Shown: in pieces, positions 1 to 64,000 of the stretch
Position numbering within the stretch: the stretch's first letter is position 1
How the letters are laid out: every line of letters starts with the position of its first letter
NCBI GenBank assembly: GCA_963920665.1
Contig: OY987273.1
Location: 1,738,501-1,802,500 of the forward strand
Origin: Straminergon stramineum
Taxonomy: Eukaryota; Streptophyta; Bryopsida; Hypnales; Calliergonaceae
Reading direction: 5' to 3'
DNA: 64,000 nucleotides
Notes under the pieces: model-generated
Databases searched by the model: none
Told to the model about the DNA's origin: nothing
What the model saw: the letters and a program-made list of their open reading frames with translations, nothing else
Program-made: the position numbers and the translations under genes

Positions 1-29
1 TTGTCAAGTTGTTCAGCCAAACAACCATG
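1..29 (-). mobile_element. hAT-type MITE, terminal fragment at window edge (copy M3)
   Basis: Read on minus, the first 29 bases begin CATGGTTGTTTGGCTGAACA, closely matching the terminus of the MITE at 43905-44266. The rest lies outside the window. It cuts the methyltransferase-like exon of unit A just after its acceptor. The expected 8-bp target duplication on this side would be bases 30-37. Confidence 0.75.
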
Positions 30-3000
30 GTATGTAATAAGTTTGTCTTCACATGGGAATCCTTTGTGGGTCTACATGGTTTACAAAAGACAATGCATCA
101 AATGAGAAATCCATTCGGAAACAGTAGGGTAAGATGGAATCCCTTCAAAAGAATAATTTTCGAATTACAATGGTAAGCAAGTACTTACTTGTTTATGTTG
201 TGCATAACTTGCATCATGAGCTCAATCTTTCCTTTCGTGTCCAAGAGTATGTAGTCCACCACATAATTCCTGTCAGGGTTTGTAGAATACATCCTAGAGC
301 TGACATTCATCCAGACCAACCATCAATGGTTTCCATTGCACACAAAGAACTTGAGATTCTTGAGAAACTTCAATGTGGGCTTGGAATCCACATACTCATC
401 AAAAATCACGTTTTTCTATTTGTAGAGAGGGTCCCACTCCTCCATCTCCTCTGTTGTAAACCTCGTGCTCTCTCTGGCCTCATTCATAGTTGATACATAA
501 AAGACGGTTGCTCCATCATGGTAGCTACAACAAATTCTCGCTCCAGCAATTATACATCACATAAGAGAGTGGGACATACCATTAGCATAGGGACAAGCTG
601 ACATAGAGGAATAGAGAGTCGGAAGATTTTCTCTCGCTTCATTCTCATAGTATTTAGTGTTGAAACGAAGTCCACCTTCTAAAGCCTACATAAATCGTCT
701 TCCAACAATTCTTTCTCCTCATCATGAACCATGTCCTCTTCTATGAATTGGCCTTCTTCATCCATACCGATTTTAGGTTGCATGGTGTCATCAGTCCTTG
801 GAGTCTCTAGGATCCTGTCTTCCTGTGTTTCATTCATAGGTGACACATCCATTTGCAAAGCAAATTTAAGACAAGCAAAAAAAAAGAATTAAAACAGGAG
901 AATGAACCAAAGTAAACAAAGCTTATGAGTGGAGCAACAAAAGATATGCTTTATACCTTCATGAAATTTTACAAACATTTGAAATGAGAGAAATGTATAC
1001 ATAGCCAAAAATAGTACATTCTTTAGCCACTACATAACATATAGTATGTAAATAAGTACAAAATGATAACATGAATCAATAGTCAAGAATCTCCACATCG
1101 CTCTTGGAGTTAGAGCTCAAAAGAATGATCACATCACCAAGCCAAGCCAAGCTATCATTACCATCACACTAACAGAAGTCCTCAAACTGTGGACTATTAA
1201 TCGAAATTGAAGACCGTTGTTCCGAGCTATACTTGGTCTCCAAGCTCTCAGAAGAGAACTTAAGTTTTTTGTGTTTGTAAGAATATCCTTCATTGAAGTG
1301 ACCTGGTCAATTGGAATTCCGACTGAGCTTTGAGACCACCAAAGCATTTGTACCAAGGCTAGGGTCATCTTTAACAAGCTCAACTCATATAGGGTCCTAT
1401 TCTTCCTCTCCCTCCAAGTCACTTGACTCTTCCATGTCCACATCTCTTGGAGATTTTGGCTCCGAGGGGCCCCCAACCTCTATAGCATGTCCCTTGGCAA
1501 CTAGCTCAATGAATACAAAAGGAGCAACGCTTTGCTGTTTCTTTCTTTGCATCTATAAAACATCAAAAAAGAATCAATGAAACAATATTTAAAACAAGTT
1601 AAGTATTTGAGTCATTGTAGTACTCTACTCTTCTTAAAAGAAGATCATCATTCAAGAGAACTTCATTTGCTCCCTAGAATCCCGCCTCATATAAGAAAGG
1701 CAAATAAGCAACATACAAATAAAATGACTACTTGGCCCCACTGGAAGGTAATCATAAGAATCATTATATATTGATAGGAATTTCACATTTTACGCCCATC
1801 ACCCTCCAAGACTATTACAAAGCATCAATGAGGCAAATGCAATTACCTATGACCAAGCAATCAAGAGAAAAAACCACGATACCAAATCAAATTTGTGTCA
1901 AGGCCTTCGGGAGGCCCAAAACAATGCATGTCACCATGACGGGCTTAGGCATGGCACCACAAGCCCACAAACAAAAAAATTTTGGAAAATTTGATAGGGG
2001 CCTCGCGGGGGGGCCCATTTTGAGGGATGGACACTAGAAGGTCCCAAGTATCAGTTAGATTTGACTTGACTAGGAGGCTTCTTTGTATCCACCCCTCAAA
2101 ATGGGCCCCCCAAGTGCTTCACATTTTTTTAAGCTCCCATGTGTGAGCAACCATGCCCAAGGCTTAGCTGTGACCAACATTAGAAGCACTCCAAAGTCTA
2201 GTCCAAGCATGTGTGGTTGCGAGTTAAACAGTTAGATGGTTCTCTACCTCCAAACTTGGACACACGAGAAAATCTCAGGTGGGAAACAACAGGGGTGGTG
2301 CAACACCACGATGGTGTAAGGTAGGTACTACAAGCCCACAAACAAACAAAAGTTTGGAAAATTTTGACAGAAATCTCTACGACAAGGACAATGGATTACT
2401 GTGTGCTGGGATCTTGATGTACAACTTCAAGAAGGCGACTTCATGACAAGTATGGAAGGCAGGATTACCCTTGTCATCGTGACAGATTGCAAAGGATTTG
2501 TGGGAGTCTCTACCTCATCTAGTCTCTCTTCTTCTCGAGCATGGCTCTAAGTGCTCCTCATTGTTTCTGCTGCTCCTTCACACTAGAGAACACACAAACC
2601 TCTCAACTGTCAAGTTTTGACTCACAAAAATCTAGGATTAAGAGCATGGTGCTCATGAACAGCCATTGTCATGAACGAGGGTGCACGTCGCAACGAGGGA
2701 GAAGGTAGATAGAGAGAATGTGGGTTTAGGATAAGTCCCGAAAATCAAGGGAGCTTGCCGGTGCTCATGAACCTACATTGTCATGGACGAGGATACACAC
2801 TGTGACAGGGGAGAAGGTAGGTACAGAAGAAGTCTGACAAATCAAGGGAGCTAGGCACACAGTGGTGGTACGATTTGAGAATTCTCGAGGATTGGAAACT
2901 TTCCTTTTGCTATGTGTATCAAAACTCTCCATTCTCGGGAATGTAGAATTGGTAGTTATTTTAGAAAAAAGCCCAAATGCATGATTTGGTAGTTGATAAG

Positions 3001-4355
3001 GTGTGAAGAGGCTTGCGGGATTCATGAGGTGTGCATTCTCAAAAATGTAGATGAGCCTATGAGTAGGGTTGCTAAATATGACCACCATGATTTACTTATT
3101 GTTGGCCTTTTCTGAAAAATGTGGCATGCACCAGCACATCCTCTGGTGGCAACCTTCAAATTCACAATAGAATGGTCCCACGAAATATACTGAGAAGAAC
3201 ACAGGAATTATTGAGAAAAAATTTGAAAAAAAAGAAATAACAAGCTTAGGCAGCTGCCGTGGTGGAAAGTGGCCTATTGGATTCCACAGCCCCTACACGG
3301 TGAACCTAGATCCACTATTGTATACGACAGCTTCACTCACTTCAATGAGCTATGGCTTTTGTCCACCAATTCTTTGGCAATTTTGGGCACTCACACCACC
3401 TATGATGTTCACACCACGTGCAACACTGAGGACAAGTAAAGTTTAGGCATTTCTAATCTCCATGTTGTGTTTGGAATTGTTAGAAAGTTCTACTAGCATG
3501 TTTGAATCAGGACAACATAGCTTTTAGATTTGAACATGTGAAGAGCATGTCATCCAATGTGCACTTCCTCAAGCAAAACTTCACAGCTACCGCAAAAAAC
3601 AATGCTACAAAGTCTATTGCCCTCTATCTTTCAATTGTGTGATTGTTTTTAAAATATGATTGTTTCATTCTTCTCTTAACATGCGTACTTTTGCCTTCAA
3701 CTATGGCCTCTGCATGAAAGAAATTACCCTATGTCTCCAAATAGAAGGTACTTGGATCACCCCTAGAAGAAACCTATGCTAGACATATGGAGAACATGGA
3801 GGACTTACATGAACACAACGTTCGTCTACTTAGAAGTGGCATGCTATGCTCTAGTCCTCAATTTTAGTATTATGATATTATCTAACAATCTAGTTTATAC
3901 TTAAACTTTGATAATCATCTCTCTAGTCCATCCAATTAACTTGAACAATGAAGGAATTTCAAAACAAATGAAGGAAAAATGGAACTATCTTGCTAGTCAC
4001 AATTCTTGTTTAGTCTAGAGAACTTGGAAGTACGTAAAACAAATTCAAAGACAAGGAAAGGTGATTCAAGGCTAACCTTGCTCAAATGTGCATGTCGCTC
4101 TTCTCTTGATTGACTTCATCTATTGATGTTGCCATTGGCCTCAACCTGCACTGCTTCCAAAGGTGGCCCTCCAAGAACTTCCGCTCCAACACTACCCTCT
4201 TCCCTATACCGAGGGACTTTGTGAGAATCGGTTGCTAAAGAGTGGCCAATTTTTGCTACTACTTTCTTTACATGCGTCATCCTAGACCTTCTCAAAGCTT
4301 TGGAACTTGAAAACAAAAGAGACCTATGCCTTTTCCCCTTCTTCGTTTGATTCAA
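30..4355 (-). pseudogene. ParB/DNA-methyltransferase-like gene, unit A copy (5' part only)
   Basis: Decayed copy of the gene at 55545-62882. Matching blocks on minus are: a basic N-terminal exon (4355-about 4080, KRHR and SSSKALRRSR-type stretches); an exon at about 1560-1080 ending in the SIM-like VIILLSSNSKSDVEIL; an acidic exon starting at the ATG at 852; and a ParB-like exon (about 490-189) with VCNGNH followed by TGA, where unit B has VCDGNH also followed by TGA. A short intron (188-72, 117 bp) has donor GTAAGT and acceptor TAG in the same place as the 113-bp intron in unit B. The next exon is cut after about 40 bases by a MITE. Stops occur in several exons. The first intron is about 2.5 kb and I see no other gene in it. 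The methyltransferase end would lie outside the window. Confidence 0.65.
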
Positions 4356-5223
4356 AACTCCAACATCTCAGCTATTGGAGTCTACTCGCATGAGGGGACA
4401 AAAGAATGTTGGAAACAACTCAAATGCAACCTCAAAAATCCTAATCCCACATCCCACTGAAAAATGACTCCTAAATGGGAGGCCATGGCATACTTATGCA
4501 TTATAAGGAGAAAGACAATATTTATAATAAATGTCACTTTATGGATGGCTAATTGAAATCCCATCAATGGAAAAAGTGAAAGTGTGCTTTGGCAGCTTCT
4601 TCAATGCACAAGCTGAATTTGAATGGATCCCATGCATTGGAGAATGGGTAGATTTCATGTAGGGTTGGTAGAAGATGTGGACTTTAAGGGTTGACGAAGT
4701 ACCATTGTCAAATAACGGGTTCGTTCATTGAAATTCGAAAAGTGACAGAGGCCCTCTCGCTAAAAGTAAAATTGATGGCAATTTGCAAGAAGCACACATT
4801 ATTTCAAGGCTATAGATCATACTACTTGGTGAATACTCTATCACTCAATATCTCTAGGGAGTCTTGCAAAATCTCATTGTTGAGATGCTATTTGAAATCA
4901 AATCAAGGGTAAAAGCCATTAAGCAAACACCAATATGCCTTTAATGTTTATTTAATTAATATATGTTCAACAAAATATGCTTGGTGGTGCAAGTACAACG
5001 ACATTCACAAAAGAAGAGTACCTACCATCTATCCTTAATTATGCCATCATCCTCTTGCTCTTGCACGAAAGGAAAGGGTTCCACCAGCTTCATGATAGGA
5101 CTCCACCAGCTTCATTTCTTCATAAGCCCATCCCAAGAAACCTTTGCCTCTCTTTCAAGTACCCAAGGATTGAGTACTAGTACCATGGCTTGCATTTGAT
5201 TAGATGGTCATGAAATTCCATTA
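4356..5223. promoter_or_regulatory. Presumed shared divergent promoter region, unit A
   Basis: This AT-rich gap separates the 5' ends of the methyltransferase-like gene (minus) and the transposase gene (plus). The same head-to-head order occurs at 54900-55545. No core promoter element can be fixed with confidence. The small open frames here do not match unit B and I do not call them genes. Confidence 0.35.
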
Positions 5224-7839
5224 GTGTTTCCAGTTCATGTCGAAGGCCGTGCTAAGGGATTCATTCACTTGCTTCATGTCCGCTTCAGGCTTGTTGAGTT
5301 CTCCATCTATGTCGAGGAAGAGAGGAAGTCAAAATCAGGGGAATTGCAAGAGTCCAATCCGATGGAAAGGTGCGTGGAAGTAGATGGTCATTGTTGGTAC
5401 CTTACCTCCGAAAATTATAGGATCTATGGGCTTTCTATGGCCATGCTAGTTACATCTATAGAAATTCTAAGTTGATAGTCAACTACATTTATATTGGAAA
5501 TGCCTTACAATACAAACATGGTTTCACCTTCTTCACCTTGTCATGTGCTTCTAGTCCTAACTAAGTGTACCCTTGTCCATCATGTGAAAGTTGAGGAGGT
5601 AGATGGAGTGGTACATTTGTCTAGTGAATCCAAAGGGGAATCCCCTAAACCGAAACTTCACAAGACACCATGTTCTACACACAATGTGTCGTATACAAAG
5701 GCCATGGGGGTTTCAAAAGGTAGTACCCCGTCCAATAGTCCTTCACAATCATTATTCTCACACACACACTTGCATCTATATCCAATAGAAAGAGTCAGCA
5801 TTATGGAATGCTTCAAGAGACTAACCAGTATGCATTGCTCTAGAAACGAATTGTCCTCAATGGATCTATCCACCAAGAAACACCACCGTGTGTAAGTTCT
5901 ACTACTAGTATTCAACGGTGATGTTATCTTTGAATTGCCTCCGTGTAGGTTATCAGCATTGGCATTGGTTGCTCAGAACTTGGAGGAAATGGACAAGTGC
6001 TATGATGGACACCCTTGGTGCAAGCTAGTCACAACTCACAACAAACATTCACAACGACGACAATTTGAAGTTCTATAAGTCATATTGTGCTAGTCATCTT
6101 GCTTGTGAAAATCCAATGTGTGAATACCTAAAGAGGGCTTCCCAAAAGAACGAAGTAGAGTGGATAGGATATACTTTGTTTCCCTTCATTGTTGGTAACA
6201 ATCCTTTCAAAGATTCCACTCTAGTGTACAAGGTCTATAAGATGCTGCCTTCGTGCTTCAATACCTATGAGGCCAAGATCTACTACTACTATAGTGATAA
6301 CCTCAAAATGAGTAGGTCCACCATTCATTTTGGTGTGCATGCCTACCCAATTGCAAAAGGATTGTATAGACTCCACAGAGAAAATTTGTGGGCTCATTGC
6401 GAATTAGGTTGTTGAGACGCCAAGGGCCACCAACTCCGCAATAGCTCTCTTTGTATGTAAAGACTTCCTCATGAACTACCTCTTCCACAACAAAGACGAG
6501 GAAAAGGAGATGCTAGAGGAAGAAGAACTGGAAGAGGTCATGGATTGTTTCCAAATTCTCAACAGCCCAAACATTCGGAACATGATATCTTCCTTTTGCA
6601 CAAACAATCCAACAGGCATCATTGACAACATCATGACCATGAAGAAGCACTTCAAGTTCGAATTCATACTTGATAGAGTGATTCCAGGACAAAGAAAGGA
6701 GAAGGTCTACATTTTCAAGATGCTCACTGAAGGACCCAGGAGTGGAATGGATCTCGTCCAACATATGGAACAAGGACAAAACCTGGAATGTGTGGTTGAT
6801 GATTGACCAGGTCAGGTAGGTGGAAGAGTGGAGCACAATGGCCTACCATGTGCATGATGCACAATACAAAAAGTCATGACCATTGCCATGTTTGATATGC
6901 AATCCGAAGATACTGAGGTCCAAGTATAGTTCTAGAGGAGCTTGAAAGTTGTCATGGAAAGACATGAAGTGCCTAACATGAACTTCAAGGGCTTTATGGC
7001 CAACAATGCAATGGCCAATTGGAATGCGGTGTACTTCTTCTATAAAAGTGGTTCGACTAATGAAAAAATGGAGGATCGGGAAAGGACGTGTTTGCTGAAT
7101 TGGACTAGTTCTCTTCATAAGTACACCCCAAAACACATCAAGGACAACATATTACATTTTGTAAATAGTACAAGGATTCCAAAAATAAGGATGATGCGGA
7201 GACACATTACCTCGTAATTCAGGCATGGTAGCTGCCCTCAGGAGAACCTAATGAAGAAGCACTTCATCACCTAGACCACTGGCTAACATTTTGGCACTTC
7301 TGGTATTAACAATGGGGAGAATTCATAGACATAGTGAGTTCACTTATCATTTGAATGCATGGCCACATTTTGGATTTCATAATGTGTGTCTCATAATAAA
7401 ATATTGTGCCAAATTAGATGTATCTATGTATGTTTCACTTCCAAATAAAGAATTTGAGAAAGACAATGCACTTGCCTAGTTTTGTAGAATTCTAAGAATT
7501 TTTCAATGAAGACTTGAAAATAGGGGTAGTTGTGATCTCTACATAAGCATTAGTCGGATCCGACTGATGCCTTTGAGGTGTCTGCAGCTACCCATGTTTT
7601 GAGTGTTTCCAAATCCTCAATGGAACTAGGGTTGATACAAAAGTTATTAAATAGTGCAACACGTTTGGTTTGAAGTTAGCAGAGCTAACCTTCTCTTTAT
7701 CTTTCATGGATTCCTAGAAATTGAATTTAGAGGAGATGATGGACCTTCCATCCTGCAATTTATCGAAGATGGTGCATAACAAGTGATTACAAATATCTAG
7801 AAAGAGAGGAAACAACTTGTTTCATGCTACTTGCTGTCG

Positions 7840-10800
7840 CAAGATGGAAACTCAGAATCCACCAGGTTAGTATTAAATAGTTTATACTAGTATAGAATTT
7901 TTCAAAATTCCCAATAAGCAAACGGAAGTAGAATCTTCTTAGCATTAACATTGTATTAAGGCCGAGAGGATGATCCAAGTGTTCCATAAAAGGATCCAGG
8001 ACGGATCCGGATTTTAGAAACCCGGATAGTGACAACCTACGATCTAGAGTTCCGGTCTAGGAATCTAGGGATCTGTTACGGGTAAACGATCCACTTCTGG
8101 AACAATCAGTAGGATGACGGGTACTTAACCCCGCCACTCCCATTTCTTCTTCCTCTTTCTTTTGCAACAGTCTTGCGCTCATATAGTTGAGAGAAAGAGT
8201 GGTGAGATAGTGATCAATTCAGGGGCTACTCCTTGGTTGTCTTCACTAGATTACAGCTTAGTTTCAATTTGTGATGGCGGAGGGAGATATCCGAACACCA
8301 TTAGTGACGGCACGGATGGTCTGTCTGACCATTTCGAAAAGGCTAAAAGAGCGGTTGCAACTAGAAGATGACTTGAGTGAGATAGGATGTGTCAGCCTAT
8401 TCTTGAGGCCATGGATAGTCAAGAATGGTAGGATGATTCAAGAGCTCATCATAGGAGCTCCGACTCAATATGAGTTGACAATGAGGGGGCGGCCCAGAAC
8501 CTAGACACATGAGGTTTGGGCCAAGATATACGGATTCCCCCCAAAAGGATCTGGACTAGCCTCCCACATGGAGAAATTCATGATAGGAAAATTTAGGAAT
8601 GCAACCCAATCCAAGGAAGGGTATGCAATTAGCAACTGTCTAGATGCGAGGCAGAAGCAGGTCCTAGAGTTTCTTATCCCAATCTTGTATCCGGAAAAGC
8701 CTACCCAAATTACGGTTATGGTAGCCAACACCATTTTTGGTGCCATGGAGGGTAGACCGGTCAACTGGAGGAAAGTTATTGGAGTAGTAGTCTCCAAACT
8801 TGCCACCAATGTAGGAAAGGCAAAGACCGGCCCAATTGGTCCTTATCTGTTTCATCTCTACCATCGTGCGGAACTTTTGAGTGACGCAGAAATGGTAGAG
8901 TACACCACCGGATCCACCATCCTGCATTACGACCTCACAGAAGAAGTGGAAGTGGAGCAGTTGGCATTTGAGGAGGAGGAAGAGCCGAAAGAAGAGGAGC
9001 AGCTCATGGATCGAAGATGGAGGAAATCTATCGATCTGACTTCACGAGGAAAACTCCCTACTCAAGAGAAAGTTTCGGAGGAGCCAGAAGAAGACATTTT
9101 CGGGTTTTTCCAAACCTGATTCAACTAGGTCTTGCAGGCGCAAGAGTACCATGAGAACCTGGCTGATATTCTCAGGAGGATCAGCAAGGAGTTGAAGGTC
9201 GAGCCAAAGGACATACTTGACGCCGTGAAGAAAACTTCCGAATCCAAAAGAGCAAGGATAGAAGGAGAAACATATTGAAAGTCTAGAGAAGGAGAAGATA
9301 GACCTTCAAGCCAGATGGAGTTGGGCACAAGGGGAGTTAGCCACAGCAAAGCAGAGGGAGAAGGAAGTTCTGTGGTTGGTCAAGAACCTATCCGGTTTGG
9401 TGGATAGACCTGCAAATCTTGTAGTCAAGGCCTCTCTTGTCCAAAACTAGCTTGTAGAGGAAGGACATCTCACTAGATCCAAGGTGATCCGGATCGTGGT
9501 GGACTTTTCATTGAGGATGGATTCCATGTTGAAGGAGATGCGCTAGCTCTTGGGGCAAATTGATCCAGACCGTGTTTTGGATTTTTCCAACTTTTCAGAA
9601 ATCCACTTTGACACGGAAACTCTAGTAAAGTTGACAACATCACTACCACTACTACACAGATCGGAAGTCCCTAGAGAGACTCTTCGGCATTCTACAAAGC
9701 CCTTTTCAACTCAACTAGAGAAGACCATCTGGGGGAGCGTGAAGATAGCACGATAGCCAACCAAGCAACCAGATGAAGCACGAGAGTTAGTGCCACCGGA
9801 AGTTACCATCTCGCCACCAATTCCAACAATTCGTCTTAGGGAGAAGAAAACCCTTCACACACCCAGATTGCTTACCCGTAGTGACCTGGGGGACCGGATT
9901 GGGGGATTGATGAATCTAGCTCGAACTCATCCGGAAAGCTTTGAGCATATGCTGCAACCTCAACCGAGGAAGGAGAGGACCCCCATCGTTTTGGATGACA
10001 CCTTTCCAAAAGAAGAAGACTAGAGGGAGGTCACTCAAATTGAGAAATCTAAAGATGAAGAGTACCAAACCAGATTGGAAGAAGAAGAAGAAGAAGAGGA
10101 GGAGGACATGGAAGAAGACTTGCCTCCGGAAATCCGGAAGATCCAGACCCAGGCAACGTTGAGGACGACTTCGGTGAAGGCAATTCCAAAAGCGACTCCA
10201 AGGGCATCCATCTGGGCACCGTCAAGTCAAGGCAGGAGCAGTCAAAAGAAGGCATGAAAGGCGAAGTAGTTAGAATTTATTTAGTTAGGATTTGAATTTT
10301 GAATCTGATTCAAGTTTCAAGGCGTGGGCCTAAGTTCCGAATTTGTAGGATCTGACTTTTCCGGGTTTCTCAGGAAGTCTATGATTGGTCACTTGGATTT
10401 CCGGGTGGCTCTTTGGCTTTGGTTGTTTTGGGTTTTTAAGTGAGGGGCAGGTTTTCTGCCCTCTCATTCCATCCTAGCGCTTGTAGTTGTTATCTTGTCA
10501 TCCTTTCTTTAATTTGAGCTACCAAGTCAACCTTTAGGAATTGATCTATCGTATATCGAGCTTTCCTGTGTTTGTTTGTGAGAGTGTTGAAGTGAAAGAG
10601 AGAGGAGGAGGAAAGGAGGAATTCGGATCTAAGGTGATTGGATATGATTTGGGAGGGAACGTTTGTGACGTAGTTTAGACTTGTGAATACGGTCTTGTAT
10701 GCAATGCCTTTAAAACACACGAACGGAAATCCAACAAGGAGTGGCGTAGGTGTGAGTCTGGAATACTCGGGAGGGTTCTGTGTAGAGATAAGCAATCACT

Positions 10801-11380
10801 AGTGGAAAAATCCCCATCCTATTCTCCCCGGAAGGTCTACCAAACCCTAGAATTAGTCTAATGAACGACTAACAATCCTCCATTGGTTTCGGTTTCTATT
10901 GATTTGTCGTTGTAGTGGAGAAGACTGGTTACGACTCTGACTGACTTGCTTCCGGATTGGCCATCTGGGAAGTTGTGAGAGTGTTTATTGGTCTGATCTA
11001 GTGCAACATTTGGTCTATGATCTGGACCAGGATTTTCCATCCCGACGTGATGTTGGCTTTTCACATTGGGATGTCCATCAACGTTAGTCCAAATGCATCT
11101 TGACACGTCAGGATCACGTCCGACAGTTGATGGCCAAAATTTTTTTTTCAACGGCGTGTCAACGTGTAGGACGATTGATTGGTCCCTCTTAATAGCAAGC
11201 CAGCCAAGTCGACAAATGGATCATACAAGTTGATGGCAAGCCGTCCCGATCGATAGACCAACCATCCAAGAAATTTTTTTTTATTTTTTATTTTGAATCA
11301 AATGGCCATTGATTTGGATCCTAATGTTCTAGTTGTCTAACATCCGTCGAGACGTGACATGATTCTGAAAACCCTAATTT
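7840..11380 (+). mobile_element. Element X, copy X1, inserted in the unit A transposase exon
   Basis: The transposase exon homologous to 52315-51392 stops near 7840 and resumes near 11380, so about 3.5 kb was inserted. About 7975-11025 aligns, in reverse, with the second copy at about 32680-35990. This includes the leader (GGAT-rich, then ACGGGTACTT), one long protein frame and about 750 bp of 3' sequence. I could not find long terminal repeats, a tRNA primer site, a polyA tail or clear inverted repeats, so the class is open. The exact ends are uncertain by about 100 bp, and 11025-11380 has no match in X2. Confidence 0.55.
8274..10257 (+). pseudogene. Element X protein, copy X1 (uncharacterised, coiled-coil, acidic/basic tail)
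   Basis: The start ATG at 8274 (MAEGDIRTPLV) corresponds to the start of copy X2 (MAKGDIRKLLV). Blocks in order: an N-terminal globular part with FLRPW and KSKEGYAISNC-like signatures; a conserved core with LEFLIPILYPEKP, NTIFGAMEGRPVNW and GPYLFHLYHRAELL; an acidic stretch (EEEEEPKEEEQ); a helical, probably coiled-coil part (ENLADILRRISKEL); an FSNFSEIHFDTETL block; and a second acidic run followed by a basic Ser/Thr-rich tail. One stop falls at 8502-8504, where X2 has Trp in GTWTDEVW (TGG to TAG). Frameshifts follow from about 9230 on. The order resembles a structural, Gag-like protein more than an enzyme, but I recognise no named domain. Confidence 0.55.
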
Positions 11381-12599
11381 GGACCATCCAAGGGGGAGTT
11401 GAGGTTGAGAGCTGCATGAAGAAGTAACAATCCCAGGAAAATTACAAAGGCATTGAACACATTGCATGGAGCTAAGGATGTGGATACAAGAGTACCACAC
11501 TTAGAAGGAGGGGAAATATTTGGGATCACGAAGAGAGAGTTGGACATATCCATTGGTGATGTAGGAGACTTACATAGACCAAACAAAATCAACTTCTCTC
11601 AACCTTAGGTGCAAATGAAATTCACCATGACTTCTCTTCACTCGTTGGAAGACCCAAGTGAACAACCAGAGGCCAATGTTTCTAGACATGTTACAACAAC
11701 ATTCAAAAGCAACTGTGACACATCTAAGTGGCATATTGCCAAAATTAGCCACAAATCCAATGCAAGATGTCAAGCTCAATAGCAAACTTCCAATATCAAG
11801 TGCACCTCAAGAATTGCAAGGGAAAAGAAAGGTACACAATCTCCAACCCATCACGCTAGAGAAGAAGATTATAGAAGTAAGAGGTAGTGGTGGACTTCTA
11901 GTTTTGTTGGAATGACATTGAACGATGTGTGAAGGATCTAAAACAGAATTGGATCATTGATTGGTCTAAGGTGCCAGAGGTTTGGCCCATTCTAGGTGGG
12001 ACCAACCTCAATCGAGAGGAGACTCTTTTATTGCAGTACGCAGGCTTCCGCCTCCAAGAACGCCCAATATTGTCGCCATGGTGTCTCTTCAATATTTTGA
12101 AGGTTTTCTAGATCATCTTGTATGACCAACCAACGCCAAAGAACTCGGATGTACACCCAATGGTTAGGAACAATCAAACCATTCAGAGGATAGCCTATGC
12201 ACCAACTCCAAAACAACGAAACAAGTGGGAAAGTGTAGGAAATGTTAGAGGGCAAATTGTGGGAGTGACCTTGTTCCCTTTTCCGAGCCTTGGTGCAATA
12301 GTGGTGCTTGAGACAGGGACAAATCCTAACAAAAACATATATCGAATTACAATGGGTATATTCCCTATGTGCACATGCCTAGACTTCATGAATATGGTTG
12401 TTTCTACTATTGGAGGTCAACAACAATACATGAATTACAAACACCTATACTACTTGTATAGGTACTTCTACAAGATGGATATCCATGAAGACAAATTCAT
12501 TCATGCATCAAGTTATAGCTTCAATGAACTAAAGATATTTCTAATTCGAGTAGGAATCATTACAGTTCCAGAATAGGCATGGCTACATTTGTTCGTGTA

Positions 12600-13590
12600 C
12601 TTCAGTCATACAAGATTTATTTACCTATATTGAGATTGAAATGATTTGCAACTTATAAAGGGTAAATGTGAATGCATTCATGAAATATAGAATCATTTCT
12701 CATAAGACAATTGTTTTGTGATTAGTTCAGATAAATGACTATAATGTATAAATGTACACGCTATTTCAATAAGGCATCTTTGAATATTAAATTGGGTTCC
12801 CTTGCTACATTTCCAAGTATTATTTCCATTTCCTTTTCTATTTAGTTTTCTTATTCCCATTTTTTCTTTTCCCCAATTTTTTCCTTTCCCCATTTTTTTT
12901 CTTTTCCCATTTTGTTTTCTTCCCACATTTTCTTGGTTTCCTTAGTTTTTTGGTTTTCCCATTCATTTTTTTGGCCATTTCTTTTTCTTTCTCCATTTTC
13001 TACAACATTTGGTAGTTCTAACAATTATGAAGAAAAATGAATTTTATAATTCAAAATGAAGTAAAAAACCTTATGATTAGGGTGAAATGTCTACCAGAAA
13101 TCCACCATGGCTTGTGGTTGTCATTCCACCCAAACCTTTAGGTTGTTTACTCACCCTACACATGTGCACGTGCAAAATCCCAATCATCATAGGATATTCA
13201 AAACCCTAAATCCTATGTATTCAAATTAGGTAGTCAAAACAATGCAACTAAATTGTGCCCAAAGGACATCTCTCTATAATACTCACAACGTCTACCATAT
13301 TTCCCATTGTAATCATTGAACTAAGTGGTGAAATTTTTCAATAGAGTTTGACAGTCTTTTCCCATAGTAATAAGCAATTTCAGAAGAATAAAAAATAACT
13401 CATTCTACAATCCACAATTTTAGGGGACACGGTCATAGGTCATAATACTTACTATAAACAAGAAGTTTTCCTCTATTTTTGGAAAAAAGATGAAGCAAAA
13501 AATTGGGTGGCAAAATATTCCACAAAAAAGGTTTTGTGGGCTCTAGGCTCATAGGCTCCATGCTCACAACTCACAAGCTCATGACTCCAA
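12600..13590. other. Unit A subterminal region: pyrimidine-rich block and AT-rich spacer
   Basis: 12800-13010 is almost pure pyrimidine with repeated CCCATTTT and TTCCCC units. 13010-13600 aligns in reverse with 49925-50520 of unit B. No coding region is seen, and the open frame on minus at 12693-12926 is a by-product of the tract. The last 60 bp hold degenerate repeats of CTCA[CT][AG] type (AGGCTCATAGGCTCCATGCT and similar) leading into the terminal repeat. This resembles the subterminal motif clusters of DNA transposons where transposase binds. That role is inference. Confidence 0.55.
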
Positions 13591-13604
13591 GCTCACATGC
13601 TAGC
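13591..13604 (-). repeat. Terminal inverted repeat of unit A (transposase-gene side)
   Basis: Reads GCTAGCATGTGAGC on minus, identical over 14 bp to 49923-49936 and to the minus-strand reading of 63184-63197. Confidence 0.8.
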
Positions 13605-13959
13605 ATTGTTGCTCTTGCATTGCACCATAAATTTCTTCAAAATTTTTTTTCTCCTACTTAAAAAATGCGCGCGAACAACGGTCACTTTAGCCCCATGAAG
13701 ACACTTGACACAAAGGTATTTTGCAAAAATCTCTTCGTTCGTCATTGGAATGCAAGTACACCTCTAGGTTCTCCAATTTGTGGCTTCCAGTTTTACTTTT
13801 TGGGTACAACTTTGAACTAAACCCCTCTCCCCTAAATGGCGAAGGTGGACACCCAATCGGAGGCACCTTAAAAATAATAAAATAATTTAAAAAAAACCCA
13901 AAAAATTATAGAATGTGTGAAACTTTTATGAGTACCTTCTTTCCAAATTTCAAGATAAA

Positions 13960-14838
13960 TGGACTTAAGATGCAAAAGTTATGACCAAAAAATCAAATGT
14001 CTAAGGGCAAGGGGACAAAAAATAGGACAAGTGTTTCTTGCAATCACCTGAAGGTTGAAGACATTAGGAATGTTTCTTGTTGTCCCACAGCGACTTCCAA
14101 AGACTCCAAGCTTAGTCGAAATACTTAGTAGCTCGTTCACCTCATTGTAGGATACTCTCGCAAGCTCAAGCAACCAAAGTTTTCCTCAGAGAGTTCCAAG
14201 ATGGAGTATAGCTTGGAGCCATAGATGTCCATGTCCATCGTTAGTCCTTGGTTCAAGGAGAGTAATGGTGGTGATAGCATGGGGTGGCTTCAAGAGGTCA
14301 TCATTCTTCTGAGCTTAGACTCAAAGAGTGATGTTGAGATTTTGGATGGTTGAGTGGACTTCATTTATACTATAGTTTTCTACCTATGGTGTATACTAGG
14401 TGTGACCTTTGAGTAAACTAGTTTTTGAACACCTACTCATATTTTTAATACAAGTGCCGTTGCAATTGATGTTTGAAGTAAAGTGTCAAATATATTGTTG
14501 TGGAATTTAAATTTCATATATCTTAGGTCATTCATTTAGTTCCATGTCAATTTGGTCATCTTCTTCTATAGTTGCCTTAGCAAATGGATGTGTCGCTTCT
14601 AAATCAAACTGAAAAAGACAAAATTGTTCAAATCCTAGGGTCCAATGACACTACTTAGCTTGAAATCGAAGGAAAAAAAGAAGGATACATAGTGGAGGAG
14701 GATTTGGTGGATGGAGATAAGAAAGACTTGTTAGAAGACAATCTACGAAGGCTACAAAAGGTGGACTCGGTCTCCACTATCAATATATAGAAGATGAAGC
14801 TGGAAAACATGTTTGGATTTCTTATTCCACTCTGTTGG
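13960..14838 (+). pseudogene. ParB/methyltransferase-like gene, third fragment (5' exons)
   Basis: Aligns with 57980-58760 of unit B. It contains the exon ending in the SIM-like VIILLSLDSKSDVEIL (around 14297), the intron, and the acidic exon starting at the ATG at 14585 (MDVSLLNQTEKDK, then DLLEDNLRRLQKVD). Internal stops are present. It breaks off exactly where a hAT MITE fragment begins, so the ParB-like and methyltransferase parts are absent. It lies 360 bp outside the end of unit A and is probably the relic of an older unit. 13605-13960 shows no gene. Confidence 0.65.
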
Positions 14839-14945
14839 CTAGGGTTGTTCCGACGGAAAATTCAACAACATGACGAACACGATGTCCAACATATCAAGTA
14901 GACCCTCTTGTTCGTCTAATAGAGTTAAACTTAGCTTTGACTTTT
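14839..14945 (+). mobile_element. hAT-type MITE, truncated (copy M4)
   Basis: Matches the first about 105 bases of the MITE at 43905-44266, including GGTTGTTC at the end, ACGAACACGATGTCCAACA and the TTGACTTT block. The 3' two thirds are missing. It interrupts the methyltransferase-like fragment to its left. Confidence 0.65.
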
Positions 14946-15009
14946 AAAAAAAATTCACCTTGCCCATGGGGCCACCTAGATGCCATGTGGTAGACATGTG
15001 TCTTCCACG

Positions 15010-15485
15010 TGGCATCCTAAAGGGGCGCATGCGAGTGTGGGCGACCTCGGGTGTGGACAACCACGAGTAGGGCGACATTGGGTGTAAATGGATGGGCAAC
15101 TGCAAGTGGGGAGTACGCGGCAACCTACAAGGCAAAGACACAAAGTGGGAACCTAAAGAGAAGTAACGCCCCACAAATACCTACGGTCGCCCCCAAAGAC
15201 TTGCAATCGCCTCCCAGGGACCCCGGACGTGCGTCCAAAGACCCATAGTCGCCTCCTAGAGGACCCGCCCCCCCCCCCCCCCCCTTGTAATCGTAGTCAC
15301 TTCCCAAAAGATCCGCATGCGGCCTTGGACCCGCAATTGCATTCTCAAACCCGAATGTGCCCTACCAAACCCATGGTCGCTCCTTGAGATCTACATGTGC
15401 CTTTGGAGACCGTGGATTCAACCGGTGGTCACCCACTTACACGCGCCCTAGGACCAACTCTCACCTGCACTCGCCCCACCTATAT
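15010..15485 (+). repeat. GC-rich TCGCC-type degenerate repeat patch upstream of RING-family copy 1
   Basis: Built from short degenerate units around GGTCGCC and CGACC with Pu/Py-biased spacers. It includes a run of 17 C (15268-15284). It lies 180 bp upstream of the gene at 15670, C-rich on the coding strand. It is far more GC-rich than its surroundings. Confidence 0.6.
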
Positions 15486-15669
15486 ATCCACTCGCCCAAG
15501 AACTTTTGGACACCTTTCATTGAGGCTTCTTGTCTTGTATCCTTTAGTGGCTATGTGCATAAATCTTGAATATTTACTATTTATTACATTCATCCACCCT
15601 TCTTAGCTTACTAGTTGTGGACCACCTAAACTCCCAAATGAGTTTTTCGAGCCTTACACGCAACCATTG

Positions 15670-18136
15670 ATGGCTATTAGAGTTAATAGTGCCAGGGCAT
15701 TGCCTATCTCCGCTACTGCACAAAACGCCAAGGCATCATGGAAGGCTGCCAAAGGCAAACATTGCAAGCGTAGGGGCAATATTCATCGGAAGCAATTGCA
15801 CATGCTCAATAGTGAAACCCACCTTGCTTTTAAGGGTTGGAATGAAGAATTAGAGCCTTGGACAATACAAACCTACGAAGACTACATTGAGTGGTGCCAC
15901 ATCATCAAGTTCTTTCCTTTATGGCATCATCATTATAATTGACACACTAATAAGGCAAACTTGAAGTATTGCGAGAATCCAACTTTCCTTCAAAGATGCT
16001 TTGAATTGTGGCAAGTCCTCTACAAAATCGCCTTTGTAGATAGGAACAAGGTCCCCTTCTTCCTTGCTAGAGGACCATATGTTGAGGTCACTCTAAACAA
16101 AGAGGTTGATTGGAGCACAATAAAGGGAAGTACATGTGTAACACGTCTAGAAAGTGGCTTCAACCCAAGAGGAGTTCTAGCCTTTCCCGAGGGGGGAGTT
16201 GGCCCTATTTGAAGTGCATACAAATGCAAGCCCCTACCACTGAGGTTGACATTGAGGAGTCTAAAGAAGATGATGACTCTAATGTTATGTGCGTCCATAG
16301 GGTAATACAAATCATGGAGCAATCTATTTGCCCCATTGAGGTTCAAAATGAAATTGTAGAGGGACCCATCACATCCACAAGACAACAACTAAGGCAACCA
16401 TCTAGAGTACGTTGTTCAACAATACGAGTGGGACCCGCATCGATTCCAAGAACAGTTCCTAATCCACCGTTGCCAACACAATACAGGAAGAACGTCTTCG
16501 ACTTCGAGCCCGATGAGGACACGACTATGGAAGAAACTGACCATGTTCCCATTTCTCCATCAACAGTAGGCTCAAGCGATGACATTATGACTTTGGCAAA
16601 AGCTCTGGACCTCCTCAAGACCAAAGATGTTGAAATTTCTTCACTACATAATGAAATGAGGACATTGCGATGTGAGTGTGAACACAAAGTACTCTCATCT
16701 CTCAACAAACTACAAAACTGCAACACCTTCATGAGAAAGACCATGACACTTTGACTTTGTCAGATATGGATGATGCCTTTGTTGAGTAGAACCTCCAAAA
16801 TGTGGACAAGGTTGTGGGGGACCTTACCAACCATATCCTTTAGTATTCTCCTCTTGCCAAGCGCACTAGACGCTCCCCCATCATTCCAAATACACTTCCT
16901 ATTATTGTCACAAGATATACTACCAATGACACAATTGACTTCAATGGGACCCAAGACTCTCTTTCGTTTCCTGTGGTTCCATCAATTATTCAATTGGAGA
17001 AAGACCATGGACTTCAAGAAGAAAATAAGATGCTTTGAAGAAAGTTGGCTGAGTTGACTACCACATACTATCATTGGAAGGTTGCCTGCATTCTCTTCGT
17101 GGATAGATCCCAACAAGTTGCGAAGGAGCTAGAGACGGTTTCCAGAAACTTTGATGCAAATGGTCCTAAACAAGAGAATGGACTGATGTCATGGGCATTG
17201 TTAGAGGACATGTTTCCCAATAACATGTGCATGGTGGAATTGCCAAAAAAGGAGGTTATAGATTGGTGCAAAAATGTTTGGGACCACCAAAACCAAATGT
17301 CTAGCTACATACAAGCAAAGAAATGAATGCTCCTATGGCCCAAGCTTGCACCTTTTGTTTTGGACCATACCAAATGCCCCATATGTCTTGAACAATTTGG
17401 CCCCGAAGGGGGTTGGGCACTAGGATCTTGTACACATATGTACCACCCCCAATGTGTCATCACGCAATGCTTGATTAGCTAACGTAGTGTAATTTGTTCA
17501 ACACTATTCCATGATCGCCTATATACCATGTTCAACTTGACGACCTACATGCCTCCTTATTGGGAACACACCCATGATACTACGGCTGACACAACCTTGT
17601 GGGGCCAAGATTTGGTTTGGAGTTGGCGAGAAGGACAATCTGATCAAGCAAAAGGACGTGCTAGCTCGCAATTGAATTGGGAAACAGAGCTAGACGAAAT
17701 TGCCAAAGTTGCACCAAGGCTCATGGGAAAGGGGCCACAAAACAAAGGGAGGAGGGCATTCTTCTTCCAAAGCCTTGGTGGATATTGGGACAAGACCTCC
17801 TCAACCTTCAAGTGGGGTCCTCATCCACAATGACATCGTTGATATTTAGAAGGACAAAGGGTGGCTAATGAAGATGATAGTGCCTCCCTAGAAGACTTGA
17901 CTAGTATAGCTTATCTGGACTCTATGTACGGACCATATTACGAAAGTCAAGCACTTGACTACTTGTTGGAAGCACATTCTCCACAAACAACAAGGACCCT
18001 CCAAGCTCTACAGGACTCCAACGTGTTGCATTCAATTTTGAAGGCAAATGGACCAGCTTCACGAACCTGTACAAAGCAAAAGCTAGGGGTTGGGGAAGCA
18101 TCGATCTACAAACAAGGTGAAGGAAGTGGCTCCTAG
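15670..18136 (+). pseudogene. RING-H2 family gene, copy 1 (decayed)
   Basis: The start ATG at 15670 opens into a frame of 91 codons with the family N-terminal block: W, then EWCHIIKFFP, then a YCEN/FLQRC region and VDWST (15961-16120). Copies at 27419, 41692 and 45664 share this pattern. The middle (16110-16754) is acidic, Ser/Thr-rich and partly helical. A helical block (17045-17326, LLEDMF, VIDWCKNVW) matches copy 4. A RING-H2 finger follows at 17375-17455: CPIC, then CTHMYHPQC, i.e. C-x2-C-x13-C-x-H-x2-H-x2-C. The last Cys pair is lost behind a stop. A C-terminal tail runs to 18136. RING-H2 proteins are usually ubiquitin ligases. That activity is inferred from the family, and this copy has several stops and frameshifts. 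Confidence 0.6.
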
Positions 18137-18166
18137 AACAACCCAAATGTAATTGACTAGACCTTC

Positions 18167-18990
18167 TATCGTAACCCTAGTAACACCATACAACTCCAAC
18201 TAGACTTCAAGAGCCCTTCACAATTTTCAGGGCTTACCACGCTCTAATACTGGTATCTTTTAGGCCCAACTAACTAGCACTGCACATGCCACGTAGTCAC
18301 AACATTACTTCCCATTTCCAACTCACATTGCTAAGTCCTGATGCTCTGGACTTCTAGCATGCACCCCACTCATGGCACTTGGCATGTCACTTGGTGACAT
18401 GGGGCAGAACTTCCATCTTACTGTGTTAAGACTCATGGTGGCAATACTCCCCATGGTCCTAACCGCCCTTGGTTGTCACCTCACTTCATACTAGGCCCAT
18501 TGTGCATTTGCTACTCTCACACCAACACTAATCGGGACTTACAACTCAGGACACATTGCCAAAGGCCTAGCAAGGAGTAGGACTCCAACCAACCGGTGCC
18601 CCAGGACACACACACAAGTGTTTCAAGGAGCCTTGAAGCCGGTGGTGAAGTTACATCACCAACCATGAGTCACCAGGACTCACCAAGGCTCCAAGAGGGA
18701 GTGAGGAGGGAGACCAACCCCTCCTATAGTACTCTTTGTAGTCTACGGTAGCCCCCCCCTTGTGGATCAAAGGGACTTCCCAAACCCCCTTGGGTTTTGG
18801 TAGACCACCCATTTCCAACCGAAATCCCCAAGTTCCTACTCCATTTGGACTCCCAAACTTCCAAACCGGCATAACTTTGTCCTTAGGGCTTCAAATTGCA
18901 CACATGAGCCCATGTTGGATATCTACACGACGAGTAGATGCCGATGGACTGCTCACTTGTCCCGACCGCGACGATAGATACCTTCCCTAA
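18167..18990 (-). mobile_element. LTR relic related to the solo LTR at 46001-47123
   Basis: In reverse this segment aligns with about 46340-47123 of the solo LTR. Its start (TATCGTAACCCTAGTAACAC) matches the LTR end read backwards. The G-rich TACTCT and GGAGGGAG blocks follow, and then the palindromic CATCTAC region near 18925-18945. The LTR 5' 300 bp are not recognisable. It lies directly behind RING-family copy 1. Confidence 0.65.
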
Positions 18991-20144
18991 ATAGTGAAAT
19001 TAGATTGCCTTAACAATTAGGTTGACTTACCCCCAAAAGGTACTTTACAAGCCATCAAAGTGAACAAAAATTTCTACATACATTTCCATTTGTACACATG
19101 AAGGTTCATGAGTTTCCATTATAACAACACTTAATTCAAAAGTATTGCATTCTTGTAATCTAATATTGAGTATTTATATAGTGTGGGCAACCTAATTTCA
19201 CTATTTATTGGAGAAAGCTCTTAAGTATTCCATATTCATTCATAAAATCAAAGTTATGTGGACTTTTAGTTTGCTGACAAATATGGATTTTCTAAATTTT
19301 CTATCTTCTTAGAAAATAATTAAATCATGGGATGTCCATTTTATATCTCAACAAAATTACCATTGGGATTGACATTTTCCAATTCCACAAGTACATTTTT
19401 TTAGAATTCTTTTTTTTAAGTCATTATATACTTCTTTGCACCTACTATTTTTTCCTACATGTTGTACAATTCCAAATTATCTATATTTTCGTAAGTATGT
19501 AGCTGATTCATCTTGACGAATGAGTCTAAAGAAGCAACATCATTTTTAAAATAAATTAAAACATATGTCATGATTTGAAGTCCAAGTGCATTCTTTATAG
19601 CATGGCTAGACAATGACTTCGGTCAAGTCCAAGGATAATATTTTCCAATCTTTATGGTGAAAATTCCTAACAATTAATTCCTAACATTTTAAAACCATCT
19701 TCTCAAAGTCTGCATACTGCCAAATCCTAGGGTTTAGGGTGTCCTTAAACCTTTTTTGGGAAAATTAGTACTCACACTACAAAGTACAAACAATAGTGTT
19801 AAGATATATTAGATGAAAACATAGTCAACGGATTATCTCAATCTAATTTGGGCATATCGACTGAATAAGGACTGGAGTTCTCTATAATTGATATATATCT
19901 TACTTATGAATCATATCAATCCCATTCATTTGATGCTCAAGCTACAATAAACCATGCAAAGAATTCATATTCAAACCCAAATGCATGCAAGTAGGTGATG
20001 TATATGTACAATACTCAATATTTTGGGTGCAAACATACACTTCACATTAAAAATAGTTTATACACTTGCATTGCTTTTCCAAAATGGGAGGCACAAAAGG
20101 GGGCCAACATGACTATTCCCGCTAAAAAAAAATAACATCAAATC
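18991..20144. other. AT-rich region without genes
   Basis: No convincing coding frame on either strand. It holds a telomere-like CTAGGGTTTAGGG at about 19727-19739. Confidence 0.6.
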
Positions 20145-21733
20145 CTATGAGAGGACAAAGTCCCGAAAGACGAATTCAAGTGGTTTCATGAACCATCGGT
20201 TACTCATGAGGAGGTCCACCACTTGCGCACATGTTGGTCTTCTATTAACATCAGGATGAGCTAGTTTACGTAATTTCATGGCAAAGTACTTTGATGACTC
20301 ATGATTTCTAATAAGTCCTTGTCGTATGCTACCATGGGTTCTTTGTTCATGCGTTGGGTCAACTTTCCAATCGAATAAGAGTCGGATTTCACCAAATATT
20401 TGTAGGTCGCTTTCATCACATCTAGACTCGTATCTGAACCCTCTGGCCTAAACAAATAGAACAACTCTGGAGTTGCCTACCAACGGCCCATCCTCTCAAC
20501 ATCAAGTTTTTCCTTTTTTTCATATCCAAAATGCGAGGGAGCTCCTTCTTGATTACAACTTGCAATTCCCCAATCCCCAATCCCAATGTTGATATCTTCG
20601 TCCGAGAAGGGGGGATAATGCAACAATATGTTTACAGGTGACAAGTCATTGTTCAACCCCCTTGCATTGTGCACGAGACTTGTCACATAAACCAAGGCCC
20701 ATGCCAACTTCGCCTTGTGTCTTCGGAAGAGGCTAGTTTCTTTTTGTTGTTGGCTTGTAAGTTGCTTGACCAACTTGATTTCATGCCATTCCACATGCGG
20801 CACCACCTTCTCATTCAAATGAAGCAACTCCTTGAAACTACCACCATTCCACCACAAAGTGTATGCTTCCATTGTTTGGTCATGGACAGAGAGGAATTTA
20901 ATAATGGCCGGATGATTCAATGAGCATACCGAAGCCTCCACTGACCGCTCCACCCTCGCATCGCGTTTGTTCCTTTGCTTTGACAATTTCCCTGCAAAAT
21001 GTACATGTGCTAGGATCGTGGACATCCCTTCAATGCATACCTTGCACACCTTTGCATATCCTCCTTGACAGTCAAATCCAGTAAATGGGACCACCTTAGC
21101 CTCTAAGTAGACCCACGTGATACATGAACCACTATCTCTCGTAAATGCAGCCTTCAATGCATCTGTCTACCACCCCATACCCCTAGCTTTAGACCTTGAC
21201 AATCTTTTTGCTGCAATTTGCTACCAATCCATCTTCTCGTGGAATTCTTGGGCCCTATCCATTTCTCCAAATCCGGGCACTATAGGTCACAACTCAAGCA
21301 TCAACTTCTTGGTGTTGAATATACTAGTTTGTAGGCAATTGCCAATCCACATTTGCCATTGGTTGAAATACACTTCATCCACATCTGCATAGTCTGAAGA
21401 TTCCTTGCATTTCCTTGTAATAAATTCCTCCAACTCATCCTTCAAGGATTGGATGCCTACCTCTTTATTTCTCAAGTATTTCCTCTCCAAATATTGTACA
21501 CTTTTTTCCTCATACCATTGTAGACAAGCCTCATGCGCATAGGTCGTATATCATGTTGGAGGATAGGTAGGGTCCTTATTGTGTGTTGTCTTGGACTTCT
21601 TTGTCTTGGATGGTCCGGCACCCCCAATTACCTCCTTGGTAGTTATATCTACAACAAATGCTACAGGATTATCAAGGTCCTTGTCCCAAGCCAATATCCG
21701 ACCCGCACTACTTCCTTTCTTTGAAATAGACAT
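20145..21733 (-). pseudogene. Kinase-like gene K1 with atypical catalytic motifs
   Basis: Starts at ATG 21733 (MSISKKGSSAGRILAW) and ends at TAG 20145. A non-catalytic N-terminal part of about 190 codons contains stops. It is followed by a protein-kinase-like fold: a glycine-loop remnant (FDCQGGYAKVCKV), a possible subdomain II Lys (HFAGKLSKQ), HPAIIKFLSVHDQ, WWNGGSFKELL, and a catalytic loop GLNNDLSPVNILL. There HRD is changed to NND with the Asp kept. Then comes IGIGDWGIAS, DWG in place of DFG, and the C-lobe end HPDVNRRPT with the subdomain XI Arg. The sister copy K2 at 37483-38943 shares these changes. Whether the intact ancestor was active is unknown. Stops and frame changes mark this copy as a pseudogene. 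Confidence 0.6.
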
Positions 21734-21879
21734 GGTCCTCTTTTGAAAAACGAGGCATTCTTGACTTGAACTTGGAGAGAAAAATGGGCAAAAACTTCCC
21801 CTTCTGAAGTCACCTTGGCCCACGAGCACACATTCGGCCACTTCAAGGTGGATGAAATCCAATGTGCAAGACCAAGAAT

Positions 21880-22180
21880 GGCGACCGCAGGTCTGGGCAA
21901 CCACTTAAGTACTTGCGGTCGCCCTAGGTGCGTGCGGGTCTGGTGTGTGCGAAATGGGCGACCCCAAGTATGGGCAACCGCAGGTATGGAGGCGATGATG
22001 GGTTCTAGAGGTGCTCACGGATCTAGGCGACCATGGGTTTTAGGCGACCACTTGTTTTGGGGCAACCGTTGGAGCAGAGGGCGCCTGCTGGTGTAGAGGG
22101 CAACTATAGGTTTTGGAGCAACCGCTGGTGCAGAGGGTGATTATTGGTGCAAGGGGTGATCGTGGGTCTAGAAAGGACGG
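21880..22180 (-). repeat. GC-rich TCGCC-type repeat patch upstream of K1
   Basis: On plus it reads GGCGACCGCAGGTCTGGGC and variants, repeated with GCGACC and GGCAACC cores at about 10-30 bp spacing. It lies 150 bp upstream of the K1 start. The C-rich strand is the coding strand, as in the other TCGCC-type patches. Confidence 0.6.
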
Positions 22181-22199
22181 ACCATCATAAATAATAGCA

Positions 22200-23640
22200 A
22201 AAAGAAACCTTGATATGGGGGAGAAACGTTGGCATTACAACTTCCCACTTCTATTTCGCTTGCTTTCAAATAAAATCATAAGACCACTATAATCTGGTCT
22301 AGAATGTGGAATTAGATTTTGAGTTATTTCTTAATGGTTCCAAAAATATGTCTACATTGTTCACAAAGAAAAAAAAAAGGAATGGGCCAAAAGGGAAAGA
22401 GGGAATCAAAAATGCAAAAGTAAGTGACATGATTGACTTCTATTGAAACAAAAAGGGAGAACTTGAAATGCTTACATTCTACCATTGCATAACAATATTA
22501 TAAAAGTTACTTTAGAAGCGCCCAAAGTCTTCTTCTAATTTCTTTGAGTTTGCTCTACATTGTACATGAAATCAACTTTTCTACAAAACCCTAAACCCTT
22601 TCTGGTTGGAAAAGGTCATAAATGCAAACAAACATGTTGCAAAGCACATTGAAATGAACAACAAATTAAGCATATGCACATCAAATCAAAAGATTTTGTC
22701 TTTGATGAAGACATTGTTCAAACAATCAAGAGTGTTTGAATTCTTTCATTTCTTTTTCTTGCATGCCAATCCTTGAAAATTAGTCACCCACAAGATACAA
22801 GATATTTCTAAAAGGACAAGTGGGACACCTTGGAAATCATCTTTCTTAGACATTGTAAATAGTTAAGTTACAAATTACAAATGCGGTCTTTGGAAATAAA
22901 CCTTCCAAGGAAGACCACCTCTTCTTATACTATAAAATTCACAGGATGAAGAGATGCTCTTCTATCCTGTATAGAGAATTTCTATCATTTATGGACTCAA
23001 AATTAGCCACTTCATTGTTAAAAGATGAAGAAGCGTAACATGCAAATCCTTATACAATGTACGATTTTTTTGGCTAAGTATTGTGTAGAGGACATTCAAT
23101 ATGTTCTTGTAAAAGTTATCAAAGGTTTACTTAAACTTTTGTATACAAAAAATAATCTCTCTCCAAAAAGACAAAATGTCAAGTTTGGTCACTCCAATAG
23201 TTGAGTAAAAAACATCAATTAATTCCCAAGGTTTCAGAGATGTACTATGAGGGTTTAAAAGGTTAGTATTGAATTTAGGACGGAGATGCTTGAGGTGCAA
23301 GGTTGCACCACAAACATCTCCGTTATGATTTCAATACTAACCTTCTATAACTCTCATGGACCATCCCCTAGACCTTAAGAATGAAATCACCTTCCCTCCC
23401 ACATACCACAGGGAATTAGCTTGATGTTTATTTTTATTTTTTTTGGAGGTTGGCTACAAGAACCAAATCAAAGTGATCTCATTAGGGATTGAACCTGAGA
23501 TCTCCACAAAAACAATGACTTCCGGGAAGCCAATAAATTCCATGCATCACCCAAAGATGCTTCAAAGATCCCAAGGTCCTAATGAAGTGACTTGTTCTTG
23601 GATGTGGAAAATTGATTTCATTACACTTATTAAAACTTCT
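22200..23640. other. AT-rich region without genes
   Basis: No supported gene. It contains a telomere-like CCCTAAACCC at about 22590. Around 23240-23340 there is an imperfect inverted repeat (GGTTAGTATTGAATTTAGGA against TCAATACTAACC, with ACATCTCCG near the loop). Confidence 0.5.
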
Positions 23641-23654
23641 TGAGATTAGAAGCC

Positions 23655-25900
23655 ATGCCCCCACCTACGATAGCTTTGGACCCGAACTCGCCCCCCACCA
23701 ATAGTCACCCCCATTCCACCAAATTGGGCTCAACAACACCAAGACCTGAACTCGCCCCCCACCAACAATCGCCCCCCATTCCACCAAATTCGACTCAATA
23801 ACACTACGACCTGAATTTGCCCTCCACCAACAATCGCCCTCCATTCTACCAAATTGGGCTCAACAACACCAAGACCTAAACTTGCCTCCACCCGCGGTCG
23901 CCCAAGACCTAAACTTGTCCCCACCTACGGTTGCTAAGGACTTGAACTTGCCCCCACCAACAAACGCCCTCCATTCCACCAAATTATGCTCAACAACACC
24001 AAGACTTGAACTTGCCTCCACTTGTGATCGCCTAGGATCTAAACTTGCCCCCCATCTGAAGTCGCCCCCCATTCCCACAAATTGGGCTCAACAACACCCA
24101 AAAGTGCTCACCCCCACCCACGATCGCCCAAGACCTAAACTCACCCCCCACCAACAATCGCCCCCATTCTAGCAAATTATGCTCAAGAATACCAAGACCT
24201 AAAATCACCCCCACTTGTGGTTGCTAAGGACTTGAATTTGCCCCCCACCAACAATTGCCCCCCATTCCACCGAATTGGATTCAACAACACCAAGACCAAA
24301 ACTCACCCCCACGCATGGTCACCTAGGACCTGAACTCGCCCCCCAACCTATAGTCGCCTTCCATTCCACTAAATTGGGCTCAACAACAACAAGCCCTAAA
24401 CTCGCCCTCATCCGCGGTCGCCCATGGTCTGAACTCGCCCCCCACTTGTAGTGACCCCCCATTCCACCAAATTATACTCAACAACATCAAGACTTGAATT
24501 TGCCCCCACCTATGGTTGCCTAAGACCTGAACTCACCTCCCACCTACAATCGCCCCCTATTTCCACAAATTGGGCTTAACAACACCCAGAAGTGCTCACC
24601 CCCACCTACGGTCACCCAAGACCTGAACTCGCACTCCACTCGTAGTTGCCCCCCCAATCCACAAAATTGGGCTCATCTACACCAAGACCTGAATACGCCC
24701 CTCACCAACAATCGCCCCCCATTCCACCAAATTGGGCTCAACAACACTAAGACTTTAACTCGCCCCCACCTATGGTTGCCCAAGACTTTAACTCGCTTGC
24801 TACTCGCAATCGCCCGAGGTCTGAATTCACCCCTCACCAACAGTCGCCCTCCATTCCACCAAATTGGGCTCAACAACACCAAGACCTAAACTTGCCCCTA
24901 CCCGCGGTTGTCCAAGACCTAAACTTGCCCCCACCAATAGACACCCCCCATTCTACCAAATTGGGCTCAACAACACTAAGACCTAAACTCACCCCCCACC
25001 AACAATTGCCCCCATTCCACCAAATTATGCTCAAGAACACCAAGACCTGAACTCGCCCCCACTTGCAGTCAAGGTTGTTTTGTTGAATGCATTTTGGGGT
25101 TCAGGTGTCGAGTTGTTCGTCTGATGTTGCGTGTCATATAAGACGAGTGTTGCATACGCTAGACAATTTTGTCAAAGAAAGCCTTATCCTAGTAGTATAG
25201 ACAATTTGAAATCTCCCTTTATTTATGATCCATAATTTAAAATGTAATAAGTGATTATTAAATTGAGACACTTCAATAAAATGAAATTCAAATATGTCAA
25301 GATTGGAAATAGAAAGTGCTTTATTTGAAAGTCAATCTTAAGTTGACTTTATTAGACAGATAAGGGGGTCTACTAGACGTGTTGGATGTCGTGTTTGTCG
25401 TGTTGTTCGGCCGAACAACCATGCCTACAGTCTCTAAGGACCTGAACTCGCCCCCCCATCTGCAGTCGCCTACCATTCCCACAAATTGCACTCAACAACA
25501 TCTAGAAGTGCTCACCTCCATCCACGGTCACCTAAGACTTGAATTCACCCACCACTCGTAATTGCCCCCCAATCCACTAAGTTGGATTCAACAACACCAA
25601 GACCTGAACTCGTCCCCACCTACAGTCGCCCCCCATTCCACCAAATTGGCCTCAACAACACTAAGACCTGAACTCCCCCCCATCCATGGTCGCCTAGGAC
25701 CTGAACTCCCCCCCCACCTGCAATCGCCCCCCATTCCACCAAATTGGGCTCAATAACACCAAGACCTAAACTCACCCCCCCACCCGCAGTTGCCCCCCAT
25801 TCCACCAAATTGGGTTGAACAACACCAAGCCAAAAGCCCACGCCCCCACCCGCGGTCGCTAAGGACCTAAACTTGCCCGCCACTCGTAGTCGCCTCTATT
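23655..25900 (+). repeat. Minisatellite array, about 65-bp unit, C-rich on plus
   Basis: Units run from GACCTGAACTCGCCCCCCAC through CAACAATCGCCCCCCATTCC and ACCAAATTGGGCTCAACAAC to ACACCAA, with a period of about 65 bp. Variants insert a CGCGGTCGCCCAAGACC segment. About 25-30 degenerate units are present, split by a MITE at 25070-25423. The many proline-rich reading frames inside are by-products. The sequence type is that of the TCGCC patches upstream of nearby genes, so it looks like an amplified version of one. Confidence 0.8.
25070..25423 (-). mobile_element. hAT-type MITE, full length (copy M2), inside the minisatellite
   Basis: 354 bp, reverse relative of 43905-44266. Termini are CAAGGTTGTTTTG and, on minus, CATGGTTGTTCGGCCGAACA. 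Flanking 8-mers CTTGCAGT (25062-25069) and CCTACAGT (25424-25431) match at 6 of 8 sites, both differences being transitions. That fits a decayed 8-bp target duplication. No coding capacity. Confidence 0.8.
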
Positions 25901-26864
25901 GTAAAGTCACGTCAATCCAGGAACCAATGTAGCATAAGATGTGAGCCATCTCTAACTCTAATGAAGTCAAGCTTAATTGCGTCTTCCATACAGTATAACT
26001 GACCTATTGTTCAATGCTGGTGGTTAGTTAGTACTACAGAATCAATCTATAAATATAGAAATTTTCATATGACTAATTAGACAAATTGAACCGGGTTTTC
26101 CAAACCCTAAACCTATAGCCTAAACCCTATAGAAAAACCATGGACCTTCTCCATGTAAGTCACCCCAAAAGTAATGTACTTCTATTTTTTACGGTGGATA
26201 AAATGACAAACACATGTGAGTTGCTTTTCATTATATGTCATAAAAAAGTTTGAACTCCAAAACCTTGTACTTGTAAGATATAAACCATTCAAAGTGTCAT
26301 TTCCTAAATTTTTAATCTTCAATAAATTCAATATTAATTCACCCCTTCAAATGTGTTTTAAATCCCCTTGATGTATCAAGGGTAGGACTATATTGAAATT
26401 CCTATGTTGGAAGATGGAAAATGAAATGATGAGGAGAAGGGCTTCCCCAAGTTTGCATTTTTTAAACCACTTCTTATGTAGATAAAAAGATTTCTCTTCA
26501 TGCATCCCATGGTGTTAGTATTTTTTTTGTACATGATTTCTCCCAAAAGGGAAGGTCTCCATTAAATGTACCCCCTCCAAAAATAAAAATAGGAAATGGT
26601 CATGTTGAATTTTACACGACCACAAGGATGGATGAAGGAAAAATGAAATGTTAGGAAGAAGGGCTTTTCCAAATCTCCACTTCCTAAACCAATTTGCTTT
26701 CTTTATTACTAAATTAACTTTTGATCACTTAGTATTGAATGCCTCAATCTTAGGAGTTTCTAGAGTTATTCCTCAAAAAAGGGGGGAATGGTACTTGAAA
26801 AGTTTGAACACCTTCCCTCTAATTTGTAAGGGGGGAAAGTCAAACTCATGTTTTCTGGCACCCT
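25901..26864. other. AT-rich region without genes
   Basis: No supported gene. A telomere-like cluster (AAACCCTAAACCTATAG) lies near 26108. A direct repeat of about 60 bp is present at about 26413-26475 and 26637-26697 (GAAATGATGAGGAGAAGGGC against GAAATGTTAGGAAGAAGGGC). Confidence 0.5.
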
Positions 26865-27215
26865 TGACTCACGGTTGCCCTATACGCAACTACCTCCGTT
26901 GTCAAGAAAAGAAAGACCTTCCTAAATCTTAGACCCGAAGTCACCCCTAACCCGCGATTACCCCTGACCCAAGTTTGCCCCATATGCAACCACCCCCATC
27001 ATCATGAAGTGGAAGACCTTTCTAAATTTGACACTCGCAGTCACCCAAAAAATGACCTGTGGTCGCCCTATATGTAGCCGCCCCCCTATTCCCACAATCG
27101 CCCTACAAGGTCTCCTTCTAGAAACTCTAATTTTTCCAGAATTGCAGTTTCTAGACAATGGAACCTAGACTTGCGGTCGCCCTCTTCCCGCACACGCCCT
27201 AGGTGACTTCGCGTA
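26865..27215 (+). repeat. GC-rich TCGCC-type repeat patch upstream of RING-family copy 2
   Basis: Degenerate units such as GCGGTCGCCCTATA and AGTCACCC alternate with GACCCGCGAT-like cores. It ends about 200 bp before the ATG at 27419 and is C-rich on the coding strand. Confidence 0.55.
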
Positions 27216-27418
27216 CTTAAGGGGATGATGGATTCCCAAGTCGCCACATCCATGGTCACACTGTGCCTTTCATCTACCTTGAAGCATCTGACTACTAGTT
27301 CGTTGGGTGGAAGTTTGGGCACTGACACGTGTTGTGGCTTCCAGGTTTACAAATTCATTTCTTCGGTTATATTATTGACAAAAGTATAGTTCTCTTTACG
27401 CTAGAGTGACACGACAAG

Positions 27419-28935
27419 ATGAAGAAGAAGAAAGGAGATCGCCATAATAGGCAATGACCTGCCCTTCTTGACCTAGCAGCTAAGGCATATCGGGGATGGC
27501 ATCATGTAAATTCCGATTGGACCTTGACGACTTGCAAGTTATTTGTGGATTGGTGCCATATCAATAAGCTATTCCCTTATCATCGACACATTCACCATGT
27601 GAGGCAAAACCAAACAAATCTTCATTACTGCAAGGATGATGTATTTGTCCATAGATGTATCGAAGTGTATTGAGCATTGTATGGAAAGCAAAAAATTCCA
27701 CAAAGGGAAGTCTCAATGGGCATATGCCAAATGGTATATGCAGAGTTACAATTGGAGAAAACAGTAGATTGGAGAACTTTCAAGATGGACTAGGGCCCAA
27801 AAAGAACATTATAGAAGGAGTGGCAGATGAGGATTACATTTGGTCAACGTCAACTCAAGAATCGGACTTCGACGAAGAGCCATTGCCTGAACCTAGGGAC
27901 AGGATTGAAGATACATCAATGGAAGAAAACTTATGGTTGGTGGTATCAGAAGAAGGAAACATGCAATGGACTACAACAATGTACAGAGAACCTTTTATGT
28001 ATGTGGAATCGATAGTAGTCCGTTGTCCCAAAGATGACAAAGTATTCTACTACGTGCAAGCTTGCTTATAGGAAATTAATGAAGATAGGCTAGATGGGGA
28101 GAGTGGAGCCGAAGAAGAGATTCCTCTGACCTTGATGAAATTGCCTTCCATGGAAATATTGCATGAAATGGTACAAGAACATCAAGGTGTACTTGGAGAA
28201 GACAATAATCGGCGAACGAAAGAATCCTATAAAGTGGAGTTAGAGATGCTTTTAAAGGATCTTGAAGAAAAAGAAAGGGAGTGTGAGATCATCGAGAAGC
28301 GGAGTGCATAAAAGATTCAAGTTGAGGATGTAGACACCTTCAAAGAACTAATTCAAGCTGGACAAACTCATTTGGTAGCCCAACAAAGAGAAATGGAAGA
28401 ACTGGAACAGTTTTACCTCAAATTCGATAAGGGAGAAGATGGAGGATTCTGTTCAAATATCAATCTTGTTATGGATGAACGGCTACAAAAAATTATGGAA
28501 AAATGCAGGATGGAAGAGAACAACCTTGCTATTGAAAAAAAAGGTGTGGAAGAGGCATGATCAACATTGAACCGCTTGAAGGAGATGAAGGATGCAGACG
28601 CTATTGACTAGTCATTGCAGTCGGATTCATTGTTTGTGGATGTTGAAGATTTGTCATCCACTATGGAAACAGAGAAGTTGAAGATGAAGTTAGCTTTTGT
28701 GAAGAGATTGGAATAGAAGTTGGAGGAGAAGATGTCGTGGCCAAAGGCACACATCATGTTGATGTCGTTGTTGAAGAAGTGGTGGATCCAAAATAAGATG
28801 TGGAACCATGACTTGACTCTTTTGAAGAGGGAAGAGAGAGTGGCAAGAGCCTAAATAGAACTAGAAAAGAAGAAAAGGGAAGAACAAGGGGAAATGGATG
28901 GAGTAAATTTTAGGTGGCTCTTGTTTCTTTTATGA
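27419..28935 (+). pseudogene. RING-family gene, copy 2 (N-terminal block plus coiled coil, no RING)
   Basis: The ATG at 27419 (MKKKKGDRH) opens a frame that carries the family block: W, TTCKLFVDWCHINKLFP, then HYCKDDVFVHRC, and QMVYAELQLEKTVDWRTF (to about 27790). An acidic linker follows (27800-28070). Then comes a long charged helical stretch (28190-28900) rich in Glu/Lys heptads such as LLKDLEEKEREC and EELEQFYLKF, typical of coiled coils. No Cys/His finger is seen at the C-terminus, unlike copies 1 and 4. About eight in-frame stops (for example EVY-stop-ALYG at 27672) mark it as decayed, yet the frame is mostly conserved end to end. Confidence 0.55.
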
Positions 28936-29670
28936 CTATGTACTTCTTCCAAGATATATGAAGAAAAAGGTTTTGTCCTTATTTTTGTTGAAATACAAGA
29001 ATGGTGATTTTTTTATTGTGAATGAAAATGTGATTGCATTTGGATCCAAACATTTGAATTTTGACAAATTTTGATGATTTCAAGTCACGTGAATGTTAAT
29101 TTCTTGCAAAATTTGTGTAGTGTTTTAGAAAAACAAGAATTCTAGTAACTTTGAATCTACACAAAGAACCCTCAATAAATTTAAATTGCATGATCTATGA
29201 GAGTTTCATCATAAGTTCATATGGTTGCATATTTCCATAGTTTAACATATGGTTTGAACATAATGTAAATGATAGCATCCCCATGCTCTTCAACCTATGA
29301 ATGTATGGACTCTTTTTGAGATTTATAATTTGGGAAAAAACATCATAAAAAATTACTCAAAAGAATACTTTTGGAATTGATGGAGAAATAGAAGTTATAC
29401 ATTTTGAGTTGTGGATTCCATGTATATGGTTTGATCAACCAATGTTGTCTCCCATTTTTCTTTTTAATTTGAAAGAGAAATTTCTTAATTTCTTCCAAAT
29501 TTGAGTACAAGCTAATTCTATTTATTTTTGAGTAAGTTTGCTGGAATGGATTTGAAATGAGGTTCCCTTCATGTGGTAGTTTAAAAAAAATTGTATTCTT
29601 AAAGTCTATGACCATATTCTTGAAAATCTTTTTTTGAAGTATCTATAAATACCAAGTCATACCCTTGGAT
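28936..29670. other. AT-rich region without genes
   Basis: No supported coding frame. A telomere-like TTTAGGGTTTAA occurs near 29674, just before the next GC-rich patch. Confidence 0.5.
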
Positions 29671-29799
29671 AGCGTTTAGGGTTTAATAAAATATCTATCT
29701 AAACTAGATTGATTTTCATCTAGAAATTCACCAATGGAACGCTAATGGGTTAATAGAAATGGCCTTGGATCCTAAGTGTAAGCATGGTTGCCTTGTTAG

Positions 29800-30095
29800 A
29801 CCCGAAGGCGCCCTTTGTTTATCTACGGTCTCGCTCGGACTACCCACGGTTGCTCTTCAAGTACCTGAAGTCGCCTCTTGTGACCCGCGGTCACCCCCCT
29901 TCCCGCCTGTAGTCGCCCCCCTTCTATCCGCAGTCACCCCCCCTAGACCTGCACTTGCCCCCCTTAGATCCACAGTCGCCCCTTCATCCACATGCGCACT
30001 CCTAACATGAACCATCGACCTACAGTCGCCCATGGGGCGACTGCACCTGTTACAAGGTCGCCCGTTTCCTGCACTCATTCTTGCCCTTAGTAGGT
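29800..30095 (+). repeat. GC-rich TCGCC-type repeat patch upstream of the hAT gene
   Basis: Repeated GTAGTCGCCCC, GCAGTCACCCC and similar units at about 15-20 bp spacing, C-rich on plus. It lies about 260 bp upstream of the hAT reading frame. Confidence 0.6.
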
Positions 30096-30352
30096 GACTT
30101 GCGGTGCTAGCAGGACTGTAGTATAAAGCTGAAGGACCAGACTTTGATTTTCACCTTGCTTCGGGGATGAATTTATGACTTGAATCTTCGAAAGAGGCTT
30201 CTTGCGGATGTTTGGTTTTTTGGAGGGTAAGGACTTCGTTTGAGTGGTTTAAGAGACCGCTTAAAGCAAGTGGCTTTGCCATTCTTTTTTCTAAATCAGA
30301 GCTCTGATTCATATGATAATATTGTTTTAAGAACCCATAGGCAAGGGACAAT

Positions 30353-32537
30353 ATGGTTGGTTGGGATGAGGGGAGGAGGACTACCATTAATGATACGAAG
30401 AGAGCCACGAAGGAGTGGGACCCTTGGTTGCTTGTAGACACTAACTATCAATTTGCAGGAAATACACGAACATGTGCTTTCTATAGGTGGATCTCTGTGT
30501 TTGTACAAAAGTGGGCATTCTATCACTTTGGATTTGGCAGCAGGACTGCATCGGAGCGATGTAAAAAAATCCCATGGGTAGTATCGCAAAATTTTAGGAC
30601 TTTTGGTGGGGTTGTTCCGAAGGAAATGAACTTTGAACAAATGCATGAGGAGGTTCCAAAATTTGATGTTGTGGATGAGACTGTGGTAGAGCCTATGTTG
30701 GAGGGATATAGGGAGAGGTTAGAGGAGCCTAGTGCTACGAATGAACCAATGCTTCATAGTACAAATTCAGTAGATTCTACTCCTTAAACAATTTTGAGAA
30801 GGAAGAATAACCCTTCCATTTCTAAGCAAACTAGCATGGATGAGGCATTACAAAGTAGCACAAGAGCGAAGTTTGATACCATGTGGGCTTCCTTCTTTTA
30901 TGAGGCTAGCATTGTGTTCAATGTTGCATGCTACCCTACCTTTGTGAAAGTAGTGAAAGAGACAGCAACATGAAGACTATGGTACCAACCGCCCTCATAC
31001 AATGCTTTGCGTACAAGAATGATAAAGCCAAAGAAGGAAAGTGTTTCTAAAATGGTCACTAAGCGGACAAAGCACTCTATCGAAGTTTATAGAGCGACTA
31101 TTTGTTCGGATGGTTGGTTTGATACTACTAGCTGTCCATTATTGAATTTAATGCCCGTGTGTCCTGTGGGGGATGTGTTTCTTGGATCGGTGGACACCAT
31201 GGGGGAGAAGAAGGACATTGCATACACAATGAATATGATGGCACAATACATGGAAGAGGTTGGCCCCAAAATCATTGTCCAACTATGTACGGACAATGCC
31301 GTTGTCATGACGGGGACTTTGAAGGCGTTACAAGAGAAATATCCTTACATGTATAGGCAAGGATGCACAACACACATTTTCGACTTGCTTTTGGAAGACT
31401 GGGCAAAAGACAGCAAGGTGAAGAAAATAGTACTATGTTGTACACAGATTGTAAAGTGTATCAAGAGGTACCATTCCACATTAGCTCTCTTCTGGAAGTA
31501 CCCCCCGGACAAGGCATTGCAAATGCCTTCTAAAACATGCTTTGAAATGAACTTCCTCATGATATTGCGTGTGGTGGAGTGCAAGTCAACATTGATTCGA
31601 GTGATAATGGACAAGACATATGTGCAATTTGAGGCTAGTTTGGAACATCGCCAAAATGGAGATATATTGAAAATGCGAGCTTGTATAGTGCGGGATGACA
31701 TTCATTCGGAATCTTTTTGGGTGGAGTGTAATAATTTTTTGCACATGGTGGAACACGTCCTTATTGCTCTCCAAGTGTTTGATGGGAAAGCCCTAGCAAT
31801 GCCTAAGGCTTGGTTGGTTATGAAGACTCTTCAAGAGCACATGAGGAACTTGAGAAACGAACCTTTTTTTTCTGAATGATGAAACTATGACGAAGTTTGA
31901 GAAGCAGTTCAAGGCTCATTGGAAATTGATGCTCATAGACCTACACTATGCAAGGGCACTCTTAAATCCTTTCTTGAATGAAGTAGGAACCCTTTGTAAG
32001 GATGGTGTGGCCAAAAGAGCCTTAAATCGGGTACTTCAAAAAATGAGTGAGTCATTGGGATTATCATTCATGGAGGCACTGGAGGAGCTCACACAGTTCA
32101 AAGAGAAGATAGGCCCTTTTGACCCCTTACAAGAGGCTCTTGATATTATACAGTGTAAACTAATGTCTCATCAATGGTGGAATCTTGTAGGTGCTAATAT
32201 TCTCCCAAAAATTGCAATGAGAGTTCTATCTTTGACGTGCTCAACATCATCATGTGAAAGGAATTGGAGCATGTATTTGTTTGTGTACAATAAAGTGCAA
32301 AATTGCCTAACCACATCAAAGGTAGAAGTATTGGTGTATATCTACAACAACAATAAACTTGAATGTGAGAAACATGGATGCAATCCTACAATGTTCTATG
32401 AAAAGTACCTTGTGGATGGAAATACCTTGGAAGAGAATGAGAAGCCATTAGCTACAGGATCCTTGGGGGATGGCGACCTAGTAAGAATGGCTCGAGCTGA
32501 TGAGAATGTTAGGCTGGTAGAAGAACACCTACGTTGA
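30353..32537 (+). pseudogene. hAT-superfamily transposase (DUF659-like core, dimerisation domain)
   Basis: One frame runs from 30353 to 31879 with stops at 30785 and 30973. After a frameshift in a T-run near 31865 it continues from 31887 to 32537. Domains: a degenerate BED-like finger (WDPWLL, GNTRTC, CKKIPWVVS); a linker with SMDEALQSS; a DUF659-like core with ICSDGW, VFLGSVDTMGEKKD, KIIVQLCTDNAVV and THIFDLLLEDW; and a C-terminal hAT dimerisation region (LTCSTSSCERNWSMY). hAT transposases cut and paste DNA with 8-bp target duplications. Terminal repeats for this copy could not be located. The two stops and the frameshift make it inactive, but decay is mild compared with its neighbours. It could have mobilised the hAT-type MITEs in this window, but no shared terminus shows that. 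Confidence 0.85.
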
Positions 32538-32679
32538 AATCTGTGGGCAGGACTTATTCGTAGAGAAGACAGTCCTTTGCGGAGGCACAACTATGGAAAT
32601 TGTTGTACACGTAGTGGTCAGAAAATACCCTTTACAACACCAAAACATGTTAACTAACTCGAAATATCGTCCTAAGGGA

Positions 32680-35600
32680 TTCTAGACTATTGTTGCAAGC
32701 CGAGATTATCCGTTTTACCAACTTAAGCTCTCTCTTCATCTCTTTTCTCTCTTTCTGGATTACTACCTTTCCAGAATCCAATCCAAATCCACTCTTATCT
32801 AGAATCTGGATTCGTCTCTTCACACACAAACACTAGTTTTTGGTACCTCTGTTTGACCCTCAGAGGGTCCGCCTTTGATTGTATAGAGGGGTAGGGACTC
32901 ACCACTCGTAGTCCTCACACACTCTTCTCTCTCTAAACTTCACAAAACACTTTTAGACCAACTATTGCACTAGATCAAACCAGAAACACTCTCACAACTT
33001 TCCGAATGGCCAATCCAAAAGGTAGGTCACACAGAGCCACCTCTAGACTTTTCCACTACAATGACAAACCAACAAAAACCGGAGCTAATATAGGGATTGT
33101 AAGTCGTTTGCTAGACTGATCCTAGGGTTTGGCTGACCTTCCGATAAGTGGTATGGGGATTTCTTCCATTGGCGGTTGCTTATCTCCGCACAAAACCCTC
33201 CCAGGTATTCCGAACCTGCACCTACGTCACTCCTAATCGGATTCCCGTTCCAATGTTTTAAAGGCACTTGCTCAAGACTAAAATTTCTAGCCTAGACTAC
33301 GTCACAAACGTTCCTCACAAATTAGATCCAAGTCCCCTTAGATCCGAATTCCTCCTTTCCTCCTCCTCTCTTACTTATACACACTTACAAGACAACACCG
33401 GAAAGTTGGATATACGACAAATCAAATCCTAATTGTCCACTTAGTGGCTCTGATTAAAGAAAAGATGACCAAATACAAATTATAATGCTAGGATGGAATG
33501 AGAGGGCAACAAACTTGCCCCTCACTTAAAAACTCAAAATAACCAAAGCCCAAAAGGCCAAAAAGCCACCCAGAAATCCAAGTGCCCAATCACACACTTC
33601 TTGAAAACCCCAGAAAAGTCAGATCCTATAAATCCGAAACCCGAGCCCAAGCCTGGAAACCTGGATCCGATTCAAAATTCAAATTCTAACTATCTACATT
33701 CTAACTACTTCGCCTTTCGCACCTTCTTCTGACTTCTCCTGCCTTGACTTACTGGTGCCCAAGTAGATGACCTTGGAGTTGCTCTCAAAGTTGCCTTTAC
33801 CAGAGTCATCCTCAACGTTGCCTGGGTTTGGATCTTCCAGATTTCTAGAGGAGAGTATTCCCCTTCCATGTCCTCCTCTTCATCTTCAGATCCAATCCGG
33901 TACTCCTCTTCCTCAGATTTCTCAATCTGAGTGATCTCCCTATCGTCTTCTTCTCCTAGAGATGTCTCATCCAAAATAATGGTGTCCCTCTCCTTCCTCG
34001 GTTGTTGTTGCAGCATGTGCTCAAAACATTCTGGATAGGTTTGGGCCGAATTCAACAGTCCTCTGATCTAATTCGCTAGTTCACCCTGGGTTTGTAACCA
34101 AGGTGTCTGAAGTGGCTCCTTCTCCGGAAGACGAAATGTCGGGACAGGTGGCAAGACCATAACCTCCGGAGGCACTAACTCTTGTGTTGCTTCTAGCTGC
34201 TTGGTTGGTTCTTGTGTTGTCTTCACGCTTCCCCGAATTGTCTTCTCGAGCTATGTCGAGAAGGACTCTGTAGAATGCTGGAGAGTCTCCCTAGGGACTT
34301 CTAGTCTAGACAGTAGTGGCATTGATGATGTCAATTTCACCAGAGTCTCCGTGTCAAAGTGGATTTCCGGAAAGTTGGAGAAATCCATGACACAGTCTAG
34401 ATTAATCCGTCCTAGCAACTCGCGCATCTCCTTCAAAGTAGACTCCATTCTTGATGAGAAGTCTACCAAGATCCAGATCACCTTGGATCCGGTGAGATGT
34501 CCTTCTACAAGCCGGTTTTGCACGAGAGCGACCTTCACGATTAGGTCTGCCGGCTTGTCCACCAACCTGGATAGGTTCTTAACTAGCTGCAGGGCTTCTT
34601 TCTCCCTTTACTTTGATGTGGCCAACTCCCCTTGAGCCCAGCTCAACATGGCTTGAAGGTCCGTCTTCTCTTTCTCCAAGCCTTCAATCTGCTTCTCCTC
34701 CCTCTTCAGTGCTTCTGGATTCGGAAGTTTCTTCAAAGCGTCGAGTATGTCTTCCGGCTCTATCCTCAACTCCTTGCTGATCCTCTTGAGCAGATCCACC
34801 AAGTTCTCATGGTACTCTTGAGCTTGTAGTACCTAGTTGAACCCGATTTTGAAGAATCCGGATATGCCTCCTTCTTCCATTGGAATCTTTTCTTGAGTCA
34901 AAAGCTTCCCTCGTGAAGCTGGATTGGTGGATTTCCTCTGCCCCTGATCTAGGAGCTGCTCCTCTTCTTCCAGATCTTCTTCCTCCTCAATTGGCAGCTG
35001 CTCTGCCTCTACTTCCTCTGTGAGGACGTACTATAGGATGGTGGATCCAATATTATACTCTACCATTTCCGTGTCACTCAGAAGTTCTGCATGATGGTAG
35101 AGGTGGAATAGATAAGGACCAATGGGGCTGGTCTTAGCCTTCTTGACGTTTGCGACAAGCTTGGAGACTACTGCTCCAATAACTTTGCCCCAATTGACCG
35201 GACTACCCTCCATAGCATGAAAGATGTTATTAGCTACCGTAACCGTAACCTGAATAGGCTTTTCCGGATACAAGATAGGGATCAGAAATTCTAGGACTTA
35301 CTTCTGCCTTGCATTTGGACAATCGCTGATGGCATACCCTTCCTTAGAATGGGCTACATTCCTAAACTTTCCTACTGCAAACTTATCCGTTCGGGAGGCT
35401 AATCCAGATCCCTTTTTGAGGAATCCGTAAACCTTGGCCCAGACCTCGTCAGTCCATGTTCCGGGTTGCCCTCTTACTGTCAACTCATACTAATTCAAGG
35501 CACCTACAATAAGCTCCTGAATCATCCTATCATTCTTTACGGTCCATGGCCTCAAGAACAGGCCAACACACCCTGTCTCACTCTGATCATCCTCTAGTTG

Positions 35601-35990
35601 TGACTGCTCTCTCAGCCTTTCTAGAATGGTCGAAGAAACCATCCGCCCCATCACCAACAGTTTTCGAATATCCCCCTTTGCCATTGCAAACTAAAGACTA
35701 GACCGAGATTTAGACAGTCAATAGTTCCTGAAACAATGACTAACTCACCACTCTTTCTCTCAACTATATGCACACAAAACAGTTGTAGAAAAAAGAGGAA
35801 GAACAAATGAGAGTGGCGGGGTCAAGTACCCGTCATCTTACCGACCGTTCCTGAAGCGGACCATTTACCCGTAACGGATCTCTATTTTCCTAGACCAGAA
35901 CTCTAGACCATAGGCTGTCGCTATCCGGATTTCTGGAATCCGGTTCCATCCTAGACTCTGTTACGGAACACTTGGAGCTAGGGTTGACAA
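32680..35990 (-). mobile_element. Element X, copy X2
   Basis: Reverse-oriented relative of X1 (7975-11025). The leader (CCAAGTGTTCCGTAACAG, then ATCCGGATAGCGACAGCC), the protein frame and the 3' region (TTTGTGACGTAG, AGGGTTTTGTG, TTGTGAGAGTG) all align. X2 sequence beyond about 32970 has no counterpart in X1, so the 3' end is uncertain. It abuts the hAT gene on one side and a GC-rich patch on the other. No long terminal repeats were found. Confidence 0.6.
33705..35684 (-). pseudogene. Element X protein, copy X2
   Basis: ATG at 35684 (MAKGDIRKLLV), stop at 33705. Compared with X1 the frame is almost continuous over about 660 codons with about seven in-frame stops. Conserved core: FLIPILYPEKP, NNIFHAMEGSPVNWGKV and GPYLFHLYHHAELLSD. 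Next come an acidic run, a helical block with RISKELRIEPEDILDALKK and LEKEKTDLQAML, then FSNFPEIHFDTETLVKL, an acidic EEEEYRIGSEDEEEDMEG segment and the basic tail ending KKVRKAK. Comparing the two copies shows which stops are recent: X1 lacks several found here, and X2 keeps the Trp lost in X1. Uncharacterised. The helical and acidic layout is compatible with a structural protein. Confidence 0.6.
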
Positions 35991-36019
35991 GGCGTCCTTA
36001 CACAGCCGCCAATGTCCAA

Positions 36020-36225
36020 ACGTTCGGCGTCCGTGTCTGCGACCCCCCCGGACATCTTGTGACATTCGAAAAATTTGGTTTTTACCCTGGGGTAATTTCC
36101 TGTCCGCGACCTCGTCCGCACCGCCATCTGCAGTTTCTGCAGCCCGTCCACCATCCCGTCCGCCCGTCTGCGGATTCTGGAACCCGTCTGCGATCTCTGG
36201 AGCCCGTCCGCCAACTTGTCTAACT
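36020..36225 (-). repeat. GC-rich CGGACGG-type repeat patch upstream of element X2
   Basis: On plus it reads CCCGTCCGCC and CCCGTCTGCG blocks separated by TCTGGA/TCTGCA spacers, about 20-25 bp apart. On the X2 coding strand it is G-rich. It lies at the 5' end of X2. Confidence 0.5.
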
Positions 36226-36239
36226 GCTTAAGACTCCCC

Positions 36240-37450
36240 AAATTTAGTCTCTATCTTTATTTTTTTATTCTAAGAGAATTTCTAATGCGATTTTGTTTTT
36301 GAAATTTGGTACAATTCATGCTCATTTCTAAAAGTCCTTAGCAATGAACAAAAAAAACATTGCACTTTACAAATTTGTAAAGAGAAAAGTCATTTATTTT
36401 CGTAATTCATTTTCAAGTGCTACAATAGAATTTCAAAGGATTTTTTTTAATAAATATACAAAGAACCGGTACTCAAAATAACAAATTAATTACGGTTTCG
36501 GGTTTAGGAAAATATTGGACACACATACATTTTGTAACCCATTCATTTAGAGCTTAATTTCCTATTTTCCTTTGTTCATTTTATGAAAACAATGCAATGA
36601 AAAAAAATTGAGGGTCTAAATTGGGAACCCAAAGGCTTCTAAAAATCCAAGTGCCATAAAGTCCTAAACCTTTTTGAAAAAACACTAAAATTAAATCACT
36701 CTTTGTTTTTCGATTTCACTTCATGAATCACATTAGAATTTTGTTTGAATTGATAAAATCATTTGCTACTGGAAAATTCTCTTAAAAAACAACATATAAC
36801 AATTTAATCTCAAAATTACATGCCAACAAAAATATGGACATACAGTCACATGCTTCATGTTTGCTTCCAAAGATTTCAGGTGAATAAGATACAACTTCTT
36901 TTTTCAAACAAATCATTTTTGTAAATTACTTTAAAATCCTTCATTGTAAATTTGTGATGAATTTACTAATTATGTCTCTTCATAGTTGATTCATTATAAG
37001 TATACACACTAAAACAATAAAACCACAATTGCTTTAACGGGTCGTCATGATAATTCAAATATCAATGAAATTGTTGGAACACAACTTCTAAGAAGGTCCA
37101 AGTAATTCCATATCATAAATGAAATGGTCTTCTTCTAAGACTTATTCCAAATTAAATTGAACGGGCTCAGAAACTTTTGCACCCACACATCATACATCAT
37201 ATAATTTGTCATACAAGCGTGTCAACTAAATAGCCATATACATTCAAGAAGAAATATTGCACTTTGCACTCAAACAAGAGATATTTTTGATTTGTCAAAA
37301 ATTGATATTTATTCAAAAACAATTCAAATACATTGAAAAATTCAAAATGTATGTCTAATTTCACATATATTGACATACTCTAGGGGTGCATATATACTAA
37401 GCAATCTACATGCATAAATCCGAAGTTCTACATTTATTAAATATTTATAA
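36240..37450. other. AT-rich region without genes
   Basis: About 1.2 kb of very AT-rich sequence with no supported feature. Confidence 0.6.
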
Positions 37451-37482
37451 AACTCTATATAGTACACTTTTGCACTATATTA

Positions 37483-38943
37483 CTAATATGAATGTCGGAA
37501 GTGTTCATCCGACATAGGCCAATTGAATTGGCCAGTGAACCGATTGATGATGTGGGCCAAACCACCCTGATGACCATCACCTCTTTGACAAAGCCGGTCC
37601 AAGTATTGGTGAAACACAATTCCCAATTGGTGGTGGCTAAACATGGCCATTGCATTTGTTTCCCGTTGCAATCTGTTGTAGTTCTCTAACATGCATTGTT
37701 TATTGATCCTTTGAGCTATTTTGCCAATCGCATATTCCTCCAATGCACGTGATAAATGTGGAATGATTTCCACATTTGCATCTCTTCTATGCAAATATGC
37801 AATGCTTGGATCCACCCACCACCTCCTTGTTAAAGCTTCGTTCATGTCACTTGCAGATGTGAATGTATACAAGGATTTCATTGGTTCGGTAGCTACAGTA
37901 GTCATGCCCTAATCGCAAATGCCAATGAAAACACATGATTCATCATCAGGAAAATGAAACATGATGTTGTCTGGAGAAATATCATTGTCTAGATGTCTAG
38001 CAATATGTACCGCATTCATGATATGCACCAATACCCAAGCAAGCTTGGTGCGCTTCTTCCGAAACTGAGCGAGATGAAAAGCTTTAGTCACATTGGACTC
38101 TGTTGGGTTCGAATACTATAACCAAATATATCTGTTGTCTGGATAATCGTTATCCGGGTTCAACATTTGCCGAAGTGTTTTGCCATTCCACCAATATGAG
38201 TACCCTTCAATTGTTCTTGCATGAACTGCAACAAACCGTATGACTCTTGAATGTGGAATCCTCACTACCATTGATTCATTTTGATGTTCCAACTTTGCAA
38301 GCTGAGGTTGCGTACCGTGGTGGTTGGATATCTTTGCTGTGATTTCCCAAGATGGAGCTATCTCTAGACATCCTTCAATTCTCACCCTCCGAATCGTTGC
38401 ATATCTTCCCTTCATGATTAAGCCATCTTGGGGAATCACCCATGTGGTGTTCGGAAGCACTATAAGATGACGTCTACCCATATCTAATTCAGCAATACCC
38501 TCATCGCTAGTCCACCAATCCAATGACCCTCGTCTATTACGCCTCTTTGCATATGGGGTGCAACGCCCAATAAACAATTGAGCTTTGAGAATAACTTGCT
38601 CAAAGCCTTCATCATTTGCACGGTGTTGTTTGCCGTATTTTGTGAGAACCACATCAACGTTCCACAATGCATCATGCACCTTGTTCTCCAAACATTTGTT
38701 GAAGCCCCTCTTCTCTGTCTCATGTTGCCATTGCGGACTGTATAAGGCATCCAACATTCTCTGCATCATGTCTGCCTTGAATTTGGATGGACACTCCTCT
38801 CCATATCTTACATATTTTGTGTCAAGAGATATAGTGGTTTCTAATTCATAGAATTTTGCAATGCATTTGGTCATGAATGCTTTGCATGCATCGGATGGAA
38901 TTTCCTTACTTGCCACCTCTTGTACCACTTGTTTTCCCTTCAT
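37483..38943 (-). pseudogene. Kinase-like gene K2 with atypical catalytic motifs
   Basis: ATG at 38943 (MKGKQVVQEV). A helical N-terminal part of about 140 codons is followed by a kinase-like domain: GLIMKGRYATIRRVRIEGC (glycine-loop remnant); WEITAKISN with the candidate Lys; HSRVIRFVAVHARTIEGY and WWNGKTLRQML; then AVHIARHLDNDISPDNIMF with HRD changed to DND and Asp kept. VFIGICD-stop-G follows, where K1 has DWG (TGG to TGA or TAG). The C-lobe runs on to 37483. Stops fall at the kinase hinge and in the DFG position. K1 and K2 differ greatly in sequence but share the altered motifs, so the changes predate the split. Confidence 0.6.
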
Positions 38944-39144
38944 TGCCTTCTACGATCTTGGCATTGTGATAAGTTTTTAATACCCAAAATTTGTAACTAA
39001 AACTTAGAAGTTTGCTACAAAAAATGGCAATAATGGGGCCCCCAAATAAGACTTCCACCTTCCCGAGGAGAGGAACCAATGGAGGACGAACCACCAAGCT
39101 CTCCACTCCACACTTGCAAAACGCAAGGGGCAAGGCAAAAGTGA

Positions 39145-39510
39145 TTACGGATGGGCCGTCCGCCTCGTTGTAGCTGTCTAATCGTCTGCCTTGTCGCAGC
39201 CGTCCGATCATTCGGCCACACTCCAACCGCCTTGAGATGGCCATCCGCCTTGTCGTGGTTGTCCAATTCCGGGGACGGTCTTCCGTCTGCCTCGAGCCAG
39301 CCGTCCGACTGTGCGGACAGTCATCCGTCCGCCTCGAGTCGACCGTCCGATCAGCAAGACAATTGGCGTCCGCCAGATCCGACAATCGACTTGTCGCGGA
39401 CGCCGCGAGCTCATCCGATCGGACAGATGGCAAGCTGTCCGCAGGATCGGACGGTGTCGATGGCGTGGATGCGGCAGCCCGTCCGGCGACAATAGACGGA
39501 TGAAACGAGG
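39145..39510 (-). repeat. GC-rich CGGACGG-type repeat patch upstream of K2
   Basis: Multiple CCGTCCGCC, CCGTCCGAC and GTCCGCCTCG cores on plus, mostly 15-40 bp apart. It lies 200-570 bp upstream of the K2 start. Several overlapping open frames here (for example on minus at 38906-39595) are by-products of the high GC. Confidence 0.55.
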
Positions 39511-39599
39511 CGGATGGAAGAGATGAATTGCACGATCGGAGATTTTCATTTCTCTTGAACATCTCTAAGTCAAACATAGGTATCATATTCAACATTTCA

Positions 39600-40600
39600 A
39601 TTTCAAACGAAAGTAAGAATTAAGTAAATCATCTATCATGGAAATGAGAAAAAATTATACAGAGATAGCTAGTGAGGTTTGCTTGTTGAAATACTCTCAC
39701 CGTTGAAATTCTCATGTTTACATAATTTTATCTTAAAATTATTAATGTTCTAGTATCTATCTTGAATATACTCAACTTATCAATTCTCTTATGAATAAAA
39801 ACTAAACATCTTTTGGGGGAATTTTTCTTTCTACATTCTCATGCTCTCATCAAAATTCTTCAAGTCTTCAACATACAAAATTATAAAATAGTACTCACAA
39901 GTGGAAATATTTATTGTTTCAATAATTAGAAGCCAAAAATCTAGTCAAGCAAATAGCAAAATCATTTGTTTCAGTCACCTTGAATGCAAATAGCCAAATA
40001 TCTTACAATCTATGTGGGTTAAGTTTTTGAAATTACTTCTACACATTCATAAATTGCTATAGTACAAAATTGTACAATCTGACATGCCAAAAACGTTGTT
40101 CCTACATTTTCTAGTTCTTTGTAATTGAAATGGCAATTCTAAATCACTAAATGGTCTTGGATGAAAAAAAGCCTTCGGACTTCTAGGGTTTAGGGTTCAA
40201 TTTCTAATAGCAAATGAAACTAAAATGGTGGTTCTCGCTACTCTACAAACCTCTATTGTATATTTGGGACATCCTTTGCATTTGCAATTCACCTATTCAC
40301 ATTGAATGATTGAAATGATAAAATTATAGAAAGTGGTTCAATACATTTTTCATTTTCACAAATACCCATTAACCCATAGTCATACATCAATGTTATTAAA
40401 TCCTACAAATTACGTGACATAAATATCACTTTATTAAAATATAAAAATACAATGTATTTGTATCAAAATCACAAAAAGGTGATTACAACTCATCAAGAGC
40501 ATTGTGCTATATTTGCCACACTCTACCGTCTGTGTACATTACAATGAGTGAACTATACAATAAAACAAACATAAGATGACTAAAATACCATACTCTACTT
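39600..40600. other. AT-rich region without genes
   Basis: No supported gene. A telomere-like CTAGGGTTTAGGGTTCAA occurs near 40182. Confidence 0.55.
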
Positions 40601-40607
40601 AACTACT

Positions 40608-41692
40608 TTACTCGGAATCGAAATCAGAATCGGAATCCTTGTTGTCATTTGGGCCTAAAGGATGTACCCCAATATATGGTCCACCCCCATAGTTGTAACC
40701 ATATCCACTTGATGCACCTCCTTGTCCATATTCATTTCCAAAAGAACGACCTCCAAAGGTTGGAGGAGGAATTGGAGCACTCTTCTAGGACCCTCTTTCA
40801 CTTGATCCGCCATAATAAGGGCCTCCCTAATGCCCATATGAACCATGTGTAGCCGATCTAGAGTAGTATTGAGAGCCTCTTTGGCTACAACCACCATAGT
40901 GTGTCGTTTCATGGATTCCTCCTATACTTTGAGAGCCAACTCAAGGGGCGTTACCATAATTTGAACCACCTGTCCCATCTCGTGATCCACATGCATTATA
41001 GTCACGGTAGTAGGACCCATCATGTTGCCAACCTCGGTCTTCCACGCTTCGGCGCATGGCCTCTTGCATTTATTGTTGGTACTCAATGTCTTCCCGATCT
41101 TCTCGACGTTCGTGTCTCTCACCAAATGTCACGGGTGTTGGATCATCATCATCTTCATCTGACCAATCATCTTCAACATTCTTCAAGACGACCAAAGGAA
41201 GTCCTCCATAGCCTTGATTGGACCACTCCGACATGCAATCGCTTGGTCCAACCTAGTTAGTAGGAATTATGGCTTCCTCGCGAGTGAAATTCTTGACATT
41301 GTGCCCTGCAACCGTGCGCCAATCTACTTTTTTATGGAGTACTATCTCCACCCAAATCATAGCCATGTTCGAATAGTTCATGACGTTTGGTTTGGAGCTT
41401 GGTAAACTTGATGCAGATGTTATCTCCTCGTATCGGTGAACAAAGTGTTCGCTCTTACATGTGGACATTTGTCCCTCCCAACGATGAACTTGCACCTTTG
41501 CACGATCACGTGACCATAGTTCGGAGAGGTGCGTCATTTTGACTTACTTCTTGCATGTTGTGCAATCCCATACTTTCTTGGGCTCCTTTTCCCATCCCTT
41601 CTTCACAACACAAGTTAAGTCTGCCCACTCTTTCCAATCCATCTCTTGTGATTTCCCCTTCTTACTTTCTCCACCACTTCCATGCAACATGA
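40608..41692 (-). pseudogene. RING-family gene, copy 3 (N-terminal block, Gly/Tyr-rich C-terminus)
   Basis: ATG at 41692 (MLHGSGGESKKGKSQ). The family block is present: WDCTTCKK-stop-VKMTHLSELW, then CKSEHFVHRYEE and MIWVEIVLHKKVDWRT. A Glu/Arg-rich helix follows (RREDREDIEYQQ). The tail of about 130 codons is Gly/Tyr/Ser-rich (GGASSGYGYNYGGG) and ends in the acidic KDSDSDFDSE before TAA at 40608. About five stops interrupt one otherwise continuous frame. The Gly/Tyr/Ser and terminal acidic layout also occurs in the tails of some plant transposase-derived proteins, so this copy may be a chimera. No RING finger is visible. Confidence 0.55.
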
Positions 41693-42039
41693 TAACCTCC
41701 AAACCTCAATTAATAATGAATCGAAAGGATTACAAAGTTTAAATGCAATTTCTGCCCGCTTTGGCTAAATGTACCAAATGAAAAGTAAGAATTTGGATTA
41801 AAACAAAGTGCACCTACTGTTACTGACAACCTAATCAACCATAAAAGTGAACACCTTGAGTTTCTGACAACCCAATCAACTCGAACACGGTTCAAGTAAT
41901 TAAGAACACTCAAATGAACTCCGTAAAATTCAAGACTTATAAGTTGGGGCAGCCCCTAATCAATCAAACCAATCCGATTACAAAAAGGTAATACAAACAC
42001 AGTCGTTCACGCACCAAGCCGGAAGGGGTGCGTAAATTC

Positions 42040-42400
42040 CCAAAGGCACTGGATCACCCACTCCGGAAGGGAAACGATTGTGAAGAAATGACCGGTCCGC
42101 GCTGCCATTTATGCGGTCGGCGCTTTAGGGTATGCAGACGCTGTCGTCTACATCAGACGGCACGAAGGCGGACAAGCAGATCAGGCGGTCTAAAATCGCT
42201 GTCCGCTGGATTGCAGGGTCATCAACAAGCAGCGGACGGAGCAACGCGGATGCGGTCAGGAAATGCGGACGAACTTCGGATAGGCTGACAGAAAATGTGG
42301 ATAGGGATTGCGGATGCGCGGATGTGGACTACGGACGGGGATTACGGACGACGACTACGGACACGCGGACGGGGACTGCAAATGCGAGGACGGGCAAACG
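42040..42400 (+). repeat. GC-rich CGGACGG-type repeat patch near RING-family copy 3
   Basis: Repeats of GCGGACGG, GGACTACGGACG and GCGGATGCGG cores, G-rich on plus. It contains GCCATTTATGCGG at about 42103-42115, the motif repeated at 45077-45265. It lies upstream of copy 3, but here the G-rich strand is the non-coding one, unlike 36020, 39145 and 44945. Confidence 0.5.
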
Positions 42401-42790
42401 GAGAGGAGCATGGATGGGAGTGTGGGACCAAGGGAGGGAGGGAGGGGATTTTCAATTTGGGAGTTCGTATTTGGTTTAGTATATACAACGGACACGCGGT
42501 CAGGTGGTCGGGCGAGCGGACGGACGGAGAGGACAACGAGAGGGGAGAGGTGGGCAGGACCCCGGGATGGAGGTGTTTTTCAATTTCTGAATTGTTAGTT
42601 GGTCGGACAGGTGGATGGAGAGGAGCGTGGAAGGGAGAGGTGGGAAGAAGAGGTGGGCGGGAAGGAGAGAGGGAGGGAGGGAGGAGTTTTTCAATTTCTG
42701 AATTGGTGGATGGGCGGATAGGCGGGAGAGGTGTTTTGAATTATGTGGAAATGGGTGGACAAACGGTTTAGCAAGCAGAGCTTGCATTAC
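42401..42790. repeat. Purine-rich tandem block, about 111-128 bp period
   Basis: Three units each made of a GGGAGGGAGG/GAGAGG purine stretch followed by TTTTTCAATTTCTGAATTG. The CAATTT cores fall at 42453, 42581 and 42692. Reading frames here are by-products. Confidence 0.6.
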
Positions 42791-43896
42791 ATGGTGAATT
42801 AAGAAAAGTAGAGAAATTATTTTTAATATGTTATGTCATGAGGTCTTAAATTGATACAACTATCAAAAGTGACATCCCAAAGTCTCTTGTTTGAAAAATC
42901 ATTTGATTTGTAAATAAAGAATTCAAATAAGTGTGTAAAGAAATTTTGTTTTACATTGGTGCTTTTGTACAAGTTTGTGATGTCAACAATACTTTTTGAC
43001 TAATAACAAAAGAAATTCGATGTTAAGATTGTAACAAAAGCCTTCGTGGTTCAATTTATAATATTCATTATTCTTTTTCATGCCTTTCAAGGAAAATAAT
43101 GAATCCCTAAACTCCCAAAGGCCCTACACGGCTACACTTTTATATGGGACTCTTATGATATGTGATCTCAATTAAATGATTTATTTCTAAATTTTTGGTT
43201 CAAGATTCTTCACTCAAGAGTTAAATTTTTCAACACGAGATATTCTAAAATGAAATTCATTAGTGTCAAAAATCTAAAGTGAAGAAAATGAGAAGCCCAA
43301 CAATCCAGTATAGCAAGATGGAAGAAAAGATTTCTTGGGCTTACTTTAAATGCATATACCATGCGCAATGTATGTACTCAAAGTTTTCAAGATGACAAGA
43401 TAACTCAATTAACTTTTATACTAGTCTAGTATAAATTCCTATGGTTAAATATGCCCAAAAATCAATTTTTAAGATTTTTGTCTCTTTGCATTCGAAATGG
43501 CAATTTTGAGTGATATTTGATGGGAAAAAACGCATGAAGGCTTTAGGGGTTCCAGATTTTAGAAAATCCTAGGCCTACAAAACTAACATAAGCAATTCAA
43601 TCAATATTGTAAATTTATAATTTAAAAGATATGATATTATGAACCTTTCTATATAATCATTTGCAAAAAAGTTTTGAGATGAAACACACTTGTAATCATT
43701 GAAGTATGACCATTTCTAATTTCTTGTAATTGAAAATTCATCATATTTGAAGGTCAATCACATTGTACATTACCTAAGCTCTAATATTTTGGGGTTGTGA
43801 TGAATTTATGATCAGTTTACAATTTAGGATGCACACAAGTATACATAGGTATAAGTGTCAAAGTGTGTATGATATGAATTTTCAATTCATTTTGTT
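42791..43896. other. AT-rich region without genes
   Basis: No supported coding frame or repeat. Confidence 0.55.
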
Positions 43897-43904
43897 GTAT
43901 AAAT

Positions 43905-44266
43905 CATGGTTGTTCGGCCAAACAACTCGACAACACGACGAACACGACGTCCAACACGTCTAGTAAACCCCCTTGTCCATCTAATAAAGTCAACTTTAAG
44001 GTTGACTTTCAAATAAAACACTTTCTATTTCCAATCTTGACATATTTGAGTTTCCTTTTATTGAAGTGTCTCAATTTAATAATCACTTATTCCATTCTTA
44101 ATTATGGATCATAAATAAAATGAGATTTCAAATTATCTCTGCTATTAAGATAAGGCTTTATTCGTCAAAATTGTCATGTATACACAACACTCGTCTTGTA
44201 CGACATGCGACATCAGACGAACAACTCGACACCCAACCCCAAAATGTGTTCGACAGAACAACTATG
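43905..44266 (+). mobile_element. hAT-type MITE, full length with perfect 8-bp target duplication (copy M1)
   Basis: 362 bp with no coding capacity. Termini are CATGGTTGTTCGGCCAAACA and, on minus, CATAGTTGTTCTGTCGAACA. It is flanked on both sides by GTATAAAT (43897-43904 and 44267-44274). An 8-bp duplication with CA..TG ends indicates mobilisation by a hAT transposase. The internal TTGACTTT/AAAGTCAA inverted pair near 43991-44011 is shared with copies M2 and M4. Confidence 0.9.
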
Positions 44267-44274
44267 GTATAAAT

Positions 44275-44930
44275 GCTTACTTTAATCTTGTCTACAACAT
44301 TTCACATTACATTAAAATGCTTGAATCATTTTAGCACCATCCTATACATTCAATAAATGTTATAATAGAATAATGAGATAACATAATTTCTTTTAGTATA
44401 TTCATAATTTCATATCAGTGTTCTAAACTATGAATACATTTGACAACAAAAATTGAAGACACACTCCAAGTTATTATTGAATGTTCCACATTTATTTAAT
44501 GGCTCATAATAAAATGATAATTGAGGTGCTAAATCTTAAGAAAAGTTGAAACCTACATGAGTAACATACTAACATGAGTACATGACAAAGTAAGAAAGGT
44601 CTACATCTGCATTATATTGTCATGATTGCATTCCAAACTACAAAGGAATCATAGTCTTATAGGTAAAACATATTCCACACATCGCATCAATAATTTTAAA
44701 AATTCGTGCAATGTTATAAATTCAATATGTACAATTGTGGGTTGTATAATTCTGATTTTTTAGGACCCGAGATAGGGTTTAGGGTTTAGGGTATAGGGTT
44801 TGGACTTTGGAGAGCATGTTTATATGTAGGAAGGAATATCTGGAATTACCTTTTCTTCCATTAATACTACATTGGATACCTCTAGCATTCAAGAATATTT
44901 TTTGTATATGAATCTATCTTTCTCAGGATT
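44275..44930. other. AT-rich region with a short telomere-like repeat
   Basis: No gene. 44773-44801 holds AGGGTTTAGGGTTTAGGG followed by TATAGGG, about two and a half copies of the plant-type TTTAGGG repeat. Confidence 0.6.
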
Positions 44931-44944
44931 CAATGCTTTAGGAC

Positions 44945-45345
44945 TGTCGGCGGACTACCATCAGGTGGGGGCGTTGGCGAGGTGAACAGTGTTGCGTCTG
45001 GTTGGTCAGCGACAGCGGATGGCCAAGAGCGGGATTGGTCGGTAATGGTGGACAGCATGAGAAGATGGCCAGGTCTGCCATTTATGCGGACGGCCTAAGC
45101 GGACCGCCAGGTGCGGGATCGGTCGGCGATGGCGGATGGCCCAAGTAGATGGCGAGGTCCGCCATTTATGCGGACGGCCTAAGCGAATGGCCTGAGCGGA
45201 CGGCTAGGTGCGAGGGCGGTCGGCGATGGTGGACGGCTTGAGTAGACGGCCAAGTCCACCATTTATGCAGACGGGGACGGCGGACGGCCTAAGCGGACGG
45301 GATGGTCCGAGAGCGGCCAGTGGTTGGGATTGGCGGACGAGAGGT
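44945..45345 (+). repeat. GC-rich CGGACGG-type repeat patch upstream of RING-family copy 4
   Basis: Three tandem-like units share GCCATTTATGCGGACGGCC; TTTATG falls at 45081, 45165 and 45262, 84 and 97 bp apart. Shorter GCGGACGGC and GGTCGGCGATGGCGGA cores lie between. It ends about 320 bp upstream of the copy 4 start. Confidence 0.65.
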
Positions 45346-46000
45346 CTAGTCGCAATCCGGAGCGGGCTGACAACTACCCATTCGCTAGCGAAGCGGTTGC
45401 CCAACGTCTGCTGCGGCGAATTGCAGGTCTGGGTCCGCTTCGAGGTTGCCCTTTTTGAGGTTTGGTGGCGGGTGGGTATATGGAGGGATGGCCTCCTCAT
45501 TTGCTCTTACTTCTACTCTCCTTTGGCGCTAGGTTGGATGTGCTACTACTGCTTTATGTGTCAGTTTCTCCTACAAGGTAGAGAGTGGAGGTCCTTGAGC
45601 TTTTGTTACAATTGCTGATTTACACATTCACTTATTTGCACTCAAAAATTCCAATCATCCATCATGACTGATCAAGGTGTTCCTACCAATGATGGGAGGA
45701 CTTCAAGAGGTGAAAAAAAGAAAGGGACTAAAGCGAAGGGGGTCCCTCATGGGCTTCACTATGAGATTTTAGATGACCCGAACATCAAAGCGAAGAGCGG
45801 TTGGGAGGAGGAGGAAGGGGAATATTGGACCTTCAAAACATGCAAGAAGTATGTTAAAATGTACCACATTGACAAGTTGTGGCCTCGGTATTGCCACGTG
45901 GTGCATACACATGGTTTTTGTTGTAAGCCACGTAATTGCAACAATAAGCATTTTGTGCATCGATCAGAGGAGGTGTGGTGGACGCTATTTGGGGACAAGC

Positions 46001-47123
46001 TGTCATGACCCTCATCACAAGGCGTGCCTGTGCCACCTTGGTGAGCAAGGGGGACATTGGGGGTGACGCCCCAAGCCTTGCAAGAGATGAGGTGAGGGGG
46101 ACTAGGAGTCCCGAGCGATCCGAGCAATGTAGCGCTCTGATCCGGACGAATTTGGGGGCGTGTGATACGTGCTTGGAAAGGTCTTGAGAAGACGCTTCTA
46201 GCCGTCCAAAGAACGCGTGATTTGGACTTGCGAGTCAAAAGTTATGAGCGTTCAAAGTTGCGGTGTCCCGGTCGCGCCGGGAGTGCCCTGGTCGCGCCGG
46301 GAGTGTCCCGAATCTTAGGAGGGCGATATCTTTGCAAGTACTTGTCCGAATGGAGCAAGTGAGTAGTCCATCGGCATCTACGCGTCGCGTAGATGTAGAA
46401 AATGGGGTCGCATGTGCGATTTGGATCCCGGACCGCAAAGTTATGCCGGGTGGAAGTTCGGGAGTCCCAAACTAGCGCGAATCGGGAGAAATGGGTGGTC
46501 TTCCAAGATGGGGTGCATCTTGGGGGTTCCTAGTGACCTCTAGTATGGGGGGGGGGCTGCCAAATCCCGCAGAGAGTACTATGAGGAGGGGTGGTCTCCC
46601 TCCTCACTCCCGGATGATGCCATGGTGAGCCTAAGTGGCCCCGGGTGGTGAGGCTAGTGTTGGAGCCTCACCAGTACTTGTGTGTTACCATGGAGTGCTT
46701 GTGCACTCCTTGATACCGGTTGGGTGGTGTCCCACTCTACACTAGGCCATGGTGTGAGTCCCGTTTGGTGAGTCCCGATTAGTAAGTTCCAAAATGAGTT
46801 GGGTTGGGCCTAGTGAGGAGTTGGGTCCCATTCAAGGGCGGTTAGCACCGGTGGGAGTAGTGCCTCACCGAGTGCCTGGACATCAATGGAAGTTCCGCCC
46901 CATGTCACCAAATGACATGCCCGGTGTCTTGTGGGAGTTAAGGATTGGAAGGAAAGGATTGGGAGTCACGGAGGAATGGGGAACCCCGTGACTTGAGTTG
47001 GAACCTAACATTGTGGGTGCGTGGTATGTGCAGTGTTAGGAGAGCGTGAACCTTGGTGGCACTAAGGTGTTAAGTGTTTGGAAAGTGAGCTTAAGGGGGT
47101 AAGTGTTACTAAGGGGTGCGACA
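46001..47123 (+). mobile_element. Solo LTR of a retrotransposon with 5-bp target duplication
   Basis: 1123 bp beginning TGTCATGACC and ending GGTGCGACA (TGTC..GACA termini), flanked by CAAGC on both sides (45996-46000 and 47124-47128). No internal gag-pol sequence remains, as expected after recombination between two LTRs. It contains a perfect 10-bp palindrome with a 1-base centre (46375-46395) and a short tandem pair of GGTCGCGCCGGGAGTG (around 46270-46305). A related relic lies at 18167-18990 in reverse. Removing it and one CAAGC leaves the host reading frame open. Confidence 0.9.
46375..46395. repeat. Perfect palindrome inside the LTR
   Basis: CATCTACGCG and CGCGTAGATG are exact inverted repeats around one T. 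The related LTR relic keeps a mutated form near 18925-18945 (ATATCTACACG and CGAGTAGATG). Confidence 0.8.
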
Positions 47124-49922
47124 CAAGCCAAGGAATAAGGGATGCATAAATTACAGCGTGGCGTCCATGGTGTATGCAAAACTCATTTTAAACTGCAAGG
47201 TAGATTGGAGCACTTATCCATCTAAGGTGGATTCTCCACTTTTACTGCAACCCAATCAAAAAGACATTCCCGATTTGTACGATTCTCAGGCAGAATCAAG
47301 TGAACCAACGAAGACTCCAAAAGTATTAAAAAATACTACAACGCATACAACAAATGTCTTCGAGGTTTTCGGTGATGCAATACAATTAAGGCCCACAGAA
47401 GTGGCACAATCTTGCACGGAAGTGAGCAATGTCTCCTCAGGAGGTGTGGACGAAGAGGTTTTTGTAACTCCTCCAACGTGCTTCACATCCACACCGAATG
47501 TGATAACATTGGGTGAACAAAGCATGGCTCCAAGCAAGGAAACTACAACGAATGAAACAACCTTGGGCGGTCTAGACATGGCTGCAAACAAGGAAACACT
47601 GGTAGAAGAACGTGGGTCACCTTTTTTGCTAGATGGAGAGGTCAATGAGGAACAACTTGCAAGGACCAATGCTAGAATTCAGGGCTACATAGATAGTAAA
47701 GATCTTGAGAGCTTGATAGAATATACAACTCCGATTTCTCAGCTGCCAACGACGCCAAGGCGAAGCCAAACATTGAGTCCAATTTGAATGTTGAGTCCGC
47801 ATCAAAAAGTAAGCCCGAGTCAAAGGTTGAGCCCAAGACAAATATTAAGTGCAAGAACTGGAAAGCATCCACATTTGGCAACTTTAGGCTTGGCTCAATT
47901 GGAGATTCTTTGTTCCATACCCACCGCCAATCAATTGGAAAAGCTGTTAGAATGTTGTAGTCATTGATGAGTACTAGCAGAACAACATCTTGATTCTAAT
48001 CCCAAAAATGAGGCAGGGAGCTCTAGTCAGCCCGCAGGAAAAGGTGGTTGGGGTACTATTTCGCAAACCGCATACAGATTGAGATCTTTAGCTCAAATGG
48101 TAGCTGAAATTACTCCTTGGATTGGGGACATGCCAGAGAAATTTTCGAGAATGGCACTTGAATTGTTGGCTAGTGCCTTGGCTTTTTGCAATTTCACCGA
48201 GAAAGTGGCACCAATTCTTGAAGGTGGCGTGATGAACTTAAAAAGTTTGATGGCCTTAAAAGAAGACATTCATTAGCTGAAGATGAAGTATGAGGACTTG
48301 GAAATGAAGTTGCAGATGTCATAGGAAAACATGCAGCATGAACGTTGTAACAAGGTCATTCAAAGAAAGCACATCAAAGAATTGGAGCTCGAAGTACAAG
48401 AGTTGAAGAGGGGTAGGCCTACCACAAGCTCTGTGATCATTCCATTTGTGCAAGAAAGTCAAGAGAGCGATCAACTCTCTCTTCCTTTTGAGAAGGCAAA
48501 AGCGGTGGAGACGTCCATCATCTTGAATGTGGATGAGGTTGGGAATGACAAAAAATGTGAAGAGGTAGTACGGACCATCATTCCTAATGTTCCCCTTACA
48601 TTGCAGGATGCTTCGACACAAACAAAAGGTAGTGAGATGGAGGAGCTATAGTTGAAATTAGATGAAGCAATTCAAGAGAAAATCCTTGTTGAGTTGGAGT
48701 TGGACCGATTTCAAAAAATCATGGGCATGGAGGAATGCATGCCGAAGAGCGGATTAGAGTCTCGATGGTTGGCATGGGTACAAAACCTCCAAGACAAATC
48801 CTCTATAGTACCTCGAGCAATGAAAGGGCTTATGAAATTGGCAATGAAGTCAGATGAAGAATGCAATGCCTTGGAGACCTCTTTGCTTCGGTTCAAGAAA
48901 GTGTTTGATGAACATCCAAGGGGTTCCACCAAAATTACATGTTGGGGGGACATGGATGACATGTTTGAGCGGTTGAACCACGCAAAGAAGGACAATGTTG
49001 CACACATCGATTGGGCCTTGGAAGTAGACGAAGGGTGGGTCCCTTACAACATGCTTTCAACGCACATCAAGGAGAAAGACAAGACAGTAGTGCATGCTTG
49101 CGATCCAGCCTCAGGAATCTTGAAGAGTCATTGTAGCCTTTGCCAAGGTCCTTTTGGCCCCGAAGGAGCCCTAACCATGGGCTAATGTTGCCACACTTTT
49201 CACGTCACATGCATTGTGAAAGCATCACTCATTCGTTGGATTTGTGTCGAGTGTCGTTTTCCTCTGAGCCCTTGGTTCTATGAAATGCTTGGAATTTGGG
49301 AAGATATGCCCCCCGGCCACGAATACAATCGATGGACCCTTCCTCTTGATCAAGGGCCATACCAGTCCAGAATTTCTTGCATTGGGGGCGACCTCTCACG
49401 TAGGATTCAATTGATTGTTGACATAGATTGTATGAGGAGTCTAGAGAGCTAGTGGATCCTTTCATATGGATGACCCTCAATAGAGAGGTGGAGTTGTGGG
49501 CCCGGGGTATTGAAGATGGCGAGGCTCGTGAATTGTTTTGTTGCAACATGGGGGGCCATTGGAGGGTGCAACACAAGAAGTTTTTTTTCAGTTTCCCGAC
49601 AAAGAAGTGCAAAAAGGGCAAAACAACACTTGGGTAGAGGTGGAGCATGCTTAAGAATTCAATGAGCAATACAGGGCTTACAATCACACTTTGATTGCTA
49701 GGGCCCTTTTCTTGTCAAAGTTGAAAGAAGCTGCCAAAGCTCGTGCTCTTGTTGAAATAGATTGGGAAACAACTACAAGGCATTCATTTGTGGAGGTAGC
49801 TGGAGCATTTGACAAGAGGATAGGTGACATCATAGCTCATTGGAAGGGGTTTCTATTAGTCGGTTTTCGACCAATAGGGTTACCCATCAAAGTTGATGAC
49901 AAACTAGTCAATGTACAACGAC

Positions 49923-49936
49923 GCTAGCATGTGAGC
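49923..49936 (+). repeat. Terminal inverted repeat of unit B, left
   Basis: GCTAGCATGTGAGC, followed by degenerate subterminal copies (GCATGAGCC, TGTGAGTTGTGAGC, TTTGAGCC) up to about 49990 that also occur in unit A. Confidence 0.85.
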
Positions 49937-49989
49937 TTGGAGGCATGAGCCTGTGAGTTGTGAGCGTGGAGTATTTGAGCCTAGAGCCC

Positions 49990-50929
49990 CCAAAACTTTT
50001 TTGGGGCAAAAAATTGCCCCCAAATTTTTCTCGTTCATTTTTTCTCCCAAAATGGACAAAAATTTCCTATTTTTAGTGAATATTGTGACCTATGACTGTG
50101 TCCCCTAAAACCGTGGACTCTGGAATGAGTTATTTTTTATTCTTTTGAAATTGCTTATTACTATGGGAAAAGATTGTCAAATTTGATTGGAAAGTTGCAG
50201 CACTTAGTTCAATGATTACAATGGGAAATATGCTAGATGGTTTCAATATTATAGATAGATGCCATTTGGACACAACTTAGTTGTATTGTTTTCACTACCT
50301 AATTTGAATACATAGGATTTGGTGTCTGAATATCCTAGAACAATTGGGATTTTTCATGTGACTTTGTGTAGGCTAAGTAGAAAACCTCAAGGTTTGGGTG
50401 AGATGATGAATAGAAGCCATGGTGGATTTAGGATCGGCATTTGACTCGAATTTTAAGTTTTGGTGGTTAACATAATTTACAATTATAAAATTCATTTCTC
50501 TTCATAATTGTAAGAACTGCCAAAATGTTGACATCCTCCCCCAAATTGTAGGGAATGAAGAAGATAAACGAAATGTAAAAAGAAAAAACCCCGAGGAATC
50601 CAAAGAATGAGGAAATGGAAAAACTGGGGAAAAGAAAAAAACTGGGGACAAAGAAACTAAATAAAAACGGAAATTTAAAAAAATGGGAAAATGAATTGGA
50701 ACACATTGGAAGTAAAAAGACTATGAAGACGTTTTGAAAGTAGGAAAAATACTTGGAAATATAGTCATTTCTATGAATTGGCAACAAAGCACTTCACTTA
50801 TGAAACATGCTTCTATAAATAAAAAATGAATTAACATTTTCCCTCCATACACTGCAAATCATTTCAATCGCAATATACGCGAATGAATACTATGTAATTG
50901 AAGTATGCGGATAAATGTAGCCATGTCTA
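49990..50929. other. Unit B subterminal non-coding region
   Basis: Aligns in reverse with 12600-13560 of unit A, including the purine-rich block at 50560-50720 (the pyrimidine block of unit A). The open frame on minus at 50467-50787 is a by-product of this block. No gene. Confidence 0.6.
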
Positions 50930-53900
50930 TTATGGAACTGTAATGATTCCTGCTCGAACTAGGAGTACCTTCAATTCATTGAAGCTATAACTAGGTGCAT
51001 GAATGAATTTGTCTTCATGGATGTCCATCTTGCAGAAGTACCTATACAAGTAGTATAGGTGTTTGCAATTCACATATTACTGTCAACCTTCAATAGCTGA
51101 AACAACCATATTCACGAAGTTTGGGCATGTGCATTTGGGGAACATACCCACTGTAATTTGATAGATGTTTTTGTTAGTATCTGTCCTTGTCTCAAGTGCC
51201 ACTATTGCACCAAGGCCTGGGAAGGGGAGCAAGGTGACTCCTACTATTTGTCCTCTAACATTTCCTGCACTTTCCCACTTGTTCCGTTGTTCCGTAGTTG
51301 GTGCATTGGCTATCCTTCAAATGGTTCGGTTGTTCCTAACCGTTGGATATGCATCTGGGTTCTTGGGTGTTGGTTGGTCATACAAGACAATCTAGAAAAC
51401 CTTAGACATGGTGAAGAGTCGCCGTGGGGACAATGTTGGCCTTTCTTGAAGGTGGAAGCCTAGATGTTGTAGCAGTAGAGTCTCCTCCCTATTGAGGTTG
51501 GTCCCATTGAGAACGGGCCACACCTTTGGTACCTCAGGCCAATCAATGATCCACTTCCTTTTCGTACCTTTTACACATCGTTCAATGTCATCCCAACAGA
51601 ACCAGAAGTGGACCACCACCTCCTGCTTGCTCCCATAATCTTCTTTTCGGCCCCAATAGGTTGGAGTTGGTGTTCCCTTCCTTCCCCTTGCGATTTTGGA
51701 GGCACACCTCATGTTGGTGGTCCGTTGTTGAGCGTGGCATTTTGCATTGGACTTGTGGCTGATCCTAGCAATGTGCCACTTGGAGGTGTCACAGTCACTT
51801 TCAAATGTCATTGTGACATATTTAGGATTCTGGGTTTGAGGTTGTTCACCTGGACCCTCCAAAGATTGAAGAGAAGCCATTGTGGACCTGGTTCTCACAC
51901 GCGGCTGAGAGAAGTTCACTTTGTCCGGTCTATGTGAATCTCTGGCATTACCGATGGGTATGTCCAACTTCCTCTTTGTTCTCCCAAAGATTTCCTCTCC
52001 TTCCAAGTGTGGTATTCTTGTTCCCATCCCCTCTACTTTAAGCAACGTGTTCAACGCTTCTGCGATTTTCTTGGGACATCCACTTCGTCTCGCAGCTCTG
52101 AGTTTGAGCTCCCCCTTGGACGGCCCTGATCCAGATGCATGTCCTTTGAGGTATGCCCGATAGTTGGTCATTTGCATCCATGCACGAATGCTGTCATCGC
52201 AAGTTGCGTCGAAGAGGTTGTTTCCTTGCTTTCCCAACATTTGAAGCCATTTGTTGTGAACTGTTTCAAACAGATTGCAGAAAGGTAGGTCGGTCATCTC
52301 TTCCAAACTCAATTTCTACAAATCCATCCATCCATAACATAGAAGTGAGGTCATCCAATTTCATATTCGAGGGTTAATAGCCCATGTGATCATCCCAGAC
52401 TCATTGCAAATGTATGAACCTCATTTGCTTACACACCAAGACGTTCGTGAATGTAAAAATACAAAAGAGATTCTTTTCTCTACGAAGGAGCACTATAGGA
52501 GACATCTACCTTGGAGGAAAAAGACTGACATGAGATTCTCAGGAGGGGGTCCAAGAGCTCCTTCTTGAGTGGGAGTCTCTAAAAAAAGAGTAACATTTGG
52601 GAGCCTAGAACCTTCAATCGGATTTGACTAAGGTCTAGGTGCCCTATCCTTGACCTCCCATTTGGGCCCCCCCTCACATGCTCATCAATGAATTCATAAA
52701 AGGTAAAAGTAATTCCTACTAGAATATTCTCAATCAAAGTCTCCACGTACATGCCTCTAAGCTTGGAGGGTACACCTCTATTCTTCAACAACCACTTTAG
52801 ATAAAGGAGAACGGATACTTCAAAATCAACTTATGAAGTCACTTACCATAGTCATGAAGCCTCCCCATTGTAGGTATCGAAAATACCAAAAGGCTAGCCA
52901 GTGGTCCAAGTGATGAAGATCTTCTTCACTTGCAGCACCCAACGACAACCACCATGATCGAATTGTGAGGTACCGCGTCTCTGCTTCTTTGACAATCTTC
53001 GATTCTTTGTATTGTTTGCACAGGGTAATGTGTTGTTGTTGGAATGCTTCTTTGATGTGCTTTTAGGTATGCTTGTGGAGCGAACTACTCCAATGCAGCA
53101 AACACATTCTCTTGCGATTCTCCACTTTCTCATCGGGTGACCCACTTCTGTAGACAATCCGTGCCGCATTCCAATTGGCCATCGCACTATCTGCCATGAA
53201 TCCTTTGAAGTTGGTGTGTTCCACTCCATGTCTTGCCATGACCGTGTTTAGAGATCTCCAAAATTGGACTTGGATCTTCATGTTCTCCGATTGCATATTG
53301 TAGGTGGCCACGGTCATGAATTTTTTGTACTCCGCATCATACATGTGGCATGCCATGGTGCTCCACTTGTTGACACATCTGACGTGGTCAAACATTATCC
53401 ATGCGTTTTGTAAATCCCCTCTTGGTTGCATTCGTTTGACAAGGTCCACTCCACTTCTAGGTCCTTCTATGAGCATTTTGAAGAGGTAGACCTTCTCCCT
53501 TCCCTGTCCTAGGAAGACACTATCATGTATGAACTCGAACTTTGACTCTTTCTTCATTGTCATAATATTGTCGATGACCCCTCCCTTATTGTTGGAGTGA
53601 AACAATGATATGACATTCCTAATGTTCGGACTGCTTAGAAATTGGAATCGATCCATGACTTCTTCTAGTTCCTCACCCTTCAACATTTCTTTCTCCCCCT
53701 CTCCATTGTGAAACAAATAGTTCGTGAGGAACTCTTTGCTGGTGGAGAGTGCAATTGTAGAGTTGGTGGCCATGGGCGTTTTGGCCACCTGCTGTGCAAT
53801 GAGTCCCGAGATTTTCTCCGCGGAGTCTCTATACATGCCCTTTGCTACAAGGTGCATATGATTTCCGAAGTGTATAACCGCCCTAGTCATTTTTTCATTA

Positions 53901-54900
53901 TTGCAATATACGTAGTATATTCTAGCATCACATGTATTCAAGCACAGCGGGGGGCTCTTGCAAACTTTGCATACTAGAGTACAATCTTTGGGAGGACTCC
54001 CCCCTTTAGCAAAAGGACAAATCGTGTAACCAGTCCACTCTATTTCATTCATTTTGGAAGCCCTTTTTACATAATCACAATTTGGATTTTGACAAGCAAG
54101 GTGTCTGGCGCAATATGACTTACGGAACTTGAGGTTGTCGGAATTGTGAATGTTCGTGGTCATCAACTTACACCACGGGTGTCCGTCGTACCGCTTGTCC
54201 ATTCCCTCCAAGTTCTTAGTCACTGAGGAGGAGGATGTAGATCGATAAAGGGGCAATTCGAAGATGACGTCCCCGTTGAAATGAGTTGGCAAGTACTGCA
54301 CACACTGGTGCTTCACAACGTTGACATCCATATTGGATAGTTCATTCTTAGAACGCCGCACAGTCGCCAGTCTCTTCAAGCACTCCATTATGCTGACTTG
54401 TTGAGTAGGTGATGGGTGCACCAGAGGACGTGACAATAGAGATGGGGCTGGACTATTGGAGGGGATGATCTATTATGAGTGGATGTAGGCCTTTTCACTC
54501 GTCTCCAAAGAGATTGGACATTGTTGCTTTTCAAGCATCACGTTAGGTGACTCACCTTCCGATTCACTCAACAATTCTATGATGGATTCTAGTTTCTCTA
54601 CCTTCACTGACCTTAAAATTGTACTCTCAGGGAGTAGTGGGAAGCCCTCATGAGGCGATCTGGATGACACCGTGTGTGCAACATATGGCATGTCGACTGT
54701 GGAGTTATCCGACTATCAACTCCAAATTTCTGTTGAAACCCCTAGCATGGAAAGCGGAAGTCCATAAGCCCTGTAGTTCCCTGGGGCCACGTACCAGCAA
54801 TGGCCATCTCCATCTAGACTCTTGACAACCGAAATGGATTGCACCAATTTACCTAACTGGGACAACTTTTCTTCTTCAATGTAGATGGAGGACTCTACAA
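50930..54900 (-). pseudogene. MULE-like transposase gene, unit B copy (best preserved)
   Basis: Leader block (about 54900-54720, GHCWYVAPGNY). A 457-codon frame follows (54436-53063) with a Cys/His finger KSYCARHLACQNPNCDYVKR, paired Cys CKVCKSPPLC, and HFGNHMHLVAKG, a WRKY/GCM-like C..C..HxH layout. A DDE-type core comes next: MFDHVRCVNKWSTMACHMYD, TVATYNMQSE, NFKGFMADSAMANWNAARI, CLLHWSSSLHK. One stop follows the 457 codons. Further on, DHWLAFWYFRYLQWGGF precedes an intron of 531 bp (donor GTAAGT 52846, acceptor AG 52316). A 306-codon exon (52312-51392) and a SWIM finger (CTCPNF, then NCKHLYYLYRYF, CxC..CxH) complete it, with stops inside. MULE transposases cut and paste DNA and give 8-10 bp duplications. 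The family call is inferred from the SWIM plus core layout. Confidence 0.75.
52316..52846 (-). other. Intron of the unit B transposase gene, conserved in unit A
   Basis: Donor GTAAGT after GGGGAGGCTTCATGACTATG and acceptor TTTGTAG before AAATTGAGTTTGGAAGAG. Unit A has GTGAGT (7334) and CTAG (7717) at the equivalent points, with an unrelated-looking 384-bp interior. Conserved borders with diverged interiors support real splicing in the ancestor. Confidence 0.7.
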
Positions 54901-55544
54901 ATTTGAAGTGTAGGTATAGGAGGTGACTCTACAAATTTGAAGTCTAGGTGACCTGGGTTAATTATCCATCATCTATGGGAAACACAAGCAGAGCATCTTG
55001 ACCATGCACTCTAATACAAGCCATCCTCATGGAACACGGCCAGGAGGTGAGGGATGTTGAGAGGCAATGGAACTTTGGGATCAGTGAAGGCATCCAAATT
55101 CAAATGGCCTTATATAGTACCCTTTCATTTGGGCATTTAAATTTGGTTGAGCAATACGTTAAGTGCGGTTTGTATGATAATTATTCATCTTATTTGAGTG
55201 ATAAAATCCACCACTAGAGGTAGCTGTCCATTATGCACCGCCATCCAAGTATTCATTTGTTGCATGTCCGAGACCTTAGGGAAACTGAAACAGCCTCATC
55301 ATTTATTTATTGCCGTTCATTAAGTGGGTGCAATAGATTTGTCACCTATGCATTGGAAGAGGAGCAAAAATAATTGTGTCGGCTGATCTTGAAATCCCTG
55401 ACTTCTTTAATTGCCTCTAAGCGGCACATTGAAAGTTCTGCCATGAAGTAGAGTTAATACGCTTGGTGGTCCAACAAGCACAAAGGAATTTATCAAATCC
55501 ACATCGTATACCTCGATCGTAGCTCTGAAATAAGTGCATACATT
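54901..55544. promoter_or_regulatory. Presumed divergent promoter region, unit B
   Basis: Gap between the two divergent 5' ends. A TATA-like TATATAG at about 55111-55117 lies 430 bp upstream of the methyltransferase-gene frame on plus. The tandem CTCTACAAATTTGAAGT at 54893 and 54926 is a 33-bp direct repeat near the transposase start. Promoter function is inferred from position only. Confidence 0.35.
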
Positions 55545-57096
55545 TTGAGTCTCAACTTTGCCATGTCCATTTTAATTGGTGGCCATTGCATAGGTGTGGA
55601 GAGGAGAGGGAGGTTTCATGTAGAGTTCTTTCACCTTATGCTTGGAGAATCCCCAAATGCTGAACTTGTGCTTATTGACGTGAGGAGTAGAAAGAGGCGT
55701 CATAGTTTGTTTTTCTCCTCTTCCAAGGCTATAAAGAAGTCCAAGATGAACAAGAAGAAGGTAGTGTCTAGAACTTCTCAGTCTATGCTTGGAGAGCTAA
55801 GGAAGTCCCTTCGCTTTGTTGGTGGAGGGGAAGTAGTGGAGAGGATGGCCCTGTACCAAAAAATGTTGGTGGAAGTCAGGCCATACTAGAGGAATCAAGT
55901 GTCAACCAGAAGCAAGAAGAAGACAACTCCGGGGCCACTGTGAGTATTAATTCCATTTTTGCTATTTCATTGTTCTAGTCCCAAGTAACATACTCCATTT
56001 TTTTCTTGTGCAAAGGAGGTTTATGATTCCAAAAATTAGTGTGTCCAATGTGTTTGTAAAATAGAACAATTAGGAAAACATGAGATCCCATAGGGGTACT
56101 CAATCATCCTTAAAACACAGTTTGGGGCGAATCGTGGATCCCCTGAGAGAAATGAAAGATTCGTCTTTGTCGCGAGAGGAAGTCTTTTGGGAAGAAATGT
56201 AGGCTCTGATTGTAGAGAAGTAGCGAGCTATTTTTATGCTTAGGAATCATGCTCTTCATCCCTGAAATTCAGCATATAGAAAATTAAAGTATAAGGGCCA
56301 TGGAATTAATGACTTAAAATCAACAGGTAGCATTACTTTGTAGAATTTACGAAGATCAAAACATAATAGACCTTTAACATGCATGAGATACGCAGATTAA
56401 AAATGTCATCCTTTTTCTGGTCTAAGCATGGCGAAGCCCAAGTAAAGCCCCGTGAGTCCCTATGTAGTCGCGACCACTGCATGCATGGCGACAGTTTTGC
56501 ATGGCTGCATTTCCTCAATCACATTCTCGGAGAGGTCAAGATTTCGAGAAGTGCATGCTCTTTGTAAATTGAGTAAGGGGGTTGGTGGAGAGATAAGGGA
56601 ACCCGAAAATAGAGAGAGGATTGACCGACCCTACCACCTTCCCCGCCATCTATAGTTTCTCATCTCCTAGATCAAGCGCACCGAAGTTGGCTGCGGCATG
56701 GGCCACCCACCCATTCCTCCTGTTTTGAATTCGAGGATCCTCGCCACCTCGTCCTCCCCCCTAATCAATATTGTCCATCCCCCTGCACATCGCCGAGCAC
56801 CACCTCTTGGGCACAACGACCTCCCCCTTTGAAATCCCAAATCTCAAATTTGAAAGACTGTGAATTGTTTCCAAATTCTCACGCGGTGTCCACCATGACA
56901 CATGCGCAAAGGGAGGAGAGTGCGCTTGGAAAGCAAACAACACAAAGCCGTGCAAAAGATGACATGAAGGACATGGAAGGGACGTCAATGTTGTGGCCAC
57001 GCAAGCTCAGCAGCCAACAGAAGGTTCGAATTCATGCCCATTTCCACAGCACAAAATTGGCGTTGAAGCGTTGGTTGTAGAATTCTAAGATATCAT

Positions 57097-57765
57097 GGGA
57101 CCCTATGGAATCGAGAATTTTTGGACACTACTGTGGACTCATGGGGCGCAGTCAAAGGGGCCACAGTGGAGGTGACGGCCTTGCGATGCCCTCGCCGTGG
57201 CATGTCTCTGTGTCCCCAATTTTTTTGAATGAATGCGGGTCCCCTGCTGCTATGGGACGAGGTCTTGCCTTCTTGGCCACGCAAGGGATCTCCTTGCCTT
57301 TGAATTTTAGTTTCACGTGTCTCCCTAGTTGTTTGAGATTCAATCAAAATTGTTTGGGGTCCCCCTTTTGGGAGGTGGAGACACGCCTAAAGGTTCAGTC
57401 GGATTCGACTTGACTATGACAGGTGCCAGCTCCACCCCCCAGAAATGGGACCCTATGGAATCGAGAATTTTTGGACACCGTTGTGGGCTCATGGGGTGCG
57501 GTCAAAGGGGCCGCGGTGGAGGTGACAGCCTCGTAGTGCCCTCGCCGTGGCATGTCTTTATGTCCCCAATTTTTTTGAATGAATGCGGGTCCCCTGCCAC
57601 TATGGGATGAGGTCCTGCCTTTGTGGGCGCGCGAGGGATCTCCTTGCCTTTGAATTTTAGTTTCACGTGTCTCCCTAATTGTTTGAGATTCAATCAAAAT
57701 TGTTTGGAGTCCCACTTTTTGGGGGTGGAGGAGACACGCCCAAAGGTTTAGTCAGATCCCACATC
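57097..57765 (+). repeat. Tandem duplication, 350-bp unit, in the first intron
   Basis: GGGACCCTATGGAATCGAGA starts at 57097 and again at 57447, and both units run in parallel to about TTTAGTCAGATCC. They differ by scattered substitutions and small indels, mostly transitions, so the duplication is not very recent. The unit A intron has related sequence near 2040-2140 (GATTTGACTTGACTA). The overlapping frames on both strands here are by-products. Confidence 0.85.
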
Positions 57766-59163
57766 TTGGTAGTTGAACTCATCTTACATCATTTTGGTTT
57801 CAGATTTTCAAAGGACCTAGTGGATTACCATCTAGCTTGCTGCAATCAGTGACGCCTAGCATAGAGGAAGATGCTCGAGAACAATCAAAGCCGAAAACTC
57901 CTACGGATGAAGACATCAATGTATCAAGTGACTCCAAAGACAAAGGGGGCGATGAGGAGGACTTGGTAAGGGCTCAAAATATTAGAAAAGGTGCTTGTCT
58001 TCTACCTAGGGCTTTTCCAGACTCGAAGCTTAGTTGGAATACCAATTGGCCAAATCACCTGATTGTAGGATATACCTGCAAACGCATGCAGCTGGAGTTT
58101 TCCTTAGAGAGTTCTGATACTGAATTCAACTCAGAGCCATAGACGTCCATGTCCATCATTAGTCCATAGTTTGAGGAATGTGATTGTAGCGATAGTGTGG
58201 GTAGGCATGGAGAGGTCATCATTCTTTTGAGCTCGGACTCAGAGAGTGATGTTGAGATTCTTGAGGGTTGACTGGACTTGATGTCATTCTATAGTTTCAA
58301 AGTACGGTGTATTCTAAGTGTGACCTTTGAGTAAACCATATTTTGAACATCTTTTGAAATTTTATTACAAGTGTTGTTTCAATTGGTTGTTCAAGTGATG
58401 CGCTGGGTCCATTGCCGTGGAGTTTGGCTTCCATATATCTCATGTACATTTATTCCTATCCATGCCTATTTGGTCATCTTCTTTCGTGGTTGCCTTGGTA
58501 AATGGATGTGTCGCCTCTGAATGTAACTCAAGATGATAGAATTTTGGAGACACTAAGAACTGATGACACTACCCAACCTGAAATCGGAGTCAAAGAAGGA
58601 CACCCAAAGGAAGAGGATATGCTAGACGAAGAGGAGAAAGACTTATTGGAGGATGACCTACGGAGGCTGCAAAAAGTAGATTTCGTCTCCACCATCAATG
58701 TGTTGAGGATGAAGCCGGAACACATGTTTTGATTTCCGATTCCACTTTGTCGGCTTGCTGCTATGCCAATGGTGCGGCCCACTCTCTCATGCGACATGCA
58801 ATTTCTTGAGCAAGAGTTTGCATGTGGATACCGTGATAGGGCAACAGTCTTCTACGTTTCTACCACGAATGAGGTGGGCGAGATGTCATAGTTCACGGCG
58901 CAAGAGATGGATGAATGGGACCATTTGTGGAAGGAAAAGAATGTTGCATTCGAGGAGTACGTGGATTCACAGCCCACATTGAAATTCCTCAAGAACTTGA
59001 AGTTCTTCGTCTGCGACGGAAACCACTGACACTTGGCCTGGATGAATGTCATCTCCAGAATGTATTCCACAAATCCTCATTGGCACTATGCGGTAGACAG
59101 CATTATTTTGGACACCAAAGGCAAAATTGAGATTGTCATACAGGTCATGTACGACATCAACAA

Positions 59164-59276
59164 GTGAGGTCACTAATCCCGCTATCATTTCATTCTGAGT
59201 TTCAACCCTGAATTTCATGTCATGGTATACTTGCAAAATGATGTACTCAAAGCATGAACTTCTAACCACTATGTAG
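59164..59276 (+). other. Intron of 113 bp after the ParB-like exon, conserved in unit A
   Basis: Donor GTGAGG and acceptor ATGTAG. The equivalent intron in unit A (72-188, minus) is 117 bp with donor GTAAGT and acceptor ATGTAG. The flanking exon sequences align closely. Confidence 0.7.
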
Positions 59277-62200
59277 ATCTACGGAGGACTCCCAGATGAA
59301 GACGAACTTGGTACATACTTTGTACCAGGTGCAAAAGTATGGCTTGCTACCGATGGAAAGGTTCAATGACATGCTCAGGCCATCGGAGAAGAAAAAATGT
59401 GTAGCAATGCCATTGAGGAAGACATGGTACTCCATGCCGGCTGAGGTCTTCACCTCATTTGTCTTCAAGGTGAGATACACATTCTCTATATACGTGAAGT
59501 ACTCAATTGTAATCTTCTTTTGTGTTTCTGTACTTCTTGCTCTTCCAATTTTCTCACAATATACTCTTGGGACTCTACAGCAAGAGATTGCACAGGCAGT
59601 AGATGCGGCACTTCGAAGATACCACAAGACAACATCGGCTGATGAAAAGAGTGCTGAAGGAGCAGCTTAAGCCATGAGGGTAGGGGCCAAGGAAAAAAAC
59701 ATGAAGCTGTACATGAAAATGATCAAGTTCCTGACAATGGCCAATCCTGCTCATGGGGCGGGCTTCCTTGAAGAGGTGAGTCCTCATGTTCATGAAATCA
59801 TGCCAATAAAGTATCTAGGTTTAGATCTACCTATACAAACATGACTCAATTCATTTGTGGTAATGCAGGTGGAGAGGCATTGGAGCTCCAACGAGGTGCC
59901 AGAGATGACACTGGAAAAATTGCAAATGGTGGCCACGTGCAACACCACAATAGAGCACAAGGTGAAGTTCTTGTAGTGGTGGAACTCTTCCATCCCATCT
60001 TGTGATGCGAGGAAGTTCCCAGCCAGGCCCATCTCCAAAACACACCTTGGCCCTTTCTTCAACAAGTGTGTCTAGTTTGCGGGGGTAAGTGCCTTAACTA
60101 ACTTCATTTGTTGATTTCCACAGTTTCGTTATGACAATCGATTATAACATGTCTGAATTTGTAATGTCTCTTTATTCTTCACGATGGACTGAAACTAATT
60201 ATTGTGATCATCAATTCGTATAGCTCGAAGATGCCTCAGTGGAGTACTTCGAGGCAGTCGTCAAACAAGACAACATCAAGATCGACAGGAAGGTCCCACT
60301 CCAACCGAAAACCTTGGAAGAGTACATCGAGGGATGGAGGAAGAAGAACTGGGACCAAGGATTCCATCTTTACTTGAAAGGAGGAAATTATTTCAAGAAA
60401 GGGGATTCCTTTACGAATTCTGAGGGGTCCAACTTGGTGGTTAGGAAGGTTCTCTACCGGTATGTTTTTAGACCTATGAGATTGGAATCGATTTGGCAAC
60501 GACTCATTTCTTCAAATTTTGATGTCTGCATGCTAAAACCCTTGAGAACATCTACTCCTATCACATTGAATGTGATGGAGTGTGGATGGTTGCGAAACTC
60601 AATTGCATGTGTTGAGCTCGTAGACATAATTGTAGTCATGTCTCTAATTGCCTAGAATGATTGATTCTTCTTTCCATAACTATTTCAAGTATGAGCTCGA
60701 AGCAAAGGGTGCCATCGAAAGGAAAGACTTGCCTCCCTTCCTCACATCATGGTTGGACCTAAGCTCAGAGGACTGCATGTTCTCAACAAACCAGCCGCGC
60801 ACATTTACCACGGCTCACCTCAGTGGAGGAACATGGTACTTGGATTGTGCACCGACATTCACTCATCCGTCCAAGGTGCAACTGCGAGCATCGTTGGATG
60901 GCAAAGGGGCCATAGATTTGAATGTGGACGAGTTCGCAAGAATGACGGATAGGCAAAGGAAGAAGGCCATTGTGAGGAGGGAAGCTAATGACCGAAAAAA
61001 GGAAGTCCGTTTTCAAGGCCTTCTCACCGCCAAGGAGAAGAACGAAGTGGAGGGACTTGCCAAGATGGCGGAGAAGGAGAAGGAGATGGAGAAAGAAGAG
61101 AAGGCCAAGGCCAAAGGGAAGAAGAAGGTCGAAAGTGATAGCCAAGTTCTAGCATCCTCTACGGTGGATTAAGGCTCCGAGCTATAAGTCGTATCACAAA
61201 GTGGAGTGAAGAGGAAGGCCACCTTCTCACAACTCACGGAGGAGGTCATCACTCATGTGACAAAGGCAATTGTCCTTAGTGACGACGAGTTGGCCAAGTC
61301 TGAGAATCTGATTCTCAACATCTCCATTGACGACTTGGTGGATGAATGGAGTCCAAGACAAAGACATGCTACAAAGAAGTCTTGGACTTCTTGAACAAGG
61401 TTTGCATGTCTCATTTGGATTTGAAAATAGGGTCATAAGTTCTCATTCAAATGGTTGTACTTTGAGTTCATTTATCGTCATTATAGGTTGCACTATTCCT
61501 TAGCAGGTGTCGGCAAGGAAACCATCCATGTTCCATGGTGTCCCTAAAGCTAGGCTAGGGGTGGATGTCATGTTCTTTGACTGTCTGGAGAACTTGCCCG
61601 TGCCTAGGTTGTCTTCTCCGCCACATGAGGTGCCAGAATGGAACAAGGACGTGGGAGATGAAGCTCTATAGCGAGTGTTTAGCTTTACTTCCAATCATCT
61701 CCAAGACCATGGTTGCATTATAGTCTTCCATTCATGGAGTGCCAAAGCAAATTCGGATATTGCAAGGTTGTGTGAAACGTATGACATGGTGAAGAAGAAG
61801 GAATGGATGGGGATGAACCGCATGCACTTGACCTCAACTATTGACAAAACCAAGACAGTAAAGTGCATTCCATTTCTACAATTCCAAATGGCAATTTCAC
61901 ATGCATTACTTTCATCGCATTGCTCATGATTGTACACCAATTTTGGATGATTGTGCAGACACAAAAATTTGGAATCACCTTGGTCGTGAAGGCCTTGGGC
62001 ACAAAAGGGAAATCCAATTTCTCTTTCAAGCGCACTACCACAATGGTGAAGGCTGGTGTCGACATCGCACAAGACGACATGTTGATGAACTACACCCATC
62101 TAGATGATATGGCCATGGATGACAAGAAGCCTTAGCATGGGGCTCGTGAAAAAGATCCACGGTTCTTTCAAATCCTCCTTGAAGCTACCAACGTCAAAGG

Positions 62201-63183
62201 AGATCTGATTCTTGACTACACTGCATCCACAGGTCAATATTCAATAATACTACTCTACCTTCCAATTGTAACCAAACTACAATTTTAGTCTCTCATATTA
62301 TATTTTTAAATTTCCATGCCTATAGGTGCATCCATTGTCGCTTGTCATGGCACAGGCTGCCACGTTGTGGCTTTGGAGGAGAACAAAGACATCTTCGAAG
62401 CCATCTTCAAACCCATGCGGAAGTCCACTACGGCCAAGGAAGTGACGCCACCTCCTCCAGCAATTGCAATTTCGCAAGATCTGCATGCCATGCCCGTGGT
62501 GCCTCGCAAATTCATTCGGAAGGGAAAATTGAGTAAGTAAGTAGGCACTTTTTTAATTTTCTTTGTACATAATGCCTTCTACTTTTCAAAACTCTAACAT
62601 GGTGACATTTTTGTTTGCAGTCATCGAAGATTGATGTCACCTGATCCAATGATGAAGAAACAAAGTCTTCTATATAGTTTGGAGAAGACATACAAGCTTC
62701 TAGTCTATGCCAACCAAATGGCAACAACCTTTGTGGATTTTGGTTGCTCCAAACCAAAACGCCATAAAGACACATACACTCTAAATGTCTTACAATTCAT
62801 AGATGGGTCTGCATCTGAGGGTAGAGAGTCTTCAGATTCGTCCAAGTCTTCCGAATCCGTGACTAACTGCATTACGACTTAGACTCATGAAATTGACATA
62901 TCTCATGAGTCATGCTATTGCGTATTGTTTTCTATTATGATTGGATTTGTGTGTTTTATGGCTATATCTTTGACATGCGTTCTTCTCATTCTTATTTTCT
63001 ACTGTAAGAATTTCATCTATGTGAAATACATTTTGTTGTGGAAAACCCTTCAATCAAAAAAGGGGGTAAGCGCTTAGAATTTTGAAAAATAAACTCTACA
63101 TTCTATGCACTTTTTACTTTTTCATGTCCATGGTCATAGGTCCCTCAGCCATTTTTTCTCGCAAAAAAATTTCCTACTCATAG

Positions 63184-63197
63184 GCTCACATGCTAGC
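63184..63197 (-). repeat. Terminal inverted repeat of unit B, right
   Basis: Minus reads GCTAGCATGTGAGC then CTATGAGTAGG. The 14 bp are identical to 49923-49936. Confidence 0.85.
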
Positions 63198-63580
63198 AAC
63201 CCTGACATAGAGGCTAGATCCAGATGGCTTGTTGTCTATAGTCATGGGCAAAATATTCAATGAAAGAATGCAAGACTTATGGCTAAGGAGGGGCCATCTG
63301 ACGATTTAAGAGAAGGTAGAAGTAGTTAAATGTAAGAGAGGTTTTCCTTTATCTATTATGTCTAATGGTATAGAAGTATATGGAAGGTTGTTTGGATGTT
63401 ATAAAGGTTGAGTACTAGTAATTCATTGCACTCATGATATATTTTGATTTGTTTTGAAATTACAAATATATTGATATATAAATACATATATCTTTGAATT
63501 TACCATTTGTTTTGCTTTCTTTCTAATTCATACTATTAGGAAATACTCCTTTTTGTGTAGTATGTTTTCTTTGTTCTCAT
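63198..63580 (+). other. Flank right of unit B with a short coding-like stretch
   Basis: 63210-63410 reads on plus as two short stretches with protein-like composition (MGKIFNERMQDLW, then KRGFPLSIMSNGIEVYGR) separated by a stop. I do not recognise the family and no copy exists elsewhere in the window. The remainder is AT-rich. Confidence 0.25.
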
Positions 63581-63730
63581 CACTAGAAGAAAAGTGTGCT
63601 GGTTTCAACAAAAACTAGTTGACACAAAATTCAGAAAACTACCAGAAAATGCAGAAAATGTAGAAGTGGTAGTTTTCTGAATTTCGCGTCAGCTAGTTTT
63701 TGTTGAAACTAGCACGCTTTTCTTCTAGTG
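63581..63730 (+). mobile_element. CACTA-type MITE with 3-bp target duplication
   Basis: 150 bp that is nearly one long hairpin. The left arm begins CACTAGAAGAAAAG and the right arm, on minus, begins with the same 14 bases. The 64-bp arms differ at five sites, all transitions and mostly at CpG or its decay products. It is flanked by CAT on both sides (63578-63580 and 63731-63733). CACTA termini and a 3-bp duplication are hallmarks of the CACTA (CMC) superfamily. The 22-bp loop is A-rich. Confidence 0.92.
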
Positions 63731-63733
63731 CAT

Positions 63734-64000
63734 CTAGCAATTTTAAATTGTAAGACACTTTGACTAAACCATTATTCTCTAAAATCTCATGATTCCATCC
63801 ATAAATCCATATTTTTTCCCATGTTTCCTAAACGTGCTCTACCATACCCATCCACTTTAATTCCTTCACCCCCTGTCCCTTCGTCCATTTGTCCGCTCTT
63901 TCCACCCAACAACGAGTGTGCATGTTTGCTCTTGTACCACATCCAATCCATTCCCCAATTTGAGGCGTTGTGCTTGTCCACTTGTCCGTAGAGACAGCAC
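63734..64000. other. Right edge, no feature seen
   Basis: Pyrimidine-biased sequence on plus. The open frame on minus (63787-63981) has no recognisable features and I do not call it a gene. Confidence 0.5.

Follow-up and report, generated by a model that had tools for sequence, protein, structure and literature searches.

The window analysed here is the whole stretch of 64,000 nucleotides. Its right-hand part holds a 13.3-kb MULE-type element (copy B), in which a transposase gene and a ParB/DNA-methyltransferase-like gene are arranged divergently. The identical 14-bp inverted termini around 13.3 kb described in the earlier note are exact at both ends, and the two divergent multi-exon genes that it placed between them were both recovered in copy B by tblastn and an exon model. 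The features of copy B are the following:

49923-63197, unstranded: copy B, 13.3-kb MULE-type element with exact 14-bp inverted ends, the left end coinciding with the boundary of homology between copies A and B
49923-49936, plus strand: left terminal repeat GCTAGCATGTGAGC, exact match
after 49936, up to about 49985: short GTGAGC/TTGGAG-like subterminal repeats, read by eye
50933-52315, minus strand: 3' part of the transposase gene (tblastn; compare the long open frame at 2118-3548 of contig L001, see below)
52832-55024, minus strand: long exon of the transposase gene (tblastn; start ATG by reading)
58502-59163, plus strand: ParB-like exon of the second gene, with the motif DGNH-stop-HLAW
59277-59469, 59581-59775, 59869-60084, 60224-60459 and 60656-61399, plus strand: middle exons of the second gene (GT-AG introns, consistent phase)
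61507-61857, 61959-62232 and 62326-62536, plus strand: N6/N4-type methyltransferase exons (PHROGs; Pfam below cut-off; methylase profile against shuffles)
62621-62882, plus strand: last exon of the second gene (exon model)
63184-63197, minus strand: right terminal repeat, exact inverted match of GCTAGCATGTGAGC

Between the two genes of copy B there is also a tandem duplication (89%) at 57095-57404 and 57445-57757.

The long exon of the transposase gene encodes an N-terminal domain, a Cys/His region, which is GCM-like in the structure model of a relative, and an RNase H-like core with the acidic residues D (WIMFDHV) and D (FMADSA). In copy B, this exon contains stops and a frame break near its 5' end. 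The 3' part contributes a candidate catalytic E (CNLFETVHNKW) and a SWIM-type CxC...CxH motif. A protein search with an exon-level query returned 202 relatives of the long exon (family P0001), and the two D of the core were found to be conserved (62/63 and 63/63). When prokaryote genomes were searched with the transposase alignment, a single locus was obtained, the 4.1-kb contig L001 (1-4101) of a cyanobacterial bin. It carries a related transposase, encoded by two long open frames, and is probably a eukaryotic contaminant of that bin. The candidate catalytic E is present in both copy B and L001, and the top three Foldseek matches of the P0001 model were ISCth4, which we take to be of the IS256/Mutator type. 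The ISCth4 matches, the two conserved D and the candidate E agree with the MULE-like transposase that had been proposed, and the modelled fold points to the Mutator type with an RNase H-like DDE core. A zinc-finger motif, often of the SWIM type in MULEs, is present as well: it could be read as CTC...CKH in copy B and CSC...CKH in L001; copy A reads YKH, and Pfam returned no SWIM match. In structure comparisons the N-terminus of the transposase resembled TDP-43, Raf-RBD and DIX domains.

The second gene of copy B forms one phase-consistent gene of ten exons (3,344 nt), which combines a ParB/sulfiredoxin fold with an N6/N4-type methyltransferase domain; this continuous model substantiates the claim of a ParB/DNA-methyltransferase-like gene head to head with the transposase. 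Exon 60656-61399 carries a frameshift, and the first intron position of the middle region was found again in P0191. The family of the ParB exon, for which an exon-level protein search returned 543 relatives, has a ParB-N fold with a DGxHR-type motif, and relatives read DGNHR where copy B reads DGNH-stop-HLAW. The best Foldseek E-value of the ParB-like model was 0.12, which is weak taken alone. When the whole read-through protein was compared with 5.8 billion proteins, none of 5,897 candidates reached an E-value of 0.001, probably because genes of this sort are represented in the protein collection exon by exon; the exon-level queries found relatives where the whole protein had not. Searches of viral contigs with the transposase, the ParB exon and the methylase part detected no relatives, the PDB sequence and NCBIfam searches gave nothing credible, and the Rfam and tRNA searches gave no match.

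As in beta-class N6/N4 DNA methyltransferases, the motif IV region of the methylase part precedes motif I, and the AdoMet motif lies on the C-terminal side. A phage methylase profile aligned over positions 37-233 of its model in comparison with shuffles, which control for composition only, and the profile is biased towards a match, since its seven phage proteins were picked from our own tblastn matches. Among the tblastn matches listed (30 of 122 records), 25 are annotated as methylases, with E-values of 0.1-7 that are weak singly, while the others comprise four thymidylate synthase/dihydrofolate reductase regions and one portal protein. The similarity of the second gene to methylases is remote but specific.

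Related copies of both genes occur at the left side of the window:

1-13604, unstranded: copy A, in opposite orientation to copy B and cut by the window start, with its terminal repeat at 13591-13604
about 5283-7834 and 11381-12573, plus strand: transposase of copy A (BLAST alignment/tblastn)
26-852 and 1083-1334, minus strand: second-gene pieces of copy A (BLAST alignment/tblastn)
7974-11017, unstranded: unrelated 3-kb repeat inside copy A (77.6% to 35976-32954, inverted)
14101-14840, plus strand: copy C, a truncated 5' part of the second gene (74% to 58019-58755; tblastn)

Copies A and B share transposase and second-gene segments with 66-78% nucleotide identity. Since the window start cuts copy A, one end of it is visible, and its second gene is represented by the ParB exon and pieces upstream; the methylase part is seen in copy B alone. 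The earlier note had reported the same gene pair in the same order at 1-13604, which holds for the transposase and the ParB part, as far as the window reaches. In A and B alike, both genes are interrupted by stops, and the two copies are old and dead. The 3-kb repeat, of which one inverted copy (7974-11017) lies within element A and the other at 32954-35976 (77.6%), has an ORF at 8505-9119 with no Pfam match.

To trace the history of the genes, silent and replacement differences were compared between copies. In the ParB exon, 77% of the silent sites differ between A and B compared to 15% of the replacement sites (pS 0.77, pN 0.15; 214 codons; Fisher p 3e-39). The corresponding values were 70% and 24% for the main transposase exon (573 codons), 45% and 15% for the C-terminal part of the transposase (427 codons), and 50% and 19% for the second gene between B and C (82 codons). 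As silent divergence far exceeds replacement divergence, the tested ParB and transposase exons were under long purifying selection before the copies died; for the second gene this applies to the ParB exon, on which selection was strong, the methylase exons having no counterpart from copy A in the window. The comparison of A and B also has a mosaic look, with a silent divergence of 0.45 between 11381-12573 and 50933-52126 and of 0.70-0.77 in the two other exons. The lower value for the C-terminal part of the transposase points to exchange among lineages of the element.

We consider it likely that A and B are two old, dead copies of a MULE whose working relatives encode a DDE/SWIM-type transposase and, divergently, a ParB-N6/N4-methyltransferase fusion of about 1,100 aa. 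This reading draws on the gene pair of copy B (and of copy A as far as visible), the element ends, the transposase and ParB folds of the protein families, the methylase similarity, the continuous gene model of copy B, and the past selection on the transposase and on the ParB exon. The fusion protein would be guided to the DNA of the element by its ParB-like part, perhaps with the short subterminal repeats as candidate binding place, and would add 4mC or 6mA there. Such a modification would most likely tune expression or transposition of the element, or allow it to escape host silencing.

The main mechanistic rival is that the methyltransferase domain is dead throughout the family and that the protein is a sequence-specific DNA-binding regulator like the VANC-type proteins of VANDAL elements, VANC being to our knowledge no methylase. 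The canonical methylase motifs are DPPY and DPFAGS. Copy B, read in frame through its decayed sequence, has DCLE at the DPPY position and DYTAST at the DPFAGS position, so that no catalytic motif appears recognisable in its sequence, and the Pfam N6_N4_Mtase match of the second gene scored 12.8 bits, below the cut-off of 26.7 (model positions 164-220 of 221). However, the motif I region keeps the best match to phage methylases, and the motif loss may be recent, as copy B is decayed. We therefore regard a family-wide loss of the methylase as rather unlikely.

Another explanation is that the ParB-methyltransferase gene belongs to a different mobile element nested in or beside the MULE and that the pairing is loose and modular. 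In the window, one of the three second-gene copies (14101-14840, copy C) lies outside visible ends. It starts about 500 bp outside the end of copy A, and no transposase belonging to it was found within the window; an insertion of copy A into an older copy of the element may account for copy C. On other contigs the linkage is patchy. The matches listed, 120 of the 202 transposase relatives and 120 of the 543 ParB relatives, gave 70 transposase and 47 ParB entries on contigs of at least about 9.9 kb, shorter contigs being excluded, and entries were assigned to one contig where the contig sizes in bp agreed. Eight contigs, including ones of 15,646 bp and 38,454 bp, held listed members of both families. 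Among these matches, 39 of the 47 ParB entries were without a listed transposase partner, and of the five on contigs below 20 kb one had such a partner. Agreement between the gene trees was likewise lacking, as the transposase and ParB distances across the eight contigs plus A and B were uncorrelated (rho -0.02). Against a loose pairing, A and B have the same relative order as far as A is visible, and the second gene of copy B has its stop codon 315 bp before the end of the right terminus, whose sequence matches that of the transposase-side terminus. In addition, the same distance test with the three contigs below 100 kb plus A and B, a subset chosen afterwards, gave a rho of 0.88 (4 of 120 permutations). 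We read these results as real linkage with some reassortment; the data also allow a loose association, and we judge a second element as the source of the gene to be unlikely.

The terminal inverted repeats known from MULEs are present, exact over 14 bp in copy B. GCTAGCATGTGAGC occurs exactly at 49923-49936 (plus), 63184-63197 (minus) and 13591-13604 (minus) and at no other site in the window, and with up to two mismatches four matches were found compared to 0.19 expected. The subterminal array of copy B has a counterpart in copy A at 13556-13597 (period 14, TRF). If the 14-bp ends were a chance match, the right border of copy B would lie elsewhere. Twenty dinucleotide shuffles contained on average 16.5 exact 14-bp inverted pairs per window, and the real window contained 446, many of them probably due to its tandem repeats; a 14-bp inverted pair alone is thus little proof in this window. 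Nor was there a clear target duplication, which in MULEs measures 8-11 bp, the 9-bp candidate at this old copy agreeing in five of nine bases (p about 0.05) and lengths of 6-12 bp performing no better. The ends are nevertheless convincing because the left end at 49923 is fixed independently by the boundary of the A-B BLAST alignment (49.9-52.1 kb against 11.4-13.6 kb), which stops at 49916/13611, 7 bp outside the 14-mer. With the left end taken as given, its reverse complement was present in none of 200 shuffles, making a chance match very improbable. By MULE standards these ends are short, their length being at the bottom of the range of 14-421 bp given for one MULE clade in the available text of a survey (PMC6446971).

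That the second gene is a host or viral passenger without a role for the element, caught in the manner of a Pack-MULE, would fit the tendency of MULEs to acquire host gene fragments described in the same text (PMC6446971), but is highly improbable given a multi-exon gene that spans both domains, the 543 relatives of the ParB exon, the purifying selection on this exon between A and B, which argues against a passenger, and a similar gene in another transposon class, described in the available part of PMC12477816.

That part of the 2025 paper describes the giant transposon Sola1-1_Ec32 of Ectocarpus, in which a 1,104-aa ParB-N4/N6 methyltransferase gene lies opposite a Sola1 transposase, and cites green and red algal relatives (Iyer 2011; Petroll 2025). 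Copy B matches this description in having a single ParB plus N4/N6 methyltransferase gene opposite its transposase. Compared by description, the accessory genes are alike in length, domains and orientation, whereas the transposase is Sola1 in the brown alga and Mutator-type here, in what is probably a plant. The earlier statement that no described plant transposon carries this pair stands to the extent that no MULE or plant transposon with a ParB-methyltransferase gene was found in the literature covered, mostly papers outside subscription, but the kind itself is already in print with the Ectocarpus element (PMC12477816, available part). New here is its occurrence on a MULE, probably in a plant.

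Other transposons carry accessory genes of related function, as far as the accessible portions of the sources go. VANC of the Arabidopsis VANDAL MULEs is a sequence-specific anti-silencing protein (PMC10398659), and these elements are alike in that an accessory protein acts on the epigenetic state of the element itself. Oomycete MuDR families carry a SET histone methyltransferase (PMC6446971, PMC12730594) and likewise combine a MULE with a chromatin-modifying enzyme, although the targets there are histones and not DNA; the MULE survey lists these SET domains, and the word 'methyltransferase' is absent from its main text (PMC6446971). Fungal DNA transposons encode a TET/JBP dioxygenase (PMC12730594), also a modifier of DNA bases, acting by 5mC oxidation instead of amino-methylation and without a ParB-methyltransferase fusion. 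The bdelloid rotifer N4CMT is a bacterial-type amino-methyltransferase in a eukaryote (PMC8885841), but it differs from the gene described here in being a captured gene whose product has a chromodomain and silences transposons by depositing 4mC.

We tentatively suggest as a possibility that unrelated transposons (Sola1, MULE) acquired in parallel, or swapped, a self-marking ParB-methyltransferase module that writes bacterial-type 4mC or 6mA into the DNA of the element, giving plant transposons a private epigenetic mark outside the 5mC system of the host. An accessory module common to two transposase superfamilies would suggest that one strategy has been recruited more than once. The presence of 4mC and 6mA marks in plants is disputed. 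Self-marking by working copies would give plants 4mC or 6mA written by transposons, and thereby a source of such marks that is direct and open to testing; the numbers of transposase-exon and ParB-exon relatives (202 and 543) suggest that young copies can be found and tested.

The remainder of the window contains further repeats and gene remains. Remains of a hAT-type transposase lie at 30974-32537, where two ORFs match DUF659 and the hAT dimerisation region (Pfam). The pair 20480-21163 and 38119-38946 consists of minus-strand ORFs, one of them decayed and kinase-like (Pkinase, E 2.4e-5, below cut-off) and the second similar by eye, with no Pfam match. An interstitial array of 4.1 TAGGGTT units, presumably the Arabidopsis-type telomere unit, was detected at 44773-44801 (TRF). 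Together with the introns and the hAT remains, this array is compatible with a plant as host. The segment 23679-25853 is made up of GC-rich tandem arrays, degenerate in sequence, whose units measure about 65 and 98 bp.
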